64,000 nucleotides of DNA from an uncultured Wohlfahrtiimonas sp. (lineage in GTDB: Bacteria > Pseudomonadota > Gammaproteobacteria > Cardiobacteriales > Wohlfahrtiimonadaceae). Positions 1-64,000 of the stretch are shown in pieces. The notes below the pieces were generated by a model. It did not search any database and had not been told where the DNA came from. It saw only the letters and a program-made list of their open reading frames with translations. Numbering within the stretch: position 1 is the stretch's first letter; each line of letters opens with the position of its first letter. The stretch lies in NCBI GenBank assembly GCA_947630895.1, contig CANRJJ010000001.1:1-64000 (forward strand), read 5' to 3'. Both the position numbers and the translations under genes were made by a program.

Positions 1-47
1 TCATTAATGGCGTGTTCTATATCAAAATATAAAGTTAGATTTTCCAT
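1..47 (-). CDS. 5' end of an unknown gene, possibly a Doc-like toxin (partial)
   Basis: An ATG at 47-45 follows the stop codon of the next gene (48-50) with no gap, which suggests translational coupling. Only about 15 codons lie inside the window, starting MENLTLYFDIEHAI. The beginning resembles the N-terminus of some death-on-curing (Doc/Fic-fold) toxins, which are often found beside type I restriction-modification genes with a DNA-binding partner. That reading is weak because no catalytic motif is in view; hsdR or another gene is equally possible. Confidence 0.45.
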   Translation of the reverse strand, partial: MENLTLYFDIEHAIN

Positions 48-1064
48 TTAGCGATCTTTTAAGCGCTTTAAAACCGCTAAAGTTTCTGGATCTGAAAGTC
101 GTTCTTCAAGGGATTTGCTCGTTTCCCCTAAAAACTTATCAAAATCACTTTGTGGCACAGATTGGATATAGCTTTCTAGTTTTTGGTGCAGTGCATCCCT
201 AAAACATAAATCACGGCTTGCCATTTTGACTCTGGCATCATGAATATGCGGTAGTAAATACGGATTCTTTGCAGCTTTGTCGATAATTGTATCAAGTTCA
301 GCCGTTGTTAATTTCCGCCCTAATGCTTGTGCTGTTTCTTTCATTTCAACCGCTAAACCATGTTCAAAGCTAGAAATCGCAGTGAGCACTTCGGCATACA
401 TCGTTTCCCTGACTTTATCATTTTTTTGGAGAGCCAAAATTTTCTTATATTCAGCTGCTTTTTCTAAAAAAACAACCTCATAAATCTTATCTGTATATCG
501 GCTATATTTCCATCGATTGGAATCCAAATAATGATTCAGCGCATCTGTAAATTCCTTGCGGTAGTTATACTCTTTATAAGCCGCAGGCAGGTACGTTTCA
601 TCTCTTTGGTTGATATATTTAGTATGTCCACCTGACTTTTGAGCAATGACATCTAAAACAATATCCAATATCTTGCTTCTGATCTGTTTTGCTTTATCGC
701 TTTCTGTCACAAGCATGGCAAGATTCAAAACGGTTTTAAAGGAAAACACGCCTAATGACGGAGCTTTGGATATGTCGACGACATAGATGTCGTCGACATA
801 AATTTTAAATTCTTTAAGACTTTTACCTTTTAAAATTTTATAGCCATTCTCAATCAACTCATCTTTATGATTTTCGATATATCGGTCAATGGTTCGCTCA
901 TCAACCTCTAAAATCTCTGCAACTTGTGCCTTAGTAAAGATCGCTTCATTCTGCCAATAAACCCCACCTAAATTTAAATGTGTTTCCACTTGTTCAAGTG
1001 CCACATGATTATTCAGAATATTTTGTCGACTGACATTGGATGTTGTCAAATCTTTCGCCATCAT
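48..1064 (-). CDS. DNA-binding protein of a type I R-M locus, possible antitoxin
   Basis: A 338-residue soluble protein. An N-terminal helix-turn-helix is likely around residues 45-75 ([19 protein letters not shown]), followed by a KilA/BRO-like central part that interprets a short peptide cue ([12 protein letters not shown]) and a helical C-terminal half. Its start overlaps the HsdM-HsdS stop in an ATGA junction, so the two are co-translated, and the next gene begins directly after its stop. Uncharacterised proteins of this kind are commonly seen inside type I R-M operons next to Doc-like toxins. I infer an antitoxin or regulatory role. It is not an HsdR: there are no helicase or nuclease motifs. 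Confidence 0.6.
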
Positions 1065-3262
1065 TTCACCTCTTCAGGCTTCGGAAAGCTCAACAATAAA
1101 TTACGATAATACTCATATTGTGATTGTCTTGCTTTTATCTCTAAATTTAATTCAGAAGATATATCTTTAATAAATGGTGTAAATAAATCAAGAATCTCAA
1201 CAATTTTTTCTTGTATACAAACAGATGGAACTGGTATTCGAATAGTTTTAAACCTAGCTTTGGATAAATTAATTCTAGTTACGCCATTTCCTGTTTTAAT
1301 AATTTGACTTCTTACTAATTCACAACGAAATAGATATTTAGAGAACTCAGGAATAATATCAATATTTTTATTAAATCTAATACCAAACGAGAAACTATTT
1401 AAATACACTCTACAATCAAATTTTGTTGTTACTGCTGATGACATGCCTATTTCTAACGCTGTTTCAGAAGATGCTGTAAATAAAACATCACCATACTCCA
1501 CTGTATTTTGCCTTTCTGTTTGTGATATTTTCACAGAATCTAAATAATTTTCATCTACTTCAATATTATTAAATATATTTTTATAAGGCACATATCTACA
1601 ATTACCATGCTGAAAATCATCCTTACTCTTTCCCGTTAATCCGCCATAAATTTCAGCTATTTCGCCTATTTCATACCATCGCATATCAGGACTATTCAAA
1701 ATCTCATCTATCTCTGCATGTAATTTAGAAAGCAAAGCTTCAATATTCCCTCTTAGCTCTGTTGTTTTTTGAATCATAGAAGTTAATTGACTATTTAACT
1801 GATTAATATTTATTTCTTGTTTTAGATTTTTTGCGTCAATGTAAGATGTAACTACAAGATTATAATCATTCTCCACAATATCATCATAATCAATAAGTTT
1901 GGCTACATATTCTATATTTTCTTTCTTAGCAAAGATGGTCAGAATCTTTTGAATATGATGAGGCTCTAAAATATTATTATTTGTAACTGGAGTAAAGAAA
2001 TCTTCACCACTTGCATCAATGAAATGAATATCAGTATTTTTCTTATTTTTGGCCAACACCAAAATATTCACAGAAATAGATGTACCAAAGAACAGATTAG
2101 GCGGTAATGAAATCACTGTTTCAATGTAGTTGTTGTCCACAAGGTATTTACGGATTGTGCGCTCTTTACCACCACGATAAAAAATACCAGGGAAGGTGAC
2201 GATTGCCGCACGGCCTTTAGCAGATAAATAACTGAGCGTATGCATTATGAATGCAAAGTCAGCTTTTGAATTAGGTGATAAAACACCTGCGGGTGCATAT
2301 CTTTCATCATTGATTAATGTCGGATCATTATCCCCAACCCACTTAATCGAATAAGGTGGATTCGATACAATGGCATCAAACGGCTTATCATCACCAAATT
2401 GAGGATTGATCAAAGTATCACCGAGCTTAATGTTAAATTTATCGTAGTTGATGTTATGTAAAAACATATTCATACGCGCAAGGTTATACGTTGTATGATT
2501 GATCTCTTGGCCATAGAAACCATCTTCAATGATGTGTTTATCAAACTGCTTTTTAGCTTGCAATAGCAATGAGCCTGAACCACAGGCAGGATCATAAATT
2601 TTATTGATTTTATCTTGGCCATGAATCGCAATTTGAGCGATCAAATTAGAAACTGTTTGCGGTGTGAAAAATTCACCACCTGATTTCCCTGCATTAGCTG
2701 CATAGTTAGAGATTAAGAACTCATAAGCATCACCAAATAGATCAATTTCATTTTCATCAAATTGGCGACCAAAATTTAACTCTTCAACGCCTTTTAATAC
2801 TGCTGCTAAGCGTTTATTTTTATCTGTAACAGTATTACCCAAACGATTGCTTGTGGTATCAAAGTCAGCAAACAATCCTTTAATATCATCTTCTGATGGA
2901 AAACCAATGGCTGAGTTTTCAATGCTTGCAAAAATCTCAGCTAAATCCGTATTCAGATGATCATTAGTATTGGCATTTGCTGCAACATTGGCAAACAATT
3001 GGCTTGGATAAATGAAGTAACCTTTGGTTCTAATGGCGTCTTCTTTTATTGCATCTGTAATGACTGAATCAGGCATTTCTGCATATTTAATGCTTTCATC
3101 ACCTGCTTCAATATAGATTGAAAAATTTTCACTGATGAAACGATAGAATAAAGCACCTAGAACATACTGCTTAAAGTCCCAACCATCAACAGAACCCCTA
3201 ACTTCACCTGCAATTTGCCAAATACGGCGTTGTAATTCTTGACGTTGTTGAGCGCTAGTCAT
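1061..3262 (-). CDS. Type I restriction-modification HsdM-HsdS fusion with one recognition domain
   Basis: This protein of about 733 residues joins a complete N6-adenine methyltransferase to a half specificity subunit. From the chosen start it shows the HsdM helical N-domain (about 1-150), GGEFFTP near 195, the SAM motif DPACGSG near 224 and the catalytic NPPY near 301. The HsdM part ends near 500. After a coiled-coil linker a single HsdS target-recognition domain begins near 527 ([14 protein letters not shown]) and ends with an S-type helix. The start is placed at 3262 because AAGGAAG lies just upstream; an open extension of 25 codons upstream has no such site. Separate HsdM and two-TRD HsdS are the usual layout, so two copies would probably pair to build a full specificity unit. 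No hsdR is visible; it may lie left of the window. Confidence 0.88.
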
Positions 3263-3356
3263 TATATACTTCCTTATACAATCTGATTCAGTAAAATAAT
3301 TCACGATCATACCAAAATCAGCAATATTTGGTAGCACTCAAGCAACTTCTCAATAT

Positions 3357-4352
3357 TTATCCCAATCTATCGGCTAGCTCTGAAACAGTTGGGTTGTAAT
3401 AGATCATTAATGACTTTGTATCACGATGTCCAATAACTTTAGCTAAATCTAATACGTCTAATTTTCGAGCCAATCTTGTACACGCTTCATGGCGTGAATC
3501 ATGAAATGTTAAATCAATGATATTGCATTCTTTGACTGCTTTTCTAAAAGTTGTGCAAACCGTATCAGCTGTAATATTGAATATATTGCCATGACTTTTA
3601 GGATTCATTAATTCAAATAACTCTCGTGCTCTTGAAGATAAAGGCACTTGCCTTCTATCGCCATTCTTTGTGGCTAATAACGTCACTGATCGCTCTCTTA
3701 ATGATACCTGTGACCAATCTAATGTAGCAATTTCAGATTGGCGCATTGCTGTTTCTAAAGCCAACAGAAATATCAATCCAACTTTATGTTTTTGCATTGT
3801 TGGTGGTTGATCAGCAAATTCTAGATTTTCTAATAGTAATTTAACTTCAAAATCAGATATACGTCTATTTCGTGGCGGTGGTGGCGTTAATCGCTTTAAA
3901 TCACGAGTGGGATTTTTCTCCATCCAATTCCATTCAATTCTAGCCATTTCAAATACAGCACTGAGCAAGGATATTTCACGATTTTTCGATGAATTAGAAA
4001 TATTACGGCTGTTACGCCATGTTGCAATATCTCTTGTAATCAGCGTATGCAATGGCACCTCTGAAGGAAATGATTTCATTCTGAGAAAGTAATTTAACCG
4101 ATTAATCTCATATTCCTTGCTTTTCTTAGTCGGTGAAACCTCATCACGATAACGGATCACAGCATCCTTAACCTTTTTAGTTGTGTCTATGGCTTGGCTT
4201 TTGCCCAAGCGTAAAGATTTTTCTGTTTTTTCCATCCACATTAAGGCATCTAAGTGACTATTAAAAGTCCTACTTTTAGTTTCTTTAATATAATTTCTTG
4301 TATATTGAGCTCTGGCTAGATATCTTTTACCACGCTTAGTAATACTGCCCAT
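3357..4352 (-). CDS. Tyrosine-recombinase integrase of element 1
   Basis: 331 residues, a normal length for a tRNA-targeting phage integrase. An N-terminal arm-binding region is followed by a SAM-like core-binding domain (about 60-150) and the catalytic domain. Catalytic residues are visible: Arg in ETAMRQSE, the HDSRH box, the His of GHRD, and the nucleophile Tyr in MIYYN. It is clearly homologous to the second integrase at 9473-10471 over the full length, including identical C-terminal stretches (EACTRLARKLDVLDLAK), so it probably recognises the same tRNA-Leu target. A ribosome binding site (AGGAGAGG) precedes the MGS start. It sits 8 bases after the AlpA-like gene and is read in the same direction as the R-M genes downstream. 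Confidence 0.93.
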   Translation of the reverse strand: MGSITKRGKRYLARAQYTRNYIKETKSRTFNSHLDALMWMEKTEKSLRLGKSQAIDTTKKVKDAVIRYRDEVSPTKKSKEYEINRLNYFLRMKSFPSEVPLHTLITRDIATWRNSRNISNSSKNREISLLSAVFEMARIEWNWMEKNPTRDLKRLTPPPPRNRRISDFEVKLLLENLEFADQPPTMQKHKVGLIFLLALETAMRQSEIATLDWSQVSLRERSVTLLATKNGDRRQVPLSSRARELFELMNPKSHGNIFNITADTVCTTFRKAVKECNIIDLTFHDSRHEACTRLARKLDVLDLAKVIGHRDTKSLMIYYNPTVSELADRLG

Positions 4353-4360
4353 ATCCTCTC

Positions 4361-4552
4361 CTAATATGAGTTGTTTCGTTGATTTTCAATGAATGCATCA
4401 ATATCTGCTTCAATCCATCTTGGGTCACCTCTATGACTAAAACGGATAGGATCAGGGAATCCTTCTAACTTAATAATTTGCTGTTTAATGTGGCCAACTG
4501 AAAATTTGAATTTTTCAGCTAAATCAGAGATCGTTAATAGATTTTTACTCAT
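4361..4552 (-). CDS. AlpA-like small DNA-binding protein, probable excision factor
   Basis: A 63-residue winged-helix/HTH protein of the AlpA/excisionase type (LLTISDLAEKFKFSVGHIKQQI, then a GDPRWIEADIDAFI recognition wing). AlpA proteins in P4-like elements activate or assist integrase-mediated excision. The start at 4552 is preferred over one four codons upstream because GAGGA lies at the right distance. It is packed between the helicase gene and the integrase in one operon, and has a counterpart at 11909-12094 in element 2. Confidence 0.8.
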   Translation of the reverse strand: MSKNLLTISDLAEKFKFSVGHIKQQIIKLEGFPDPIRFSHRGDPRWIEADIDAFIENQRNNSY

Positions 4553-4560
4553 GGTTATCC

Positions 4561-6339
4561 TCACTTTTTAAATACATAACAACGCATTGACTTAGATGCG
4601 ATAGGACTACGGACTGTTTTGACTGCGATGAATTGGTGCCTCACTGAGGTTTTAATGATTTTTTTAATTAATTTAATATCCTCAAGGGCTTGATGATTAA
4701 GCCTTGCATGAGGAAAGAACTCATTGAGATGAATTGCTATCTCATCTTCATTAGGTGAGTGATTGAAACTATAAGGCTGATTCGGTTGTACCAAGCTCTC
4801 AAAATATTCATACACATCCCAAAACTGATCTAATGCAGGATGATCACTCACAAGATCCCGCTCACGTTCAATCGCTATTTGATCAATGAAATTTACTACC
4901 TTTTGTTTAGTATTATCAGTAATGGGTAGAATTTCAGATAAAGCTTGTAAACCTGATAGCATCAAACCATGAGTAGATCCTATACGTTCCATTTTGACAC
5001 CTGGCAAAGCCATAATATGATCACGATTACTTTGAAAAGTCCGATCAACAATATCCATAATGAGTTGTTCATTCTTCAATACATAGAATAAAAACCCTGA
5101 AACTTCTTCAACTGATAAACGTGCTAAATAACTAGCAGCCTCTCGTGATTGTGCATTGTGTTGTGAACGATCAAAATTTAAGTAAACCAAACGAGATAAA
5201 ATGGCTTCTGACCCTGATACTTTCTGATTTTGAGAAATCACTACAGAACCTTTAAACGGTTCATCATCTGTAATGTTGGTATGATCTTTTACTGCTTTAA
5301 CACGAGGTGATCGACCATTAAATAATGGTTTCAATTCTTCAAAGCTAAAAGCCTTCTGTTTATGATTTGGACTATTTGGATCATTAATATCTCCTTCTAT
5401 AAATACTACAGGTAAATTGGATACTTGAGCTAAGGTTCGAGAACGTCCAACTCTAGTTGATGTGGTTGGATTGATGCCTTCATAGGATGAACGACCCACC
5501 AATGACCACAAAAACTCAATCAATAATGATTTGCCAGCACCGGCATCACCTGTTACTTCCAAAAAAGGAAACATCCCATATTTAAAACGTATTTGCTCTG
5601 CAAACAGAGAAAGCATCCAATAAGTTAGCGCCAATAAACCCTTATCACCAAAAACAGTGATAAAAGCATCGAACCATTCATTTTTATACTCAGTACTTGG
5701 ATTAAAATTGGATAACTCAAACGTACTTTTGACGTAACAATGTGGTAACACAAAAAAATCATCTGAATTTTTTTGATATAGCATACCTTGATAAACTGCA
5801 TGATCAGGATAAATATAAGCTTGAATATCGCTGAAATAGCCTACATAAGGTATCGTCTGTACTGTTTTAACTAATGGTGCTTGATCCAAAAATATTCTAT
5901 TTAATTGCTCTGTATTGCCTGTGTAAATTGCACCTGAAAGCGTTGCCATGATTTTTTGTTTAAAATCAGATTTGCTCGACAATTGCTTTGCCGTAAATGC
6001 ACTTTTGGCTTTTTTCGTCTTAGATTGTGCAATTTCTAAGTAATAAATACATTCTTCCGAACCTAATTCTACTTGTGAATATAGAATTGTGATCGAACAA
6101 TTGGCTATTTCACTTAATGCAATATGCTTCGTGAATGTGTTTAATTCAATTGTAGAATCAATAATTTTTAATTTAGTATCATCAACAATACACCAATAGC
6201 TTGTATAGCCAATCGAGACGTAAAAGGCTAAATCTGAGGTATTTGATTGCCACTTTTTAAAACACTCTTTCACCAAAGCCGTATTTGTTAATAGCTCTGG
6301 ATTATGTTGTTTGTTGTACCGTTCTTTTTTCTCTGACAT
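4561..6339 (-). CDS. P4-alpha-like/DUF927-type helicase, lacking the primase half
   Basis: A 592-residue replication ATPase. The P-loop is GDAGAGKS at about residue 265, followed by a Walker-B-like LPVVFIEGD and an arginine-containing box (ILSRLVYLNFD). The sequence aligns along its length with the C-terminal two thirds of the element 2 protein at 12097-14736 (matching SYEGINP/DYEGQNP, MALPGVKMERIGSTHGLML). It has no zinc finger or TOPRIM domain. It may drive replication of element 1 but would need primase activity from elsewhere, such as the host or the neighbouring prophage. It is translated upstream of AlpA and integrase. Confidence 0.82.
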   Translation of the reverse strand: MSEKKERYNKQHNPELLTNTALVKECFKKWQSNTSDLAFYVSIGYTSYWCIVDDTKLKIIDSTIELNTFTKHIALSEIANCSITILYSQVELGSEECIYYLEIAQSKTKKAKSAFTAKQLSSKSDFKQKIMATLSGAIYTGNTEQLNRIFLDQAPLVKTVQTIPYVGYFSDIQAYIYPDHAVYQGMLYQKNSDDFFVLPHCYVKSTFELSNFNPSTEYKNEWFDAFITVFGDKGLLALTYWMLSLFAEQIRFKYGMFPFLEVTGDAGAGKSLLIEFLWSLVGRSSYEGINPTTSTRVGRSRTLAQVSNLPVVFIEGDINDPNSPNHKQKAFSFEELKPLFNGRSPRVKAVKDHTNITDDEPFKGSVVISQNQKVSGSEAILSRLVYLNFDRSQHNAQSREAASYLARLSVEEVSGFLFYVLKNEQLIMDIVDRTFQSNRDHIMALPGVKMERIGSTHGLMLSGLQALSEILPITDNTKQKVVNFIDQIAIERERDLVSDHPALDQFWDVYEYFESLVQPNQPYSFNHSPNEDEIAIHLNEFFPHARLNHQALEDIKLIKKIIKTSVRHQFIAVKTVRSPIASKSMRCYVFKK

Positions 6340-6479
6340 GGACTTTCCTATATTTCAGGCAAAAGAATCCCGTAATCACTAAAACCAAAGTTTCAGTAAT
6401 TGATTGATAAAAATTTAGATAAAAGCATCCCCTAGCTAGTTAAAACTATTCTTTAAAATTAAGGGATTAATTGCTTAGA

Positions 6480-6650
6480 CTATGCTTGTTTCATTTGCTC
6501 ATCTATTGCATTTTTGATGATCAAATAGCAATAAGTTGATAAAGGGATCCCCTTAGATGCAGATTCTTCTTTCAACATTCGAATTTCTTCAGGTAAGAAT
6601 CGAACATTGACAACTTCCGTCCGCTTAATTGGATTAATCTTCTGTATCAT
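6480..6650 (-). CDS. Small ribbon-helix-helix (Arc/MetJ type) regulator
   Basis: A 56-residue protein translated from the minus strand. The strand EVVNVRFLPEE is followed by two helices (IRMLKEESASKG, STYCYLIIKNAI), the RHH layout. It is the first gene of the leftward operon of element 1 and sits directly opposite the HTH repressor gene across a 103-base control region. A similar 55-residue RHH protein occupies the same position in element 2 (15971-16138). A role as early-operon regulator or autorepressor is inferred. Confidence 0.72.
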   Translation of the reverse strand: MIQKINPIKRTEVVNVRFLPEEIRMLKEESASKGIPLSTYCYLIIKNAIDEQMKQA

Positions 6651-6753
6651 ATAAAATTTACCTTTAATTCTAGCTATCCACTATAATAGCTACTCATTTA
6701 GATATGATAATAGTAAACAAAGTTTTACTTGTCAATTAATTTTAAGGTAATCA
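6651..6753. promoter_or_regulatory. Divergent early control region of element 1
   Basis: This stretch separates the RHH gene (minus) from the HTH repressor gene (plus) and must hold both promoters. Visible features are a direct repeat TAGCTA at 6671 and 6687 (16 bases apart) and an inverted repeat AGTAAA/TTTTACT around 6712-6728. Layout and position match the operator region 16139-16293 of element 2, but the repeat sequences differ, which suggests separate immunity. Confidence 0.55.
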
Positions 6754-7065
6754 ATGTTTGGCTCTCGACTAAAAGAAGAACGTAACAAAGTAAAACTTTC
6801 ACAAGAAGTATTTGGTGCGATTGCGGGCGTAAGTAAACAATCGCAGATTAATTATGAAAAAGGTGAGCGTTACCCTGATCTAAAGTACCTACAAAACATT
6901 GCGGAACTGGGCTGTGATGTGCAATATATTATTACAGGTATTTCATCGTCTTCTCTCATTTCTAAAGAACATTCAGAAATACTTAACTTATTTAACAATG
7001 CTGATCCCTCTCTACAAAAAGCAGCTATTCAAGTACTTAATACTAAACTTGGTAAGGACTCATAA
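6754..7065 (+). CDS. Cro/CI-type HTH repressor lacking the protease domain
   Basis: A 103-residue XRE-family protein. The HTH (residues 1-60: LKEERNKVKLSQEVFGAIAG, QINYEKGERYPDL) is closely similar to the N-terminus of the 233-residue repressor at 16294, including the C-terminal cap GCDVQYIITG. It stops shortly after the HTH and has no S24 peptidase. It could be a constitutive repressor not cleaved in the SOS response, or depend on another signal. The next gene starts 3 bases after its stop. Confidence 0.8.
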   Translation: MFGSRLKEERNKVKLSQEVFGAIAGVSKQSQINYEKGERYPDLKYLQNIAELGCDVQYIITGISSSSLISKEHSEILNLFNNADPSLQKAAIQVLNTKLGKDS

Positions 7066-7068
7066 ATA

Positions 7069-7374
7069 ATGAAACACGACGAAAAACGAACTCTAAATGT
7101 TATCGATCATGATATAAAAAAAGCAGTGAATAAAAATATATACTCACAATACAAAACTCATATTCTTGTGAGTATATTTTTAACTGTATTACTCTTGATT
7201 TCATCTCTGATAACATCCCACTCTTCTGCTGCCACACCATCGGTTGCATTTATCATTGGTTGCTTATTCATGGTAATGACTATCGTATTAAATAAACTAT
7301 ACAAAAAAGCTCGCCAACAAGAGCAAAACTCTATGATAGAAATCCAACAAGCTGTAAAAAGCTTTTATTCCTAA
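7069..7374 (+). CDS. Small membrane protein with two transmembrane segments
   Basis: 101 residues. A charged cytoplasmic N-terminus is followed by hydrophobic segments at about 33-52 and 60-80, then a charged tail. It is co-transcribed with the element 1 repressor. I do not recognise the family. Its place beside the lysogeny repressor suggests a lysogenic-state function such as exclusion of other phages, but nothing in the sequence proves that. Confidence 0.55.
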   Translation: MKHDEKRTLNVIDHDIKKAVNKNIYSQYKTHILVSIFLTVLLLISSLITSHSSAATPSVAFIIGCLFMVMTIVLNKLYKKARQQEQNSMIEIQQAVKSFYS

Positions 7375-7439
7375 TCTGATACATAATTACACAGTGTACT
7401 TGTATAAGAAATCGTTAGATTTTAATTTTCTAAAGGGTA

Positions 7440-7512
7440 TTAGGGCTTTGCCCTAAGCACTACGCATGGCATATCCAAAATATATTTTTGATATCATGCG
7501 TAATCGTGCCTA
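7440..7512. other. Nested inverted repeats, candidate transfer origin (oriT)
   Basis: A perfect 7-base-pair hairpin TTAGGGC-TTT-GCCCTAA (7440-7456) is directly followed by a larger imperfect inverted repeat. Its arms GCAC and TACGCATG (7457-7468) match CATGCGTA (7495-7502) and GTGC (7506-7509). Neither hairpin ends in a T run, so a simple terminator is unlikely. Such paired hairpins occur at oriT sites of mobilizable plasmids, and a MobC-like gene lies about 900 bases downstream. The nick site is not identifiable by eye. Confidence 0.4.
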
Positions 7513-7800
7513 TATTTTTTTGAATTCTCTTTTCTGACTATCTCATAGCATAAATCTAAACTACCAACGACTATAAAAAAATAAATAAATATCAATTATT
7601 TAAATAAAAAATTAGTATGATAATAAAAAATTTATATTATTTAATTTTAGTTTATTTGATTTTTATTGACCATTTTTCTTCATTAACCAAGCTAAATTTT
7701 AGTTAATTTTACTAATTATGATTTTATTTGATTTTTAAGCTTTATCGCAGCTATATAATTGTTATAATGAAAAAATATTAATTATTTTATTGGCACTATA
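7513..7800. other. AT-rich intergenic region with a promoter
   Basis: Very AT-rich. No open frame of note was found. A plausible -10 element (TATAAT) sits near 7762-7767, just upstream of the gene at 7801. Nothing else recognised. Confidence 0.4.
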
Positions 7801-8361
7801 ATGAACTTATATAACAAGTTAGAACGAATTGTTAACGGTGAAGAAAAACTATATTTTTCTAATCTTGCTCGATTTATTGCTTTTTATTTTGATGACATCG
7901 AGAAGCAAATTAAAACACAAACATTACGAGATATTGCATCATCAATTAACCAATTTATAGATCGATCCTTTGAATCCAAAAATTTATTCATTAAATCTAA
8001 CATTAAAGAAAATTCTTTTTATGTTGCCTTTAAAAAAGAAAAAGACAAAAGAAATATGACACAAACTCACCATAGTAAGTCTAGTCATGAGCAGCCTATA
8101 AGATCTGAGAGTATCCAACAACAAGATGATAAATCACTATTAACTAATTTATTAAATGAATGCGGTTATCAACTCGATGATTATTTATGGTTAGAAAAAG
8201 TTCTCGAATACTACCCATTAAACAAAACTGTATTGAAAAAAATATTAACTAATCAGATAAGTGAAGAAGAGCTCAATCAAATAAATTTAAGTAGAATTGA
8301 TCATTTTGAGAATATAAAAAAAGTTAACAACTATATTTCACAAAAACTTCCTGCAAAATAA
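7801..8361 (+). CDS. Hypothetical protein of element 1, linked to the mobC-like gene
   Basis: 186 residues, no signal peptide or membrane segment. An N-terminal helical part (about 1-80) is joined by a Gln/Ser-rich linker (residues 90-115) to a second helical part. The family is not recognised. It lies 48 bases upstream of the MobC-like gene in the same direction, so a relaxosome or replication accessory role is possible but unproven. Base composition is very AT-rich even for this window. Confidence 0.5.
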   Translation: MNLYNKLERIVNGEEKLYFSNLARFIAFYFDDIEKQIKTQTLRDIASSINQFIDRSFESKNLFIKSNIKENSFYVAFKKEKDKRNMTQTHHSKSSHEQPIRSESIQQQDDKSLLTNLLNECGYQLDDYLWLEKVLEYYPLNKTVLKKILTNQISEEELNQINLSRIDHFENIKKVNNYISQKLPAK

Positions 8362-8409
8362 CTTAAAGAATCTGGAATTTTTTTAAATAATCTACAATAC
8401 ACACTCAAT

Positions 8410-8796
8410 ATGCATAAAAAGGTAAGTAATTTGAAAAAACAAAATAGAAGCATCCAAGTAGGCATTAGATTTACAGAAGAAGAATTTGCACCCTATAAAT
8501 CTGCAGCAGAAAAGCTAGGTCTGTCGAATGCTGAATTATTAAGAGCTGTGCTTCTTAATAATTTTGATCCTAAAATACATGACAAGAAAACCAGAAAAGA
8601 CATCGAGAAACTGCTTTTTTATTTTAATAAGGCTAGTAACAATATCAATCAATTAGCTAAAGTTATTAATACTCAAGCTAAGACTAGCAATATAGATACA
8701 AAAAAATTAATTCAGTTTTACTCAAAATTAAATAGAGTTTATGACAGCTTTGAAAATGGTATCGAACATGCAAAAAAATCAAGTGATCCACGCTAA
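8410..8796 (+). CDS. MobC-like relaxosome accessory protein
   Basis: 128 residues. The N-terminal part (SIQVGIRFTEEEFAPYKSAAEKLGLSNAELLRAVLL) has a ribbon-helix-helix pattern, and the C-terminal half carries LLFYFNKASNNINQLAKVIN, the signature region of MobC family proteins of mobilizable plasmids and islands. MobC helps the relaxase open oriT. No relaxase gene is present in the visible part of element 1, so it would have to be supplied in trans or lie left of the window. A start nine codons further in is possible. It is unusual next to phage-type integrase and replication genes. Confidence 0.72.
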   Translation: MHKKVSNLKKQNRSIQVGIRFTEEEFAPYKSAAEKLGLSNAELLRAVLLNNFDPKIHDKKTRKDIEKLLFYFNKASNNINQLAKVINTQAKTSNIDTKKLIQFYSKLNRVYDSFENGIEHAKKSSDPR

Positions 8797-8870
8797 GATT
8801 TAAGCATCATCTTCTAATTGGCTTATTAATTACTATAAATAATATACAAAAGAGATAAACGTTCTTCTTT

Positions 8871-8885
8871 TTGGCTTTAAGCCAA
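8871..8885. repeat. Perfect inverted repeat after the mobC-like gene
   Basis: TTGGCTT-T-AAGCCAA, 7-base arms around a single base. It follows a T-rich run and lies 75 bases after the stop at 8796. A protein-binding site is more likely than a hairpin because the loop is one base. Confidence 0.4.
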
Positions 8886-8983
8886 TACATCGGAAATCCA
8901 TTACAACATAACACTTAGCAAAAACTCTATATAACTAATTGTAATTTATAAATATATTTTGTTATAAAAATCTATTACATGGC

Positions 8984-9157
8984 GTTACAAATATTACATA
9001 TTTCATTACATCATTGATTTTAAATCAAAAATAATCAATTTTGTGTTATCTCAATTTTATAACAATGTAATGAGTTGTAACAAAATTTTATAACAGAAAA
9101 AAATTATAATAATTAATAGGTTATATATTAAATATCATCTTTGTAACGATGTAATGA
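8984..9157. repeat. ATGTAATGA repeat cluster, candidate replication or partition site
   Basis: The motif TCATTACATC (9003-9012) recurs inverted as AATGTAATGA (9064-9073) and GATGTAATGA (9148-9157), with related ATTACAT and TGTAAC words between 8984 and 9147. The region is otherwise extremely AT-rich and has no gene from 8797 to the int2 start at 9473. Its position near the end of element 1 parallels the AATATTAC cluster near the end of element 2. P4-type alpha helicases act on iteron-bearing origins, so this is a candidate origin. Confidence 0.42.
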
Positions 9158-9267
9158 CTTTCCGAAGCATATTAGATATTTTTCAATAGATTTCTTTGGT
9201 TTAAAAACGGTTTTAAATCAGAAACAAACCATCAAAATCAGCAGATGATCAAAAAGTAGTCATTTTA

Positions 9268-9286
9268 TTGAACAGTTTATTGAACA
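9268..9286. repeat. Paired TTGAACA repeats, candidate integrase arm sites of element 1
   Basis: TTGAACA at 9268-9274 and 9280-9286, 12 bases apart, one helical turn. They lie 57-75 bases from the att core. The related word TTGGAAC occurs with similar spacing at both ends of element 2. Arm-type sites of tyrosine integrases are short phased repeats of this kind. Confidence 0.42.
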
Positions 9287-9308
9287 CTCGAACCTACAGA
9301 TGTAAAAA

Positions 9309-9328
9309 AGCCCGCTGTTTAGCGGGCT
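9309..9328 (-). terminator. Element-borne terminator facing the tRNA att site
   Basis: Stem AGCCCGC/GCGGGCT with a 6-base loop. A run of six A on the plus strand becomes the U tract when read on the minus strand. It lies 14 bases outside the 14-base att copy, the same place as the terminator after the intact tRNA-Leu. It would have terminated the tRNA before element 2 inserted. Confidence 0.75.
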
Positions 9329-9342
9329 CTAGAGCTTTTATT

Positions 9343-9356
9343 TGGTACCGAAGGAG
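9343..9356 (-). other. attL of element 2 / junction with element 1 (tRNA-Leu 3' end copy)
   Basis: TGGTACCGAAGGAG is identical to the last 14 bases (with CCA) of tRNA-Leu at 39123-39136. The sequences diverge immediately beyond. The two copies bracket the whole prophage from the integrase to the region after the portal gene, as expected for attL and attR. Confidence 0.85.
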
Positions 9357-9451
9357 GGCCAATATACGCTACTCAGTAAACTTTTATAATACTAAAAAGC
9401 AGTATCAACAATGCTTTAGAGTATTATTTGATATTATAAAAGCCTGTCTAA

Positions 9452-9469
9452 TTGGAACAAATGTGGAAC
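9452..9469. repeat. GGAAC repeats, candidate integrase arm sites at the left end of element 2
   Basis: TTGGAAC at 9452-9458 and GTGGAAC at 9463-9469, 11 bases apart, immediately upstream of the integrase start at 9473. The same word is repeated three times at 39034-39063 near attR. Confidence 0.42.
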
Positions 9470-9472
9470 TAT

Positions 9473-10471
9473 ATGGGCTCTGTAACAAAAAGAGGTGAGA
9501 AGTTTTTAGCTCGTGCAAGAGTTACGCATAACTACATCACCAAGAATAAAGCTAAAACTTTTAACACTCAAGCTGAAGCATGGTCATGGATAGAGCGTAC
9601 TGAAAAAGATATGCGCCTAGGCGAACGTGAAGAAGTTGATGAAACCAAAACATTAAAAGATGCTTTGATACGTTACATGAAAGAAGTATCACCCACGAAA
9701 GAAAGCGTAGATTGGGAAATCACAAAGATCAAATCATATTTGAATCAAGATTATTGCCCTTTGCACTATCCTCTTGTCAAAATCACACCTCGTGTAATGC
9801 GCGAATGGCGCGATAAACGGGATGTATCCAACTCATCTAAAAATAGAGAAATGACATTATTCAGTGCTCTTTTTCAAACTTGCATTGAAGATTGGATGTG
9901 GATGCAAACAAATCCTGTACGTTCAATTCGCAGATTAAAAGAGCCAGAACATCGTGATCGTCGTTATGCTGATTATGAAATTGATCTTATTTTGAATAAT
10001 TTAGGCTTTGAAGAGAATAAAACCCCAACAACACAAAAAGGCGTGGTTGCAATTATATTTTTGATTGCACTTGAAACAGCAATGCGACAAGGTGAAATTG
10101 TGAATACGACTTGGAATAATATTTTTTTGAATGAAAAATACTTGAGAATCCCAAATTCTAAAAATGGTTATCGTCGCAATGTGCCACTTTCTCGTAGAGC
10201 CATTGAACTATTTGAAATGATGGAACCTAAAAAATCTGGTCCTGTTTTTGATATTACCGCAGATACAGTGAGCACAATGTTTAGAAGAGCTGTAGCACAA
10301 TGTGGAATTGTTGATTTAACTTTTCACGATACCAGGCATGAAGCATGCACCAGATTAGCAAGAAAATTAGATGTTTTAGACTTAGCGAAAATGACTGGCC
10401 ATCGTGATTTGAAATCATTGATGATTTACTACAATCCAACGGCATCAGAATTAGCAGATAGGTTGGGGTAG
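9473..10471 (+). CDS. int: Tyrosine-recombinase integrase of the P2-like prophage
   Basis: About 332 residues. Catalytic residues are visible: Arg in ETAMRQGE, the HDTRH box, the His of GHRD and the nucleophile Tyr in MIYYN near the C-terminus. The start at 9473 (MGSVTKRG) is chosen because it aligns with the start of the element 1 integrase; a frame start seven codons upstream exists, and neither has a strong ribosome site. It lies just inside attL and reads into the prophage. The candidate arm sites overlap its leader, so the integrase may repress itself. The convergent next gene starts one base after its stop. Confidence 0.93.
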   Translation: MGSVTKRGEKFLARARVTHNYITKNKAKTFNTQAEAWSWIERTEKDMRLGEREEVDETKTLKDALIRYMKEVSPTKESVDWEITKIKSYLNQDYCPLHYPLVKITPRVMREWRDKRDVSNSSKNREMTLFSALFQTCIEDWMWMQTNPVRSIRRLKEPEHRDRRYADYEIDLILNNLGFEENKTPTTQKGVVAIIFLIALETAMRQGEIVNTTWNNIFLNEKYLRIPNSKNGYRRNVPLSRRAIELFEMMEPKKSGPVFDITADTVSTMFRRAVAQCGIVDLTFHDTRHEACTRLARKLDVLDLAKMTGHRDLKSLMIYYNPTASELADRLG

Positions 10472-10885
10472 TTATTCATATGCAGAATATAGAGACAATC
10501 TATTATTTTTTTTAGGATCATAATTTTCTACAATTTTTCTTAACTCAGCATTTTTATAGCTACTAATTTCTTGTTGGAACTTTGCAACAACTTCTTTTTG
10601 AAACTTTTGATTTCTTTCATAAATAACTTTCTTTATAGCAAAAAGCTTTTGAACATCATCCATATTGTCACAAATTAATCCAATTGTTCTATATGCTAAA
10701 TAACTATTTTTATTAGTATAAGAATTATGGTAAAAAATCCTGTTTGGCCCGCGAATTTCAGTAATAGCGCCAAGATAGTCGCCAATAGAGCCGTTACTTT
10801 TAAAAATATGTTTACCAATAAACTCATCAGAATGAGTAAAAAAATAGTAATCATCTCTTAAATATTCATCTATATATTTGATCAT
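10472..10885 (-). CDS. Hypothetical accessory protein beside the integrase
   Basis: 137 residues, rich in Tyr, Asn and Lys. No signal peptide, membrane segment or recognisable motif; the C-terminal third is probably helical (QEISSYKNAELRKIVENYD). It is convergent with the integrase with no space between the stop codons, and AT-rich compared with the phage core. The spot next to int is a usual site for cargo such as defence or exclusion genes. Function unknown. Confidence 0.5.
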   Translation of the reverse strand: MIKYIDEYLRDDYYFFTHSDEFIGKHIFKSNGSIGDYLGAITEIRGPNRIFYHNSYTNKNSYLAYRTIGLICDNMDDVQKLFAIKKVIYERNQKFQKEVVAKFQQEISSYKNAELRKIVENYDPKKNNRLSLYSAYE

Positions 10886-10952
10886 ATTCCACTCAACTTT
10901 ATTTTTAATACATATATTTATATCAATATATAAGGCATTCTAATACAAAATT

Positions 10953-10970
10953 AAAGCCCTTTCGGGCTTT
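10953..10970. terminator. Bidirectional rho-independent terminator
   Basis: Stem AAAGCCC/GGGCTTT with loop TTTC, flanked by A and T runs on both sides. It ends the leftward early operon (last gene 10981-11352) and is about 67 bases upstream of the accessory gene start. Confidence 0.8.
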
Positions 10971-10980
10971 TTAATGTTTA

Positions 10981-11352
10981 TTACTTAACTCGTTCCAAAT
11001 ACACCTTAACCATTCGCATTGGATTTTTATATAGTTGATCAATATATCGATCAGCTTCAGAGTTTGAATAACATGGCCAATTAATATCTACCAATGAATG
11101 ATTGGCTTTTACTTTGGCTCTTACAGTCACTTTTCCATTAGTAAATAACTTTGAAACATTTAAGATTTCAGCTTTATTAATAGTTTGCTGCTCAATTGGC
11201 GTTGGCTCTATACCAATTCTTTTAGCGCGTCGCTTAGTATAATCAGCGCGATAACATATTAAACATTTATTGTTGTAACCATCCTTATTGTTTTTACTTC
11301 TATAAAAATCAGCGAATGGTTTCTGTTGTTGGCAACCCTTACAAATTTTCAT
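10981..11352 (-). CDS. Phage zinc-finger protein
   Basis: 123 residues from the chosen start. An N-terminal zinc ribbon has two Cys pairs (KICKGC and KCLIC around residues 3-30, with FADFYRSKNNKDGY between), a layout common in phage endonuclease-related and HNH-linked proteins. There is no HNH motif after it. The start at 11352 is supported by AAAGGAA upstream and by the stop of the preceding gene at 11354. Last gene of the leftward early operon; function uncertain. Confidence 0.6.
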   Translation of the reverse strand: MKICKGCQQQKPFADFYRSKNNKDGYNNKCLICYRADYTKRRAKRIGIEPTPIEQQTINKAEILNVSKLFTNGKVTVRAKVKANHSLVDINWPCYSNSEADRYIDQLYKNPMRMVKVYLERVK

Positions 11353-11353
11353 A

Positions 11354-11605
11354 TTATTTATTCCTTTTCTCTTCCAACATATCAATCAAAACACCTTTGT
11401 TATAAGCATCCATCAAGCCCATTCTGGTAAATTGATCGATCGGTTGTACCCCACTTAAACTGACTTTTTGCACGTTATAAAGCCATTGGCCATCCCAACT
11501 TTTGGTTTTGTTTCGTGTGAGTAAATAGCCATTTTCCTGAAGCAATCTTTTGATTGGATTATTGATGATGTACGATGTTTTATCGCGTTTATCTGCCATG
11601 CTCAT
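11354..11605 (-). CDS. Small phage protein of unknown function
   Basis: 83 residues, soluble, with a possible winged-helix look (NPIKRLLQENGYLLTRNKTKSWDGQWLYNVQKV). Its start overlaps the preceding stop as TAATG and follows GGGGAGAAAA. Phage early operon member. Not recognised. Confidence 0.5.
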   Translation of the reverse strand: MSMADKRDKTSYIINNPIKRLLQENGYLLTRNKTKSWDGQWLYNVQKVSLSGVQPIDQFTRMGLMDAYNKGVLIDMLEEKRNK

Positions 11606-11721
11606 TATATTTTTCTCCCCAATTCCAAATGTTGTTTAACTGCTTCCAAGTGCGCCAATTCAAAAGTTTGTGCAGCTATGACATATTCATAGCTACCCAA
11701 TTTAATCGTGAAGTTTTCCAT
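11605..11721 (-). CDS. Very small phage protein (38 residues)
   Basis: A short frame starting MENFTIKLGSYEYVIAAQ. It is linked to both neighbours by overlapping stop/start codons, which is the best evidence that it is translated. Function unknown. Confidence 0.5.
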   Translation of the reverse strand: MENFTIKLGSYEYVIAAQTFELAHLEAVKQHLELGRKI

Positions 11722-11912
11722 TAAGCATTCCTCATTGCTTTGAGCTTATTTAACTGCTGCTTAGTTTTGTTAATTTCATCAATTGTTAATTTGTAATCTT
11801 TGGATTGGATGTTGCGAGTATCAAATAATTGAAAACGTTTCTTTTCAAGATAAGCTAGCAAACGCTGAACTCCTGCAATACGCTCATTGATTAATAATTT
11901 ATCCATAATCAA
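11721..11912 (-). CDS. Small coiled-coil phage protein
   Basis: 63 residues, highly charged and helical (RIAGVQRLLAYLEKKRFQLF, then DEINKTKQQLNKLKAM), suggesting a coiled coil. Overlaps the AlpA-like gene by 4 bases upstream (ATGA-type) and the 38-residue gene downstream. Function unknown. Confidence 0.5.
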   Translation of the reverse strand: MIMDKLLINERIAGVQRLLAYLEKKRFQLFDTRNIQSKDYKLTIDEINKTKQQLNKLKAMRNA

Positions 11913-12094
11913 ATCTCCTTCCTGGTATCAAAATACTTCAACAAATCTGAGTGTTTCCAACGTGGTGCACCTTTTGGCACAAGCTTGATTGGCTTTGGGA
12001 ACTCAGGCTGTGTGATGATGTAACGTTTTGTGTGCGACAAGGAATAACCCACCAAATCCGCAATATCTTTAATGCTTAATAGTTTTTCGTTCAT
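11909..12094 (-). CDS. AlpA-family regulator / excision factor of the prophage
   Basis: 61 residues with the AlpA pattern: LLSIKDIADLVGYSLSHTKRYI (HTH), PEFPKPIKL, then GAPRWKHSDLLKYF. AlpA-family proteins activate excision or act as Cox/Xis-like factors. It is encoded 2 bases after the primase-helicase stop, as in element 1 where AlpA also follows the helicase. Confidence 0.82.
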   Translation of the reverse strand: MNEKLLSIKDIADLVGYSLSHTKRYIITQPEFPKPIKLVPKGAPRWKHSDLLKYFDTRKEI

Positions 12095-12096
12095 AA

Positions 12097-14736
12097 TTAA
12101 GACCCTGTTTTCAAATTAGGTTTACGCGCCAAAAAGTAACAGCGCAGCGTTTTAAATGGTTTCTGCCCTTGCTGTAAAAGCTTCGCATCGTCATATTTCG
12201 AGTTCACATTCTTGTTATGCTCTAAGTATTTGTAACGAATAGAATTTGGCAGTAGTTTTTTAATGGTTTTCATGTCGTCCAATGGCTGTTTCAACTCACC
12301 ACAAAGCGAATAAAATTGGTTTAAATTCAGTGCAATGTAATCATCATGGCGCGAATGATTAACCTGGAAACCTTGAGATTCCAAATAATCAAATGCATCC
12401 CAAAATTGCTCTAAGCTTGGATGATCTTGCTTCAATTCCACTTGGCGTTCAGATGCGATTCTGCAAATATAATTGCGTGTATCTATGATCAAATTTTCTG
12501 GAATATCAATGATCATTGCCAATGCATCTAACAATGACAACATCAATCCATGCGTTAATCCAATTCGTGTCACATTCATATCAGGTAGAGCCATAATGCG
12601 TGCTTCGTACTCTTTGAACACTTCTTCTAATTTGTTTAACACTTCATTTTCATGCTTGAGTACTTCCAATAGAAAACCTGAACAATCCGCCATATCCATT
12701 GTTTCCAATCGATGTGCTTTTTCACGTCGTGCAGGTGTATGGCGTGAAGTGTCAAAATGGATGTAAACCAAGCGCTGCAACAATGCCAATTGGTTATCAC
12801 GCGAGCCTTCAGTAATGGCGCGCTCATTTTGTGAAAGCACCAATGCAGAACGGAACTTAGGCATGTGTGTTTTGTTACCCATATTCTTTTGACCAGTTGT
12901 GCGTAAGTAACCACCATCAAACAACGTTTTTAAATCTTCAAGATTAAAGCCTTCACATTCAATCATGACTGTTGGCAAGTTGCCCACTTGTGCCAATGTT
13001 CTTAAGTAACCAACCTTTGAACCATTGTTTGGGTTCTGCCCTTCATAATCCGCACGGCCAAGAATCTTCCACAAGAAACGCAATAATGAAGATTTACCCG
13101 CATTGGCATCACCTGTTAATTCCAAAAATGGATAAGATCCAAACTTTGCACGAATCTGTTCAGCAAACAAAGCACCAAGCCAATAAGCCAAAGCAGTAAT
13201 CCCTTTCACGCCATAAACATCAAAGTAATCTTCAGCCCATGTGTTTTGGTATTCCATTGCAGGATTAAACTTATCCATATCAAATGTGCTTTTCACATAG
13301 ATATTCTTTGGCAGCTCAAAATACTCTTCAGAGTTAATCTTAAAAACTTGGCCATTCTTCACAGCAAAATTCTTAAAAATATAAGCATTCACTTCATTGG
13401 CATAACCAAAGAAATCGATTGTTTGCACATCACGCAATGATTCAGCCTTCATTGAGTAAATGTTTTCTAAGTGCTTTGTTTCACCTGTAAAAATTGCACC
13501 TGTGACTGTGTTCATAATGCGCGCTTTAAACTCACTCGCACTGGCTAAGTGCTTAGTGCTGAATGCATCTTTATTTTGAGATTTATTGGTTTTGACGTTT
13601 AAAAAGTAATACTTTTCATTCGTGCCAATCTCTTGCTGAGCGTACAGAAAATCAATGGTACAGTTGGCGATCTGTGTCACGGTACAAGCTGATTTAAATG
13701 AATCAACCGCTTCGCCATCTTCATTTTCTTCCTTACCCTTGTTCATGGCTTCAGCATCTACTTTGATCCAATAAGTTTTTTGGCCAAACTCCAAAAAGAA
13801 CTGATTGAAGCTATTGCGCTCATACATTAATTGAGCTTTATCCAATGGTGATTTAGCCGTGAGTAATGCACCGTTATAAAAATAACGCTCCATATCTTCA
13901 GGTTTAAAACGATCATATAAATGTTGATCATTCCAATCTTCATCACTGCCCGTTAAAGCAACTTTAATGTCACGAAAACCAATTTCACGCGCCTTTTCCA
14001 CAAACTTTAAACAAGCTCTACGGCCCACAATGTCATTGTCTAAAGCAATCACCAATTCCAAATTTGGCTTTTGATGAAAAATAGTTTTTAAAGTATCTTC
14101 AGGAAAGTTATTGGCACTCATTGCACTGATGGCATGAAAACCATGATGCAATAAAGCGATTGCATCAAATATGCCTTCCACCACCCACAATTGCTTAACC
14201 TTAGTCACATCTAAATCAGGTGCTTGCCAAGCCAATCCCTTATATGAATAACCTGGTTTAAATCTTGCTTTTTGTTCAAAGCTTTCTAAGTTTTCAATTA
14301 AGCGTTCCCAAAAGCCATCACCAGGCATATTGAAACGCACCGTTGGTGTTGTCGCTTTTGTTGTAAAATCTGTGTATGATTCTTGTGAAAAGCTATTCAC
14401 TAATGTTGTATTAAAGCCCCTTGCTTCCCTCAAGTATGCTTTAGCAATTGCACGTGAATCAGTTTCCATTTCCTTTGCATAACGCTTAGAAAAGTTGTCA
14501 AACACATCTGGATACTGTTCTCGTGCTGATATTTCATAACCACATGAGTTGGCTTTATCACACTGAATCTTCCAAGGATTATCAGCAAAGATCCATAATG
14601 ATCTTTTACCACAACTTGGGCATGTACCCTTTTTATAGCGTTCAGCATGTGATCTTGGTTGTGGCTCTGCACCTGTTTCAGCAACAAAGCGACGAATGAT
14701 TTCATCACGCTGATTACGTTCCATTTCTTTAAACAT
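12097..14736 (-). CDS. P4-alpha-like primase-helicase (zinc finger, TOPRIM, DUF927-type ATPase)
   Basis: 879 residues, the replication initiator of the prophage. An N-terminal zinc finger (CPSCG near 38, paired with CDKANSC near 60) precedes a TOPRIM domain (acidic VVEGIFDAIALL near 185 and ALDNDIVGRR near 230). A linker leads to the helicase with P-loop GDANAGKSS near 555, a Walker-B-like LPTVMIECEG and LLQRLVYIHFD. This fusion corresponds to phage P4 alpha rather than to the P2 rolling-circle protein A, which is absent. It overlaps the thioredoxin-like gene by 8 bases. The C-terminal two thirds match the helicase of element 1. Confidence 0.88.
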   Translation of the reverse strand: MFKEMERNQRDEIIRRFVAETGAEPQPRSHAERYKKGTCPSCGKRSLWIFADNPWKIQCDKANSCGYEISAREQYPDVFDNFSKRYAKEMETDSRAIAKAYLREARGFNTTLVNSFSQESYTDFTTKATTPTVRFNMPGDGFWERLIENLESFEQKARFKPGYSYKGLAWQAPDLDVTKVKQLWVVEGIFDAIALLHHGFHAISAMSANNFPEDTLKTIFHQKPNLELVIALDNDIVGRRACLKFVEKAREIGFRDIKVALTGSDEDWNDQHLYDRFKPEDMERYFYNGALLTAKSPLDKAQLMYERNSFNQFFLEFGQKTYWIKVDAEAMNKGKEENEDGEAVDSFKSACTVTQIANCTIDFLYAQQEIGTNEKYYFLNVKTNKSQNKDAFSTKHLASASEFKARIMNTVTGAIFTGETKHLENIYSMKAESLRDVQTIDFFGYANEVNAYIFKNFAVKNGQVFKINSEEYFELPKNIYVKSTFDMDKFNPAMEYQNTWAEDYFDVYGVKGITALAYWLGALFAEQIRAKFGSYPFLELTGDANAGKSSLLRFLWKILGRADYEGQNPNNGSKVGYLRTLAQVGNLPTVMIECEGFNLEDLKTLFDGGYLRTTGQKNMGNKTHMPKFRSALVLSQNERAITEGSRDNQLALLQRLVYIHFDTSRHTPARREKAHRLETMDMADCSGFLLEVLKHENEVLNKLEEVFKEYEARIMALPDMNVTRIGLTHGLMLSLLDALAMIIDIPENLIIDTRNYICRIASERQVELKQDHPSLEQFWDAFDYLESQGFQVNHSRHDDYIALNLNQFYSLCGELKQPLDDMKTIKKLLPNSIRYKYLEHNKNVNSKYDDAKLLQQGQKPFKTLRCYFLARKPNLKTGS

Positions 14737-15058
14737 ATTGACCCCAATTTGTTATAAATCTTTCAAATTGCGTAAACCCACAGCCCCTATTCACTTCCTG
14801 CTTTTTAGAAAACACAACAAAAGAAGGGGCAACCACAATGTTGAAGCGGTGCGCCAATTGTTTACCTGTGCTGTTCGGGCTGATGTCGATGTGAACACAT
14901 GCAATATGTGTGTGCTTTTTGCTGAGTTCATCCAACATGTGCAACATCTTTTTAGAAGATGCACAGTGTTTATTCGTGAACAAAATGATGCTTGGCTCAT
15001 TATCTGTGATGTTTTTGAGCGTTAAGCCATTAGTGACTTTAATTACATTACTAGTCAT
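14729..15058 (-). CDS. Thioredoxin-fold protein with a CASS active-site motif
   Basis: 109 residues. The fold is readable as beta strand PSIILFTNKHC, helix, strand IACVHIDIS, then the cis-proline loop VVAPSFVVF and a final helix. The usual CGPC is CASS, so only the first cysteine remains (monothiol CxxS type). A good ribosome site (GAGGTG) precedes the ATG. Being inserted between early genes and the primase-helicase suggests a replication or redox role; T7 uses host thioredoxin as a polymerase factor, but no such link is shown here. Confidence 0.7.
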   Translation of the reverse strand: MTSNVIKVTNGLTLKNITDNEPSIILFTNKHCASSKKMLHMLDELSKKHTHIACVHIDISPNSTGKQLAHRFNIVVAPSFVVFSKKQEVNRGCGFTQFERFITNWGQYV

Positions 15059-15410
15059 TATTCACCTCTTCTTCAATCAATCCTTTTTTAGTGCCATATA
15101 TGTAATCACCTCGTTCTTTTTTACGTACAGCCATAGATTTATTGGATGATTCAACAGCTTTGCTAAGTGCATGGTGGAAGCGTTTCATCTTTTCACTGAA
15201 CGATTCATCAGATTCATGAGAAAACAAAACTGTCTCATGAATTATCTTGGGAGCTGTACGATTGAGAGGTGGGCTAATTTCATATAAGTAAATACGGGCG
15301 AAACCTGCATTTATGCTTGAATGCAACCAATGCATATCTTTATCAATTAATACGTCAAAAATTGATGCCATTCTTGCAAGACGTTGTTGTGTGAATACAT
15401 TTCTAGCCAT
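15051..15410 (-). CDS. Early-operon phage protein of unknown function
   Basis: 119 residues, soluble and charged, starting MARNVFTQQRLARMASIFDV after AAAAGGAGCG. Overlaps neighbours by 8 bases on each side. No recognised family; the conserved-looking core is FARIYLYEISPPLNR. Confidence 0.5.
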   Translation of the reverse strand: MARNVFTQQRLARMASIFDVLIDKDMHWLHSSINAGFARIYLYEISPPLNRTAPKIIHETVLFSHESDESFSEKMKRFHHALSKAVESSNKSMAVRKKERGDYIYGTKKGLIEEEVNND

Positions 15411-15732
15411 GTCTGCGCTCCTTTTGAATTAATGCGTTGGTTTCAACTGCTTTCTTTAATAAACGAATGGTTAGTTTCTGACTGGCAACTTTGTCTGCTG
15501 CTTCGTAGTAGTCATGGCGTAAACTCTCCAATGTTTCTAAGCGTTGCTCTTTACTCATGAATTCAGCATTTTTAGAAATCTCTTTCATTTCAATTGCTTT
15601 ACTGCTGAAGAGTTGAGTCAAAGACTGCCCTTTTGAATGTTTAGCAATGAATCGAAAAGCGTTATAAGCTTCATCCAACTGCTGTAATAATTCTTTTTTG
15701 GGTAAAAAAATCCCCTGACTAATAAAAGCCAT
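15403..15732 (-). CDS. Early-operon phage protein of unknown function, largely helical
   Basis: 109 residues, mostly predicted helix (KKELLQQLDEAYNAFRFIAK; EQRLETLESLRHDYYEAADK). Start supported by AAGGAGAT. Coupled to the gene at 15051. No family recognised. Confidence 0.5.
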   Translation of the reverse strand: MAFISQGIFLPKKELLQQLDEAYNAFRFIAKHSKGQSLTQLFSSKAIEMKEISKNAEFMSKEQRLETLESLRHDYYEAADKVASQKLTIRLLKKAVETNALIQKERRHG

Positions 15733-15752
15733 AATCTATCTCCTTGATTTAA

Positions 15753-15950
15753 TTAATTATCGTTTTTAGCTTTTGTTTCTACTAAAAAGTGCGAGAGTGT
15801 TTCATGCGTAACAAATGTTGAAGAGCAAAAGATGTTTGAACATTGATAACGTTTTTCTCGTGTGTTATCCGTTAGCACTCTTGAAATTATTGTTCTAGCT
15901 TTTCTGCCACATTTAGGACAACTAAACGAATGAGGTGTTCTTCTGTGCAT
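15753..15950 (-). CDS. ogr: Ogr/Delta-type zinc-finger activator of late transcription
   Basis: 65 residues with the Ogr pattern: CPKCG, then RTIISRVLTDNTREKRYQC, CSNIFC, STFVTHETLSHF. P2 Ogr and P4 Delta bind upstream of late promoters and recruit RNA polymerase through its alpha subunit. The start is placed at 15950 because GGAGG lies 5 bases upstream, although the frame is open for eight more codons to 15974. In P2 ogr lies after gene D; here it sits in the early operon after the RHH regulator, which would make late expression follow directly from lifting early repression. A palindrome between late genes O and P is its likely target. Confidence 0.85.
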   Translation of the reverse strand: MHRRTPHSFSCPKCGRKARTIISRVLTDNTREKRYQCSNIFCSSTFVTHETLSHFLVETKAKNDN

Positions 15951-15970
15951 TTTTCCTCCATTCATTTGTT

Positions 15971-16138
15971 TCATTGTGAATACGCATTTAAAGATTTAAT
16001 TAAGAGTGCATAAGCAACTGTTGCTACTGGCTTACCCTCCTTTCTTGCTAACCTTTTCAATCGGTTATGCTCTTCTTTTGTGACTCTTAATCTTAAAGAT
16101 TCGGAGCGCGAGAGCTGTGTAATGATTGTATTTTCCAT
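15971..16138 (-). CDS. Small ribbon-helix-helix regulator of the prophage
   Basis: 55 residues. SESLRLRVTKEEHNRLKRLARKEGKPVATVAYALLIKSL fits the strand-helix-helix pattern of RHH repressors. First gene of the leftward early operon; its stop overlaps the following gene start as ATGA. Directly upstream lies a tandem array of 12-base repeats, the usual kind of target for RHH dimers, so it probably controls its own operon. Confidence 0.75.
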   Translation of the reverse strand: MENTIITQLSRSESLRLRVTKEEHNRLKRLARKEGKPVATVAYALLIKSLNAYSQ

Positions 16139-16293
16139 TAATCCGCCTTAGAATGACCCTACAAATGACTACATTTCTGACTACTTAAATGACTACGATT
16201 AATATGTTACAAATCAAACGTAAGTTAGTCAAGACAAAACTCACGATTATTTTGTTTTAAAGTAAAACACACCAAACGTAAATAGGTAAATAT
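16139..16293. promoter_or_regulatory. Divergent early operator with tandem 12-base repeats
   Basis: Between the RHH gene (minus) and the CI-like gene (plus). ATGACTAC occurs at 16165 and 16189, CTGACTAC at 16177, and a weaker ATGACCCT at 16153: four direct repeats with an exact 12-base period. The array lies 15-58 bases upstream of the RHH start codon. A second AT-rich stretch closer to the CI gene (16250-16293) should hold its promoter. Confidence 0.7.
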
Positions 16294-16995
16294 ATGATTG
16301 ATATAGGCTTGAGATTAAAAGAATCTCGGATAGCATTAAAAATGACTCAAAAAGAGTTCTCTGCAGTAGCTGGTGTTAGCGATGCTGCACAAGTCAATTA
16401 TGAGAAAGGTGAGCGTAAACCAGATACTCAATATTTAAGTAATATTGCTAAATTGGGCTGTGATATCCAATATATTGTTACTGGTGTTAAATCTGATAAT
16501 CCTGATCCTATCGTTTATGACAATGCAGGCAATTTAGTAGATTTAGATGAATTCTGCTTTGTTCCTCGTTATGACGTTTGTGCCAGTGCTGGTAATGGAT
16601 CAGCAATCAACGCTGAAACTTATGTATTTAGCATGGCATACCGTAAATATTGGGTAGAAAAATACCTTCAGGTTAATTATAAAAACCTGATTGCTATTAC
16701 AGCGCGTGGTGATTCCATGATTGGCTTAATTGAAGATCGTGATGTGATGCTAATTGATACAGCCAATAAGCTCTATACAGATGGTATTTATGTATTAAGA
16801 CTTAATGATGATTTGATCGTTAAAAGCGTGCAAAAATTACCGAATAATATCATTGAAATTTCAAGTAGCAATCCAATATACAAGCCATTTCAAATTGATA
16901 TGAATAATCCACCTAATGACTTTGAAATAATTGGTGCTGTGGTACATACTGAGCCAGGTACATTATTAAGAAATAGAAGAGTAATTAGAGATTAA
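16294..16995 (+). CDS. CI/LexA-type prophage repressor with S24 autoprotease
   Basis: 233 residues. HTH of the XRE type at 5-60 (MTQKEFSAVAGVSDAAQVNY), a linker, then an S24 peptidase domain: nucleophile Ser in ARGDSM (about residue 145) and general-base Lys in DLIVKSVQ (about 190). Such repressors cleave themselves on RecA stimulation, giving SOS induction. It keeps the lysogenic state and is divergent from the early operon. Its first 60 residues resemble the short repressor of element 1. Confidence 0.92.
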   Translation: MIDIGLRLKESRIALKMTQKEFSAVAGVSDAAQVNYEKGERKPDTQYLSNIAKLGCDIQYIVTGVKSDNPDPIVYDNAGNLVDLDEFCFVPRYDVCASAGNGSAINAETYVFSMAYRKYWVEKYLQVNYKNLIAITARGDSMIGLIEDRDVMLIDTANKLYTDGIYVLRLNDDLIVKSVQKLPNNIIEISSSNPIYKPFQIDMNNPPNDFEIIGAVVHTEPGTLLRNRRVIRD

Positions 16996-17015
16996 AAACC
17001 ATAAAAGGAGGATTT

Positions 17016-17519
17016 GTGAGTCAAAACATTTCATTTAATTACAGAAATTCAAAAGGTGAAGAATCTCATTTTTCAATATATTTATTAAAATCTTATGAAT
17101 ATTATTTTAGTGGCCGTACATTAGACACGAATGAATATAGAACATTTAAAAAAGAACGTGTTATCCAATATGATAATGATTCAGAATCTATAATCGCAAA
17201 ACAGCCAATTGAAGAAGTTAAAGCATTCGATGGTAACCCATTAGCTTTTATAAAATCTTATAACCCGAATCAATTATTTGAAGTGTGTTTCACCGGGTTC
17301 AAAAAAGCAGACAAAACAAGACTGATTGAAATTGCTAAAAACAACAATATGTATATTGCGAGTGATGTTACGACAAATCTTGGAATTTTAGTATGTGGTT
17401 ATAATGCAGGACCAAAGAAGATTGAAAGAGCTTTGAATAGTGCTCGCACTGTTGAAATCATGGATGAAGCTGAGTTTCTACACTTTATAGAAACAGGTGA
17501 AGTGAAAAGCAACATATAA
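17016..17519 (+). CDS. BRCT-domain protein of the prophage
   Basis: 167 residues, GTG start after AAAGGAGG. The C-terminal half (about 85-160) is a BRCT domain: VCFTGFKKADKTRLIEIAKNN, YIASDVTTNLGILVCG, AGPKKIERA and a terminal DEAEFLHFIETGE. The N-terminal half is unrecognised. Bacterial BRCT domains are known mainly from NAD-dependent ligase and polymerase-related proteins. It is probably co-transcribed with the repressor, so it is likely expressed in the lysogen; a DNA-repair or exclusion role is inferred only. Confidence 0.78.
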   Translation: MSQNISFNYRNSKGEESHFSIYLLKSYEYYFSGRTLDTNEYRTFKKERVIQYDNDSESIIAKQPIEEVKAFDGNPLAFIKSYNPNQLFEVCFTGFKKADKTRLIEIAKNNNMYIASDVTTNLGILVCGYNAGPKKIERALNSARTVEIMDEAEFLHFIETGEVKSNI

Positions 17520-17544
17520 AACCAATTAAATACAAGGATTCAGT

Positions 17545-17874
17545 ATGAAAAAAATCATTTTAAGTGCAGTGATTTTAATATTCACTCTAACAACATCCCA
17601 TGCAAAGCCACCAATTGGTATCAGTAAAGAGGAATATGGTACAGACTGGCCATTTACTTTTGAAGAGGCTTCTTTATGGTGTATGGGCAATAAAGCCATA
17701 GCAGTATTTAACTTTGATGATAATAAAATGTATCCATTAAATGGGATGGCGCAAACACAAGCCCAAAACCTTGCGTTAGAGCCATCTGTGAATACAGTTT
17801 GGAAAAAGAATAAAGATGGTACAAAACCATCATTAAGTAAGTTGATAGATCAAGGTTTAGCACTGTGTGATTAA
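17545..17874 (+). CDS. Secreted YebY-like (DUF2511) protein
   Basis: 109 residues with a clear signal peptide (MKKIILSAVILIFTLTTSHA, cleavage after AHA-like ...SHA). The mature part DWPFTFEEASLWCMGNKAIAVFN, YPLNGMAQ and a C-terminal Cys match the layout of E. coli YebY. The two cysteines would form a disulfide in the periplasm. Encoded after the repressor and BRCT genes and before a terminator, so it is a lysogenic-conversion candidate. Confidence 0.68.
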   Translation: MKKIILSAVILIFTLTTSHAKPPIGISKEEYGTDWPFTFEEASLWCMGNKAIAVFNFDDNKMYPLNGMAQTQAQNLALEPSVNTVWKKNKDGTKPSLSKLIDQGLALCD

Positions 17875-17884
17875 ACAATTAAAG

Positions 17885-17899
17885 CCCGCATCATGCGGG
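17885..17899 (+). terminator. Terminator of the lysogeny operon, possibly bidirectional
   Basis: Stem CCCGCA/TGCGGG with a 3-base loop, 10 bases after the stop of the secreted protein and before the convergent gene D end. A/T-rich flanks on both sides. Confidence 0.7.
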
Positions 17900-17930
17900 A
17901 TATATATTTTACTGTAATAATTACATGTGG

Positions 17931-18920
17931 CTAATTATTATCCTTAATCTCTGCTTCAACCTGAGTCGTTAATCCATTTTGATCCAAGTTGTGTGTCACA
18001 CGAATAGCAACCCAATCTTTTGAATCAATATCAGCCTTAAAGCCCAGAACTTTCACTGGGCTTTCTGCTATTAGTTCAGGTTTGCCAATCGCTAAATTAA
18101 AAGAAAATGATGCTGTGCCACGCTTTAATTTTTTAAGCTCATTTTCAGCAGCTGTCATTGCTTCATTTTCACTTTGGTAAACCTTGCGCAGCATTGTAGT
18201 TTTCTCATCATTACCAGCCAAAATTTCCTTGCGATCTCCCCATTCATTGCTTACATATTTAGCTTTAACGCCTGTGTAAGCATCACGAGTATTAACAGAA
18301 TAACTATGGTTATCTCCTTGACTACGTGTAATGATGATCGTTGGTAACTCTTTACCCCTTGCTGTTTTGCTATCACCGCGTTTTAAAAATAATAGTGTGC
18401 CTTTTTTTATGGTCGCAATGGCATCAAACTCATTGGCCAATCGCGTCAAAAAGTTGGCATCAGATTCATTTCTCTGCTGTCTATCCTGTATTTTCGTCTC
18501 ACCAAGCTCTATATTCACCCAAGCTTCTAAATCATTCCGTTCTGCTATTTCATCCACAATCTGTTTAATTGTTTTTTGGTGATAAGCCTTATTTCTAGGC
18601 TCTAAAAGTTTACCTCTAAAATCCGCTGATTTAGCTGATATAGTGATCACATCAGGCGCGCCTGTATGAGAAACAGCATCCACCACAAAATCACCACGAT
18701 CCACCAACAAATTAAAGCCAATTTGCACGTTAATCGTCGCATCCATTTTGGGTAATGTAATCATGCCATCACTGTCATCAATCACAATTGTAAGCGTATC
18801 AGCTTCAAAGCCACGATTATCAACCAAGCTCAATGACATTAATCGTGCATTTAATTTATTCGTAATATTTACGCCATCAACCGTAATGACATATTGTGGT
18901 TTCAATGTATTCAAAAGCAT
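17931..18920 (-). CDS. D: Late control / tail protein gpD
   Basis: 329 residues, close to P2 gpD (387) and its relatives. The N-terminal beta-rich part (VDGVNITNKLNARLMSLSLVDNRG) and the DSDANFLTRLANEFDAIATIKKG region are characteristic of the phage late control gene D/VgrG-like baseplate hub fold. It is separated from gpU by the acyltransferase gene on the other strand, so it needs its own promoter or antisense read-through. Confidence 0.88.
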   Translation of the reverse strand: MLLNTLKPQYVITVDGVNITNKLNARLMSLSLVDNRGFEADTLTIVIDDSDGMITLPKMDATINVQIGFNLLVDRGDFVVDAVSHTGAPDVITISAKSADFRGKLLEPRNKAYHQKTIKQIVDEIAERNDLEAWVNIELGETKIQDRQQRNESDANFLTRLANEFDAIATIKKGTLLFLKRGDSKTARGKELPTIIITRSQGDNHSYSVNTRDAYTGVKAKYVSNEWGDRKEILAGNDEKTTMLRKVYQSENEAMTAAENELKKLKRGTASFSFNLAIGKPELIAESPVKVLGFKADIDSKDWVAIRVTHNLDQNGLTTQVEAEIKDNN

Positions 18921-19058
18921 TGATATTTCCTATAATGATTCACTTATACTCATTATAAATATTCTAGTTTTATAACAATGAACTTTCGGTTTACTTAAGG
19001 AACTCACAACTTAAAAATTCAGCTATAATCATTAAATTTTTAAACGAAGCCACTAGAT
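18921..19058 (+). promoter_or_regulatory. Promoter region of the acyltransferase moron with a late-box half-site
   Basis: GTTTACTTAAGG at 18989-19000 is identical to a 12-base stretch of the palindrome at 35476-35500 between late genes O and P. It lies 58 bases upstream of the acyltransferase start codon. This suggests co-activation with the late genes. The other palindrome arm is absent here. Confidence 0.5.
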
Positions 19059-20957
19059 ATGCTGATAAGCCAACAAAAAACTAACTTTAGAGAAGATATT
19101 AACGGCTTAAGAGCCATCGCTGTTTTAGCTGTTGTATTTTTTCACTTTTCTCCTGACAAATTACCTGGAGGATTCGTTGGTGTTGATGTGTTTTTTGTCA
19201 TATCTGGTTACTTAATGACCTCAATTATCTTTAGAGGATTTGAAAATAATAATTTTTCGTTTTGGAACTTTATAGCCAATAGAGCAAAAAGAATTGTCCC
19301 CGCTTTACTAACTGTTTCATTCATTCTTTTAATATTGGGGTATGCTACACTCGGGCCGGATGCATATAAAATGTTAGCTCGACATGTTAGAGATAGTCTC
19401 TTATTTATTTCCAATATTACTTATAAAAATGAAAGTGGATATTTCGATGTAGCTTCTAATACCAAATTTTTATTGCATACTTGGTCTTTATCAGTTGAGT
19501 GGCAATTTTATATTGTCTATCCAATTGCCTTATTAATTTTAAAACGTTTTTTATCCATATCTAAGTTAAAAATCGTTGTAATTAGCTTGTTGATACTATC
19601 ACTTATAGCTTCCGTATTTGTTACAAAGTATCAATCTGAAACAGCTTATTTTATGTTTTATACAAGAGCGTGGGAAATGCTGTTCGGTGGTATAGCATTT
19701 CTATACCCTTTGAAATCTTCTGTAAATAATAAGATTCGTTTTACATTAGAATTAGTTGGCTTATTGATAATTGCAATTTCTATTTTAAAAATAAATACTC
19801 AAACTCCATGGCCTGGGTACATAGCATTGCTACCGGTCTTTGGAACTTATTTATGTATAGTCGCAAATAATAATAAAACAATTTTATCTGGTTATATTAT
19901 TGAGAAAATAGGTCTGTGGTCTTATTCAATATATTTAGTTCATTGGCCTATTATTGTCTTTAATAATATTTTAAGTTGGAACTTATCCTTTAAAAAATAT
20001 ATCGTAATTGTGTTGGTATTATCTTTCATTTCATACCAACTAATTGAAAAAAGACGTAAATATAAATGGGGATTATTATTATCATTTATTTTTGTTTTAT
20101 TAATGGCTGTGTATGTACGTAATACTAACGGGCTGGAGCAAAGATTTAGCGTTCCTGAAAATATACAAAAATCTATATTACAAGGACATAGGTTTGGATC
20201 TTTCGCTGAGTGGCGCCCATACAACCATTCATTGAATCAAAAAAACCTACAATTCGTTTTTTATGGTGATAGTTTTACCTCTCAATATGAGCCTTTTTTT
20301 TCAAGTTTAGATGTGCCATTAGCTTTTTTATATCAAGGACAGTGCCTTAGTACTCCAAATTATTATTCATACGATAAAAGCTGTAAAAAAAGTTTTGATA
20401 TTCTAAAGTCTAAAAACACTCTTATTAAAGATAAAATTTTGATTATGTCTAATTTTTGGCAGCATGATAAAACTATCTTAAAAAATAGAGTTACTGATGA
20501 AAATGTAACTTTTAATCAAGATAGTGAGTATATTCAATTGATAATAAATGAACTCGTTGAAATAAAAAACACTCTACAACCGGCTAAAATAATAATTATT
20601 GGAGAGCACAATAGGTTTCATGGGAAAGAACCCGCAATATGTATGCAACGATTGAACCAAGTTACTTGGTATAATAAATACATTTCAGCTGACACAGCAC
20701 CTGATGAATGTCAAAGCATAGTTAGTTATAACCAAAAGATTGAAAATTTCAACACTAATTTAGAGAAAGCCATTTCTAAAAATGATTGGCTTCACTTTAT
20801 AAATCCCAATAATGTTTTATGCAAAAATAATCTATGTATCCAAATAGAAAATGATTTATTTTTACACGGAGATGGTTGGCATTTATCATTAATTGGTGCA
20901 AAAAAAGTTGGTAAATACATATTTGATGAGTTGGAAAAGATTAAAGCAACACACTAA
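19059..20957 (+). CDS. OafA/YrhL-type O-acyltransferase with SGNH domain (moron)
   Basis: 632 residues. Residues 1-360 form an acyltransferase-3 membrane domain of about ten segments, opening with INGLRAIAVLAVVFFHF and GGFVGVDVFFVISGYLMT. The C-terminal 250 residues are an SGNH hydrolase-like domain with FYGDSFTS (nucleophile Ser) and DGWHLSLIGA (Asp/His). Such enzymes acetylate O-antigen or other envelope sugars, and prophage copies often change serotype and block further phage adsorption. It is on the opposite strand to U and D, more AT-rich than they are, and its 3' end overlaps gpU by 17 bases: an inserted cargo gene. Confidence 0.9.
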   Translation: MLISQQKTNFREDINGLRAIAVLAVVFFHFSPDKLPGGFVGVDVFFVISGYLMTSIIFRGFENNNFSFWNFIANRAKRIVPALLTVSFILLILGYATLGPDAYKMLARHVRDSLLFISNITYKNESGYFDVASNTKFLLHTWSLSVEWQFYIVYPIALLILKRFLSISKLKIVVISLLILSLIASVFVTKYQSETAYFMFYTRAWEMLFGGIAFLYPLKSSVNNKIRFTLELVGLLIIAISILKINTQTPWPGYIALLPVFGTYLCIVANNNKTILSGYIIEKIGLWSYSIYLVHWPIIVFNNILSWNLSFKKYIVIVLVLSFISYQLIEKRRKYKWGLLLSFIFVLLMAVYVRNTNGLEQRFSVPENIQKSILQGHRFGSFAEWRPYNHSLNQKNLQFVFYGDSFTSQYEPFFSSLDVPLAFLYQGQCLSTPNYYSYDKSCKKSFDILKSKNTLIKDKILIMSNFWQHDKTILKNRVTDENVTFNQDSEYIQLIINELVEIKNTLQPAKIIIIGEHNRFHGKEPAICMQRLNQVTWYNKYISADTAPDECQSIVSYNQKIENFNTNLEKAISKNDWLHFINPNNVLCKNNLCIQIENDLFLHGDGWHLSLIGAKKVGKYIFDELEKIKATH

Positions 20958-21375
20958 TTTGGCTCGTGATCATCCCTAATGCACCCAACATATCATCACC
21001 AACCCTTTTGAACTCCAGGCTAAAATCCACAACATGTGGTGCGCCTGTGTGTTCAAATTGGCGGGCAACTTCATCAGCATTCACACAAATATAATTGCCA
21101 TGAATACGGCCTGTGCGTTCAATCAATGGAAAGCCTTGCCCAAAGCTTGCTTGCAAGCGCAATAACTCAATGGCATTGCGCCCACCTGTAATCATTGGCA
21201 ATAATTTACCTGTCAAAATAACTGTTTCTTCGCCTGGTCCTAAAAATTGTTTAGCATCACGTGCACCAACGCGTGAATTGCTGCCATATTTATAACTCCC
21301 TTTTTTAGAGAAACCTTCATACGGCAAAGATTCCAACGAAAACGGGAAAAATCCCCAAACCATTTGAATTTTCAT
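20941..21375 (-). CDS. U: Tail protein gpU
   Basis: 144 residues, typical for P2 gpU. It starts MKIQMVWGFFPFSLESLPYEGFSKKGSYKY, a hallmark opening, and contains VILTGKLLPMITGGR. Needed for tail tube completion. Start overlaps the gpT stop as TAATG. Confidence 0.92.
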   Translation of the reverse strand: MKIQMVWGFFPFSLESLPYEGFSKKGSYKYGSNSRVGARDAKQFLGPGEETVILTGKLLPMITGGRNAIELLRLQASFGQGFPLIERTGRIHGNYICVNADEVARQFEHTGAPHVVDFSLEFKRVGDDMLGALGMITSQISVLL

Positions 21376-23537
21376 TAACGTAAATCTCCTAAAAGAGCAC
21401 TATCTTTTTTAGTCACACTCGCAATACCTCTTTGCACTGCTTGTGCAATGGATTGTGCATTGCCATCAGGTGCAGTGATATGGATCTCAAAAGATTGATT
21501 TTGCGTATTATTCACGGGGCTGTTATTGCCACCTGCCATCATTCGCATCACTTCTGCTCGTTGTTCTTCTGCACTGAGATTGCTTTCAGCTCTGCCATGC
21601 AACATGGCTGCTTGTTCATCAGGTGTTTTAGTGTAAAAATCATTGGCAGATATGCCATAACGCTCTTCAATTTGAGCATTTTTATACATATCATTAGCCA
21701 ATTCTGTATTAGGCTTACCCACAATTGCATAATAGGCATCTAAGAATGGCTGCAATATTTTCATGATTTGATCAATGGCAGGTTGTGCCCATGTCACAAT
21801 ATCGCTCCAAAACCGCTTAGCATTGGCTGATAAATCATCCCAAGTATCCACAACTTTTAACCAGGCATTATCAAAATCAAAGACAAGATCCACCAAAAAC
21901 CCTAATGAATCCACCACTGTTTTTACGCCATTACTTAAAATTAACCACATATTGCCCAAGTGGTTGCCAATTAATGGCACAGATCGCAATAAGCCATCAA
22001 TATCCATTTGCAATTGGCCAAATCCATCCGTCCATAACCATAGCCATTTATCTAGGTTTTTATATATGGCATAGATGGATAAACTAATCACTGCCAATGC
22101 TGCAGCAATAGGATTACCCAATACAGCAAACTGAAAAGCACCCCAAGCCAATTTAGCCAAACCTAATGATGCTGTAATGCCAATAATACCAGCTGTGATA
22201 TAACTCAAGTTACTAACCATTTCAGGGTTTTGCTTTGCGAACTCACCCACAACATTCATAATTTTAGTGATCCACTGGAATGAACCTCGCAAACCTTTAC
22301 TATTGGTTTCAAACACTGTGATTTTAAAATCAGACCAAGCTGAGTCTAACTCCTGAATATCTCCGGATAAGTTATCCGCCATTATTTTTGCTAATTTTTT
22401 ACTTTCACCATTATTATCTTTGATTTCTTGTAATATTTGTTTTAAATCATCAATACTGCCTTTATCCATCAAAGCTGATAATGCAGATGCAGCCTCTAAA
22501 CCTGCAATGCTCGTCAAAGCTTTCATTCTCTCAGCATTACCCATCTTGGCTGTTTTTTCTAACATTTCTGTAAACAGCTCCATAGGCTTTCTCAAATCAC
22601 CTTTTTTATCTGTGGTTGCAATACCCAATTTCTGTAATTCTTTTTTAGCCATACTAGGACCAGCAGCTAAACGACTGAAAATAGCACGCATAGCAGTACC
22701 GGCTTCACCACCCTGAATACCAACATTACCCAAAACACCGGCCATTGCAGATGCTTCTTCCAATGAAATTCCCAAACCTTTAGCGATTGGGCCAACATAT
22801 TTCATTGTTTCTCCCAACATTTCAAGATTGGTATTTGTACGCGTAAATGTTCCCACTAAAATATCCCCCACCCGATCCATTTGGTTAGCATCTAAACCAA
22901 AGGCCGATAAGATATTCGAGCCAATATCAGCAGCACGACCAATATCAACACCGCCTGCGCGTGCCAAATCCAAAGTACCCGCCATAGATTTCATAATTTC
23001 TTCAGGCTTAAAACCTGCCATTGCATAGAAAGCTTGACCTTCCGCGACCTGTTTTGGATCAGCCCAGGTGGTTGCCCCCAAATATTTAGCATTTTCATTC
23101 AAAGCGGCCAACATCGGGCTGTCTTTTTCCAAGCGCGTTAATGCCTGAACACGGCTCATTGTTTCTTCAAAGTCCATGCCCTCAGCCATAAAACGAGATA
23201 CGCCATAACCCATCGCACTTGCCGCTGCCATTTGCACAGCACCTGCACCTATTAATTCTTTGCCTGAATTACGGTGTGCTTGCATCTTATACAGATCTTT
23301 CAATCGTTTTTGTTGGCGTTCAATCATGCGGTTAGTTTTCTCTAACTCTTGTTGATCACGTTGTTGCTGTCTAGTTAAAGGTCCATTCAAAGGAATGCCT
23401 GTGCTTAAATCACGGATGCGTTTTTTATAGTCACTGATATTTTGTTTGGTTTTGCCAATCGTGCCATCAATACCACGCAAAGTGGCTGTCACATGGTCAA
23501 ATGCTTTTAAAATCACTTCCATTTTTAATTCAGCCAT
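21375..23537 (-). CDS. T: Tape measure protein gpT
   Basis: 720 residues. Sets tail length. The central part (about 130-380) is the phage-tail tape-measure core: ETMSRVQALTR, MDRVGDILVGTF, LGISLEEASAMAGVLGNVGIQGGEAGTAMRA. A coiled-coil N-terminus (residues 30-110) and hydrophobic helices (450-560) follow the family. Starts inside the E' stop (ATGGCTGA). Confidence 0.93.
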   Translation of the reverse strand: MAELKMEVILKAFDHVTATLRGIDGTIGKTKQNISDYKKRIRDLSTGIPLNGPLTRQQQRDQQELEKTNRMIERQQKRLKDLYKMQAHRNSGKELIGAGAVQMAAASAMGYGVSRFMAEGMDFEETMSRVQALTRLEKDSPMLAALNENAKYLGATTWADPKQVAEGQAFYAMAGFKPEEIMKSMAGTLDLARAGGVDIGRAADIGSNILSAFGLDANQMDRVGDILVGTFTRTNTNLEMLGETMKYVGPIAKGLGISLEEASAMAGVLGNVGIQGGEAGTAMRAIFSRLAAGPSMAKKELQKLGIATTDKKGDLRKPMELFTEMLEKTAKMGNAERMKALTSIAGLEAASALSALMDKGSIDDLKQILQEIKDNNGESKKLAKIMADNLSGDIQELDSAWSDFKITVFETNSKGLRGSFQWITKIMNVVGEFAKQNPEMVSNLSYITAGIIGITASLGLAKLAWGAFQFAVLGNPIAAALAVISLSIYAIYKNLDKWLWLWTDGFGQLQMDIDGLLRSVPLIGNHLGNMWLILSNGVKTVVDSLGFLVDLVFDFDNAWLKVVDTWDDLSANAKRFWSDIVTWAQPAIDQIMKILQPFLDAYYAIVGKPNTELANDMYKNAQIEERYGISANDFYTKTPDEQAAMLHGRAESNLSAEEQRAEVMRMMAGGNNSPVNNTQNQSFEIHITAPDGNAQSIAQAVQRGIASVTKKDSALLGDLR

Positions 23538-23670
23538 TGCGTATTTCCTCTAACTTTTCTTGATGATTTTTGGCTTCAGCATACCAACTTTGAATCTCTG
23601 AAAACTCCATGCCACACATATCGTTATAGCTAATGAATGGGAACGTTAAGCCGATCCCAATCATCATCAT
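23530..23670 (-). CDS. Tail assembly chaperone gpE' (made by frameshift from E)
   Basis: 46 codons from the first of three ATG codons to the TGA that overlaps gpT. MGIGLTFP-like start, then MCGMEFSEIQSWYAEAKNH matches the P2 GpE'/GpE-family tail protein. It has little or no ribosome site of its own. The frame is open without a stop back to a T-TTT-TTG slippery site in gene E (23721-23727), so it is probably made mainly as an E-E' fusion. Confidence 0.82.
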   Translation of the reverse strand: MMMIGIGLTFPFISYNDMCGMEFSEIQSWYAEAKNHQEKLEEIRNG

Positions 23671-23672
23671 TT

Positions 23673-23975
23673 TTATGCTTGTGTCTGTGCTTCCTCTTCC
23701 GACCATTCCGTCGGATCGGTCAAAAAAGCAGTCACCACCAATGCAAACTTACTCAAATCTTTCACGCTCATTTGTTTGATGATCTTTTGTGTTAAGCGTG
23801 GCTCTGTAATCTTTGGCAATAGTTCAACTAACTGATCAGAATGGCCAAACTGCAATGCGTGCAAAGACAAGCCTTTTAAAGCTGTGACATTTGGCTCAAA
23901 TACTGTGATTTCAGTATGTTCAGTTTCACCCACAGTAATTGGCTTAGCCAAACGAATTGTTTTTTGTTCGCTCAT
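23673..23975 (-). CDS. E: Tail assembly protein gpE
   Basis: 100 residues. Small acidic-ended tail chaperone between tube and tape measure (VTALKGLSLHALQFGHSDQLVELLPKIT). In P2-like phages it acts with E' in tail assembly. The slippery heptamer lies 16 codons before its stop. Confidence 0.88.
   Translation of the reverse strand: MSEQKTIRLAKPITVGETEHTEITVFEPNVTALKGLSLHALQFGHSDQLVELLPKITEPRLTQKIIKQMSVKDLSKFALVVTAFLTDPTEWSEEEAQTQA
23721..23727 (-). other. Programmed -1 frameshift site T-TTT-TTG (E to E')
   Basis: On the minus strand the codons GCT TTT TTG of gpE form the heptamer known from P2. After a shift of -1 the frame stays open through the E' start and to the E' stop at 23530-23532. Confidence 0.8.
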
Positions 23976-23977
23976 GA

Positions 23978-24496
23978 TTACTGTCTCCCTAAGTTACGAC
24001 GACGTTTTTCCAATACATCTTTGCCATTAATGCGACGAATCATATTCATCACATCTTCAAAATAGATCTCTTTGTTGTCCACAAAGTACTGAACGCGAGC
24101 ACAAGCAATATTCACTTCATTCTTAGACAATGTATTGTTTTCATTGTCACCGCCATCTGCTTCTTCGATCTGTCCCCAAAAGTACAGTTTTATCTGCTTT
24201 TCATCACAGCTATCACCATCCGCTAGAGAACCTAACAGCATCACTTCTTGGCCATCAATCTTGCAGTCACCCTCAGATAAAAGGGATAAATCCAACCCAT
24301 TTTTACTGAAAGACATTGACCAATCAGAGTCATAGCCAATATTCACTTTTAATGGACGAGATAAACCACCTGCGTTCAGTTCTTCAAACTTTGGTGCGTT
24401 CTTTGGCAATGTGAACTTGTCACATGTGCCCGCTAGGTTTCGACCGTTTAAGTACAAATCAAAACCTTTTAAAATGCGTGGTAATTCAATGCTCAT
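23978..24496 (-). CDS. FII: Major tail tube protein gpFII
   Basis: 172 residues. LPRILKGFDLYLNGRNLAGTC at the start and the GLSRPLKVNIGYD and ALL/FWGQIEE strands fit P2 gpFII. The second of two adjacent ATG codons is preferred because GGAGG lies at better distance. Follows the sheath gene directly. Confidence 0.92.
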   Translation of the reverse strand: MSIELPRILKGFDLYLNGRNLAGTCDKFTLPKNAPKFEELNAGGLSRPLKVNIGYDSDWSMSFSKNGLDLSLLSEGDCKIDGQEVMLLGSLADGDSCDEKQIKLYFWGQIEEADGGDNENNTLSKNEVNIACARVQYFVDNKEIYFEDVMNMIRRINGKDVLEKRRRNLGRQ

Positions 24497-24498
24497 CA

Positions 24499-25677
24499 TT
24501 AACCTCCGATTGCGTTTGTTACGAACTTATCAGTTAAGCGAACTGTTAAGCCAGGTGACTCTAAAGGAATGGCAGGCGTGTAATCCACAACCCAATCAGG
24601 ACGGCCACTCATCAATGCGTCATTGCCATTTAATTCAGGGTGCAACATGATTTCACCACCCAAAATGCGACCTGCGCGTGTCCAATCTGCTAACACAGAG
24701 TCACCACGTTGTTTGAACTGATCCAATAATGCAGGTGTCATTGGTTTATCCTGCAGCATGTTTTTCAATAGCTCAGCCAAAGTAATACCAATCACTTGCG
24801 ATGACCGTGCAGAAACTTCAAAATACATGGATGAATCAGGCGCAGAAGTCGTACGATTGCCCCAAGTGCGGAATCCGCTATCTTGCACAAAGCAAGAAAT
24901 ACCCGCTTCATTCAACACATTGGCATCCGTGCCATAGCCATTAATGCCCGCATAGCTCACTTCTTTGCTTAAACCCAAAACATTGCTGAGCTGATTGTTT
25001 GAAATGGAATAATGCCAACCGCGTTCTTGGTCTAATTTGGCACGCAAGCCCAATAATTTTGGTACCGCATAATGCTCACGTTGGATCGCTGTTTCAGCAT
25101 CAAACTGAATTAAATCACCATAAAACAACATGCCATAAGCATTGCCAAACTTTTCACGGTACAGCAAAGCATCTGCAATATTGGTGCAATGAGAACATGA
25201 GCTATACACAAAGCCATAAAATTTATCTGCGTATGCTTGTAACGCCTTAGTCACAGCTTCCGATTCATCATATTTAGGAATGCCTAAAATACGTGGTTGC
25301 AAGCCAATCTGTGCTTTGGCCAACTCCAAAGCTTTAATCCCTGTGTAGCTATCTGTGGCTTCGTCGATCTTGCCAATAATGTTGGCATAGGTTTCTTCAT
25401 CTGTTTCACCTTCAGCCACACGAACCACCACGATTGGTGCACGTACTTCTTCATCAATGCCTTTTAATGTTTCAGCCAATGTGCCTTTTTTACCTGCCTT
25501 TAAAATCGCTTTTTTAGCATCAGTCACGAGCACACAACGATTCAAAGGAAAGATTTCAGCATCTGCATCTTCAGCCGTCACAACCACACCGATCACATCC
25601 GTAGCCATTGCACGCAATTCAATGTATGAATCTTCTTCGATGACTAAACGCGTACCATGTAAAAATGTTGTACTCAT
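24499..25677 (-). CDS. FI: Tail sheath protein gpFI
   Basis: 392 residues, equal to P2 gpFI (396). Contractile sheath signatures: FLHGTRLVIE start, VGVVVTAEDADAEIFPLNRCVLV, YGTDANVLNEAGI, FVQDSGFRTWGNRT, VDYTPAIPLESP near the end. Forms the contractile outer tube. Confidence 0.94.
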   Translation of the reverse strand: MSTTFLHGTRLVIEEDSYIELRAMATDVIGVVVTAEDADAEIFPLNRCVLVTDAKKAILKAGKKGTLAETLKGIDEEVRAPIVVVRVAEGETDEETYANIIGKIDEATDSYTGIKALELAKAQIGLQPRILGIPKYDESEAVTKALQAYADKFYGFVYSSCSHCTNIADALLYREKFGNAYGMLFYGDLIQFDAETAIQREHYAVPKLLGLRAKLDQERGWHYSISNNQLSNVLGLSKEVSYAGINGYGTDANVLNEAGISCFVQDSGFRTWGNRTTSAPDSSMYFEVSARSSQVIGITLAELLKNMLQDKPMTPALLDQFKQRGDSVLADWTRAGRILGGEIMLHPELNGNDALMSGRPDWVVDYTPAIPLESPGLTVRLTDKFVTNAIGG

Positions 25678-25826
25678 TATTTTTCTCCTTTAACTTTGGC
25701 CACTTCTTTTAAGTGCCCTGTTTCCACTAATCGTGCAATTTGCTCTTTGGTGAGCTGTTTAGCATCGATGTGATCTCCTTTTTTATAGCGCACAGCGCCT
25801 AATTGAATTTGTCGTACAACAATCAT
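25677..25826 (-). CDS. Small phage protein before the sheath gene (49 residues)
   Basis: A short frame starting MIVVRQIQLGAVRYKKGDHI, followed by LTKEQIARLVETGHLKEV, a pattern common to small phage proteins found beside tail genes. Its stop overlaps the sheath start as TAATG, and the upstream start lies inside the end of the tail fibre assembly gene. Function unknown. Confidence 0.65.
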   Translation of the reverse strand: MIVVRQIQLGAVRYKKGDHIDAKQLTKEQIARLVETGHLKEVAKVKGEK

Positions 25827-26239
25827 GATTGCTCCTTCGGTTTAAAAAATTCTGGGCATGTTGGCCAAGTGGGATCAAGTGGCCAAGTGTCTTGGTTAGG
25901 CACACGGCTCAGTAATAGACGGTACTTTCTAAGCTCAGTGTGTTTGTGAGTTTCATCGTCTGTTGTAATACCAAACTCAATCGCATCATCTAAGATTTCA
26001 ATGGCATCACTTGTTCGGCGTGTTTCAGATGATAGAAATGCAGTATTTTCAGCTTCTTTTTGTTGATCAATTTCTGCTTGAGAAAGTGGAGGGTTAGCAA
26101 TCGCTTGAGCTTCTTCAATTGTAATTTCTACCCAATCACTGCCAACTTCTGACTCCCATGTTTCAACATTTTCTCCATGAATTGAAATTCCAAAAATATT
26201 ATTTTTGCTGTCTTTAAAGTGTTTTGTAATCTTATTCAT
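25823..26239 (-). CDS. Tail fibre assembly chaperone (gpG-like)
   Basis: 138 residues. The C-terminal portion LRKYRLLLSRVPNQDTWPLDPTWPTCP is typical of caudoviral tail fibre assembly proteins, whose YR..L..V.....WP motif helps fibres fold. Begins 3 bases after the fibre gene, the usual H-G order. Confidence 0.85.
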   Translation of the reverse strand: MNKITKHFKDSKNNIFGISIHGENVETWESEVGSDWVEITIEEAQAIANPPLSQAEIDQQKEAENTAFLSSETRRTSDAIEILDDAIEFGITTDDETHKHTELRKYRLLLSRVPNQDTWPLDPTWPTCPEFFKPKEQS

Positions 26240-26242
26240 AAT

Positions 26243-27280
26243 CTATCCCTCAAACCAAAACATAATTTTAGGAGCTTCTGATGCTACACCTGCTGTTTGC
26301 ACCCTATAACTAGAATCTGCAGGTATTTTCAAAGTGCTAGATATAAGTTTTGTAGTTGTAGTATTGCCTCCACTTCCTCCGATAGCATTGACTAACATAG
26401 ATATCCCATCGACAAAAATTGTCCATCCTATGTATGCGATAGTTGTTTCAGATGTAATAACAAGATCAAAATCTTTTCCCGTATTATTTGTATATGTAAC
26501 ATTTAAAATTCTAGATCCTGCTAAGTTTGATGAATATACTGACCTTGCTACATTAGACGCTTTATCATAGGCTAACTTCACAGCATTAGCTGTTGCAGCT
26601 TGTGTTGTGCTTGTGCTAGTTACGGTATTATTGAGTCGCACAACACCTGTTACAGTTGTTGATGCATTATCAATCTCATGGGTATGGCTTGTTGTCGTCA
26701 CACTATTGGTACTTGTTGCTGTGATTTTTGTAGGCGTACCCAAAGTAATGGTGCGAGTTGCTGCCAAAGTACCACCACCACTTAAACCGTTACCTGCAGT
26801 AATACTCACAGTACTGTTGGCTTTAGTGCCCACAGCATCCATCACGGTTTTAACTGCACTTGGTGTTGCAGCTTCGGTTTCTAATGTGCTATTCGTTGCA
26901 CTGTTTAACTTAACTACGCCCGCTACTGTTAAAGATGCATTATCAATTTCATGAGTGTGGCTTGTTGTCGTCACACTATTAGTACTTGTGGCTGTAATCT
27001 TGGTTGGTGTACCTAAAGTAATCGTACGATTAGCTGCCAACGTGCCACCACCTGATAAACCGTTACCCGCAGTAATATTCACAGTACTGTTGGCTTTTTT
27101 AGCCACTTCATTTAATGAATATTGAATGGAGCAAGCCAAATCCAAAAATGGTGTATTGCTTGTAAATTCATCAGCATTATCTGAAGGTTGCCCACCAATC
27201 ACTGGATCATTTGGCATGATCAAGCGAACCTTGCTTAATCTATTTTCTGATTTGATTCCTGTTAAAAATTCTCTAGCCAT
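26243..27280 (-). CDS. H: Tail fibre protein gpH with duplicated shaft repeat
   Basis: 345 residues, about half the length of P2 gpH. The N-terminus includes a baseplate-facing part, followed by two nearly identical blocks of about 65 residues (DNA about 26902-27099 and 26630-26824) containing TAGNGLSGGGTLAA, TITLGTPTKITATSTNSV and TSHTHEIDNAS. The last 90 residues are Gly/Thr-rich beta structure, probably the receptor-binding tip. The start at 27280 follows the gene I stop; an upstream open frame overlaps gene I. Confidence 0.82.
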   Translation of the reverse strand: MAREFLTGIKSENRLSKVRLIMPNDPVIGGQPSDNADEFTSNTPFLDLACSIQYSLNEVAKKANSTVNITAGNGLSGGGTLAANRTITLGTPTKITATSTNSVTTTSHTHEIDNASLTVAGVVKLNSATNSTLETEAATPSAVKTVMDAVGTKANSTVSITAGNGLSGGGTLAATRTITLGTPTKITATSTNSVTTTSHTHEIDNASTTVTGVVRLNNTVTSTSTTQAATANAVKLAYDKASNVARSVYSSNLAGSRILNVTYTNNTGKDFDLVITSETTIAYIGWTIFVDGISMLVNAIGGSGGNTTTTKLISSTLKIPADSSYRVQTAGVASEAPKIMFWFEG

Positions 27281-27281
27281 T

Positions 27282-27854
27282 TTAATCAACTCCGTAGCTA
27301 AATTGACCATCGTATTGGTGCAATCCGTTATAAATAATTGCTTGTGCATAATTCAGTTCAATGAGTTCACAACGTGCAGGTGCTGTAGCATTGATCAATG
27401 CACGTATAATCTGTGCTTGTCTTGTCGTAACTTGTGTTTTTAATGTGACTGCGAACTGCGCCCACCCCATTTTGGAGGGTTCGCCATATCTAATCGTGCC
27501 GTTGTAATAGCGCACACCGTTGTAAAACCAATTGAATCCCCGTGTTTTAATCTCAATCTCGCCATAACCTGCAAATCTCACTGCTTCACGAATGGAAAAA
27601 ATAGTGCCTTTGGTTAAATGAACCTTTGGGCTTCCTGCAATCACATCGCGCTTTTTTTGCTCTGGCCACTCTTCATCGTAAGTATCCACGTGGCGAGACC
27701 ATGCGAGCCAAGCCAACATAGATGTTGGACAACGATACGGATCATGAATCGCGGTTAAATCCAATGCACCAAAGTCACTTGCCAATTGCCCCATTTTTTC
27801 TAAATCACACTCCAATGGCGTGCTTGAAATAGGGAGTAAAGAGTAATTACTCAT
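27282..27854 (-). CDS. I: Baseplate / tail protein gpI
   Basis: 190 residues. YSLLPISSTPLECDLEKM, DPYRCPTSMLAWLAWSRHVDTYDEEWPEQKKRDVI is the P2 gpI signature. The start at 27854 overlaps the J stop by 8 bases; a longer frame upstream is disregarded because the family starts here. Confidence 0.93.
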   Translation of the reverse strand: MSNYSLLPISSTPLECDLEKMGQLASDFGALDLTAIHDPYRCPTSMLAWLAWSRHVDTYDEEWPEQKKRDVIAGSPKVHLTKGTIFSIREAVRFAGYGEIEIKTRGFNWFYNGVRYYNGTIRYGEPSKMGWAQFAVTLKTQVTTRQAQIIRALINATAPARCELIELNYAQAIIYNGLHQYDGQFSYGVD

Positions 27855-28719
27855 AGTAGCCACCATCCACAATGCTGATGTTACTAATGCGAATACACTC
27901 TTTGATACCTGTTGTGACATCTACTTTTGGTGCAATCACTTCAATGTTTTGCACACCAAATACACGTGCTCTTTCATGAATTTGGTTAATGGTGAGCATC
28001 TCTCCTGGTGCAAAGATATTTTTTGTTTTTTGCTCTGCATGGTTGAGTCGGCTCATGTATTGCAATGACTCTTGAATGCGCTGATCCACATCTGCTTTAT
28101 TGGCGTTATCAAAATAAGTCACTTTGAGTTGAATCGGCACATTCTTAAAAACTGCCTTTTCTACATGAACCGTGTCACATAAAGGGCGTACCTTTTCATC
28201 ATCCAAATGATTCCAAACAATATCCCTCAACTCTTCTGATGCTTCGCCATTGTTGCTGTAACTCAATAAAACAACAGTGACATAACCCTGCGCAGGTGTA
28301 TGCGCCAATACTGTGGCATGCATCACATCATTTGAAATGTTCAATGCATGATATTCATAAGCACCTTTTGGCCCTGCACAGGTAAAACCTTCAGGTGCAA
28401 TGCTTGCACGGTAACGAAATGATTCATCCGATTCATTCGGTAAACGAATAGTGACACTGTTGGCTGCGATATTATCCAAATTACTGCCAGTGGAATAACG
28501 CAACATGCACTGCTTTAACTTTTCATTCACTTCTGACTTAAACAACACATTTTTATAAGCGTAAACCTCCAATAACTTATTCACTGGATCACTTTCCAAT
28601 AACAAATTTTCATAGCTTGGATTCAGCTTTAAAAACTCATCTTGTAATGTTTTTAGCTCTGCTTCATAGCTAATGTCATAAAAGAGCGTTGGCGCTGGCA
28701 AGCCTTCTAAATTAACCAT
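27847..28719 (-). CDS. J: Baseplate assembly protein gpJ
   Basis: 290 residues, about the size of P2 gpJ (302). Contains LQCMLRYSTGSNLDNIAA-like element (KQCMLRYSTGSNLDN), RLPNESDESFRYR and APGEMLTINQIHERA. Baseplate wedge component. Overlaps W by 8 bases. Confidence 0.93.
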   Translation of the reverse strand: MVNLEGLPAPTLFYDISYEAELKTLQDEFLKLNPSYENLLLESDPVNKLLEVYAYKNVLFKSEVNEKLKQCMLRYSTGSNLDNIAANSVTIRLPNESDESFRYRASIAPEGFTCAGPKGAYEYHALNISNDVMHATVLAHTPAQGYVTVVLLSYSNNGEASEELRDIVWNHLDDEKVRPLCDTVHVEKAVFKNVPIQLKVTYFDNANKADVDQRIQESLQYMSRLNHAEQKTKNIFAPGEMLTINQIHERARVFGVQNIEVIAPKVDVTTGIKECIRISNISIVDGGYYE

Positions 28720-29095
28720 CGTTTCTTCTCCTCATCACATCATTCATAGCTTCGGGATTACTGAATAAGTTCTGATTCATAGAGAAAATTTCATTGCTCT
28801 CTTTGATCATTGCTTCAATCTCAATATTTAAAACACCCTGCATGGTTGTTTCACTAAAATTCACATACGTAGCTGTAATGCGTGGCTCCCAAATGGCCAA
28901 AGCAATCACTGTCGCACTCATCATCTGCATTAAGGTTTCATCATTGCTTGGTTTATCCACTAAATCAGGCAGTAAAGAGCCATATTCACGACGCATCACC
29001 CTCGTACCTAATCGCGTGGTTAAAATATCCAAGATGGATTGCTGAATGTGTTCATTGCGTGTGATGTTTTTGCCTGTTGCACGATTAATCATCAT
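28712..29095 (-). CDS. W: Baseplate wedge protein gpW (gp25-like)
   Basis: About 127 residues. IQQSILDILTTRLGTRVMRREYGSLLPDLVD is the gp25/lysozyme-like baseplate motif. The start is at 29095 or 29092, overlapping the V stop; an open extension reading PYTYRRSTWWWQYWW upstream is not typical of the family. Confidence 0.92.
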   Translation of the reverse strand: MMINRATGKNITRNEHIQQSILDILTTRLGTRVMRREYGSLLPDLVDKPSNDETLMQMMSATVIALAIWEPRITATYVNFSETTMQGVLNIEIEAMIKESNEIFSMNQNLFSNPEAMNDVMRRRNDG

Positions 29096-29736
29096 CCCAC
29101 CCCACCAGTATTGCCACCACCAGGTTGAACGCCTGTATGTGTATGGGTGCTCCAAGTTACGCCCATAATGGTTGGCTCTGCTGTAAAGGTCACAGGAATA
29201 TTGATGGTTCCATATACTCCACTTCTAGCCATGCCACCATTCATGGCAAACCCGCCATTTAAGTTGGTAAACCCTTGTACTGTTAATGTTTGCGTGATCG
29301 TTACATTGCCGTTTAATGTGATCTCTGGTGCATTCACCTCAGCCTTTTGAGTATTTACAGTTACCATTGAGCTGCTATTAATGGTTAATGCGCCGCTTTC
29401 TGCATTGTGATGAATCTCATCACCATTGTTAAAATGGATCTTAAAATCTGCTTCACTCAAATAAGGGTAATTGCTGACATCAAACAGATTAGGCATAAAG
29501 CGACACACTTCATCTTCACCGCCCACACTAACCACAACACCTTTCACACCAATTTTAGGTGCACACCAAATCCAAGTGCCACCCACGAACGGCATACCAT
29601 AAGGCATCCAATCACTCGGTACACCTTCATCAATTTCAATACGAACTAATCCAGGTGCAACTGATAAATCAATCGCAATGATTTTGCCTGTGCCAACGAT
29701 GTTCTGTATTTGTCGATTGATGTCACTTGGTAACAT
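29092..29736 (-). CDS. V: Baseplate spike protein gpV
   Basis: 214 residues, like P2 gpV (211). N-terminal OB-like domain (VRIEIDEG, GGTWIWCAPKIGVKG), then a triple-helical beta spike (VTVNTQKAEVNAPEITLNGNVTITQTLTVQG) and a C-terminal apex with THTHTGVQPGGG, where His-x-His coordinates metal at the tip that pierces the membrane. Confidence 0.93.
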   Translation of the reverse strand: MLPSDINRQIQNIVGTGKIIAIDLSVAPGLVRIEIDEGVPSDWMPYGMPFVGGTWIWCAPKIGVKGVVVSVGGEDEVCRFMPNLFDVSNYPYLSEADFKIHFNNGDEIHHNAESGALTINSSSMVTVNTQKAEVNAPEITLNGNVTITQTLTVQGFTNLNGGFAMNGGMARSGVYGTINIPVTFTAEPTIMGVTWSTHTHTGVQPGGGNTGGVG

Positions 29737-29737
29737 G

Positions 29738-30166
29738 TTAAAACCCTAAATGTTTTTGAATGGCTTGTGCCAATTCGTTGCTGTCTTTCTCTGAAAATCC
29801 AAACAATTCGCGCACTGGATATTTCACTCTTGTGTGTTGATTCACTTTTGCTGTTTCACCTTTTTGGTGAACACCTGCAATGTATTTGTCTAAGCTGTTT
29901 TTGTAAGTCATCACGGCTCTATCACTGCTTGCCATCAGCTTTAATCGTCTAGCTTTTGAAAGCTGTTTAAACATCTTTCCATTTTTAATGGATCGTTTTT
30001 GTGGTTTTCTTGGTTCAAAGGCTTTGCCTTCAGGATCGATGTTGCGTTTAATTTTATGAGTGGCATTGCGTCGCATCGTCATGCCCACCTGTCTAGCTAA
30101 CTTTTTGCGTTCGCTGGGTGACAATGCTTTGACCAATTCATTCAACTCTTTAAACTCAGCACGCAT
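29738..30166 (-). CDS. S: Tail completion protein gpS
   Basis: 142 residues. LNELVKALSPSERKKLARQVG at the start and MTMRRNATHKIKRNIDPEGKAFEPRK are the phage virion morphogenesis (gpS) signature. Overlaps gpR by 11 bases. Confidence 0.9.
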   Translation of the reverse strand: MRAEFKELNELVKALSPSERKKLARQVGMTMRRNATHKIKRNIDPEGKAFEPRKPQKRSIKNGKMFKQLSKARRLKLMASSDRAVMTYKNSLDKYIAGVHQKGETAKVNQHTRVKYPVRELFGFSEKDSNELAQAIQKHLGF

Positions 30167-30515
30167 TAACGATCAACTCCCCATTTTCGTTTTCAACCAC
30201 AGAAACGTTCTCTTCCAAGTCGATTTCCATTTCCACAAAAGCTTCGGTTTCTCTCACAAAGGCCACATCAAACTTGAAAAAATTATCATCTGCCGTTCTA
30301 AACTCATTTTGAGTAATCCAACGGCCAACTGCTGCAAAGACTAAATTCGGATCACCTGTAAATTCATTGATTTGAACAATGGCTCTATACTTCAATTTAA
30401 AGTGCGGTCCTTTGGGTTGGCTCTTTGTTTGCGTGCCTTCATCCGTAAAGACTGTAATTTTCTCTTTGGGTGCGTAGGCTTCTAACATCTGCTTTAAGGA
30501 AGTTAGCTTTCTCAT
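30156..30515 (-). CDS. R: Tail completion protein gpR
   Basis: 119 residues. Family pattern in LTSLKQMLEA start and the YRAIVQINEFTGDPNLVFAAVGRW core. Interacts with S in tail completion. Four-base overlap with the preceding membrane protein gene. Confidence 0.85.
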   Translation of the reverse strand: MRKLTSLKQMLEAYAPKEKITVFTDEGTQTKSQPKGPHFKLKYRAIVQINEFTGDPNLVFAAVGRWITQNEFRTADDNFFKFDVAFVRETEAFVEMEIDLEENVSVVENENGELIVNAC

Positions 30516-30871
30516 TGCTTCTCCAGTGCTTTGATCTGTTTTTCATGTTGAATCAACAATTGATCATGATTTTTTAAGATCATTTTTGACTGCGATAACT
30601 CCTTATCAAATTCGTTTTGGCGCACTGAAAATGCATCCGCTCGATTTTCTAATTTCATCAACTTCAAATCATTTAATTCAGTTTTAATACTGAATGACTC
30701 GATTTTGATATTCGTTTGGTTTTGCCCTTCCACCAAACTATCCAAGCGATGGTTGTTAAAATTTACGTACCAAGTAGCAATGGCTAAACCAATTGAGAAA
30801 AATATCCCCAAAATAGCAATCAATGATTTATTGAATTCTCGTACTGTAATCACATGGTTATCTGCTACCAT
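30512..30871 (-). CDS. Membrane-anchored coiled-coil protein of the lysis cassette
   Basis: 119 residues. One transmembrane segment (about 15-37, LIAILGIFFSIGLAIATWYV), then a long coiled coil (40-119). Sits between the spanin pair and gpR, where P2 keeps lysis accessory genes. It could be an extra spanin-like or lysis-timing protein; not a signal-anchored enzyme. Confidence 0.55.
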   Translation of the reverse strand: MVADNHVITVREFNKSLIAILGIFFSIGLAIATWYVNFNNHRLDSLVEGQNQTNIKIESFSIKTELNDLKLMKLENRADAFSVRQNEFDKELSQSKMILKNHDQLLIQHEKQIKALEKQ

Positions 30872-31109
30872 TCGTTCCGCCTTCTTTGCAAAAATATGTG
30901 TATAAATCCATATACGTTTCTAATTGTTCTTTAGTTTTTTCAGTGTCTTGGCTACTGCCATAAATCGGATCAAAGACCAAACACACGTTGTCATTACTAA
31001 TCTCGTAAATAACCTTTTGAGCGCATCCGCTGAGTGCGATCATGAGTAGTGCGCTGAGCATTACTTTTTTTGATCGTTTGTGCTTCTTTAACATTCTGAA
31101 TAACTGCAT
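30858..31109 (-). CDS. Rz1-type outer-membrane spanin lipoprotein
   Basis: 83 residues from the chosen start. Signal sequence ending in the lipobox LSGC near residue 29, short mature part rich in charged residues. Its frame lies largely inside the Rz-like gene in another frame, the classical overlapping Rz/Rz1 pair. Start at 31109 chosen because GGGAG lies upstream. Confidence 0.72.
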   Translation of the reverse strand: MQLFRMLKKHKRSKKVMLSALLMIALSGCAQKVIYEISNDNVCLVFDPIYGSSQDTEKTKEQLETYMDLYTYFCKEGGTNGSR

Positions 31110-31233
31110 TGGCAACACTCCCTTTTTGGACTGCTTCATCTCGTTGTTTAATGGTTCGCTGAAGTCGCCAGTTCAAAACTACAATGCTGATTAACAATGT
31201 TGTGAATATGGCTAAAAGTACTGTGATGCTCAT
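30997..31233 (-). CDS. Rz-type inner-membrane spanin
   Basis: 78 residues. N-terminal transmembrane anchor (VLLAIFTTLLISIVVLNWRL) followed by a charged coiled coil (QRTIKQRDEAVQKG...VKEAQTIKK). Pairs with the overlapping lipoprotein to fuse inner and outer membranes at lysis. Shorter than lambda Rz (153). Confidence 0.7.
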   Translation of the reverse strand: MSITVLLAIFTTLLISIVVLNWRLQRTIKQRDEAVQKGSVANAVIQNVKEAQTIKKSNAQRTTHDRTQRMRSKGYLRD

Positions 31234-31442
31234 AACTCATCCTTTTTACTGATCAACTCATCACGCTTTTGGAATGTTGTCACAATGCCTTTCGATACTT
31301 TCAAGCCCGCAAATGCTAAACAGTAAATCCAATAAATCTCACCCAACTGGCTAGCATCACGCCATGCAATCACAATCAAAACGATAGTGGCTACGATAAA
31401 TGTACCTAAACTGATCACTTTTGTGTCATCAATGTTTTTCAT
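31230..31442 (-). CDS. Holin-like small membrane protein
   Basis: 70 residues, two transmembrane segments (about 10-28 and 34-52), highly charged C-terminal tail (FQKRDELISKKDEL). Between endolysin and spanin genes. Two-segment layout fits class II holins. Confidence 0.65.
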   Translation of the reverse strand: MKNIDDTKVISLGTFIVATIVLIVIAWRDASQLGEIYWIYCLAFAGLKVSKGIVTTFQKRDELISKKDEL

Positions 31443-31578
31443 TTGTTATCCCTTCAAATGCAGATTTAGGAAGCGTTGCATTATGAATTTTCTTCCCCGC
31501 ATTGTTAAAACCAAAAAGAAAACAAATTGCCATTAATGGATGACCAACCAAGTTATGAATAAACCAACTCCTGAACAT
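31429..31578 (-). CDS. Small membrane-associated phage protein (49 residues)
   Basis: Starts MFRSWFIHNLVGHPLMAICFLFGF with AGGAG upstream. The opening WFIHN-GHP is seen in a family of tiny phage proteins of unknown function near lysis or replication genes. Overlaps the holin-like gene start by 14 bases. Confidence 0.62.
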   Translation of the reverse strand: MFRSWFIHNLVGHPLMAICFLFGFNNAGKKIHNATLPKSAFEGITNEKH

Positions 31579-31587
31579 ATCTAGCTC

Positions 31588-32076
31588 CTAAAATTGTGGA
31601 TATTGATCGGATACTGGCAATTCAAAATGAGGACCATCCGCAAAAGCTCTTTGGCCATTCTTCATGCGTGTATCAACATATTTTTGTTGTGCTTGCTTCG
31701 TTGTGCCTGTGATGTCTGCTAAGTTTTGATTCCACACACCACCCCAACGAATTGGAATATTTAGCTCAATGGATGCTTGCTTAACTGCTTCCGCAATTTT
31801 GTAGCAACCTTCCCAATCCCAAACGACTTTCCCATTGATGTATGGCACTAAATCCACCGCATGTGCATAGCCATCTTTACCAATTAAATGGCGCGAGCCA
31901 TGTAATGTGGTTGAGACACCTTTGGCAACATTGGCTTTTTGTTGATTGATGGAACGAGCACCCTCAAACACATTAAAATCTTGTGTTGTGAGTTCAATGG
32001 CTCTTTCAACCACTGCCACCAAGTGTGGATGAACACCAATCAAATTGGATTGTGATTTTTTGCCTAATCGAAACAT
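31588..32076 (-). CDS. Endolysin, M15-type L-alanyl-D-glutamate peptidase
   Basis: 162 residues. Zinc-site motifs are visible: SRHLIGKDGYAHAVDLVPY (His and Asp ligands, SxH..G.A.D type) and GPHFELP (second His). Related to the T5/ phiKZ-type peptidase endolysins. Cuts the peptide stem of peptidoglycan. No signal peptide, so it depends on the holin. A start four codons upstream, overlapping X, is possible. Confidence 0.9.
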   Translation of the reverse strand: MFRLGKKSQSNLIGVHPHLVAVVERAIELTTQDFNVFEGARSINQQKANVAKGVSTTLHGSRHLIGKDGYAHAVDLVPYINGKVVWDWEGCYKIAEAVKQASIELNIPIRWGGVWNQNLADITGTTKQAQQKYVDTRMKNGQRAFADGPHFELPVSDQYPQF

Positions 32077-32078
32077 AA

Positions 32079-32285
32079 TTAATTCCATAAGCTAATGGTT
32101 TGTTTAACGGGTGCTTTGTATTCAGGTAAATAGATCACGGTATTCACTGGCAAGATTGCAGGCAGTGTTGCCAAATGTCTGTTTTCCTTCATCATCACCA
32201 CTTCATCAAACTGTGTGGTTGGGATACTTGCTGCATATAAAACTGCATCAATCGTTTGTTGGCCATTGGCTTTCACTGTTCTCAT
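32079..32285 (-). CDS. X: Tail protein gpX
   Basis: 68 residues, LysM-like beta pattern: TIDAVLYAASIPTTQFDEVVMMKENRHLATLPAILPVNTVIYLPEY. Exact family length for gpX. Overlaps L by 4 bases. Confidence 0.9.
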   Translation of the reverse strand: MRTVKANGQQTIDAVLYAASIPTTQFDEVVMMKENRHLATLPAILPVNTVIYLPEYKAPVKQTISLWN

Positions 32286-32743
32286 ACCAGTGCCACAAAT
32301 AAATCAGGTTGGTTATAAAAAGTACGAACTGCACTCCATCGCTCACGGCGCAATTCAGCAATTTCAGGATCTGTTAAAGATGCGCGATCTTCACCCGCTT
32401 TACGCGTTAAATCCATATCCCGAAAATCTTCCAACAATTTGGCTTTGGCTTCACTGAACACAGCGCGTTCAAAGTTAAATACATAACGGCTTTTCCCTGC
32501 TAATTCTTCACTTGGCACTTCTTCAAGCGTTGAATATTCAGAATGTTGTGCTCTAAAATCTCTTAAATCTGAGATCACTAAATCCAATGCAGAGATTAAA
32601 GCCATTTCAGCCTGTGCATTTTCAACAGAATCGAGCACGCGCATACTTAAACGAAATTGGCTCACACTCAAGCCAGGATAAAAACCTGATCTTGGTATTT
32701 CTAATTCGCTGTTGGTGCTTGCTTTTCCAATGAATCCGCTCAT
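32282..32743 (-). CDS. L: Head completion/stabilisation protein gpL
   Basis: 153 residues. LSVSQFRLSMRVLDSVENAQAEMALISALDLV and the C-terminal RRERWSAVRTFYNQPDLFVAL are typical of P2 gpL. It stabilises DNA-filled heads. Confidence 0.88.
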   Translation of the reverse strand: MSGFIGKASTNSELEIPRSGFYPGLSVSQFRLSMRVLDSVENAQAEMALISALDLVISDLRDFRAQHSEYSTLEEVPSEELAGKSRYVFNFERAVFSEAKAKLLEDFRDMDLTRKAGEDRASLTDPEIAELRRERWSAVRTFYNQPDLFVALV

Positions 32744-32761
32744 ATTTATCCTTTAAAGGTC

Positions 32762-32824
32762 GGGGCTTGGAGTAATGAGGCGCATTAATGTTTTAGAAAC
32801 TTAGTCGCTGATTACTCAAGCCCC
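32762..32824. repeat. Long stem-loop between genes M and L
   Basis: GGGGCTTG (32762-32769) pairs with CAAGCCCC (32817-32824), and AGTAAT (32771-32776) with ATTACT (32811-32816): 14 pairs with one bulged base and a 34-base loop. It sits in a 99-base gap inside an otherwise tightly packed operon, so it would form in the late mRNA. Confidence 0.65.
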
Positions 32825-32842
32825 TTGCCGTGGCTGGCTCGG

Positions 32843-33499
32843 TTAGCTTTCGCTGTTCTTTTCTAACTGCTTTTTAAGATTTTTAATCACTGTGACCACT
32901 GTTTCACTTGGGTTCAGCTCTTTTGCTTTTTCAAAATTTGCCAAAGCTTCCGCAGGGCTGTTTTCCACTTGTCGTTCAGCAATGTAGCGGTACAATTTCG
33001 CACGCACGGTGTCTTTCACATCAGCATCCGCAAAAATCTCTTCTAGCTTTTGTAAATGTTCCAATGACACTAATTCAGGCTCTTTATCCGCTTTATCAGT
33101 GAATAAACGCAGCAATGCAGTGGGTGTTTTTTCAGTGAATGTGATTGGCAGATCATGTTGGCCATTGATCATGTATCGAGCGATCTCAATGCTAAAATCA
33201 ATGTCACCACCATCCACAGACCAAACCGCCATTTCCGTTGTGATCTTGTCATAAGGCATCAGTTCATTGTCTAAAATGCCAGTAACCCACGAGCGGTAAT
33301 GATCCAATCGTTCAGCTTTAAATTCACTCTTTGCACTTTTACTTTCTAAGCTTTGCGCATGCTTGAGATCAACGCGAAAATCATTCAATAACCCTGCCAA
33401 AACAGGATTATCTGTTTCAGCAGAATGATCTTCTGATTGATTCCCCAATCGCTGAGCGAGCTTTTCAGCCTTGAGTTTTGCAAATACTGAAGCTGCCAT
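32843..33499 (-). CDS. M: Terminase small subunit gpM
   Basis: 218 residues, P2 gpM is 247. N-terminal helical part, then LDHYRSWVTGILDNELMPYDKITTEMAVWSVDGGDIDFSIEIARYMI, which is the family core. Recognises and cuts cos. Confidence 0.9.
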   Translation of the reverse strand: MAASVFAKLKAEKLAQRLGNQSEDHSAETDNPVLAGLLNDFRVDLKHAQSLESKSAKSEFKAERLDHYRSWVTGILDNELMPYDKITTEMAVWSVDGGDIDFSIEIARYMINGQHDLPITFTEKTPTALLRLFTDKADKEPELVSLEHLQKLEEIFADADVKDTVRAKLYRYIAERQVENSPAEALANFEKAKELNPSETVVTVIKNLKKQLEKNSES

Positions 33500-33501
33500 G
33501 A

Positions 33502-34536
33502 TTAAGCTCCTACTGCATCTTCAAGCTCAATGTTTTCGACCAAAACAATGGCTTCATAGTTATGAATACAAAATGCTTCGTTTGCTTGTTGGAACATTAC
33601 ATAACGATCATATTCATCTTGCACTTTGTTCGATGCACGCTGAGAACCTTCCTGAATACGCAATGCCAAGTTTTTAGGGTGCGTAATCATTAAAGTACCA
33701 TCAGGGAAAAATGGTGGTGTTGTCGCTGTTAAGCCATTAATGTTGTAATAAGCTTCTTGCGTAATTTCTTTGCCCAACTCTGTTACTGTTGATTTCTCAA
33801 CCATCTTCATTTGGCGATCCACCATCAGATCTTTAGAAACAAACACTTCTAAACCATTGTGGTACTGTGCAGGGATGATTGATAATGCATCCACCACCAA
33901 TTGATCCAAACTTGTGTGCGCTTGGCCTTTCCCAATTTTCACCACACCAGAATCTTTCACAATTTCAGTGATGTTATGTTCAGGCGAATTGGTGCGAACG
34001 CGCTGCAACCAACCGATGGCAACATCTTGCCCCAAAGGATTGGCTGCTTTATTACTCGTTTTAGCATGCGTTGTACCATTAAAACCAATGCGCATAATGT
34101 CTAAGCGTTTGCTTTCTAAACGTAAATCACGCAAACGTAGTTGAAATTTATCTTCTTTACGCGCCAATTTGTTCAATTCATCAAATGAAACATACGTGTC
34201 ATGATTGATCTTCACACATGTATATTGCACCGCATCAGGTCCACCCAAATTTGAAGGTGTACGAGCTGTACCACCTGCTGTGTCTGTGGTGCTTGAAACT
34301 AAACCTGGTTCAGAGAAACCCAATGATTCAATGATTTGATCTTCACAAGTATCAATATCAATTTTGGATAAAAAACCTGTTGGTGTTGGTAAACGTTCTA
34401 CCCACGTGTATTGCACTTGCGGTGTGACTGCAAATTTAATGCCAGACTTTGCCGTTTCCACAGAAATATTATTCAATTCTGCTTGTTTTTCGGTATAAGC
34501 GTTCAAACAGTCAATGGTTTCTTTTTTTAAAGCCAT
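33502..34536 (-). CDS. N: Major capsid protein gpN
   Basis: 344 residues, close to P2 gpN (357). LSKIDIDTCEDQIIESLGFSEPG, RRLDIMRIGFNGT (here KRLDIMRIGFNG) and GWLQRVRTN are the P2 capsid signatures. Starts 16 bases after the scaffold stop. Confidence 0.94.
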   Translation of the reverse strand: MALKKETIDCLNAYTEKQAELNNISVETAKSGIKFAVTPQVQYTWVERLPTPTGFLSKIDIDTCEDQIIESLGFSEPGLVSSTTDTAGGTARTPSNLGGPDAVQYTCVKINHDTYVSFDELNKLARKEDKFQLRLRDLRLESKRLDIMRIGFNGTTHAKTSNKAANPLGQDVAIGWLQRVRTNSPEHNITEIVKDSGVVKIGKGQAHTSLDQLVVDALSIIPAQYHNGLEVFVSKDLMVDRQMKMVEKSTVTELGKEITQEAYYNINGLTATTPPFFPDGTLMITHPKNLALRIQEGSQRASNKVQDEYDRYVMFQQANEAFCIHNYEAIVLVENIELEDAVGA

Positions 34537-34552
34537 GTTATTTTCCTTTTAA

Positions 34553-35383
34553 TTAACAATCGGTTTCATTGATTTTGTTGCCCATGCCATCGACAAAATC
34601 TGTTTTGGTTTCTGTTGCAGGTGTTTGCTTTAATGCATTAAATTCAGTTTGTAATGCGTTGAATGCATCTGATAACTTTTTGTTCTCTTGTTTGAGAGAA
34701 TCAAAAACTTCATCTTGTTTTTCAGCAAATTGATTCAATACTTCTTTTAAATCAGCAATATTGAATTCGTTGTGATCTGCTGTGAGTTCAATGGTTGGTT
34801 GTGGATTGGCTTGCTCTTTTTGTGCAGCAAATAAACCTGCAAACATATTTTTAAAGAAGCCTTTTTGATCGTTCGCTTCGTTAATGCTTTGCTCTTCTAC
34901 AAAATCAATGTCTGTAAATTCCAACGCTGTTGTGAATAAATGCTCAGGTTCTTTGCGCACTTGGATATTAAATTGCAATGCTTCTGTACCTAAGCTTGCA
35001 GGTGAATCTGTCACCGCTAATCCTGATAAATAGGCTTTATTCGTTTTGGCAAAGTTAGGCGCAATTTCAATGGAGAAACCTTTCTTTTGGTTCTTTTCAT
35101 TCCATGCCACCAAATCAGGTGTCACTTCCATTTCTGCATATAAAGCACGTTGATTAGTGCCGTTGATTTCATAATCTTCAGCTTTTAATGCCAATACATG
35201 GCCATAATTACCAAATGAACTATCTGGATGAACACCACGTAAATGCTCCATCCAAATATTGGCTTTATAAGTGCCAACGTTATAGCTCTCAGCCATTTCA
35301 TTAATTTGTTGTGCTGTAATTTCACGGCCATCAATCGTTGGGCCACTCACTGCAACACGGGTAAATTTTGTTTTTTTATTCAT
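34553..35383 (-). CDS. O: Capsid scaffold protein and protease gpO
   Basis: 276 residues, P2 gpO is 284. N-terminal serine protease half with VAVSGPTIDGREI (Asp), WMEHLRG (His) and KGFSIEIAP (Ser) in the positions of the P2 catalytic triad; C-terminal half is a scaffolding coiled coil (LKEVLNQFAEKQDEVFDSLKQ). Confidence 0.93.
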   Translation of the reverse strand: MNKKTKFTRVAVSGPTIDGREITAQQINEMAESYNVGTYKANIWMEHLRGVHPDSSFGNYGHVLALKAEDYEINGTNQRALYAEMEVTPDLVAWNEKNQKKGFSIEIAPNFAKTNKAYLSGLAVTDSPASLGTEALQFNIQVRKEPEHLFTTALEFTDIDFVEEQSINEANDQKGFFKNMFAGLFAAQKEQANPQPTIELTADHNEFNIADLKEVLNQFAEKQDEVFDSLKQENKKLSDAFNALQTEFNALKQTPATETKTDFVDGMGNKINETDC

Positions 35384-35475
35384 GAATAGAATCCTATTTC
35401 GTGAAAAACGTTTTTGCGTTTATTTAAAAGAGGATTCAATTTTTACCGTTATGCAAATAAATTTCATTCGATCCT

Positions 35476-35500
35476 TGTTTACTTAAGGCTTAAGTAAACA
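35476..35500. promoter_or_regulatory. 25-base perfect palindrome between late genes O and P, likely Ogr box
   Basis: TGTTTACTTAAG is followed by one base and its exact reverse complement. It begins with TGT and ends with ACA, the ends typical of Ogr/Delta-activated late promoters, though the usual spacing is shorter. It lies 93 bases upstream of O and 43 upstream of P, the divergent late operons. Twelve of its bases recur upstream of the acyltransferase gene. Confidence 0.65.
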
Positions 35501-35543
35501 GATATGAGATTATTTTTATGAGTGAATAAAAGAGAATGAGCAC

Positions 35544-37286
35544 ATGAATAATGAAATGCTCATCACCCCACAAAACACCAATCCACGCGAACTTTCCAAG
35601 TTGTATTATTTCGCGGGCTTTCGAGTGGCTGAAATATCTAAAATCGTTGGTACGCCTGAATCCACTATTTATGATTGGCGTAAAAATGATAAATGGGATG
35701 AAGCCGACTTCTTTACAAAATGCCAAGATGCATTCCAATTGCGTTATTTACGCTTAATGATGAAGAACTCTAAAACAGATGCTGAATTAAAAGAGTTCAA
35801 AGAATTAGGCAATCAAATGAAAGGGATTTACTCCCCTAAACCACAACGCAATAAACGTGGTGCTCAGATTAATAGTGACCAATTCGATTGGGAGAAATTC
35901 ACAACACAGATCAATGAAGGTTTAAACGATCTCTTTCCTTTTCAACGTTCTATCATTGATGACATTGAAAAATATACGGGCAATAAAAAAAGCTCTGCTG
36001 AATTTATGTATGGTAAGTCACGCCAAATTGGTTTTACTTACTTTTTGTCATACTTCACGTTAAGAAGATTGGTGAACCTAAAACATAATCAGATCTATAT
36101 CTCTGCCAGTAAAAACCAAGCCTTCCAAGCCAAGCGTTACATGTTGGCGCACATTAAAAATCTTACTGGCATTGATCTTTCTGGTGGTGATGCGGTTAAG
36201 TTCAAAGAAGATTTACAGTTTTATTTTTTGGGCGCGAATCCATCCACAGCACAAGGTTATACAGGTGATGTCACATTGGATGAGTTCTTTTGGATGCCCC
36301 GCTTTGATGAGATCCAAACAGTTGTGTCTGCTTGTGCAACACATAAAGATTTTATTATTAATTATTTATCTACGCCTTCCAGTAAATCACACCCCGCTTA
36401 TAAATTATGGATAGGTGCTGATTGGCATCGTAAAAAGAGCAATAAAGCTTTTGGTGTTGAACATAAAGACTTAAAAAATGGCCGCTTATGTGAAGATGGT
36501 AAGTTCCGTAAAATCATCACGATTCATGATGCCATTGCAGGTGGCTTTGATTTAGTAGATTTAGAACGCTTACGTTTGCGTTATTCACCTGACCAATTCT
36601 CAAAGTTATTTGAGTTTCAATTTTTTGATGATTTATCGTCAGCCTTTAGCTTTGATGATCTTCAATCATGCATGGTGGATAGTTGGGAGAAATGGACGGA
36701 TTTCAAACCCATCGAATATCCAAATAAACCTTTTGGCCGTAAAAAAGTTGCGGTGGGCTATGATCCTGCACGCTCTAATGATGGTGCTGCATGTGTTGTG
36801 ATTGCACTACCTGATGGTACACATAAAAAAAGAAGAATTTTAGAGAAACACTTTTGGAATGACATTTCTTTTGAAGCCCAAGAAGGCCACATCAAAGATA
36901 TTTGTGCGCGTTATAACGTCGTGCATTTGGGCATTGATGCTAGAAACATGGGCTTGGCAGTTGCTGAACGTGTTGAGAAGTTTTATCCAAACGTTACAAG
37001 ATACATGAGTGATTTACAGCTCAAAACCTTATTTATCCTACAAGCAAAATCACTCTTTAGAAGTGGTGAAATTGAGTTTGATGCTAGTTGGACGGATTTT
37101 GTGAGTAGCTTTATGAACATTAAAAATGCTATGAGTAAATCCATGCAGTTTGCAACGTTCCAATCAATTAGAAATGAAGAAAGTGGCCATGCGGATCTTG
37201 CTTTTGCAACGATGTATGCATTGGGTTATGAAGGCTTTGATGGTGTCATTGCCAGTGATTTAGAAGATACAGTGATGGAGATTTAA
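35544..37286 (+). CDS. P: Terminase large subunit gpP
   Basis: 580 residues (P2 gpP 590). N-terminal HTH (YYFAGFRVAEISKIVGTPESTIYDW), ATPase with Walker A YGKSRQIGFTY near 152 and Walker B VTLDEFFWM near 240, then the RNase-H-like nuclease (VGYDPARSNDGAACVVIAL near 410; LGIDARNMG). Packages DNA at cos. Divergent from O and co-transcribed with the portal gene. Confidence 0.94.
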   Translation: MNNEMLITPQNTNPRELSKLYYFAGFRVAEISKIVGTPESTIYDWRKNDKWDEADFFTKCQDAFQLRYLRLMMKNSKTDAELKEFKELGNQMKGIYSPKPQRNKRGAQINSDQFDWEKFTTQINEGLNDLFPFQRSIIDDIEKYTGNKKSSAEFMYGKSRQIGFTYFLSYFTLRRLVNLKHNQIYISASKNQAFQAKRYMLAHIKNLTGIDLSGGDAVKFKEDLQFYFLGANPSTAQGYTGDVTLDEFFWMPRFDEIQTVVSACATHKDFIINYLSTPSSKSHPAYKLWIGADWHRKKSNKAFGVEHKDLKNGRLCEDGKFRKIITIHDAIAGGFDLVDLERLRLRYSPDQFSKLFEFQFFDDLSSAFSFDDLQSCMVDSWEKWTDFKPIEYPNKPFGRKKVAVGYDPARSNDGAACVVIALPDGTHKKRRILEKHFWNDISFEAQEGHIKDICARYNVVHLGIDARNMGLAVAERVEKFYPNVTRYMSDLQLKTLFILQAKSLFRSGEIEFDASWTDFVSSFMNIKNAMSKSMQFATFQSIRNEESGHADLAFATMYALGYEGFDGVIASDLEDTVMEI

Positions 37287-37287
37287 C

Positions 37288-38268
37288 ATGGCGAATGAAG
37301 CTGAACAAAAACAACCAACAAATATTATTGGATTTAGCATTGATACCACTTATGAATTATTCAGCCCAAATGATTTGGTGAATATTATTGAATGCTCAAT
37401 GGTAGATGGAATTTATCACCCACCCATTAATTATGCCAAATTGGCCAAGATGAAAGGCATGGCTGCTTATCATGAAAGCGCATTGGATTTTAAAAAGAAC
37501 TCAATCTGTTCAATCTTCAAACCCAACAGCCTATTATCGTATGATGATTTTGAAGGTTTTATTTATGATTATCATTTCTTTGGTAATGCTTATTTAGTGC
37601 CTATAAAATCGAGTGTGGGTAATGTTATTAAATATAAACACGTATTGGCCAAATACACTCGCATTGGTACAGATGGAAAATATTATTTTATCCCTAATGC
37701 AATTGATCAACATGAGTTAAAAGATGTATTGCACATTAAATCATACGACTTAAACCAAAATATTTACGGTATTCCCACGTATTTAAGTGCCCTACTCAGT
37801 ATTTTGCTCAACCATGAAGCAACAATGTTTCGCTATAAATATTATAAAAATGGCTCACATGCAGGGTTTATTTTGTCTATTAATGGCGAGATCTCACAAA
37901 CCTCTATTGAAACCATTAAGAAAAACTTACAAGCAACCAAAAATGATGGCAACTTTAGAAACTTACTGGTCCATTTGCCCAAAGGTGATAAAGATTCCGT
38001 GCAGCTGATTCCAATCTCACAGATAGCCACCAAAGATGAGTTTGTGAATATTAAGAATGTATCACGTGATGATATTTTGGCCGTTCATCGTGTGCCGTTG
38101 GCATTGATGAGTATCCAAGCACAAAATGCAGGTGGTTATGGTGATATTCAAAAGATTGCAACCGTATTTCATAAAATGGAGCTGACTCCCATCATTAAAA
38201 AGCTTACGAGTAAAAATTTAGAATTGAATCAAAAGATATTCGAATTTGATTCCTTTAATCTTCAATAA
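37288..38268 (+). CDS. Q: Portal protein gpQ
   Basis: 326 residues (P2 gpQ 344). PPINYAKLAKMKGMAAYHESALDFKKN, HIKSYDLNQNIYGIPTYLSALLS and RDDILAVHRVPLALMSI are the phage portal (pbsx/P2) motifs. Starts 1 base after the terminase stop. Last phage gene before attR. Confidence 0.94.
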   Translation: MANEAEQKQPTNIIGFSIDTTYELFSPNDLVNIIECSMVDGIYHPPINYAKLAKMKGMAAYHESALDFKKNSICSIFKPNSLLSYDDFEGFIYDYHFFGNAYLVPIKSSVGNVIKYKHVLAKYTRIGTDGKYYFIPNAIDQHELKDVLHIKSYDLNQNIYGIPTYLSALLSILLNHEATMFRYKYYKNGSHAGFILSINGEISQTSIETIKKNLQATKNDGNFRNLLVHLPKGDKDSVQLIPISQIATKDEFVNIKNVSRDDILAVHRVPLALMSIQAQNAGGYGDIQKIATVFHKMELTPIIKKLTSKNLELNQKIFEFDSFNLQ

Positions 38269-39033
38269 CTTAGGGTGGGTATGTTCAAAAGAAGTAATAT
38301 TGGTAATCAGTTTTTAAAAACAGCCTTAAAAGTGTTGATACGGCTATCTTTCAAGAGAATGCCAAAATGTAATATTTAAGTAATTTTAAGCTATATTTTA
38401 TTACCACTTTTTATATCTATATGAATTTTAAAGAATTTTTAACTTAAAAATATAACAATGAAAATGTAATATTGATTACAGAAATGTTACTAAAATATTA
38501 CTTTTTAGAGTTTAAAATAACTATTTACTTTCAATAGCTTGCAATAGGTTCTTAAAAAATATTACTAATATTACTTCTTTTTTTAATACCCCAAAGGTTT
38601 TGTGATTCTATAAACGCGTAAGGGAAATATAACGTAAAAAGTTATTGTAGTATTCTCAAAATAATCGTATCTTTGATTTAGACGACTGATTCATCATGCA
38701 ATCAGCATTTATGCCAGCCAACGCGATGTTTGGTACCGATTTCAGGCATGTTTTCACCGCAAAAAATAACACTTTCCGACACAAAGCCCGCCGTGGCGAG
38801 GTGATTTTTTCTGCAAGAAATTTATTTTGGAATTTATTTATTATTTCTTGAAGGCCTGGTGAATAATTGGCACCAATTACCCATCACTTTTGGTTTGAGA
38901 AGCGTACGTTTTAATTTATTTCTACTAATCATTGTTCAATTATTAATAACTCCAACAAATTTATAAGTATGAGCACGATTAATTTAAGAAATGGATCCTG
39001 GTAATTACCAGTAACTTTGATCAAGTCCTTTTA
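38269..39033. other. Non-coding right end of the prophage (cos and replication-site candidates)
   Basis: No convincing gene. In P2 the cos site lies just beyond Q. A GC-rich patch at 38787-38802 contains GGCGAGG (38795-38801), which agrees with the first bases of the P2 cohesive end. To its left is the AATATTAC repeat cluster. A 10-base palindrome GGTAATTACC is at 39000-39009. Confidence 0.45.
38366..38574. repeat. GTAATATT/AATATTAC repeat cluster, candidate origin
   Basis: The 8-mer GTAATATT occurs at 38369-38376 and 38466-38473 (each inside AATGTAATATT) and its reverse complement at 38494-38501, 38558-38565 and 38567-38574. Five copies in 206 bases of AT-rich non-coding DNA. Compatible with iterons for the primase-helicase. 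Confidence 0.48.
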
Positions 39034-39063
39034 TTGGAACTTAGTTGGAACAGAATTTGGAAC
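39034..39063. repeat. Three phased TTGGAAC repeats, candidate integrase arm sites (right end)
   Basis: TTGGAAC at 39034, 39045 and 39057, 11 and 12 bases apart, so on one face of the helix. They lie 60-90 bases from the att core at 39123. The same word is found at the left end next to int. Confidence 0.52.
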
Positions 39064-39086
39064 AACTTAAAAGTTAGACAGCAAAA

Positions 39087-39107
39087 AGCCCAGTGTTTAA
39101 CTGGGCT
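39087..39107 (-). terminator. Terminator of tRNA-Leu, carried by the prophage
   Basis: Stem AGCCCAG/CTGGGCT with a 7-base loop and a U run on the minus strand, 16 bases after the tRNA 3' end. It is inside the prophage side of the att core. Its sequence is similar to the terminator at 9309-9328. Confidence 0.82.
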
Positions 39108-39122
39108 CTAGGCTATTCAATA

Positions 39123-39208
39123 TGGTACCGAAGGAGAGACTCGAACTCTCACGCTTTTAAAGGCAGAGGATTTTGAATCCTCCGTGTCTACCATTCCACC
39201 ACTCCGGC
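39123..39208 (-). tRNA. tRNA-Leu (CAA), with attR in its 3' end
   Basis: 86 bases including an encoded CCA. Acceptor stem GCCGGAG with CTTCGGT, anticodon stem-loop GAGGATT-CAA-AATCCTC, a class II variable arm, and T loop GTTCGAGTC. Anticodon CAA reads UUG. The last 14 bases are the attachment core shared with 9343-9356; the gene stays intact after integration. Confidence 0.95.
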
Positions 39209-39245
39209 AAGTGAGGTGCTTATTTTAGTTTTTTCTCAAAATTTG

Positions 39246-40892
39246 TCAAGCATTTCTATATAAAATTATTTGTTGGCCACCTAAAAAAACTTTATCCACT
39301 TCAATCGTATGAATTTTTTCTCGTGAAATTTTAAAAGGATTTTGATTAAGCACGATAAAATCTGCGAATTTCCCTACCTCTAAAGAGCCAATATTTTGCT
39401 CTTGCCCAAGCATATAAGCAGTATCAATCGTGATAGAATGTAATACTTCTTTCATCGATAAATCTCTATCATTATCATGCTTAAATGAATCATTCATTAA
39501 TTGACGATTCATACCGACTTGAAAGTGCTCCCATAAATTTAAATGGTCAATCGGCCAATCGCTGCCATAAGCAACTTTTACGCCCGCATCATAAAACTTT
39601 CCTGCACATTCAAAATTTTGTATCCGTTTTTCACCCAATAATTGTGTAAAAACCTCATGAGTTTCCTGATCCATTGCGGCCCATTGTAAGGATTGCGTTG
39701 CCACAGTATTTAATTGTACAAATCGATTAAACTGATCATTTCTAGTCAATTCATTATGTGCCAGACTTGGTCGAATGGCGTCATTTGCAGATAATTTTTG
39801 TGAATTCTCAATGCAATCTAAAGCAAAATCAATTGCTGCATCGCCTACCGTATGCATATGCGGATGCCAGCCTAACTGATTCGTTTCGCTCAATAATTCA
39901 GTTAATAATGCTTGATCATAATAACAATCGCCATTTTGATCAGATATTGCTAAGTGATAAGGCTCTTTCAATAACGCAGTATGCAATGGCTCTTGTAAAA
40001 CGCCATCAATGAAAAATTTTATATGTGAGATTGTTGTGGTTGGCTTTGTAGCTGCTTGAACATACGAATATTGCTGCATAAAATTTTGCACATTTTGAAT
40101 CGCCCTTGGAATCATCTCTTGAGAAGCAAATGTCTTTGCGGGAATTTCTCGCGCACCAAAAACACGCAAACTTAATGCACCATTTTTCGCCAAATTTTGA
40201 AAGGCTTTGAATGCAACATCATCTGCCCGAGCATCCATAACCGTAGTGACACCTTGTAAATTCAAAAGCTCCTGTGCTTTTTGAGCAATGACCAATGCGA
40301 ACTCATCTGAGTATCGCGTAATTTCATCAAATGCTTGCATTGCAGGGCCATCCACTAAAATTCCTTTAACCAAATCATCTTCACTAATATCAACAGTCTT
40401 AAATGATTCTAAGGCTAAAGAATTGCACACTAAAATATGGCAATCATTTGAAAATACAACGATAGGTAAATCGTTACTAATCTGATCCAAATCTTGCTTG
40501 GTTAATTCACTGCCAATCGGCAACATATCAGGCTGCATCCAACCGCGTATAATCACCCAATCTTGAGTATTTTGCTTAACCTGTTCTGCCAAATATTGGT
40601 GAATAATCTCTAAAATTTCCTGTTTACTTAATATTTTATGCTGAAGATCACAACTTAATGATTGCGAAGCTCCCCAAAACGGATGTAAGTGCGCATCTAT
40701 CAATCCTGGCATCACAAACTGACGATTTAGATCAATAATCTTTGTTTCATCAGCTTGATAACTCAACATCGCCTCATCATTGCCCAATGCTAAAATTACG
40801 CCATTTTGAATCGCCATTGCGCTATGAGTTGAGCAGTGTTCATCTGCACTATAAATAATACCGTTTATATAGATCGCATCCGCAGTAATCAT
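39246..40892 (-). CDS. Amidohydrolase of the YtcJ type
   Basis: 548 residues. Metal-dependent hydrolase with the first His pair in MPGLIDAHLHPF (about 66), a later FFIDGVLQEPL, the His of HMHTVGDAAID (about 365) and the C-terminal beta domain (IGSLEVGKFADFIVLNQNPF). Family members hydrolyse amides or related compounds; the substrate is unknown. No signal peptide, cytoplasmic. First chromosomal gene right of the prophage; its stop is 37 bases upstream of the tRNA start. Confidence 0.88.
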   Translation of the reverse strand: MITADAIYINGIIYSADEHCSTHSAMAIQNGVILALGNDEAMLSYQADETKIIDLNRQFVMPGLIDAHLHPFWGASQSLSCDLQHKILSKQEILEIIHQYLAEQVKQNTQDWVIIRGWMQPDMLPIGSELTKQDLDQISNDLPIVVFSNDCHILVCNSLALESFKTVDISEDDLVKGILVDGPAMQAFDEITRYSDEFALVIAQKAQELLNLQGVTTVMDARADDVAFKAFQNLAKNGALSLRVFGAREIPAKTFASQEMIPRAIQNVQNFMQQYSYVQAATKPTTTISHIKFFIDGVLQEPLHTALLKEPYHLAISDQNGDCYYDQALLTELLSETNQLGWHPHMHTVGDAAIDFALDCIENSQKLSANDAIRPSLAHNELTRNDQFNRFVQLNTVATQSLQWAAMDQETHEVFTQLLGEKRIQNFECAGKFYDAGVKVAYGSDWPIDHLNLWEHFQVGMNRQLMNDSFKHDNDRDLSMKEVLHSITIDTAYMLGQEQNIGSLEVGKFADFIVLNQNPFKISREKIHTIEVDKVFLGGQQIILYRNA

Positions 40893-41032
40893 TTTTCCTC
40901 TTCAAATTTAATATCAAAAACGGAATCATGATAAACAATCGCGACACAAATACCTATTAAATCTATGATAATCATTGCCATTCATGCTCTTTTTGGCTTA
41001 ATCTCTCATCTTTCTTTAATATTGATAATGTC

Positions 41033-41926
41033 ATGCAAGCATATCTAGGTTCACTGGCAATTTTAGCTGCCGCGACAATTTGGGGAACAACAGGAACGGT
41101 TGCTGCTTATGCACCAAACTTAAGTCCATTAGCGATTGGCGCTTTTGCAATGGGCTTTGGTGGATTACTTCAAGCAATGATTGCTAAAAAAAATATTCAA
41201 AGCGATTGGCGATCAATCTTACAACAACCTTATCTATTATTGTTTGCTGTGTTATCAGTTGCCATTTATCCACTCGCTTTTTATTCTTCAATGCATTATG
41301 CAGGTATTACGATCGGCACGGTCATATCCATTGGTACAGCGCCTATTTTTTCAGCATTATTGGAAAAGGTGTTCAATCATCAAAAGCTATCTAAACGTTG
41401 GATGATTAGCATTAGCTTAGGAATTTTGGGCATTGTTCTATTATCCATCGCTGAAAATAATCCGTCGGTAACAGAATACAGCTCCAAAAGCCTATCTTTA
41501 GGCATTTTACTCGGATTACTTGCAGGCTTAACTTATAGCTTATATTCATGGGCAGCAAGACAGTTCATACAACAAGGCATTCACGCAAAAGCAGCAATGG
41601 GCACTATATTTGGATTAGCTGCTTTAATATTAATTCCTTCATTATTTTGGACAGCACAAAATCTATTCGATGAAGCACGTAATATTTATGTCGTCACTTA
41701 TATGGCGATCATCCCCATGTTTATTGGTTATCTACTATTTGGTTATGGTTTAAAAGCTGTTTCTGCAAGTAATGCCATTACCTTAACCTTATTTGAACCT
41801 GTGATTGCTGCAATATTAGCCGCTATATTGATGGGTGAAAAAATAGCACCGATTGGATGGGTAGGCATTACTTTAATCTTTGCTTGCTTAATTATCTTAT
41901 CCGCACAAAAAAAAGCGCTTAAATAA
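41033..41926 (+). CDS. EamA/DMT-family transporter
   Basis: 297 residues, ten hydrophobic segments in two EamA halves (ATIWGTTGTVAAYAP at the start of half one; LGILLGLLAGLTYSLYSWAARQ at the start of half two). Likely exporter of a small metabolite in the inner membrane. Divergent from the amidohydrolase gene across 140 bases. Stop lies inside its terminator. Confidence 0.88.
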   Translation: MQAYLGSLAILAAATIWGTTGTVAAYAPNLSPLAIGAFAMGFGGLLQAMIAKKNIQSDWRSILQQPYLLLFAVLSVAIYPLAFYSSMHYAGITIGTVISIGTAPIFSALLEKVFNHQKLSKRWMISISLGILGIVLLSIAENNPSVTEYSSKSLSLGILLGLLAGLTYSLYSWAARQFIQQGIHAKAAMGTIFGLAALILIPSLFWTAQNLFDEARNIYVVTYMAIIPMFIGYLLFGYGLKAVSASNAITLTLFEPVIAAILAAILMGEKIAPIGWVGITLIFACLIILSAQKKALK

Positions 41927-41934
41927 GCGCTTTT
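41911..41934. terminator. Bidirectional terminator after the DMT gene
   Basis: Ten-pair stem AAAAGCGCTT/AAGCGCTTTT with a 4-base loop, overlapping the transporter stop. It serves also the convergent ankyrin gene. Confidence 0.85.
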
Positions 41935-41953
41935 CTTCATTAAATATGATCAA

Positions 41954-42697
41954 TTACTGACAAGTTGTATCGCCTGTACGATGATTAATCGCACCATTTT
42001 CAATCAATAATTGTTGCATTTCTTTATAACCACCTTGGCAAGCATAGCTTAATGCGCTTTGATTATAAGAGAAACGCTTAGGATCTTGAATAGTTGTTAC
42101 TTTATTCAAGTCCGCACCTTGTGAAATGAAATATTTCACAACATCTAAACGGTTATTACTCGCTGCAACCATAACCAATGATTCACCATCATCTTCATAA
42201 GAAGAATCATTGATGTCATAACCATATTTCAAAATTTCTCTTAATTTCTTAACGATGTTGGCATTTTTACCCAAAGATGCTGATTTCAATGCATGATAAA
42301 CATCACCGGTATCAGTTGCCCAAAGGTTAGCATTTTTTGATAATAAATAATCAACCATATCTTCGTAACCGATAAATGCAGCCCAACCTAATGCAGTTTG
42401 ATTTAAGCTACCCACATCTTTCACTTCAATAATTTGGCCATTATCTACCATTTGCATTACTGTTTCTAAATCGCCTTGTTTAACTGCATCAAACCAAGCA
42501 GCATCAGGACCTTCAGAAGGTTTTGAATAGAAATTACGATGCGGTAATTTTTTATCATTCGTTAAATCTTGCATTTCTGCATAATCCAAACGGAATTGTT
42601 TATAACCCTCTGGGTTATTTTCATTCAATACTTTTGCGTTACCAACAGATAATAATCCTAATAATGTTGATGCCAATACAAGTGTTTTAAATTTCAT
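41954..42697 (-). CDS. Secreted ankyrin-repeat protein
   Basis: 247 residues. Signal peptide of about 21 residues (FKTLVLASTLLGLLSVGNA), then ankyrin repeats from about 65 (GDLETVMQMVDNG, NQTALGWAAFIGYEDMVDYLL, SLVMVAASNNRLDVVKYFISQGADLN, QSALSYACQGGYKEMQQLLIENGA). Presumably periplasmic. Neighbour of A2M on the same strand, 143 bases downstream of its stop. Confidence 0.85.
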   Translation of the reverse strand: MKFKTLVLASTLLGLLSVGNAKVLNENNPEGYKQFRLDYAEMQDLTNDKKLPHRNFYSKPSEGPDAAWFDAVKQGDLETVMQMVDNGQIIEVKDVGSLNQTALGWAAFIGYEDMVDYLLSKNANLWATDTGDVYHALKSASLGKNANIVKKLREILKYGYDINDSSYEDDGESLVMVAASNNRLDVVKYFISQGADLNKVTTIQDPKRFSYNQSALSYACQGGYKEMQQLLIENGAINHRTGDTTCQ

Positions 42698-42840
42698 AAT
42701 GAATCCTTGTTTTATAGTTGATCGTGATTAGGTAGAGCGGATTATAGTTAAGTAATGTAAGCATGTCTATATTTATTTTAATAATAATATTAACTGTTAA
42801 CTTACAAATTAATATTATCATTAAAAATCAAATAAATATA

Positions 42841-45800
42841 TTAACGTTTCTCTCTAATTTCTAAAACCTCTGGATGAACCATTAAATTGCGCAATTCAGG
42901 AATATACATATCTTCTAATAGCGTAATCGGCATGTGATACTTCCCTGGCACTTGTGCTTCTAATACATATGCAAAGCGATATTCAACACCCGCACGTAAA
43001 TTAAATGCAGCAACATAACGATCAAATCGATACTCTTCATTTTCTAAAATAGAACGTGTTAAATTTTCAACGCCATACTGTTCATAGAATGTATCAATAT
43101 CATCTGTTAATAAATTAGGATTCACCAAAGTAAAACCTGTTGGAATATAATCTGCCAATAATGCATTTGGCAAATTACGTTCTGATTGAATCGTTAACAC
43201 AACGACAAAACGATCGCCGACATCTACAGATTCGACATCCCCTATCCAATACGATTTATCAAACTTTGTTTTAAAAGTACGAGAATCGACGACCTGCTTT
43301 GGATAGCCTGAAATTTGATACTCATAAAAAACATCCTCATTTGCACTCAGCATTTTTATACCATTTGCCACGATTGGTTCATTAGCAAGCACTGTTTGAG
43401 GCTCTGAATTAATCGTTGCGTTTATCTTCTGATTATCACTTGGTGTATCCATACCAACTTTAATCAAAGCATAGCGCTCTTGCGTACTGAAATATTGCTT
43501 ATGATTTAAAACCTGCATCAAATCTTTACTCAATTTCTGAGCCAAATGACCATCGGTTAATAATCCTCGCGCAGACATTTGGTTCAATACATCAATGGAT
43601 AATGCCAAAGCTGAAACCTCAGTTTGATAAGCACCGAATCCTCTTTCCCAACCATGAAAATCTAAATTCGATAAATATTGATTCGCTGCCTGTTGATCGC
43701 TCAAAATTAAACTCGCACCTGCCAAATAAACTCGACTTAATGGGCTAATTGCGGAGCTAAAATTTTTCATAAATTCAATATCCGCGCTAAAAATTTGCCC
43801 TTCACGCGCTAATAGCCAAATGCCATAACTCAAGTTATTTAAATGATAAGTTTCTAAATAGAAAGAGCCTGAATTTGTGTAATTTTTATATGTGTCATTC
43901 AAACGGTTTTTCACATATTTAAAACCTTTTTGCAAACTATCTTGAGGCACTAATGAAGGATTTTGCTTCGCCAATTGTGCCAAGAAATCCAATGCATAAA
44001 CAGAAGATGGGAAGTAGCTTTCGCCCGTTGACCAAAATGCAAAACCACCATCAGAACGTTGTCTATCTAACAAACGTTTTACCGTATCGCGCATCATCTC
44101 TTGTTCCCAAGCAGCATATTCTAAACTTGGCGCAACATTTTGCTCGCCTTTATTATTCTGAAGATATTCACTATAAACAGCCTTTTTCTCCGCATCTAAT
44201 AAAGCATTGGATTTAAATAACCAAGGGAATGCTCGACTGGTTGTTTGTTCCGTACAGCCATAAGGATAACTAAATAATCCATCGGTATAAGACAAAACAT
44301 TAATGAATGGATGACGTGAAACTGTGATGTTTTCTTCAAAGCCTTTCGCATATAAATTTCTTGTTTTCGGCTGTTCCCAAACATCGCCTTGTTTCAATAA
44401 ATTACGCACATATTCTGTTGTTTTAATCGAAATAGGATCCGTTCCAATGCGATATGAACGCTCAGCTTGATAAGTTTTAGAATCAATGACCAATTGTAGT
44501 TCTGCAAAATTCGTGAATTCGGGCAATGATACTGGCACTAAACGATGTGTGCCTTCACTATTGGCCAAAGTAAAACTTTCATTTAAAGCGACATCAAATT
44601 GGTCACTTGAAATGGTAATTTTAACCTCCTCATCTTCACCGCTCATATTATGCAAAGACAATGAAATATTGCTTTCATCACCAACACGAATAAATTTAGG
44701 TGTAATAATGTCAGCCACAATCGGTGCACGAATCGTCATTTGCTGATCAAATTCACCCACTTTTTCTTTAGAAAAGACTTTCACTACAACTTTTGCTTCG
44801 CCATTAAAATCAGGTAGATCAAAAGTTACTTGTCCTTTACCTTTAGCATCTAACGCGATCAGCTCGCTCATCAGTGATACTGTTTTTAATTCAGTAATGT
44901 TATCTGAAACCGAATCCTCACTTTGTGTTTCACCATCACCACCAAATTTTGGCACTAATAATGAATAAACACCGCGTTTAAATAAGCGATTATAGTAATC
45001 AATGATGTCGATCGAATATTTTCTGTGCTTAAAGAACGCATCAAAAATTGATTCGCTTTGTATCGGAATCATGTTCAAAATGCCCTGATCTGTTACGCTC
45101 ACTGTTGCGTATAACTGCTCTTTTCCTGTATTTGGAACTTCAATATTAATCGTCGTTTGATGATCAGGTAATGCGATCGGTTCAAATGATAATTTCGGAT
45201 CCAACTTGCGATCCAATCGATTCAATTTAATTGGAATCAATCCCAAAGAGCGTACAACTTCATCTTGTTTTGTCTTTGATAATAGTAAGCCTGATAAATA
45301 CAGATCATGGCGATCCCAACTTTGATTCATTGGAATTGATACAGTATTTTTACCTTTTTTCACTTCAATATTATTGTGATACAAAAGTTCGTTGCCTTCC
45401 ATCATTAAGGTTAAATTACCTACATACGGTGCATCCACAGTTAATTTAATTGTTTCCCCTGTTTGGTAGGATTGCTGATTCGTCATTAATGCTAATGCAT
45501 TTGGTTTTACTACAGGCAACTGACCATTCGAAGTATTGCTCCATGAAGCGCTGAAAGGATATTCAGTCACCATGCCTGATGCTAAATCCTCCACTTCTAA
45601 AATATAATTTCCCCAGCTATTGGGCGAAATAGAGTATTCAACACGATCTCTATTGGTTTTAACGATTTTCTGCTCACGAATTTGATATTTATAATTTTCA
45701 TGGCAATCCCAACCAGAATTAGGATTATAAACCCAAGTACAAGCATCATCTTTATAACGCAGCGTGAGTTTTAACTCCGCATTACCTAAATTACCTGCTA

Positions 45801-47619
45801 AATTTGCGGTAAAAATTTCAAAGCTCGCGTTTGAACCATAGCTCAAATCATCTTTACTAAATAATGGACGAATCACAGGCACAGGCTGAGTCGGCCAAAA
45901 ACTTGTTTTGAAGCTTCGTGAAATACCACTTGTGCCACCATCGAGGATCGTCACATCTGCTTTTAATCCTAAAACCGCAGAAATATTTTGAACATATGGC
46001 CCTTCTAGCCCTAGATATAGCGATTGTTCCGCATAGCCTTCAGAATTTAATTGCTGTTCATATTTAATTTCATTCGGAATGAAATCTGATGGGAATGATG
46101 TTTTACCCACATACCAATCTTTATGGCTTATAAATGGTGTGCGATTAACGGTCAAAGTACCTTGTACAGAGTAATCATTTTGGTTAGCAGGTGCTCCGAA
46201 TAAATAGCGGCTATTAATTTTTAAATCAATGGCCTCATCCATACTGTAGTTATCATTAATGCCTGATAAAGTGAGCTCCATGCGTTCTGGCATAAACTCT
46301 TCGATGAATAAAACCAGTTCCCCATCAGGTTTAGTAGCTGTTGCATCTGTGCGTGCTTCGACACGCCAGCGACCTGTTTTATCATCAAAATTCGTGGATA
46401 AATATGTGCTATAAAAACCATCTGCTGAGGGTTGCAACGTATTTTCATACACAGCTTTATTATCAGGATTAATCAATTTAATATTAATCGGCTGTTGTGG
46501 TAATGCTTTACCATCTTGATCACGCAATACGATATTAATCGGCATTGCTTCACCTGGACGATATAGCTCTCTATTGCTATAAACATAAGCAACTTGTGGG
46601 CTATAAAGATTTCCATCCACCGCGTAATCATTCAAATCTAATGCTATTTCTTTCAAGGGCAAAATCGAAACTTCATCACCATATTTCGCAACAACAATAT
46701 CATCACGAGAAAGTTTCTGATCAATTTGGCAAATGCCATAATCAAACATACAGAGATCTTCTGTAATTTTTAACTGCCCTTTTTCATTGCGCCATACTTC
46801 GATAACTGCGCCATCAACTGGTTTTGTGGTAGAAAAATAATTCCCCACGATCACTGTTTCAGTTGGATACAATCTGGCATGTAAACCCATGTCGGTAATG
46901 AATAAAATTCTTGTATCAAGTGTGCGATCAATCTGCCCTGCTGGACTGACAGTAACAATATATGCGCCCGATTGAATATTTTTATCCACAGGCACATTGT
47001 GGAAAGATTTAGTTTCACGTGGAACATTTTCAGGAATTTTATATCTAAAGATTCCTTCTGGCGTCATCTCTTTGACGGCACGACTCAAGTCCCAGCGATC
47101 AATATTTGATCCAATATAATATTGGTCTAAAAACTTTGGCAGATTATCAATTTTAAAAAACTCAATGTCCACTTCAGAAGTGCCTATCATCTCTATTGGT
47201 AGCGTTCCTTGACTGAGCGGCATAACAGGTCCTCGGCCAACTATCTTCACGGCTTCAGAAGCTTCGCCAACATACAAATATTCACTATAAGCATCATTGT
47301 TATTGTTTTTAAATGTATCTGATACAACGTGATAATCACCTTGCCCAATGGGATAATACGACAAACGATAACCATCTTTACTTAAATGCCATTGACCTTG
47401 TGTGTCCGCTTTTCTTGTCCAATCATCATAATCATACTTTTCAACTTTAAATAATTGTTGTAATTGATCAGAGCGAAAAGTTTGTGGATTTTCAAAAAAA
47501 ACTGTGATGGTCTCTTGGTCATTAAATTTTGCCAAGTTTATTGATTCAACCTGAGCATAAACCATTGGCATCGAGCACAAAAACGAAGTCGTTATCATCA
47601 ATCGTTTAATGTTTATCAT
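42841..47619 (-). CDS. Bacterial alpha-2-macroglobulin (YfhM type) with thioester
   Basis: 1592 residues. Signal peptide (LMITTSFLCSMPMVYA) without a lipobox, so soluble periplasmic rather than lipid-anchored as in E. coli YfhM. MG domains cover the first 900 residues (VYSNRELYRPGEAMPINIVL is the MG-type start). The thioester CTEQ is present in YPYGCTEQTTSRAFPW near 1121, followed by the alpha-helical thioester domain and a C-terminal domain ending near 1592. It traps proteases that enter the periplasm. The usual partner PBP1C is encoded at 54541. Confidence 0.93.
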   Translation of the reverse strand: MINIKRLMITTSFLCSMPMVYAQVESINLAKFNDQETITVFFENPQTFRSDQLQQLFKVEKYDYDDWTRKADTQGQWHLSKDGYRLSYYPIGQGDYHVVSDTFKNNNNDAYSEYLYVGEASEAVKIVGRGPVMPLSQGTLPIEMIGTSEVDIEFFKIDNLPKFLDQYYIGSNIDRWDLSRAVKEMTPEGIFRYKIPENVPRETKSFHNVPVDKNIQSGAYIVTVSPAGQIDRTLDTRILFITDMGLHARLYPTETVIVGNYFSTTKPVDGAVIEVWRNEKGQLKITEDLCMFDYGICQIDQKLSRDDIVVAKYGDEVSILPLKEIALDLNDYAVDGNLYSPQVAYVYSNRELYRPGEAMPINIVLRDQDGKALPQQPINIKLINPDNKAVYENTLQPSADGFYSTYLSTNFDDKTGRWRVEARTDATATKPDGELVLFIEEFMPERMELTLSGINDNYSMDEAIDLKINSRYLFGAPANQNDYSVQGTLTVNRTPFISHKDWYVGKTSFPSDFIPNEIKYEQQLNSEGYAEQSLYLGLEGPYVQNISAVLGLKADVTILDGGTSGISRSFKTSFWPTQPVPVIRPLFSKDDLSYGSNASFEIFTANLAGNLGNAELKLTLRYKDDACTWVYNPNSGWDCHENYKYQIREQKIVKTNRDRVEYSISPNSWGNYILEVEDLASGMVTEYPFSASWSNTSNGQLPVVKPNALALMTNQQSYQTGETIKLTVDAPYVGNLTLMMEGNELLYHNNIEVKKGKNTVSIPMNQSWDRHDLYLSGLLLSKTKQDEVVRSLGLIPIKLNRLDRKLDPKLSFEPIALPDHQTTINIEVPNTGKEQLYATVSVTDQGILNMIPIQSESIFDAFFKHRKYSIDIIDYYNRLFKRGVYSLLVPKFGGDGETQSEDSVSDNITELKTVSLMSELIALDAKGKGQVTFDLPDFNGEAKVVVKVFSKEKVGEFDQQMTIRAPIVADIITPKFIRVGDESNISLSLHNMSGEDEEVKITISSDQFDVALNESFTLANSEGTHRLVPVSLPEFTNFAELQLVIDSKTYQAERSYRIGTDPISIKTTEYVRNLLKQGDVWEQPKTRNLYAKGFEENITVSRHPFINVLSYTDGLFSYPYGCTEQTTSRAFPWLFKSNALLDAEKKAVYSEYLQNNKGEQNVAPSLEYAAWEQEMMRDTVKRLLDRQRSDGGFAFWSTGESYFPSSVYALDFLAQLAKQNPSLVPQDSLQKGFKYVKNRLNDTYKNYTNSGSFYLETYHLNNLSYGIWLLAREGQIFSADIEFMKNFSSAISPLSRVYLAGASLILSDQQAANQYLSNLDFHGWERGFGAYQTEVSALALSIDVLNQMSARGLLTDGHLAQKLSKDLMQVLNHKQYFSTQERYALIKVGMDTPSDNQKINATINSEPQTVLANEPIVANGIKMLSANEDVFYEYQISGYPKQVVDSRTFKTKFDKSYWIGDVESVDVGDRFVVVLTIQSERNLPNALLADYIPTGFTLVNPNLLTDDIDTFYEQYGVENLTRSILENEEYRFDRYVAAFNLRAGVEYRFAYVLEAQVPGKYHMPITLLEDMYIPELRNLMVHPEVLEIREKR

Positions 47620-47927
47620 TATTATTTTCCTATTGTTTTACGATATAGTGTGTGACAATTATCGCATAAAATCTCTTTTACTCTTTATCGCTCAATCATA
47701 ATCATTCTTTATTAATACTAATTTTTATGATTTAATCAGTTCGTTGATATATATCATATTTATTTTTTAACAAATAATTTATAACTGTTTTTATCTTTAT
47801 ATATCGCATCTATCGATAAGTTTATTTTATAAGACCTCAATAAATTCTTAATTAGCCAGAGTCTTTTTCCTTCACTAGAATCAATTCATGAACTCAATTA
47901 TATGATTAACACTAAAAGGAGATACTA
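47620..47927. promoter_or_regulatory. Divergent intergenic region A2M / catalase
   Basis: 308 bases, AT-rich, with promoters for both genes. AAAGGAGA precedes the catalase start. The palindrome TATCGATA (near 47812) is the only conspicuous symmetric element; a full OxyR site is not evident. Confidence 0.4.
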
Positions 47928-49370
47928 ATGAGTAAAGTAACTTTAACTGGCGCGAATGGCGCTCCAATTGCAGACAACCAAAACTCAATAACAGCTGGTC
48001 GCCGTGGTCCTGTAACTTTAGATGATTTTCACTTAGTGGAAAAATTAGCACATTTTAACCGTGAAAATATTCCTGAGCGTCGTGTACATGCTAAAGGATC
48101 TGGTGCATATGGAATATTTACAGTTACTAAAGACATTAAAAAATATACACATGCTGATTTCTTATCAGAAGTAGGCAAAGAGACACCAATGTTTATTCGT
48201 TTTTCAACAGTGGGTGGAGAAAGAGGTTCTGCTGATACTGCACGCGATCCTCGTGGTTTTGCCATGAAATTTTATACAGAAGAAGGCAACTTTGACATCG
48301 TTGGTAACAATACACCTGTATTCTTTATTCGCGATGCCATTAAGTTTCCTGACTTTATTCATACACAAAAAAGAGATCCTCGCACTAATCTAAAATCAGC
48401 ACGCATGATGTGGGACTTTTGGTCTTTATCACCGGAATCATTACATCAAGTGACAATTTTATTCTCTGATCGTGGTATTCCAGATGGTTTCCGCCACATG
48501 CATGGTTATGGCAGCCACACTTATAGTTTGATCAATAAAGATGGCGTTCGTACTTGGGTTAAGTGGCACTTTAGAACCAAACAAGGCATTAAAAACTTAG
48601 ATCCAAAAGTTGCAGAAGAATTGGGAGGAACAAATCCTGATTATGCCCAAGAAGATTTATACAACGCTATTGAACAAGGTAACTATCCAAAATGGGGCGT
48701 TTACATCCAAGTAATGTCGGAAGAAGAAGCGGCTAATCGTGAAGAAAATCCTTTTGATGTCACTAAAGTCTGGTCGCAAAAAGAATATCCTCTCATCGAA
48801 GTGGGCGAATTTGTATTAAACCGCAATCCTTCTAACTATTTTGCAGAAGTTGAGCAGGTTGCATTAGCACCAAGTAATGTTGTACCTGGCACAGGATTAT
48901 CACCAGATCGTATGTTACAAGGTCGAGTATTTGCTTATGCTGATGCTCAGCGCCATCGTATTGGCACTAACTATCAACAATTACCTGTCAATGCACCAAA
49001 ATGCCCGTATCACAATTATCAACGTGACGGTGCAATGCGCTTTGATGGTAACCAAGGTAGCGCACCAAACTATGAACCCAATAGTTTTAGCAATGCACCA
49101 AAACAGACTGATCAAAAAAATCCTGCATATAATTCAGGCCAAGATGGTGCTGTTTATCAATATGATCATCGAGAAGATAGTGATTACTACAGCCAAGCAG
49201 GCGCATTATTCCGCTTAATGAACGATGCACAAAAACAGTTACTCATTGATAATATCGTTGGCTCAATGACAGGTATTGACGAGCATATTCAACTTTTACA
49301 AATCGAGCATTTCACAAAAGCTGATCCTGCTTATGGTGAAGGTGTTGCAAAAGGCTTAGGTCTCAAATAA
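47928..49370 (+). CDS. katA: Monofunctional haem catalase, small-subunit type
   Basis: 480 residues. Distal His in [11 protein letters not shown] (about 54), the catalase signature [25 protein letters not shown], Asn in [10 protein letters not shown], and proximal Tyr ligand in [14 protein letters not shown] (about 335). No signal peptide, so cytoplasmic. Degrades hydrogen peroxide. The length fits clade 3 enzymes, which bind NADPH. Confidence 0.96.
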
Positions 49371-49382
49371 TATTGAGCAAAT

Positions 49383-49419
49383 AAAAAATCCCTTAAAGAA
49401 TATCTTTAAGGGATTTTTT
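49383..49419. terminator. Strong bidirectional terminator, catalase / PilY1
   Basis: Perfect 17-base inverted repeat with a 3-base loop; the arms contain AAAAAATCCC and GGGATTTTTT. Placed 12 bases after the catalase stop and just before the end of the convergent PilY1 gene. Confidence 0.9.
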
Positions 49420-49430
49420 TATCATTTCAA

Positions 49431-52400
49431 TTAAAAGTTGTATCGTTCATGAATACTGATTCTGACTGGGTCAGTACCTAAATCTTTTTCAGATCTCTCA
49501 ATTTCAGAGCAATGTACTTGCCCATCTAAACCACCCACACAATAAGTTCCTAATTTTTTTAGATCTCTTTCATATGCACTATTATCAACATCCACAGTTG
49601 CTAATAATAATTTTTGAACATCTAAACTTAAATCAGCTAACTCAGTTTCTTCATTGCCTTCAGGCGCTGCTTTGATACCATCTCCAGTAATCGTACCTTC
49701 TGCTTTACCTGTTGTTGCTTTATTAGCAATACCGATTTTATAAGAACCACCACCAGTCTTAGTATAGAAAGATAAAACCTTACCAAATGCTAAATCTGAA
49801 ACACATGGATCTTCTCTTGTAGTCTTATCTGGTTTCCCGCCACGCTCTTTGATTCCCCATGTAGAGAACACAACAGCATCATGATATGAATCATACTGTG
49901 GATCATAAATCACCCTTTCACCTGAGCCTTTTTCACCCGGTAAGCTCATATCATTATTATTATCTGCAGATAAAACAATGTACCAGCCATTATTATTGCC
50001 ATTAACTACTCCTTCATTAGGATTAGCGACAGGGAAATAAGTTGTCACATTATAACGATCAACCTTTTCATAATTCGGTACTTCATTTTCTTTATACTTA
50101 ACTCTACCTTCTTTCAAATTTTCAATAGTAAACAGTGGTACCAATGTTTTTTCCAAATCACCTGTCAGCTTTTGAGAGCCTTCTAACTGTTTAGAACTAT
50201 CATCTGTAATGCCATATAAAGCATGTGTTACCAATGAATTTTCATATCTATCTAAATCAAGGCTAGCTGCTAAACCAGTACCAAAGAAAATCTGATAAAC
50301 ACCGCTGTTTTTATTTTTAACCACCAACGGTTTCACAGAAATTGCTGACTGCCCAAAATTCGTTTCAGGTGCTTTAAAGAGCTTAGTTACACGAGTATTA
50401 CTTGCTGTAAAATCTCTACCTGTAAATTCTACTTTATACAGTGATCCTGAATAATCGCCCACATACAAACGATCTATCTTTTGCCCACCTTCCCCATCAC
50501 GACTCACAACAATAGAAGGCGTCGCAGCACCTTTACCGTGTGGATCTAAAATAATTTGATGCAGCTTTTGACCTGTATAAGCATCCACAAAGTATACAAC
50601 TGATTTTTCCGTACCAAACCCGTTGCCAAATACAGCAACAGCTTGCCCTCTTTCAGTATTATCGATATTTTGTATTCTATTGAAGAATTCAAAACCCGAA
50701 TATGTATAACCTAAATCTTCAAATCCATAAGTTTTATTAGGCCCTTCATTCGTGATTTCAAATAATGGCGTCACTTTGTTATAAATGTTATTCGCATTTG
50801 CAGTGACAGTTGTAGCTTTGTTCTTCGCCCAATTTTCAATGGTTTCAGCTTTATCGGCATAAATACGATATCCCACGATACCTTTACCACCACCGCCCAT
50901 CGATGTTAAGCCAATCGTTGCATACACGTGTTCACCACCATTTTGGCTAGGTTGGTACACTTTAGCATCCACTAAATCTGTTTTACCTTCTAACACTAAA
51001 GTGGCATTACGGTTAGCTTTTGCTATCTCATCAAAACGATGAACCAACATCTTAGGAAAATAAGCTGTGTCCCTTTCACCACCACGATGCCCTTTTGATA
51101 ATCCTCTTTGTGCCTTAATAAAGCTAATAAAGCCATCGTTATCCGCAACAACTAATAAGTTATTCGGTTGATGTTTTGCTTTAAATAACAACCAATTGGT
51201 TAGATCATTTTTTAAAGATGGAGATATTTTTTCTGAATCTAAGCTCAAGTTTAAAACATCTTTATTAACAGTAATGATCTCTGAGTTTGTGATACTACCT
51301 AAAGGATTTAAACGCCCTCTTAGATCACCTAAATTATCTGTTTTTCTAAAATTAGTTAACCAGTCAATATCATTGCTTGTCATGTTTGATCTAATTTTCT
51401 GAAATTCAGAGAGCACTAGACTATTCTTTAATTCATAAAGATTTAAACCTGCATCTTTATCTTTTACTTGTAAATAAGTAACGTAACGACCTTGATTTGG
51501 AGTAATAGATGTATCTGTATTCCACAATTCAAAACTTTCGATCAATGGCTTACCCTTATGACCTGTTCTAGTAGGATCTTTTTGTGAAGAATCGTAGCCA
51601 GCAATATAAGGAACCATAGCGCGTACGCTACCAAATCTTGGTCTAAAGTCATACACGGTATCGTAACGAATTGTTCCTAATGTTTTCAGATCAACCGAAC
51701 CATCCGCTTTCACAACAGGAGGACCTTCTAATAGATCAGAGTGAATACGATCATTCATTGATCTTGTGCTACTTGTACTCAAAATAATCGATGCAAAAAT
51801 CGTATCAAAAGCTTGTAACAAATCTTCTGTGCTACCATTTTTTTCAAAACCAAGATTCATACCAACAGATTCTGTCGTATTATTTTCCTGTCTAAATTTT
51901 CTATTAATTGCATCTGTTAAACCCGTATAAATTTGTGATTTTGGATTCACAAATAAACTAACCGTATGCATATATATTGGCATTTTGACAGAATATTTAT
52001 CATTCGGATCTTTCCATGGTTTTCCTGCTTCATCTAAACCAGTTTGATAGTCTCTTAAATCAATATTCGCAGCGAGTTCTCCCAAAACAGCACTAGAAGT
52101 AATATCAGTATACGATGACAGATTAACCGAACCATCTTTCAACTGAAGAGAATTATTAACGGATGATTTGATATTTAAACCATCATTTTCATCAATCCCC
52201 CAAACTCGAACGTCATTCGGCTCACCATCTGTCATTACAATCATATGATTTTGCTGACAGCGAAAACGAACTGGCGAAGGATGCTTTACAGCCGGGTAAT
52301 GAGAAGAGACAACAACTTCTTTTCTATTTCCATTCCCCTGACCTTTCCCTGTTTGCTGCCATTCTTTTGTATCGAATAATTCAACTCTTGGAAAACCTGA

Positions 52401-52964
52401 GAAAAATGAATTTCGGTTTGGATTAGGAGCATTCAAACCATTCGCAGTAATTGGTTGCCCTCGATACATTTTAATCGCTTCATAAATACCAGGATACATT
52501 GGCGTATTACCTGGAGAGTTTAAAATTGAAGCTGAAATAGGTTTGATCACATCTCTTTCAAACTCTGCCGCTGTTTTTTTAGAATAATCATCTATCGGCA
52601 AGCGTACCAATCCTGTACCAACAGAAGGTGATCGAGTTCCTGCATCATAAGTTTGCCATAAGAAAGAAACACCTAGATAAGCTTTATCTTTGTACTTATT
52701 CATTAAAGCCTTGTATGTATAATCCAAAGCTTCAGTTCTTTTGACTTTCTTACCACCTAAAGTAATGTCAGAATTATTCTTCATTGAAGCAGAATCATCC
52801 AGAACCATATGAATATTTGGCTTTGCTCGTGGCGTGCTAAATACTGGTTCTTCTGATGGTTTAAAGGTTGTTTGATTGGCCGATGCTAAAGTTGTTCCAA
52901 ACACTGCAATGGCTGCAACAGAAAACTTAAATATAAAACGATGGATCTTCACTCTTTGTCTCAC
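49431..52964 (-). CDS. PilY1/PilC-type type IV pilus tip protein
   Basis: 1177 residues. Signal peptide (about 1-29, FSVAAIAVFGTTLASA). The N-terminal half is a von Willebrand-A-like fold with a MIDAS-type DDSASM near residue 56; the C-terminal half is a beta propeller (SIVVSRDGEGGQKIDRLYVGDYSGSLYKVEF; FFGTGLAASLDLDRY). Calcium-type loop DNNNDMSLPG near 1000. Sits at the pilus tip, needed for pilus extension and adhesion. Isolated here: no other pilus gene next to it. Confidence 0.9.
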   Translation of the reverse strand: MRQRVKIHRFIFKFSVAAIAVFGTTLASANQTTFKPSEEPVFSTPRAKPNIHMVLDDSASMKNNSDITLGGKKVKRTEALDYTYKALMNKYKDKAYLGVSFLWQTYDAGTRSPSVGTGLVRLPIDDYSKKTAAEFERDVIKPISASILNSPGNTPMYPGIYEAIKMYRGQPITANGLNAPNPNRNSFFSGFPRVELFDTKEWQQTGKGQGNGNRKEVVVSSHYPAVKHPSPVRFRCQQNHMIVMTDGEPNDVRVWGIDENDGLNIKSSVNNSLQLKDGSVNLSSYTDITSSAVLGELAANIDLRDYQTGLDEAGKPWKDPNDKYSVKMPIYMHTVSLFVNPKSQIYTGLTDAINRKFRQENNTTESVGMNLGFEKNGSTEDLLQAFDTIFASIILSTSSTRSMNDRIHSDLLEGPPVVKADGSVDLKTLGTIRYDTVYDFRPRFGSVRAMVPYIAGYDSSQKDPTRTGHKGKPLIESFELWNTDTSITPNQGRYVTYLQVKDKDAGLNLYELKNSLVLSEFQKIRSNMTSNDIDWLTNFRKTDNLGDLRGRLNPLGSITNSEIITVNKDVLNLSLDSEKISPSLKNDLTNWLLFKAKHQPNNLLVVADNDGFISFIKAQRGLSKGHRGGERDTAYFPKMLVHRFDEIAKANRNATLVLEGKTDLVDAKVYQPSQNGGEHVYATIGLTSMGGGGKGIVGYRIYADKAETIENWAKNKATTVTANANNIYNKVTPLFEITNEGPNKTYGFEDLGYTYSGFEFFNRIQNIDNTERGQAVAVFGNGFGTEKSVVYFVDAYTGQKLHQIILDPHGKGAATPSIVVSRDGEGGQKIDRLYVGDYSGSLYKVEFTGRDFTASNTRVTKLFKAPETNFGQSAISVKPLVVKNKNSGVYQIFFGTGLAASLDLDRYENSLVTHALYGITDDSSKQLEGSQKLTGDLEKTLVPLFTIENLKEGRVKYKENEVPNYEKVDRYNVTTYFPVANPNEGVVNGNNNGWYIVLSADNNNDMSLPGEKGSGERVIYDPQYDSYHDAVVFSTWGIKERGGKPDKTTREDPCVSDLAFGKVLSFYTKTGGGSYKIGIANKATTGKAEGTITGDGIKAAPEGNEETELADLSLDVQKLLLATVDVDNSAYERDLKKLGTYCVGGLDGQVHCSEIERSEKDLGTDPVRISIHERYNF

Positions 52965-53118
52965 AACTAATTGCTATATATGAAATTTTTATTTTTAATA
53001 TTGATCAAAATATTAGCTAATAGTATAAGACATAGAATGGCCATCTGATTAAATCAGACGTAAAATTCATCTATATATACATATCTTAACTATAGGTTTT
53101 TATCATTTGTTATGAGTT

Positions 53119-53147
53119 ATGCGAGTAAATAGATAACTTACTCGCAT
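53119..53147 (-). terminator. Hairpin after msrA
   Basis: Ten-pair stem ATGCGAGTAA/TTACTCGCAT with a 9-base loop, downstream of the msrA stop on the minus strand. No clear U tract follows, so termination is uncertain. Confidence 0.45.
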
Positions 53148-53163
53148 GATTCATACTCAATGA

Positions 53164-53676
53164 TTACTTCCAAGTATCAGTCAAAAATTGACGACGAATG
53201 CTAGATGATTGAGCATATCGTTCTGGACTTTTACGGTAAAAATCTTGGTGATAATCTTCCGCAGGATAAAACTCATGTGCAGCTTCAATTGTGATCACGA
53301 TTGGTCTATCAAAATGGCCACTGTTTTGTAATTTTTGCTTACTTTCTTCTGCTAAGAGTTTTTGTTGCTCTGTCGTGTAGAAAATGACTGGGCGATAAGA
53401 ACTTCCTCTATCTTCAAATTGTCCTAAAGCATCTGTCGGATCAACTTGTTCCCAATAGATATCTAGCAGTGTTTCATAGCTCATTAACTCAGGATCAAAT
53501 AAAATTTCTACGGCTTCAGTGTGCCCTGTTGTCCCTGAACAAACTTCTTCATATGTAGGATTTTCTACTGTACCGCCTGTATATCCAGATAACACACTAA
53601 TAATGCCTGGCTGCTCATCAAAAGGGCTAACCATACACCAAAAACATCCGCCAGCAAAAATAGCGCGTTCTACCAT
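53164..53676 (-). CDS. msrA: Peptide methionine-S-sulfoxide reductase
   Basis: 170 residues. Catalytic GGCFWC near residue 11, then [12 protein letters not shown]-type sequence ([12 protein letters not shown]), [15 protein letters not shown], and [17 protein letters not shown]. No signal peptide, so cytoplasmic. The family's C-terminal resolving cysteine is absent; Cys in CFWC or EEVC may serve instead. Reduces methionine sulfoxide in oxidised proteins. Confidence 0.95.
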
Positions 53677-53810
53677 ATTTCTCTCCTATTACTTTCAACT
53701 TTAACTTAAAAATTTTGATAACAATGCTAATATCAGTATGCAAATCTTTGATTCTCAAACATAACTAAATCGTTTACCATAAATTACTATATCAATCAGC
53801 AGGAGGCTTA

Positions 53811-54461
53811 ATGAAACGTAACTTATTCAGATACTCTGTTTTAATTGGAACATTAATAACTACTTTAGCATTTGCACAAACGCCTTTACACGAGGCCGTT
53901 AAAAAAAATAATCTCAATGATGTAAAGACATATACATTACCTGAATACCTAGAAGTTCGCGATGCGCAGGATAATACGCCATTGATGTTAGCAACGCAGA
54001 ATAATAATCACCAAGCAGCAGAAATTTTGATTTTAGCGGGTGCTGATGTGAATGCTAAAAATGCAATTCAAGATACTCCTTACTTATTAGCAGGTGCTCA
54101 AGGTTACAATGAAATATTAAAACTAACCTTAGAGAATGGCGCAAATATTAAAGATACTAACCGTTACGGTGGTACAGCTATCATCCCTGCTGCAGAAAAA
54201 GGGCATCCTGAAACTGTTAAATTATTGTTAGCAGCTGGTGCTGATCCTGACTTTGTAAATCGTTTAGGCTGGACTGCTTTATTAGAAGTTGTCTTATTGG
54301 GCGATGGTTCTAAAAAATATGAAGAGATTACCGATATTCTGTTAGAAGCAGGCGCTAATCCAAATATTCCTGATAACAAAGGTGTAACCGCGCTCCAATA
54401 TGCCAAACAAAAAGGCTTTAAAAATATTGCGGCGAGCATTGAAAAACATGGCGGTAAATAA
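53811..54461 (+). CDS. Secreted ankyrin-repeat protein
   Basis: 216 residues. Signal peptide (RYSVLIGTLITTLAFAQ), then five ankyrin repeats (TPLHEAVKKNNLNDVKTY, NTPLMLATQNNNHQAAEILILAGADV, TPYLLAGAQGYNEILKLTLENGANI, TAIIPAAEKGHPETVKLLLAAGADP, GVTALQYAKQKGFKNIA). Strong ribosome site AGGAGG. Periplasmic; 79 bases upstream of PBP1C. Similar in kind to the protein at 41954 but not closely related in sequence. Confidence 0.87.
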   Translation: MKRNLFRYSVLIGTLITTLAFAQTPLHEAVKKNNLNDVKTYTLPEYLEVRDAQDNTPLMLATQNNNHQAAEILILAGADVNAKNAIQDTPYLLAGAQGYNEILKLTLENGANIKDTNRYGGTAIIPAAEKGHPETVKLLLAAGADPDFVNRLGWTALLEVVLLGDGSKKYEEITDILLEAGANPNIPDNKGVTALQYAKQKGFKNIAASIEKHGGK

Positions 54462-54540
54462 AGCAGTACTTAGATAAAATTATATGCCCATTTTCGAATG
54501 GGCTATAATTGTGACTCATAATTCTAATGCCACCCACGAT

Positions 54541-56673
54541 ATGAATCGCATTATAAAAAAAATAACCAAATACAGTTGCTACCTTTTTCTCTTAGTCATC
54601 TGTGTCATCATTATCGCTTTTGCTACATTCAATTATTTCAACCCAATCTCTATTCCCAGTATTCAACCTTCGACAGTAGTTTTAGACCGCAATCATGTAG
54701 TGTTGAGACAATTCGCTGATGATGAAGGGATTTTTCGCCATTGGGTAGAATTAGATGACATCAACCCTCTTTATCTTAATGCTTTAATCCAATATGAAGA
54801 TCGGTACTTTTATCAACATTTTGGTGTTAATCCTTTGGCAAGTATTCGCGCCTTTACTCAGCTCATCCAACATCGTAAAGTCATTTCAGGCAGCTCAACG
54901 CTAACGATGCAAGTTGCACGCTTATTGTATCCTCATGATCGATCTTTTTTAGGTAAAATCGAGCAAATCTTTCGCGCCATTCAATTAGAATCGATTCTTT
55001 CAAAAGATGAAATACTCACTCTTTATGTCAATATTGCACCGATGGGTGGAAATATTGAAGGCGTACAAGCGGCAAGTTGGCGCTATTTCTCAAAAGATGC
55101 GAGTAGCCTAAATATATCGGAAAGCGCTTTATTGGTCGCATTACCACAACGCCCAAGCATTTATCGACCAGATGTATCATTAGAAAAAGCAAAGATTGCA
55201 CGAGATAAAGTTTTAGACCGCCTTGAAGCATTTAATCAATTATCCAAAGAAGACAGCCAACGTTATCAACAAGAGCCTGTGAATTATCGACCTGCTCAAA
55301 CTCAATTTTCAGCGCCTTTATTAGCTGAAAACATGAAAAATAATACGCCTGAACAACACATTATTCACACTACAATCAATGCTAATTTACAAAAAAAGAT
55401 TGAGAAATATATTCAGCAGCAAAGCGAAAATTGGCCTGATAAGCTCTCTTCTGCTGTGCTTGTTATGAATAATCAAGATCATCAAGTCTATGCTTATATC
55501 GGCTCTGCTGATTTGTTTAATTCTGAGCGTTTTGGTTATGTGGATATGGTTCAAGCGATTCGTTCACCAGGCTCAACACTCAAACCATTTGCATACGGAA
55601 TGGCAATGGATTACGGCATTATTCATGAAGCAAGCTTATTAACAGATGTTAAGCGAGGTTTTGATGGCTATTTTCCTAAAAACTTCGATGGTGAATTTCA
55701 TGGTGCGACCCCAATGTTTAAAGCGCTACAAATGTCTTTAAATGTTCCTGTTGTACAGGTATTTCAGCACCTTCAACCACATTATTTTGTTAAAAAATTA
55801 CGCGATGCCAAAGTTAGTCTATATGCAGACACACCCACTTTAAGCATAATTTTAGGTGGTATAGGCATATCGTTATGGGAACAAGTGCGTTTGTTCTCTA
55901 GCTTAGCAACCGATGGTTATATTTACCCGATGACAACATCATTCAATGATGATGTCACCAAAAAACATGCCATTTTATCTCCTGAATCAGCATGGATTAT
56001 TCATAAAATACTAAGTAACACTCGACCTAGCAATCGCTTTAATCCTAAAAAAATCGCATGGAAAACTGGCACAAGTTATGGCTACAGGGACGGATGGGCA
56101 ATAGGTACAACAGCAGATTGGACAGTAGGCGTATGGATTGGCAGACCTGATGGTGTACCGAATGTAGGTGCGTTAGCCAATCGTTATGCAACGCCTTTGC
56201 TTTTTGATATTTTTAATTTTTTACCCAAAGACCAATTCGTTCTTTCAAAACCCTCATCAGTACAGCCTGAAACCATCTGCTGGCCAAGTGGACGCAAAAT
56301 TACAGAAGTCCCAATAGAATCTTGTTTGGAGCAATATACAATCGATACTATCAATGGTAGAACGCCTCCAACGTTGTATGATGCTCCAGGTGAAATGCCT
56401 CATTCTGGTTGGCCTAAACTACTAAAACCTGATGATGTTTCTCTTCAATCAGTTCAGATACTGACTTTACAAAATAAGAGCATCATCTTTAAAAGCCCTT
56501 ATACCATTTCGCTAATGGCACAAGGCAATCCACCTTTTTATTGGTATTTAGATGGCCAATTGCTAGCTGAACCTGAGCTGAATATTGCAACTTTAAAATC
56601 TGGCATGCATACATTAAGCGTGCAAGATAGCTTACAAAAGGTAGATAAAATCACTTTTGAAATCCAAGAATAA
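54541..56673 (+). CDS. pbpC: Penicillin-binding protein 1C
   Basis: About 710 residues. One N-terminal membrane anchor, a GT51 glycosyltransferase (YEDRYFYQHFGVNP with catalytic Glu; SGSSTLTMQVARLL; KIEQIFRAIQLE), a transpeptidase (SPGSTLKPF with nucleophile Ser, SLNVPVV, KTGTSYG) and a C-terminal PBP1C-specific domain. The start at 54541 is preferred over one 19 codons upstream because the anchor sequence begins there. Works with the alpha-2-macroglobulin in periplasmic repair/defence; the two are adjacent in E. coli, but separated here. Confidence 0.93.
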   Translation: MNRIIKKITKYSCYLFLLVICVIIIAFATFNYFNPISIPSIQPSTVVLDRNHVVLRQFADDEGIFRHWVELDDINPLYLNALIQYEDRYFYQHFGVNPLASIRAFTQLIQHRKVISGSSTLTMQVARLLYPHDRSFLGKIEQIFRAIQLESILSKDEILTLYVNIAPMGGNIEGVQAASWRYFSKDASSLNISESALLVALPQRPSIYRPDVSLEKAKIARDKVLDRLEAFNQLSKEDSQRYQQEPVNYRPAQTQFSAPLLAENMKNNTPEQHIIHTTINANLQKKIEKYIQQQSENWPDKLSSAVLVMNNQDHQVYAYIGSADLFNSERFGYVDMVQAIRSPGSTLKPFAYGMAMDYGIIHEASLLTDVKRGFDGYFPKNFDGEFHGATPMFKALQMSLNVPVVQVFQHLQPHYFVKKLRDAKVSLYADTPTLSIILGGIGISLWEQVRLFSSLATDGYIYPMTTSFNDDVTKKHAILSPESAWIIHKILSNTRPSNRFNPKKIAWKTGTSYGYRDGWAIGTTADWTVGVWIGRPDGVPNVGALANRYATPLLFDIFNFLPKDQFVLSKPSSVQPETICWPSGRKITEVPIESCLEQYTIDTINGRTPPTLYDAPGEMPHSGWPKLLKPDDVSLQSVQILTLQNKSIIFKSPYTISLMAQGNPPFYWYLDGQLLAEPELNIATLKSGMHTLSVQDSLQKVDKITFEIQE

Positions 56674-56746
56674 TACAAAGATGAGCTTATAAATGTACAA
56701 GGGTATAATAGACAACGTTTGTGCTGTTCATTAAAGGAAAAATTGA

Positions 56747-58654
56747 ATGAGAGAAAGTTTCTGGAATATTTTTCGTGAAGCAATGGTTGTAAATAACCGC
56801 TCTGTCCCTTGGGGTAGAGCTATTGGTGCAGCAATTTCTATGGCTGTACCTATTTTTATTGGACTTCTAATTGGTCAATTTCACCTTGGTATCATTGCAG
56901 GATTAGGTGGTTTTACTTATCTATATGTTTTTAAAATTCCTTATGCCTTACAATCCAAGCACATGTTTTTTGTCGGCATTTCAATGGTTTTATCCGCATT
57001 TCTAGGATCACTTGCAGCACCTTATCCACTTGCAGTCTCCATAATCATGGGTTTGATCGCAACATTCATGATCTTTGTTTTTAATGCCCTAAAATTCATC
57101 GGTCCATCAGCCCTATTCTTTATCTTAGTATTTGCCATCAGTGCTGATATGGAGCATGTGGATTTCTTTGGCGCTCTTGCAAGAGCTGGCTTAGTCAGTT
57201 TAGGTGCTGCGCTTTCATGGTTGATTGCGATGTCTGGTTTTTTAATCAGCCCTCATCAACCCGAAATTCAATCATTGTATAAATCGTATAACCAACTGAT
57301 CAATTTAAGTAAAAGCGTTGGTACAGAAGATTTCCAAAAACAAAAACACCTCACAATGGCGACGTTAAAAGAAGCTGAAGAAACATTAAGTGCAGGGCAA
57401 TTACCTTGGTCACCTTCAGAAACTTATACGCGTTTATTGCATTTAGCCTATGAAAGTAACGAATACTTAATTTATCTTGGCAACCATTACGCTAATTCAT
57501 CCAAACCCTTGTCATCTGAGGTCATTGTAGTTTTAGAAGAAATTACGCAATCCATTAAACGTAAATTAAAAACTCCAACGGCATATAAAGAGATCATTTT
57601 AGAAGATCTGACTTTGCAAAAAAGATTGCAAAACATGCAAAAAGCATTAAAAAATCCTATCAGCTCTTTAAAACCGTTAACACTTAATTACAACTATAAA
57701 ATCACAGATATTCTTGCGAATGCATTTGATCGTAACTCTTTAGTATTCATTACCGCTTTGCGCTTTGGTGTTATTACTACTTTTGCTGCGTTAATTGGTT
57801 ACGCTTTCGACTTTACACGCTCATATTGGATCTCTCTTTCATGCGTTGCCGTAATGGCAGGTTCTTCTATGATCGCAACCTATTATCGCGCAATCCAACG
57901 TTCCGTTGGTACAATCATTGGGGTAATCATCGCGAGTGTAATTTTATATTTTCAACCATCCAACTATGCATTGGCGTTCTGTATTTTCTTTTTTACACTC
58001 CTCACGGAATTATTTATTGTTAAAAACTATGGTTTAGCCATTATTTTTATTACACCCAATGCAGTTTTATTGGCGGCAACACTCACCCAAGCTGATTTTT
58101 CATTCTTCCATTTTTCAGGCATCCGAATCATGGACGTACTCATCGGCAGTGCAATAGGACTTGCGGGCGTTATATTCACAGGTAAACGTTCAGCATCTAG
58201 CCGTATTCCCAAGACTGTGATGCGTACATTGCGTGATCAATCTCAAATGATTCTTTTGCTATTTTCTGTACCAAAAGCTAGCTCTGAAACTCAGATACAA
58301 GCTCGTTTAGTAAAAATGAAAACTAATATTTCTAACTTAACAGCCTTATACACAGCTGCGATTGGTGAAATTCCTAAAAATAAACCATTAATTGAATATT
58401 ATTGGCCTTTAATTCACTCCATTGAAAAGCTCGCTTTTTTATTAGAAAATGCAGCTGCCAATCCAGATCGCCCTCAATTGACAGATGAAGAGCTTTCTAG
58501 AATGCTCTATCTATTTGAAACAATGGCAAATTGTGCAAGATTTGATGAACCTAATAAGTTCATAGAAATCCCTAAAATTTCTGGTTTTTATAGTCTTGAA
58601 CGTGAAATTAATACGCTACAAGCAATATTTAGCGTAAACTCTCCCAACAAATAG
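56747..58654 (+). CDS. FUSC-family inner membrane protein (YccS/aromatic acid exporter type)
   Basis: 635 residues. Two six-segment membrane bundles: residues about 25-175 and about 345-490 (SLVFITALRFGVITTFAALIGYAFDFTRSYWISLSCVAVMAG is the FUSC signature), joined by a cytoplasmic helical domain; a second cytoplasmic domain ends the protein. Function in efflux or membrane stress is inferred from family. Separate promoter from PBP1C likely (TATAAT near 56704). Confidence 0.85.
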   Translation: MRESFWNIFREAMVVNNRSVPWGRAIGAAISMAVPIFIGLLIGQFHLGIIAGLGGFTYLYVFKIPYALQSKHMFFVGISMVLSAFLGSLAAPYPLAVSIIMGLIATFMIFVFNALKFIGPSALFFILVFAISADMEHVDFFGALARAGLVSLGAALSWLIAMSGFLISPHQPEIQSLYKSYNQLINLSKSVGTEDFQKQKHLTMATLKEAEETLSAGQLPWSPSETYTRLLHLAYESNEYLIYLGNHYANSSKPLSSEVIVVLEEITQSIKRKLKTPTAYKEIILEDLTLQKRLQNMQKALKNPISSLKPLTLNYNYKITDILANAFDRNSLVFITALRFGVITTFAALIGYAFDFTRSYWISLSCVAVMAGSSMIATYYRAIQRSVGTIIGVIIASVILYFQPSNYALAFCIFFFTLLTELFIVKNYGLAIIFITPNAVLLAATLTQADFSFFHFSGIRIMDVLIGSAIGLAGVIFTGKRSASSRIPKTVMRTLRDQSQMILLLFSVPKASSETQIQARLVKMKTNISNLTALYTAAIGEIPKNKPLIEYYWPLIHSIEKLAFLLENAAANPDRPQLTDEELSRMLYLFETMANCARFDEPNKFIEIPKISGFYSLEREINTLQAIFSVNSPNK

Positions 58655-58676
58655 TTATTAGTCAGGTTACTTATTC

Positions 58677-59198
58677 ATGGAAAATCAATCTATTAGTATT
58701 CGTGCAACACTTGCGGGTGATATAGAACATTTACCAAATGTTGAGCGCTCTGCGGCACAAATTTATAAGGAAGATGATACTTTTTCTTGGGTTGCCGATG
58801 GCAATGTTCAGTCCATTTCGGTGCACCAGTCATATACTCAATCTGGCAACAGCTGGGTTGCGTCTTGTGATGGGCAATCGATTGGCTTCATCAATGGCGT
58901 CGTGCACAATAATATATTTCACATCTGTGAATTATCTGTCAGTAATGAATGGCAAAAGAAAGGTGTCGGCAGTGCTTTGCTCTGTCATGTTGAAAATATT
59001 ATGCGCGAGCGTAAATTATCTGCAATTACACTCATTACTTTTAAAAATATTCCTTGGAATGCGCCTTTTTATGAGAGCAAAGGTTTTTCAATCATCGATG
59101 ATAATAATTTATCGTTATTTTTGATCGATGTATTGGAAGAAGAAGCAGAAGCGGGTCTCGATATTCAAGCCCGCTGTGCTATGCAAAAATCGCTCTAA
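58677..59198 (+). CDS. GNAT-family N-acetyltransferase
   Basis: 173 residues. Acetyl-CoA motif QKKGVGSALLCHVENIMRERKL near 100-120 (GVGSALL loop), then NIPWNAPFYESKGF near 140. Small-molecule or protein acetyltransferase; substrate unknown. Convergent with torD, with stops touching. Confidence 0.88.
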   Translation: MENQSISIRATLAGDIEHLPNVERSAAQIYKEDDTFSWVADGNVQSISVHQSYTQSGNSWVASCDGQSIGFINGVVHNNIFHICELSVSNEWQKKGVGSALLCHVENIMRERKLSAITLITFKNIPWNAPFYESKGFSIIDDNNLSLFLIDVLEEEAEAGLDIQARCAMQKSL

Positions 59199-59843
59199 TT
59201 ACTCTTCTTGTAGCAAGATTAAATCTACTTTAATAAATGCCAAAAGCAATGCTGATAATGATGAATAAACATCATATTTCAATTTTTGCTTTTGGCTTTT
59301 TTCTACAAACTCAGGCAACCAATTCAATAATCCATTTTTAAGAAACATCGCTTGCTCTTTATCAACAGTTACCTGATCTTTGACATCATTAGATCGTTTG
59401 ATCCAATGGGATATCAAATATAAATAAATAGCCAAATGATCCGCGGGTTCTTTAAAATTTTCAGCAATCGCTAATTGATTATTGGCTAAGAACTCTTTCA
59501 TTTTAGTTTCTACATCGCCATATAACTTGCCATCTTCTAAATAAAAAGAAGCATAAGGTAATGTTGAAACTTTATCATCGAGTAAGAAATGCTGAGCAAA
59601 ATCTGCCGATAATTCTAATTCGACAGATTCATCCTTAAGTGCATTTTGCATGGCTTCGCTAAATCTTTTGACCTCTTCGCATAAGCCTAATGCACTCAAG
59701 ACAGTATATAAATTGTCTAATTGCCTATTTCTATAACTATCTAACTGATCTTTTGTTTGTTCTAATGCAAACAATGAACCGAACCACTGATAAATCGTGG
59801 CTCGTTGTTCATTAACTGCTAACCATTCTGCTTGAGTCATCAT
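59199..59843 (-). CDS. torD: TorD chaperone for TMAO reductase
   Basis: 214 residues, all-helical TorD/DmsD family. [16 protein letters not shown] near the start, [15 protein letters not shown] near 105, [16 protein letters not shown] near 140 (the conserved E-P-DH motif). Binds the TorA signal peptide and helps cofactor insertion before Tat export. Four-base overlap with torA. Confidence 0.93.
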
Positions 59844-62347
59844 ATAACTGGATCAACCTCAATTGGGCCACCAAAAGATGTAACAGCTGGTGCAGTGCCT
59901 TCATACTTTTTAATGTCGACGATACAAGTATTGGCACTTGTTGCTTGTGCTAAATCTGATGTCCCCACATCCATCGTGACTGTATTCGGATCACCATAAG
60001 TATCCACTGAACCGATTTCAGCATTCAGAGGACCATACCATGCGCCTTCAAAGATTCGCACAACACCTCGTGGAAAATTCGGTGAAATATTTGCACCCGC
60101 AATCAATGATCCTCGATCATTGAATACCAATACAATATCGCCATGTTGAATGCCCTTTTCCTCTGCATCTTGTGCATTCATATATACAGGCTCACGGCCA
60201 GCAATTGCATATTTCTCACGAGCACTATCCACTTCACACATTTGTGAATGCAAACGAGAATCAGGATGTGGAGACTGTAACCAGAATGGATATTTATCCG
60301 ACTGAGGCCCACCATGAGAACGCTCAGACTTCTCAATCCAAATTGGATGTCCTTTACAGTTTTCATAGTTATAGCTTGCAATTTTTCGGCTAAAAATCTC
60401 AATGAATCCTGATGGTGTACCCAATGCATTAACTTCAGGGTCTGCTCTAAAATCAGCATGTCTTACCCATAATGGCCCGTCAGGGAATAATGTATATCCT
60501 TGTTCCCAAAATTCAGCAAATTCAGGCATTGCAAAACCTTTAGCTGCATTTTCAGTTCGACATTCGTTATACAGTTTTTCAATCCACTCCATTTCTGTTA
60601 AGCCTTGTCGATACTCTTCTTCACGGCCTAAGCGCTTCGCAAATTGTGCCCAAATTTCTAAATCTGGTTTTGAGTGATATAACGGATCCACTAACTTATG
60701 CATCGCAATAATGCCTCGATTACTATAAGTACCGTAAATATCTAAGTCATTGCGCTCATACGGTGTACAAGCTGGCAAAACAATATCAGCAAAACGGCAA
60801 GATGCTGTCCAGTTGTAATCTGTATAAACTATCGTTTCTAACTTTTGATACGCTCGTTTCATTTTATTGCGATCTTGCTGACGGTGCCATTGATTAGCGC
60901 CTGAGAACATTGCCATTTTGTATGGTGGCAACTTAACCACAGAGCCATTAAAGTTAATTTCTTTACCTGGTTCCAATAACGCATCAACAACGCGTGCTAC
61001 AGGAATGGTGGATGAATAACCTTGATAATCTGGATTATCAAATTTTGCCTTACGCCCAAAATCTAAAGACAAAGGAAACGCACCTGGCATTGATGCACCT
61101 GTTGTAGGTACACCGACAGATGAGTAATGATGAGAATAGCTAATTCCACCACCTGGTAAGCCAATTTGTCCAATCATTGCTGCTAATACTGCCGCCATCC
61201 AATATGGTTGTTCACCATGTTGCTGTCTTTGCGTTGCCCAACCAAATATTAATTGAGTACGTCCTTTCGTGAGTAATCTTGCTAATTCTCTAATTCTTTC
61301 AGCATCGACACCACAAATCGGTGCAGCCCATTCTGGAGATTTTTCAATATTGTCTGGCATTTGCCCTAAAACATAAGGCACAAACTGCTCAAATCCTACT
61401 GAATAAGTATCTAAGAAATCTTTATCGTACAATTTTTCTTTGATCATCGTATGAGCAATACCGAGCATCAATGCTACGTCTGTCAATGGATTGACATACT
61501 GTTGTTCACAATTCAGATAATTTTGCGTTTTACTTTTAACAGGATCGACAGAGATTACTTGAATATCACCGTTATAAACTTTGTCACGGAGTTGTTCGAA
61601 ATAGGCATAAGCTTCATGTGTTTCAGTATTCCAGCCCACTTGAAGATTTTTAATCGGGTCATTGCCCCAAAAAACGATCAAATCACTATTATCTAAAATG
61701 ATCGGCCAAGAAGTACCTTGCGAGTAAACCTCAGTTGAACCTAAAACATACGGCAAGATAGTTTGACCCGCACCAGTTGAATAGTCACCAGCAGTTGTCA
61801 CGCCTGAACCGTGCATCGCTACTGCACGCAACATATTGTTACCACAGCTATGCAATTGCCCCACTGAACGCCAACCAACGTTACCAATATGCAAGCCCCA
61901 AGCACCATAATGAGTTTGAATTCTATCTAACTCACTGTAAACCAAATCCAATGCTTGATCCCAAGTCACACGTACAAAACGATTGTCACCACGTTGTGAA
62001 GTATCGCTCTTATAACCATTTTTAAACCAATCCAAACGCACCATCGGATAACGCACACGCGATGAGTTATACACAATACCTGGAATGTTATAAATCATAT
62101 CCGTTGGATTTTTATCAAATTCAAATGGCTTTACTTCTAATAATTTATCACCTGCAATCTTAGCTCTAAAAGCGCCCCAATGTGCACCAGAAAACTTCCA
62201 TTTCACCAAGTTGTGAATATTTTCACCTGCAGTTGGCGCTTTACTTTCTAAAATATTTTGTCCAAATACAACACTAGGAACCAATGTGCCTACTGATGCT
62301 AAACCGAGTGCCTTTAAAAAACCACGGCGAGATTGATTCATACTCAT
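59840..62347 (-). CDS. torA: Trimethylamine-N-oxide reductase, catalytic subunit
   Basis: 835 residues. Tat signal [10 protein letters not shown] at residues 5-14. Molybdopterin oxidoreductase of the DMSO reductase family; the Mo-ligand Ser is in [15 protein letters not shown] near 195, and the C-terminal guanine-nucleotide-binding domain is present ([14 protein letters not shown]). Reduces TMAO to trimethylamine in the periplasm. Part of torE-torC-torA-torD. Confidence 0.96.
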
Positions 62348-62372
62348 AATTTATTCTCCTCTAGCAACAAGA

Positions 62373-63566
62373 TTAGTGACGTTTGTCGCTATCAAAGTCT
62401 GATGAATGGAATTGTAGATATTTTAAAACTAACTTCTGAGTGTCGTTGTCCATATTCGTGAAACCAACCATTCCACTGAAAATACCAGGCCAAGTATTCG
62501 TATCAAAATGATCTTCTGCTGGCGGTCTATGGCATACACTACAGCTTGTATTAAAGCTTGCTTTCGCAACATTCCACAAGCCATCACTTGAAGCTGTTAA
62601 ATCACCTTTTTTAATCCATACATCAGTTTTTACATGTTCCCAATCTAAACCTGTTAATGGATCTTCTTTTGTTTCAAATACTTCAAAGTTATCTTTATTT
62701 TGTGCAAATTCTTTTTCAAAAATAGCACTCACAACGTTCAGGCCAAACTTTTCATACCAAACACGACTGAAACCTTTACTTTTACGCCAGAGTGATAATT
62801 CAACTTTATCTGCATCTTTAGTTGTTTCAAGAATTTTCACAGATGTTGCTACTTCTAATGTACCAATGCGATTTTCTAAATCTGAATCTGAATAAATTGG
62901 TTGTGCAATAATGTTGTAACCAACTTCATTCACACCAATTTTTTCATGTTTTGCATCAGCAAGTAATTTTGCTAACTCTGGGCTCATTTGTAATTGAACT
63001 TCAGGTAACTTATGTGCGATCCCTTTATGACATTCGATACATGGTGTATTTAATTGAGCTGCATTACGCATCTGCATTTGCGCCATAATACTCATCTTAT
63101 CGAAATCCATTTGATTATAATCATGGCAAGCGCGGCATTCTTTTGAACCATTTGCCGTCATTCGCTTCCACTCTCTTTGCGCTAACTCTAAACGTTTCTC
63201 TTCAAACTTCTCTTTTGTGCCAATTTCACCAGTAATGTGCGCTAATACTTCTCGACTTGCCTGCATTTTACGTGCAATTTTATCCGTGAAATTATGTGGT
63301 ACATGGCAATCTGCACAATATGCTCTTACACCTGTACGGTTTTTCCAATGCACAGTTTCTTGTAATTCTTCTTGGTTATGAGACATCGTATGGCAGCTTA
63401 CACAGAATTGCTCTGTGTTTGTATATTCCATACCTGAGTTAAATGCTTGCCAAAATAAAAGGCCTGCTATGAATCCCCCTGTAACCAAAATTCCTAGGCC
63501 AATTGTCATCGATGGCTTTAGAAACAAATTTTTCAAATTGATCAGTATCTTTTTAATGAGCTGCAT
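62373..63566 (-). CDS. torC: Pentahaem c-type cytochrome
   Basis: 397 residues. One N-terminal membrane anchor (about 18-40) and five haem-binding CXXCH motifs: CVSCH, CADCH, CRACH, CIECH in the first 210 residues and CSVCH near 342. This 4+1 layout is TorC (the C-terminal haem accepts electrons last). Passes electrons from quinol to TorA. 25 bases upstream of torA. Confidence 0.95.
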   Translation of the reverse strand: MQLIKKILINLKNLFLKPSMTIGLGILVTGGFIAGLLFWQAFNSGMEYTNTEQFCVSCHTMSHNQEELQETVHWKNRTGVRAYCADCHVPHNFTDKIARKMQASREVLAHITGEIGTKEKFEEKRLELAQREWKRMTANGSKECRACHDYNQMDFDKMSIMAQMQMRNAAQLNTPCIECHKGIAHKLPEVQLQMSPELAKLLADAKHEKIGVNEVGYNIIAQPIYSDSDLENRIGTLEVATSVKILETTKDADKVELSLWRKSKGFSRVWYEKFGLNVVSAIFEKEFAQNKDNFEVFETKEDPLTGLDWEHVKTDVWIKKGDLTASSDGLWNVAKASFNTSCSVCHRPPAEDHFDTNTWPGIFSGMVGFTNMDNDTQKLVLKYLQFHSSDFDSDKRH

Positions 63567-63610
63567 AAGTCTTCCTTTAATTTTTGATTATTTATTAGCA
63601 ATAGATAAAT

Positions 63611-63769
63611 TTATTGTGGTGGACCCCAAAAAAGAATCTGCATAAACCAAATAAAGAATCCGTATGCACAAATTAATAAAATTGTAGTTATAGGTAGACC
63701 TATCAAGCCTAAAAGTAGAAAATTACGCCAGTCTTTACTTTTTCCTGTTGTAGGATTTTTATCACTCAT
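63611..63769 (-). CDS. torE: TorE/NapE-type small membrane protein
   Basis: 52 residues, one transmembrane segment (DWRNFLLLGLIGLPITTILL) and the family ending IWFMQILFWGPP. The order torE-torC-torA-torD is that of Shewanella torECAD. Exact role not known; associated with quinol-cytochrome modules. Confidence 0.85.
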   Translation of the reverse strand: MSDKNPTTGKSKDWRNFLLLGLIGLPITTILLICAYGFFIWFMQILFWGPPQ

Positions 63770-63852
63770 AATCGATCCCCCGATCAATAAAAAATTATTG
63801 TTTTAAAGCATAATATAGATAGATCCTAGCATGCTATTTCGTGTGTGTGTAA

Positions 63853-63866
63853 TTGATATTGCTCAA
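63853..63866 (-). promoter_or_regulatory. FNR/ANR-like site upstream of torE
   Basis: TTGAT-N4-CTCAA, one mismatch to the FNR consensus TTGAT-N4-ATCAA, about 90 bases upstream of the torE start. Suits activation in low oxygen. No adjacent TorR-box array was recognised. Confidence 0.5.
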
Positions 63867-63903
63867 TTAGTGATAAATTAATATTTTATTATTGTATAAA
63901 TTT

Positions 63904-64000
63904 TTATCTATTCTTTTTTTCTAATGAAAAAATTATGTAGTCATCGCCCTGAGATTCGTACTGATAATACGATCCCCATGGATCAATAATTAATTCTTCT
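63904..64000 (-). CDS. C-terminus of a GspG-like pseudopilin (partial)
   Basis: The last 31 codons before a TAA at 63904. The residues DPWGSYYQYESQGDDYIIFS match the C-terminal domain of type II secretion major pseudopilins (DPWG.PY.Y....... FSYGADG), where the DPWG loop and the acidic residues bind calcium. The start lies beyond the right edge. Confidence 0.72.
   Translation of the reverse strand, partial: EELIIDPWGSYYQYESQGDDYIIFSLEKKNR

Follow-up and report, generated by a model that had tools for sequence, protein, structure and literature searches.

Locus and gene content

The window, a 64,000-nucleotide stretch of a Wohlfahrtiimonas-type genome, contains a tandem array at tRNA-Leu(CAA), of which element 1 is one unit. 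Repeat comparison revealed four att copies at this tRNA gene, marking the insertion site of the array; one core (GGTACCGAAGGAG, 9344-9356, + strand) lies between element 1 and the adjoining P2-like prophage (9357-39123), and the last copy (39124-39136) is held by the intact tRNA-Leu(CAA) gene (39123-39208, - strand). Base 1 of the window is the contig end, and element 1 therefore continues beyond the window. Its left att is located on another contig (C32:23076), with a join of C32 to C1 that we infer. To the left of the core, the assembled part consists of a type I restriction operon and then att; an unassembled gap in hsdR, of which at least about 2.2 kb is missing, separates this left end from the window. 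No hsdR N-terminus was found elsewhere in the genome (the sole HSDR_N match is a different gene on C7), and the first 15 codons of the reading frame at C1:1-46 differ from the start of the HsdR used for comparison.

The restriction operon encodes, on the - strand, a 338 aa HTH protein with weak ORF6N/anti-repressor-like similarity (48-1064) and, as cargo, a type I HsdM with one fused specificity domain (1061-3337; N6_Mtase 2.5e-114, HsdM_N 1.2e-15, Methylase_S 7.8e-14). Also on the - strand are a 331 aa tyrosine integrase (3357-4352; PF00589, 4.6e-23), which is 82% and 95% identical to those of the elements in genome G017 and Wohlfahrtiimonas larvae, respectively; an AlpA-like small HTH protein, a probable excisionase/activator (4361-4564; HTH_41/HTH_17 weak, excisionase phrog_66 3.5e-5); a 592 aa helicase without the Zn/TOPRIM primase half (4561-6339; Walker A at residue 264); and an RHH regulator conserved in relatives (6480-6650; PF21983 at 1.2e-5, under the curated cut-off). 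AlpA as defined by PF05930 has no match in element 1; despite this, the AlpA-like protein appears to be functionally AlpA-like.

The + strand encodes an HTH repressor without an S24 protease (6754-7065; HTH_3, 7.1e-8), 93% identical to the G017 copy, a fast-evolving small protein predicted by eye to lie in the membrane (7069-7374; dN/dS 0.51 vs G017), a 186 aa ORF with no family above cut-off (7801-8361), and a MobC relaxosome accessory protein (8410-8796; NikA-like 5.8e-11, MobC 1.4e-5). A predicted oriT on the same strand (7409-7511) comprises two hairpins and CGTGCCT at 7505-7511, with a putative nic between 7508 and 7509. An earlier note on this DNA mentioned neither mobC nor the two-hairpin site. 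The 186 aa ORF has no match in plasmids or protein families, and the ORFs at its place in G017 and W. larvae are alike (36% over 61 aa) and hardly resemble it.

Conserved AT-rich non-coding DNA at the right end (8880-9190), a possible replication origin, is rich in ATTACA/TGTAAT. ATTACA, a word chosen afterwards, occurs 7 times vs a shuffle mean of 1.0; iterons were rejected, with 53 of 300 shuffles holding some 6-mer equally frequent. Conservation is the only solid feature of this DNA.

Comparison with the neighbouring prophage

The prophage carries an integrase (9452-10471, + strand), an AlpA-like gene (11909-12094), a primase-helicase (12097-14736; Zn ribbon 3.3e-4, Toprim_2 2.1e-12), Ogr (15753-15974) and RHH (15971-16138), all four on the - strand, and a repressor (16294-16995, + strand). 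As the earlier note had claimed, the order integrase, AlpA-like gene, helicase, RHH, repressor is common to both units; the prophage integrase is inverted, and additional genes are interspersed in the prophage. The reduction it described also holds. The element 1 helicase aligns to 283-889 of the 895-position phrog_1139 (1.8e-148), its repressor has the HTH only and that of the prophage a Peptidase_S24 domain (3.5e-18), and the assembled part of element 1 has no virion or Ogr gene, Ogr/Delta being found only in the prophage. The control regions, compared by eye, have no common repeated motif, and shared operators were discarded as a candidate. The helicase falls in a phage primase family with members in Smp131, phi3, and Dobby, which we take to be P2-like phages. 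A P4-type replication gene in element 1, proposed in the same note, was not borne out: the helicase has no match to the P4-alpha model used in the available part of PMC8628076.

The shortened genes of element 1 are under purifying selection (dN/dS 0.065-0.083), with values of 0.079 for the helicase vs G017, 0.083 for its C-terminal part vs W. larvae, and 0.065 for the repressor; the integrase gave 0.064 and 0.091. One carrier, W. larvae, has a frameshifted helicase. Reduction of these genes does not look like decay, and the lost primase half and repressor protease half are probably an inherited, selected trait of the element lineage. An independent decayed phage, which structural genes to the left would have indicated, was rejected on finding no structural or packaging genes in the assembled left part.

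Predicted oriT and its distribution

The site at 7409-7511 is read as a predicted oriT because a homologous unit lies upstream of plasmid mobC, the expected place of an oriT. Aligned alone by BLAST to 72,556 plasmid records, the site matches W. chitiniclastica pBM-Y (4e-15), which holds two copies of it, and the G017 copy matches Erwinia pEU30 (2e-4) between the mobC-LPD7 relaxase and stbB genes. In 9/10 MobC-bearing plasmids (9 drawn from 802 mobC matches, plus pEU30) a GCAC-hairpin-CGTGCCT unit lies upstream of mobC at a distance of about 65-90 bp. CGTGCCT closes each of the 16 aligned copies, and all retain the outer GCAC/GTGC stem, one via a G-U pair. Single-stranded folds of six copies have z-scores of -3.8 to -7.1, with 0/200 shuffles as stable in each case; the minimum-energy fold of the G017 copy leaves the outer stem open. 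Covariation was dropped as support for the stem, none being found in the consensus fold of the 16 copies. The prophage holds no copy of the site.

Element 1 MobC is 45% identical to an Arsenophonus plasmid MobC (3e-26). MobC was found in one of the four elements seen, two of which are on truncated contigs. The predicted oriT and mobC of element 1 are about 900 bp apart on the same strand; in the plasmids read the two lie side by side in opposite orientations.

A strict oriT pattern, which would miss plasmid-type variants of the site, matches 4/18 family genomes, one copy each, and these are the four genomes with a short-helicase element, a correspondence that holds by construction since the pattern was written after the four sites were seen. 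The other 14 family genomes and the reversed control gave no match. The copies lie on the short-helicase contigs, in W. larvae on the contig with the N-terminal part of the helicase. Ten viral contigs also match, apparently by chance, and none has relatives of the query genes taken from the window; no helicase relatives were found in viral contigs by a search that reaches close relatives only.

Neither relaxase nor mating-pair genes were found on the assembled part of element 1, from which at least about 2.2 kb is missing. Relaxase PF03432 occurs in this genome only on contigs C64 and C95. A VirB4-type gene is absent from this genome and present in 1/18 genomes of the family. A search for LPD7 gave no match, and its controls were likewise silent.

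Mode of transfer and relation to known elements

Integrative mobilizable elements of the iOriT type are defined in PMC11389934, and as far as the available text of that paper goes, element 1 is like them in its integrase, chromosomal att, and predicted oriT and, in its assembled part, in showing no relaxase or mating-pair genes. Chromosomal insertion by its own integrase is suggested by PF00589 and the four att copies, and the oriT by its sequence, its placement in MobC plasmids, and the way it folds. Element 1 differs from the iOriT elements described there in having a chassis common to a P2-like phage family and in keeping MobC. We consider it likely that element 1 is a relaxase-less (iOriT) integrative mobilizable element on a P2-like phage control/replication chassis. 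The plasmid-type oriT in 4/4 carriers, together with MobC in element 1, argues for conjugation instead of packaging, and spread by bacterial mating is likelier than spread in virus particles because the predicted transfer site is of plasmid type and no packaging signal is recognisable.

As the protein families and att repeats suggest, the integrase and AlpA-like protein would direct insertion into and excision from tRNA-Leu(CAA). The AT-rich right-end DNA may serve as the origin from which the excised circle replicates, using its own helicase and primers made by the host. A MOBP relaxase from an incoming conjugative or resident mobilizable plasmid would, by oriT homology, nick 7409-7511, the element's MobC would assist nicking, and a single strand would exit via the plasmid channel. 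The restriction systems would be exchangeable cargo.

Homologous MobC and a similar oriT unit are found in the MobC/LPD7-relaxase plasmids pEU30, pArsFIN12, and P. syringae p1, where the relaxase adjoins mobC; the orphan-oriT plasmids (pBM-Y, colicin K plasmids) have such a unit alone. Unlike element 1, neither group is integrative. Counterpoints to the iOriT reading include the presence of MobC in one of four elements, its distance and orientation relative to the predicted oriT, and the lack of a VirB4-type gene in this genome; in addition, the kept helicase and repressor exceed the needs of a passive oriT passenger, and the hsdR gap may conceal something.

P4-like satellites share cos with their helper. 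The prophage has a predicted cos-like block beside its portal gene (38789-38803, + strand), and the cos comparison proposed in the earlier note found nothing at up to 3 mismatches, either in the relatives' contigs read or in element 1, where the search covered the assembled part outside the hsdR gap. Psu, delta, epsilon, and alpha (PF07455, PF04606, PF10554, PF03288) were not found at E 0.1 among ten element proteins. By the criteria in the accessible portion of PMC8628076, element 1 has one of six P4-like markers tested, the integrase. P4-like satellites as described there resemble it in integrase, AlpA-like regulator, replication helicase, small size, defence cargo, and a nearby P2-like phage; element 1 differs in lacking psu, delta, epsilon, an alpha-family match, and a cos-like block, and in having a shortened helicase of the phage-primase family. 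Classification as a P4-like satellite was therefore rejected on markers and cos, and a satellite role was retained as a rival.

Such a role keeps a low probability because minimal satellites without packaging genes exist: PICMIs, in the part of PMC10803314 available, hold only int, alpA, prim, and few others, and share with element 1 a minimal set of int, AlpA, and replication genes. The prototype is from Vibrionaceae and uses a fis site, whereas element 1 has an oriT, restriction cargo, and no primase half; by that text's markers, int was found, PF12728, one of its two AlpA models, matched only below cut-off, and the prim models DUF3987/DUF5906 gave no match. Of the stripped P2-type satellite in the earlier note, control-module kinship, lack of virion genes, and the identical att stand, and packaging by the neighbour is not supported. 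The W. larvae element is likewise in tandem with a P2-like integrase. Against this, a P2-type portal match (in this genome the single one is the prophage's) is absent in 2/4 carriers, G017 (81% complete) and G011 (93% complete), and the G017 element lies directly on tRNA-Leu with no prophage in between. With the plasmid oriT in all four carriers and the primase half missing, a P4- or PICMI-like satellite packaged by the adjacent phage is unlikely.

Equally doubtful is a hybrid hitcher, phage-induced and packaged and also plasmid-mobilized; a selected phage control/replication module alongside oriT and MobC would fit it, but no packaging signal was recognised and nothing shows the prophage able to induce element 1. 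Decay of a phage or plasmid co-integrate to a remnant that is immobile at present could account for MobC without a relaxase, the W. larvae frameshift, and the assembly gap, and is very improbable given core-gene dN/dS of 0.06-0.09 vs G017 and W. larvae, a core gene set common to elements in two genera, and restriction cargo that differs in W. larvae and G011.

Proposed origins of hitcher elements are loss from a helper and gain of a signal from one (PMC11389934, in the text available). For the iOriT element proposed here, we tentatively suggest a P2-like phage that lost its virion genes, TOPRIM half, and SOS-cleavable repressor half, gained an oriT (here with MobC), travels by conjugation, and shares an attachment site with, and possibly exploits, its phage cousin, both routes being possible. 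If true, element 1 would combine both origins in one lineage, virion-gene loss and conjugation-signal gain. On that view, an element is not to be called a phage satellite merely for having phage-like genes beside a P2-like phage, and an oriT is worth checking for before small islands are classed as such. The spread of restriction systems in this group would then be linked to conjugation.

Integration at tRNA-Leu and cargo

The genome is a 2.13-Mb draft, and the window comprises the first 64 kb of its contig C1. The 3' end of tRNA-Leu(CAA) forms an att core, GGTACCGAAGGAG, present in four copies genome-wide (C32:20299, C32:23076, C1:9344, and C1:39124, the last within the intact tRNA), all in one orientation relative to their contigs. 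These repeats show that element 1, the island left of the P2-like prophage (9357-39123), is integrated at tRNA-Leu. Contig C32 terminates within hsdR (EcoR124_C, 1.6e-70), its part corresponding to residues 731-1032 of an Enterococcus plasmid HsdR (74%), C1 starts just past the hsdMS operon, and hsdM and hsdR are both matched in one Lactococcus plasmid record. HsdR residues 1-730 were not found anywhere in the assembly, which thus misses at least ~2.2 kb of element 1. We infer the array att, a 2.8-kb HNH/methyltransferase/HNH unit without integrase, att, element 1, att, prophage, att/tRNA. The att-flanked unit (C32:20312-23075; L014 312-3076), with its methyltransferase gene between the two HNH nuclease genes, is possibly a cis-mobilizable cargo unit. 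The cargo of element 1 is restriction, by family; at window 1061-3337 a single specificity domain is fused to HsdM, and a separate hsdS was not seen in the assembled part.

Gene modules and relatives of element 1

An earlier note had described element 1 as carrying the prophage's control modules in reduced form (RHH regulator, divergent repressor without the S24 protease, helicase without the zinc finger and TOPRIM half, AlpA, integrase), and all of these are present, each reduced as described. That the repressor is non-cleavable suggests element 1 is not directly freed by the SOS signal that frees the prophage. The prophage is P2-like by its capsid (2.5e-73), sheath, terminase, portal, baseplate hub, and Ogr; an acyltransferase-SGNH gene adjoining its tail genes (19059-20957) is likely a surface-modifying passenger. 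The element 1 helicase belongs to a phage-primase family common to Smp131, phi3, and Dobby (among 21 phage records), so such a gene in both element and prophage is ordinary for this kind of phage. The dN/dS values are 0.079 and 0.083 for the helicase, 0.064 and 0.091 for the integrase, 0.065 for the repressor, 0.137 for RHH, 0.51 for the membrane protein, and 0.018 with saturated dS for the AlpA-like protein; a 186-aa ORF was left out because its divergence was too great.

Of the 18 family genomes, 9 carry a helicase relative, as do 17 of the 32 order genomes. Full-length matches in the family have open frames of 812-913 aa, and short forms occur in the window's genome (597), the uncultured Wohlfahrtiimonas G017 (600), the family genome G011 (623), and W. 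larvae kbl006 (170 + 445, frameshifted); the 367-aa frame of G002 is close to a contig end, where length class cannot be judged. The W. larvae frameshift, at approximately codon 160, is found in both contigs covering the spot (L040 5079-5731 and L038 3-1369). The short-helicase elements share the order RHH-helicase-AlpA-integrase, plus a divergent repressor and small membrane protein. Their cargo differs: the window and G017 carry type I restriction, W. larvae has restriction-enzyme-like ORFs together with a DNA methyltransferase (by eye), and the G011 element adjoins a Res-like ORF (labelled by eye from its likeness to plasmid-like contig C64).

In G017, the element lies directly on tRNA-Leu with no prophage between and has the same chromosomal neighbour gene as here (by eye). 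In the W. larvae genome, att separates the element from a prophage-type integrase (90% identical), in the tandem order of the window. In a tree of 15 helicases, for which the tree software flagged long branches, the short forms of the window, G017, and W. larvae group together (100/100), and a full-length W. larvae copy and G011 join them (95/91) rather than the neighbouring prophage's clade. It is therefore unlikely that element 1 branched off recently from its neighbour. A stretch of G017 (C11 8768-14261; L067) holding integrase, AlpA-like, near full-length primase, and hsdM genes is a candidate further island, with no match to prophage virion query proteins within the 20 kb read.

Proposed packaging by the neighbouring phage

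The prophages have in common an AT-rich stretch downstream of the portal gene, followed by a GC-rich block (CGCCGTGGCGAGGTG in the window prophage), which by eye is similar in stretches L050-L052, partly so in L055 and L056, and less so in L053 and L054. From its position and its likeness to P2 cos, this block is a putative cos. The earlier note's view of element 1 as a satellite of the prophage gained nothing from a comparison of this block: at up to four mismatches, neither part of element 1 contains it, nor do the C32 unit, L037, L040, and L044. The W. larvae stretch L038 has one four-mismatch match, as expected by chance (0.23 per shuffled 9.3-kb element). BLAST with the prophage right end gave a weak L040 match (E 2e-4) that overlaps the shared att region; all other matches had E > 0.1. 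That a satellite packaged by the neighbouring phage is a real rival is underlined by the precedent of AH14b, a proposed satellite which has integrase, AlpA-like, and primase genes and was packaged by its neighbour (PMC4936722).

Predicted oriT and mobilization

We favour the reading that element 1 is a relaxase-less integrative mobilizable element (iOriT) on a P2-like phage chassis. No description of an oriT-bearing element on this chassis appeared in the titles and abstracts of open-access papers listed by literature searches, and the consulted portion of a PHASTER survey of Wohlfahrtiimonas prophages does not mention one (PMC9301364). Apart from the right end, the best conserved non-coding DNA is the predicted oriT at window 7409-7511, alignable with G017, W. 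larvae, and G011. As a plasmid query it matched W. chitiniclastica pBM-Y (4e-15) and Photobacterium pPH1 (0.01), weaker Providencia plasmid matches being 23 bases and at chance level. The G017 copy matched 29 plasmids, including 27 from E. coli (best 2e-5) and pEU30 (2e-4), in which the site lies between the mobC-LPD7 relaxase and stbB genes. In 9 of 10 mobC plasmids read, the site and mobC are on opposite strands, with the site ~65-90 bp upstream; the tenth, paNv_UK1, has none by the relaxed pattern. When the full 192 kb scanned is shuffled, this pattern matches ~1.0 time per shuffle, and it has one match in pBM-Y that is apparently due to chance. Within the stretches read, some site-bearing E. 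coli plasmids lack mobilization genes, which fits orphan-oriT plasmids. Cloned Pseudomonas savastanoi fragments adjoining MOBP relaxases were shown to be functional oriTs (PMC9791958); P. syringae-group plasmids carry element 1's site, and the cloned oriTs may be of the same family.

Common to all 16 aligned copies are GCAC or GCGC, an internal hairpin region, and CGTGCCT. Folded as single strands, six copies are far stabler than shuffles (z -3.8 to -7.1), and the alignment has no covariation, its stems being constant. Within the family, the strict pattern matched 4 of 18 genomes, with one site in each and all on element contigs, and its reversed control matched none of the 18; since it was built from these four sites, the matches are not independent evidence. 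Its absence from the other 14, several with full-length primases, is informative, with divergent variants missed.

Element 1 encodes MobC at 8410-8796 (NikA-like 5.8e-11, MobC 1.4e-5), which matches plasmid MobC proteins (45%, 3e-26; 802 records), its nearest relatives belonging to the plasmid family in which the predicted oriT is also found. There is no relaxase on the assembled part of element 1, and the two relaxase matches genome-wide are on the resident plasmid C64, cut by the contig end and with its own mobC, and on C95. Upstream of the C64 mobC is a related but different sequence. C64 (L061) also has mod/res-like restriction genes, its Res-like ORF resembling by eye that beside the G011 element, and a replication-type ORF, and the 5.9-kb C95 (L060) encodes a 998-aa MobA/MobL relaxase-helicase. 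VirB4 was not found in the window's genome and is present in 1 of 18 family genomes. Excision, replication, nicking, and transfer of element 1 are predicted steps. The W. chitiniclastica resistance plasmid pBM-Y (L070), typed as non-mobilizable and having no annotated relaxase, carries two copies of this predicted oriT (3746-3854 and 40918-41032) and may be mobilizable in trans.
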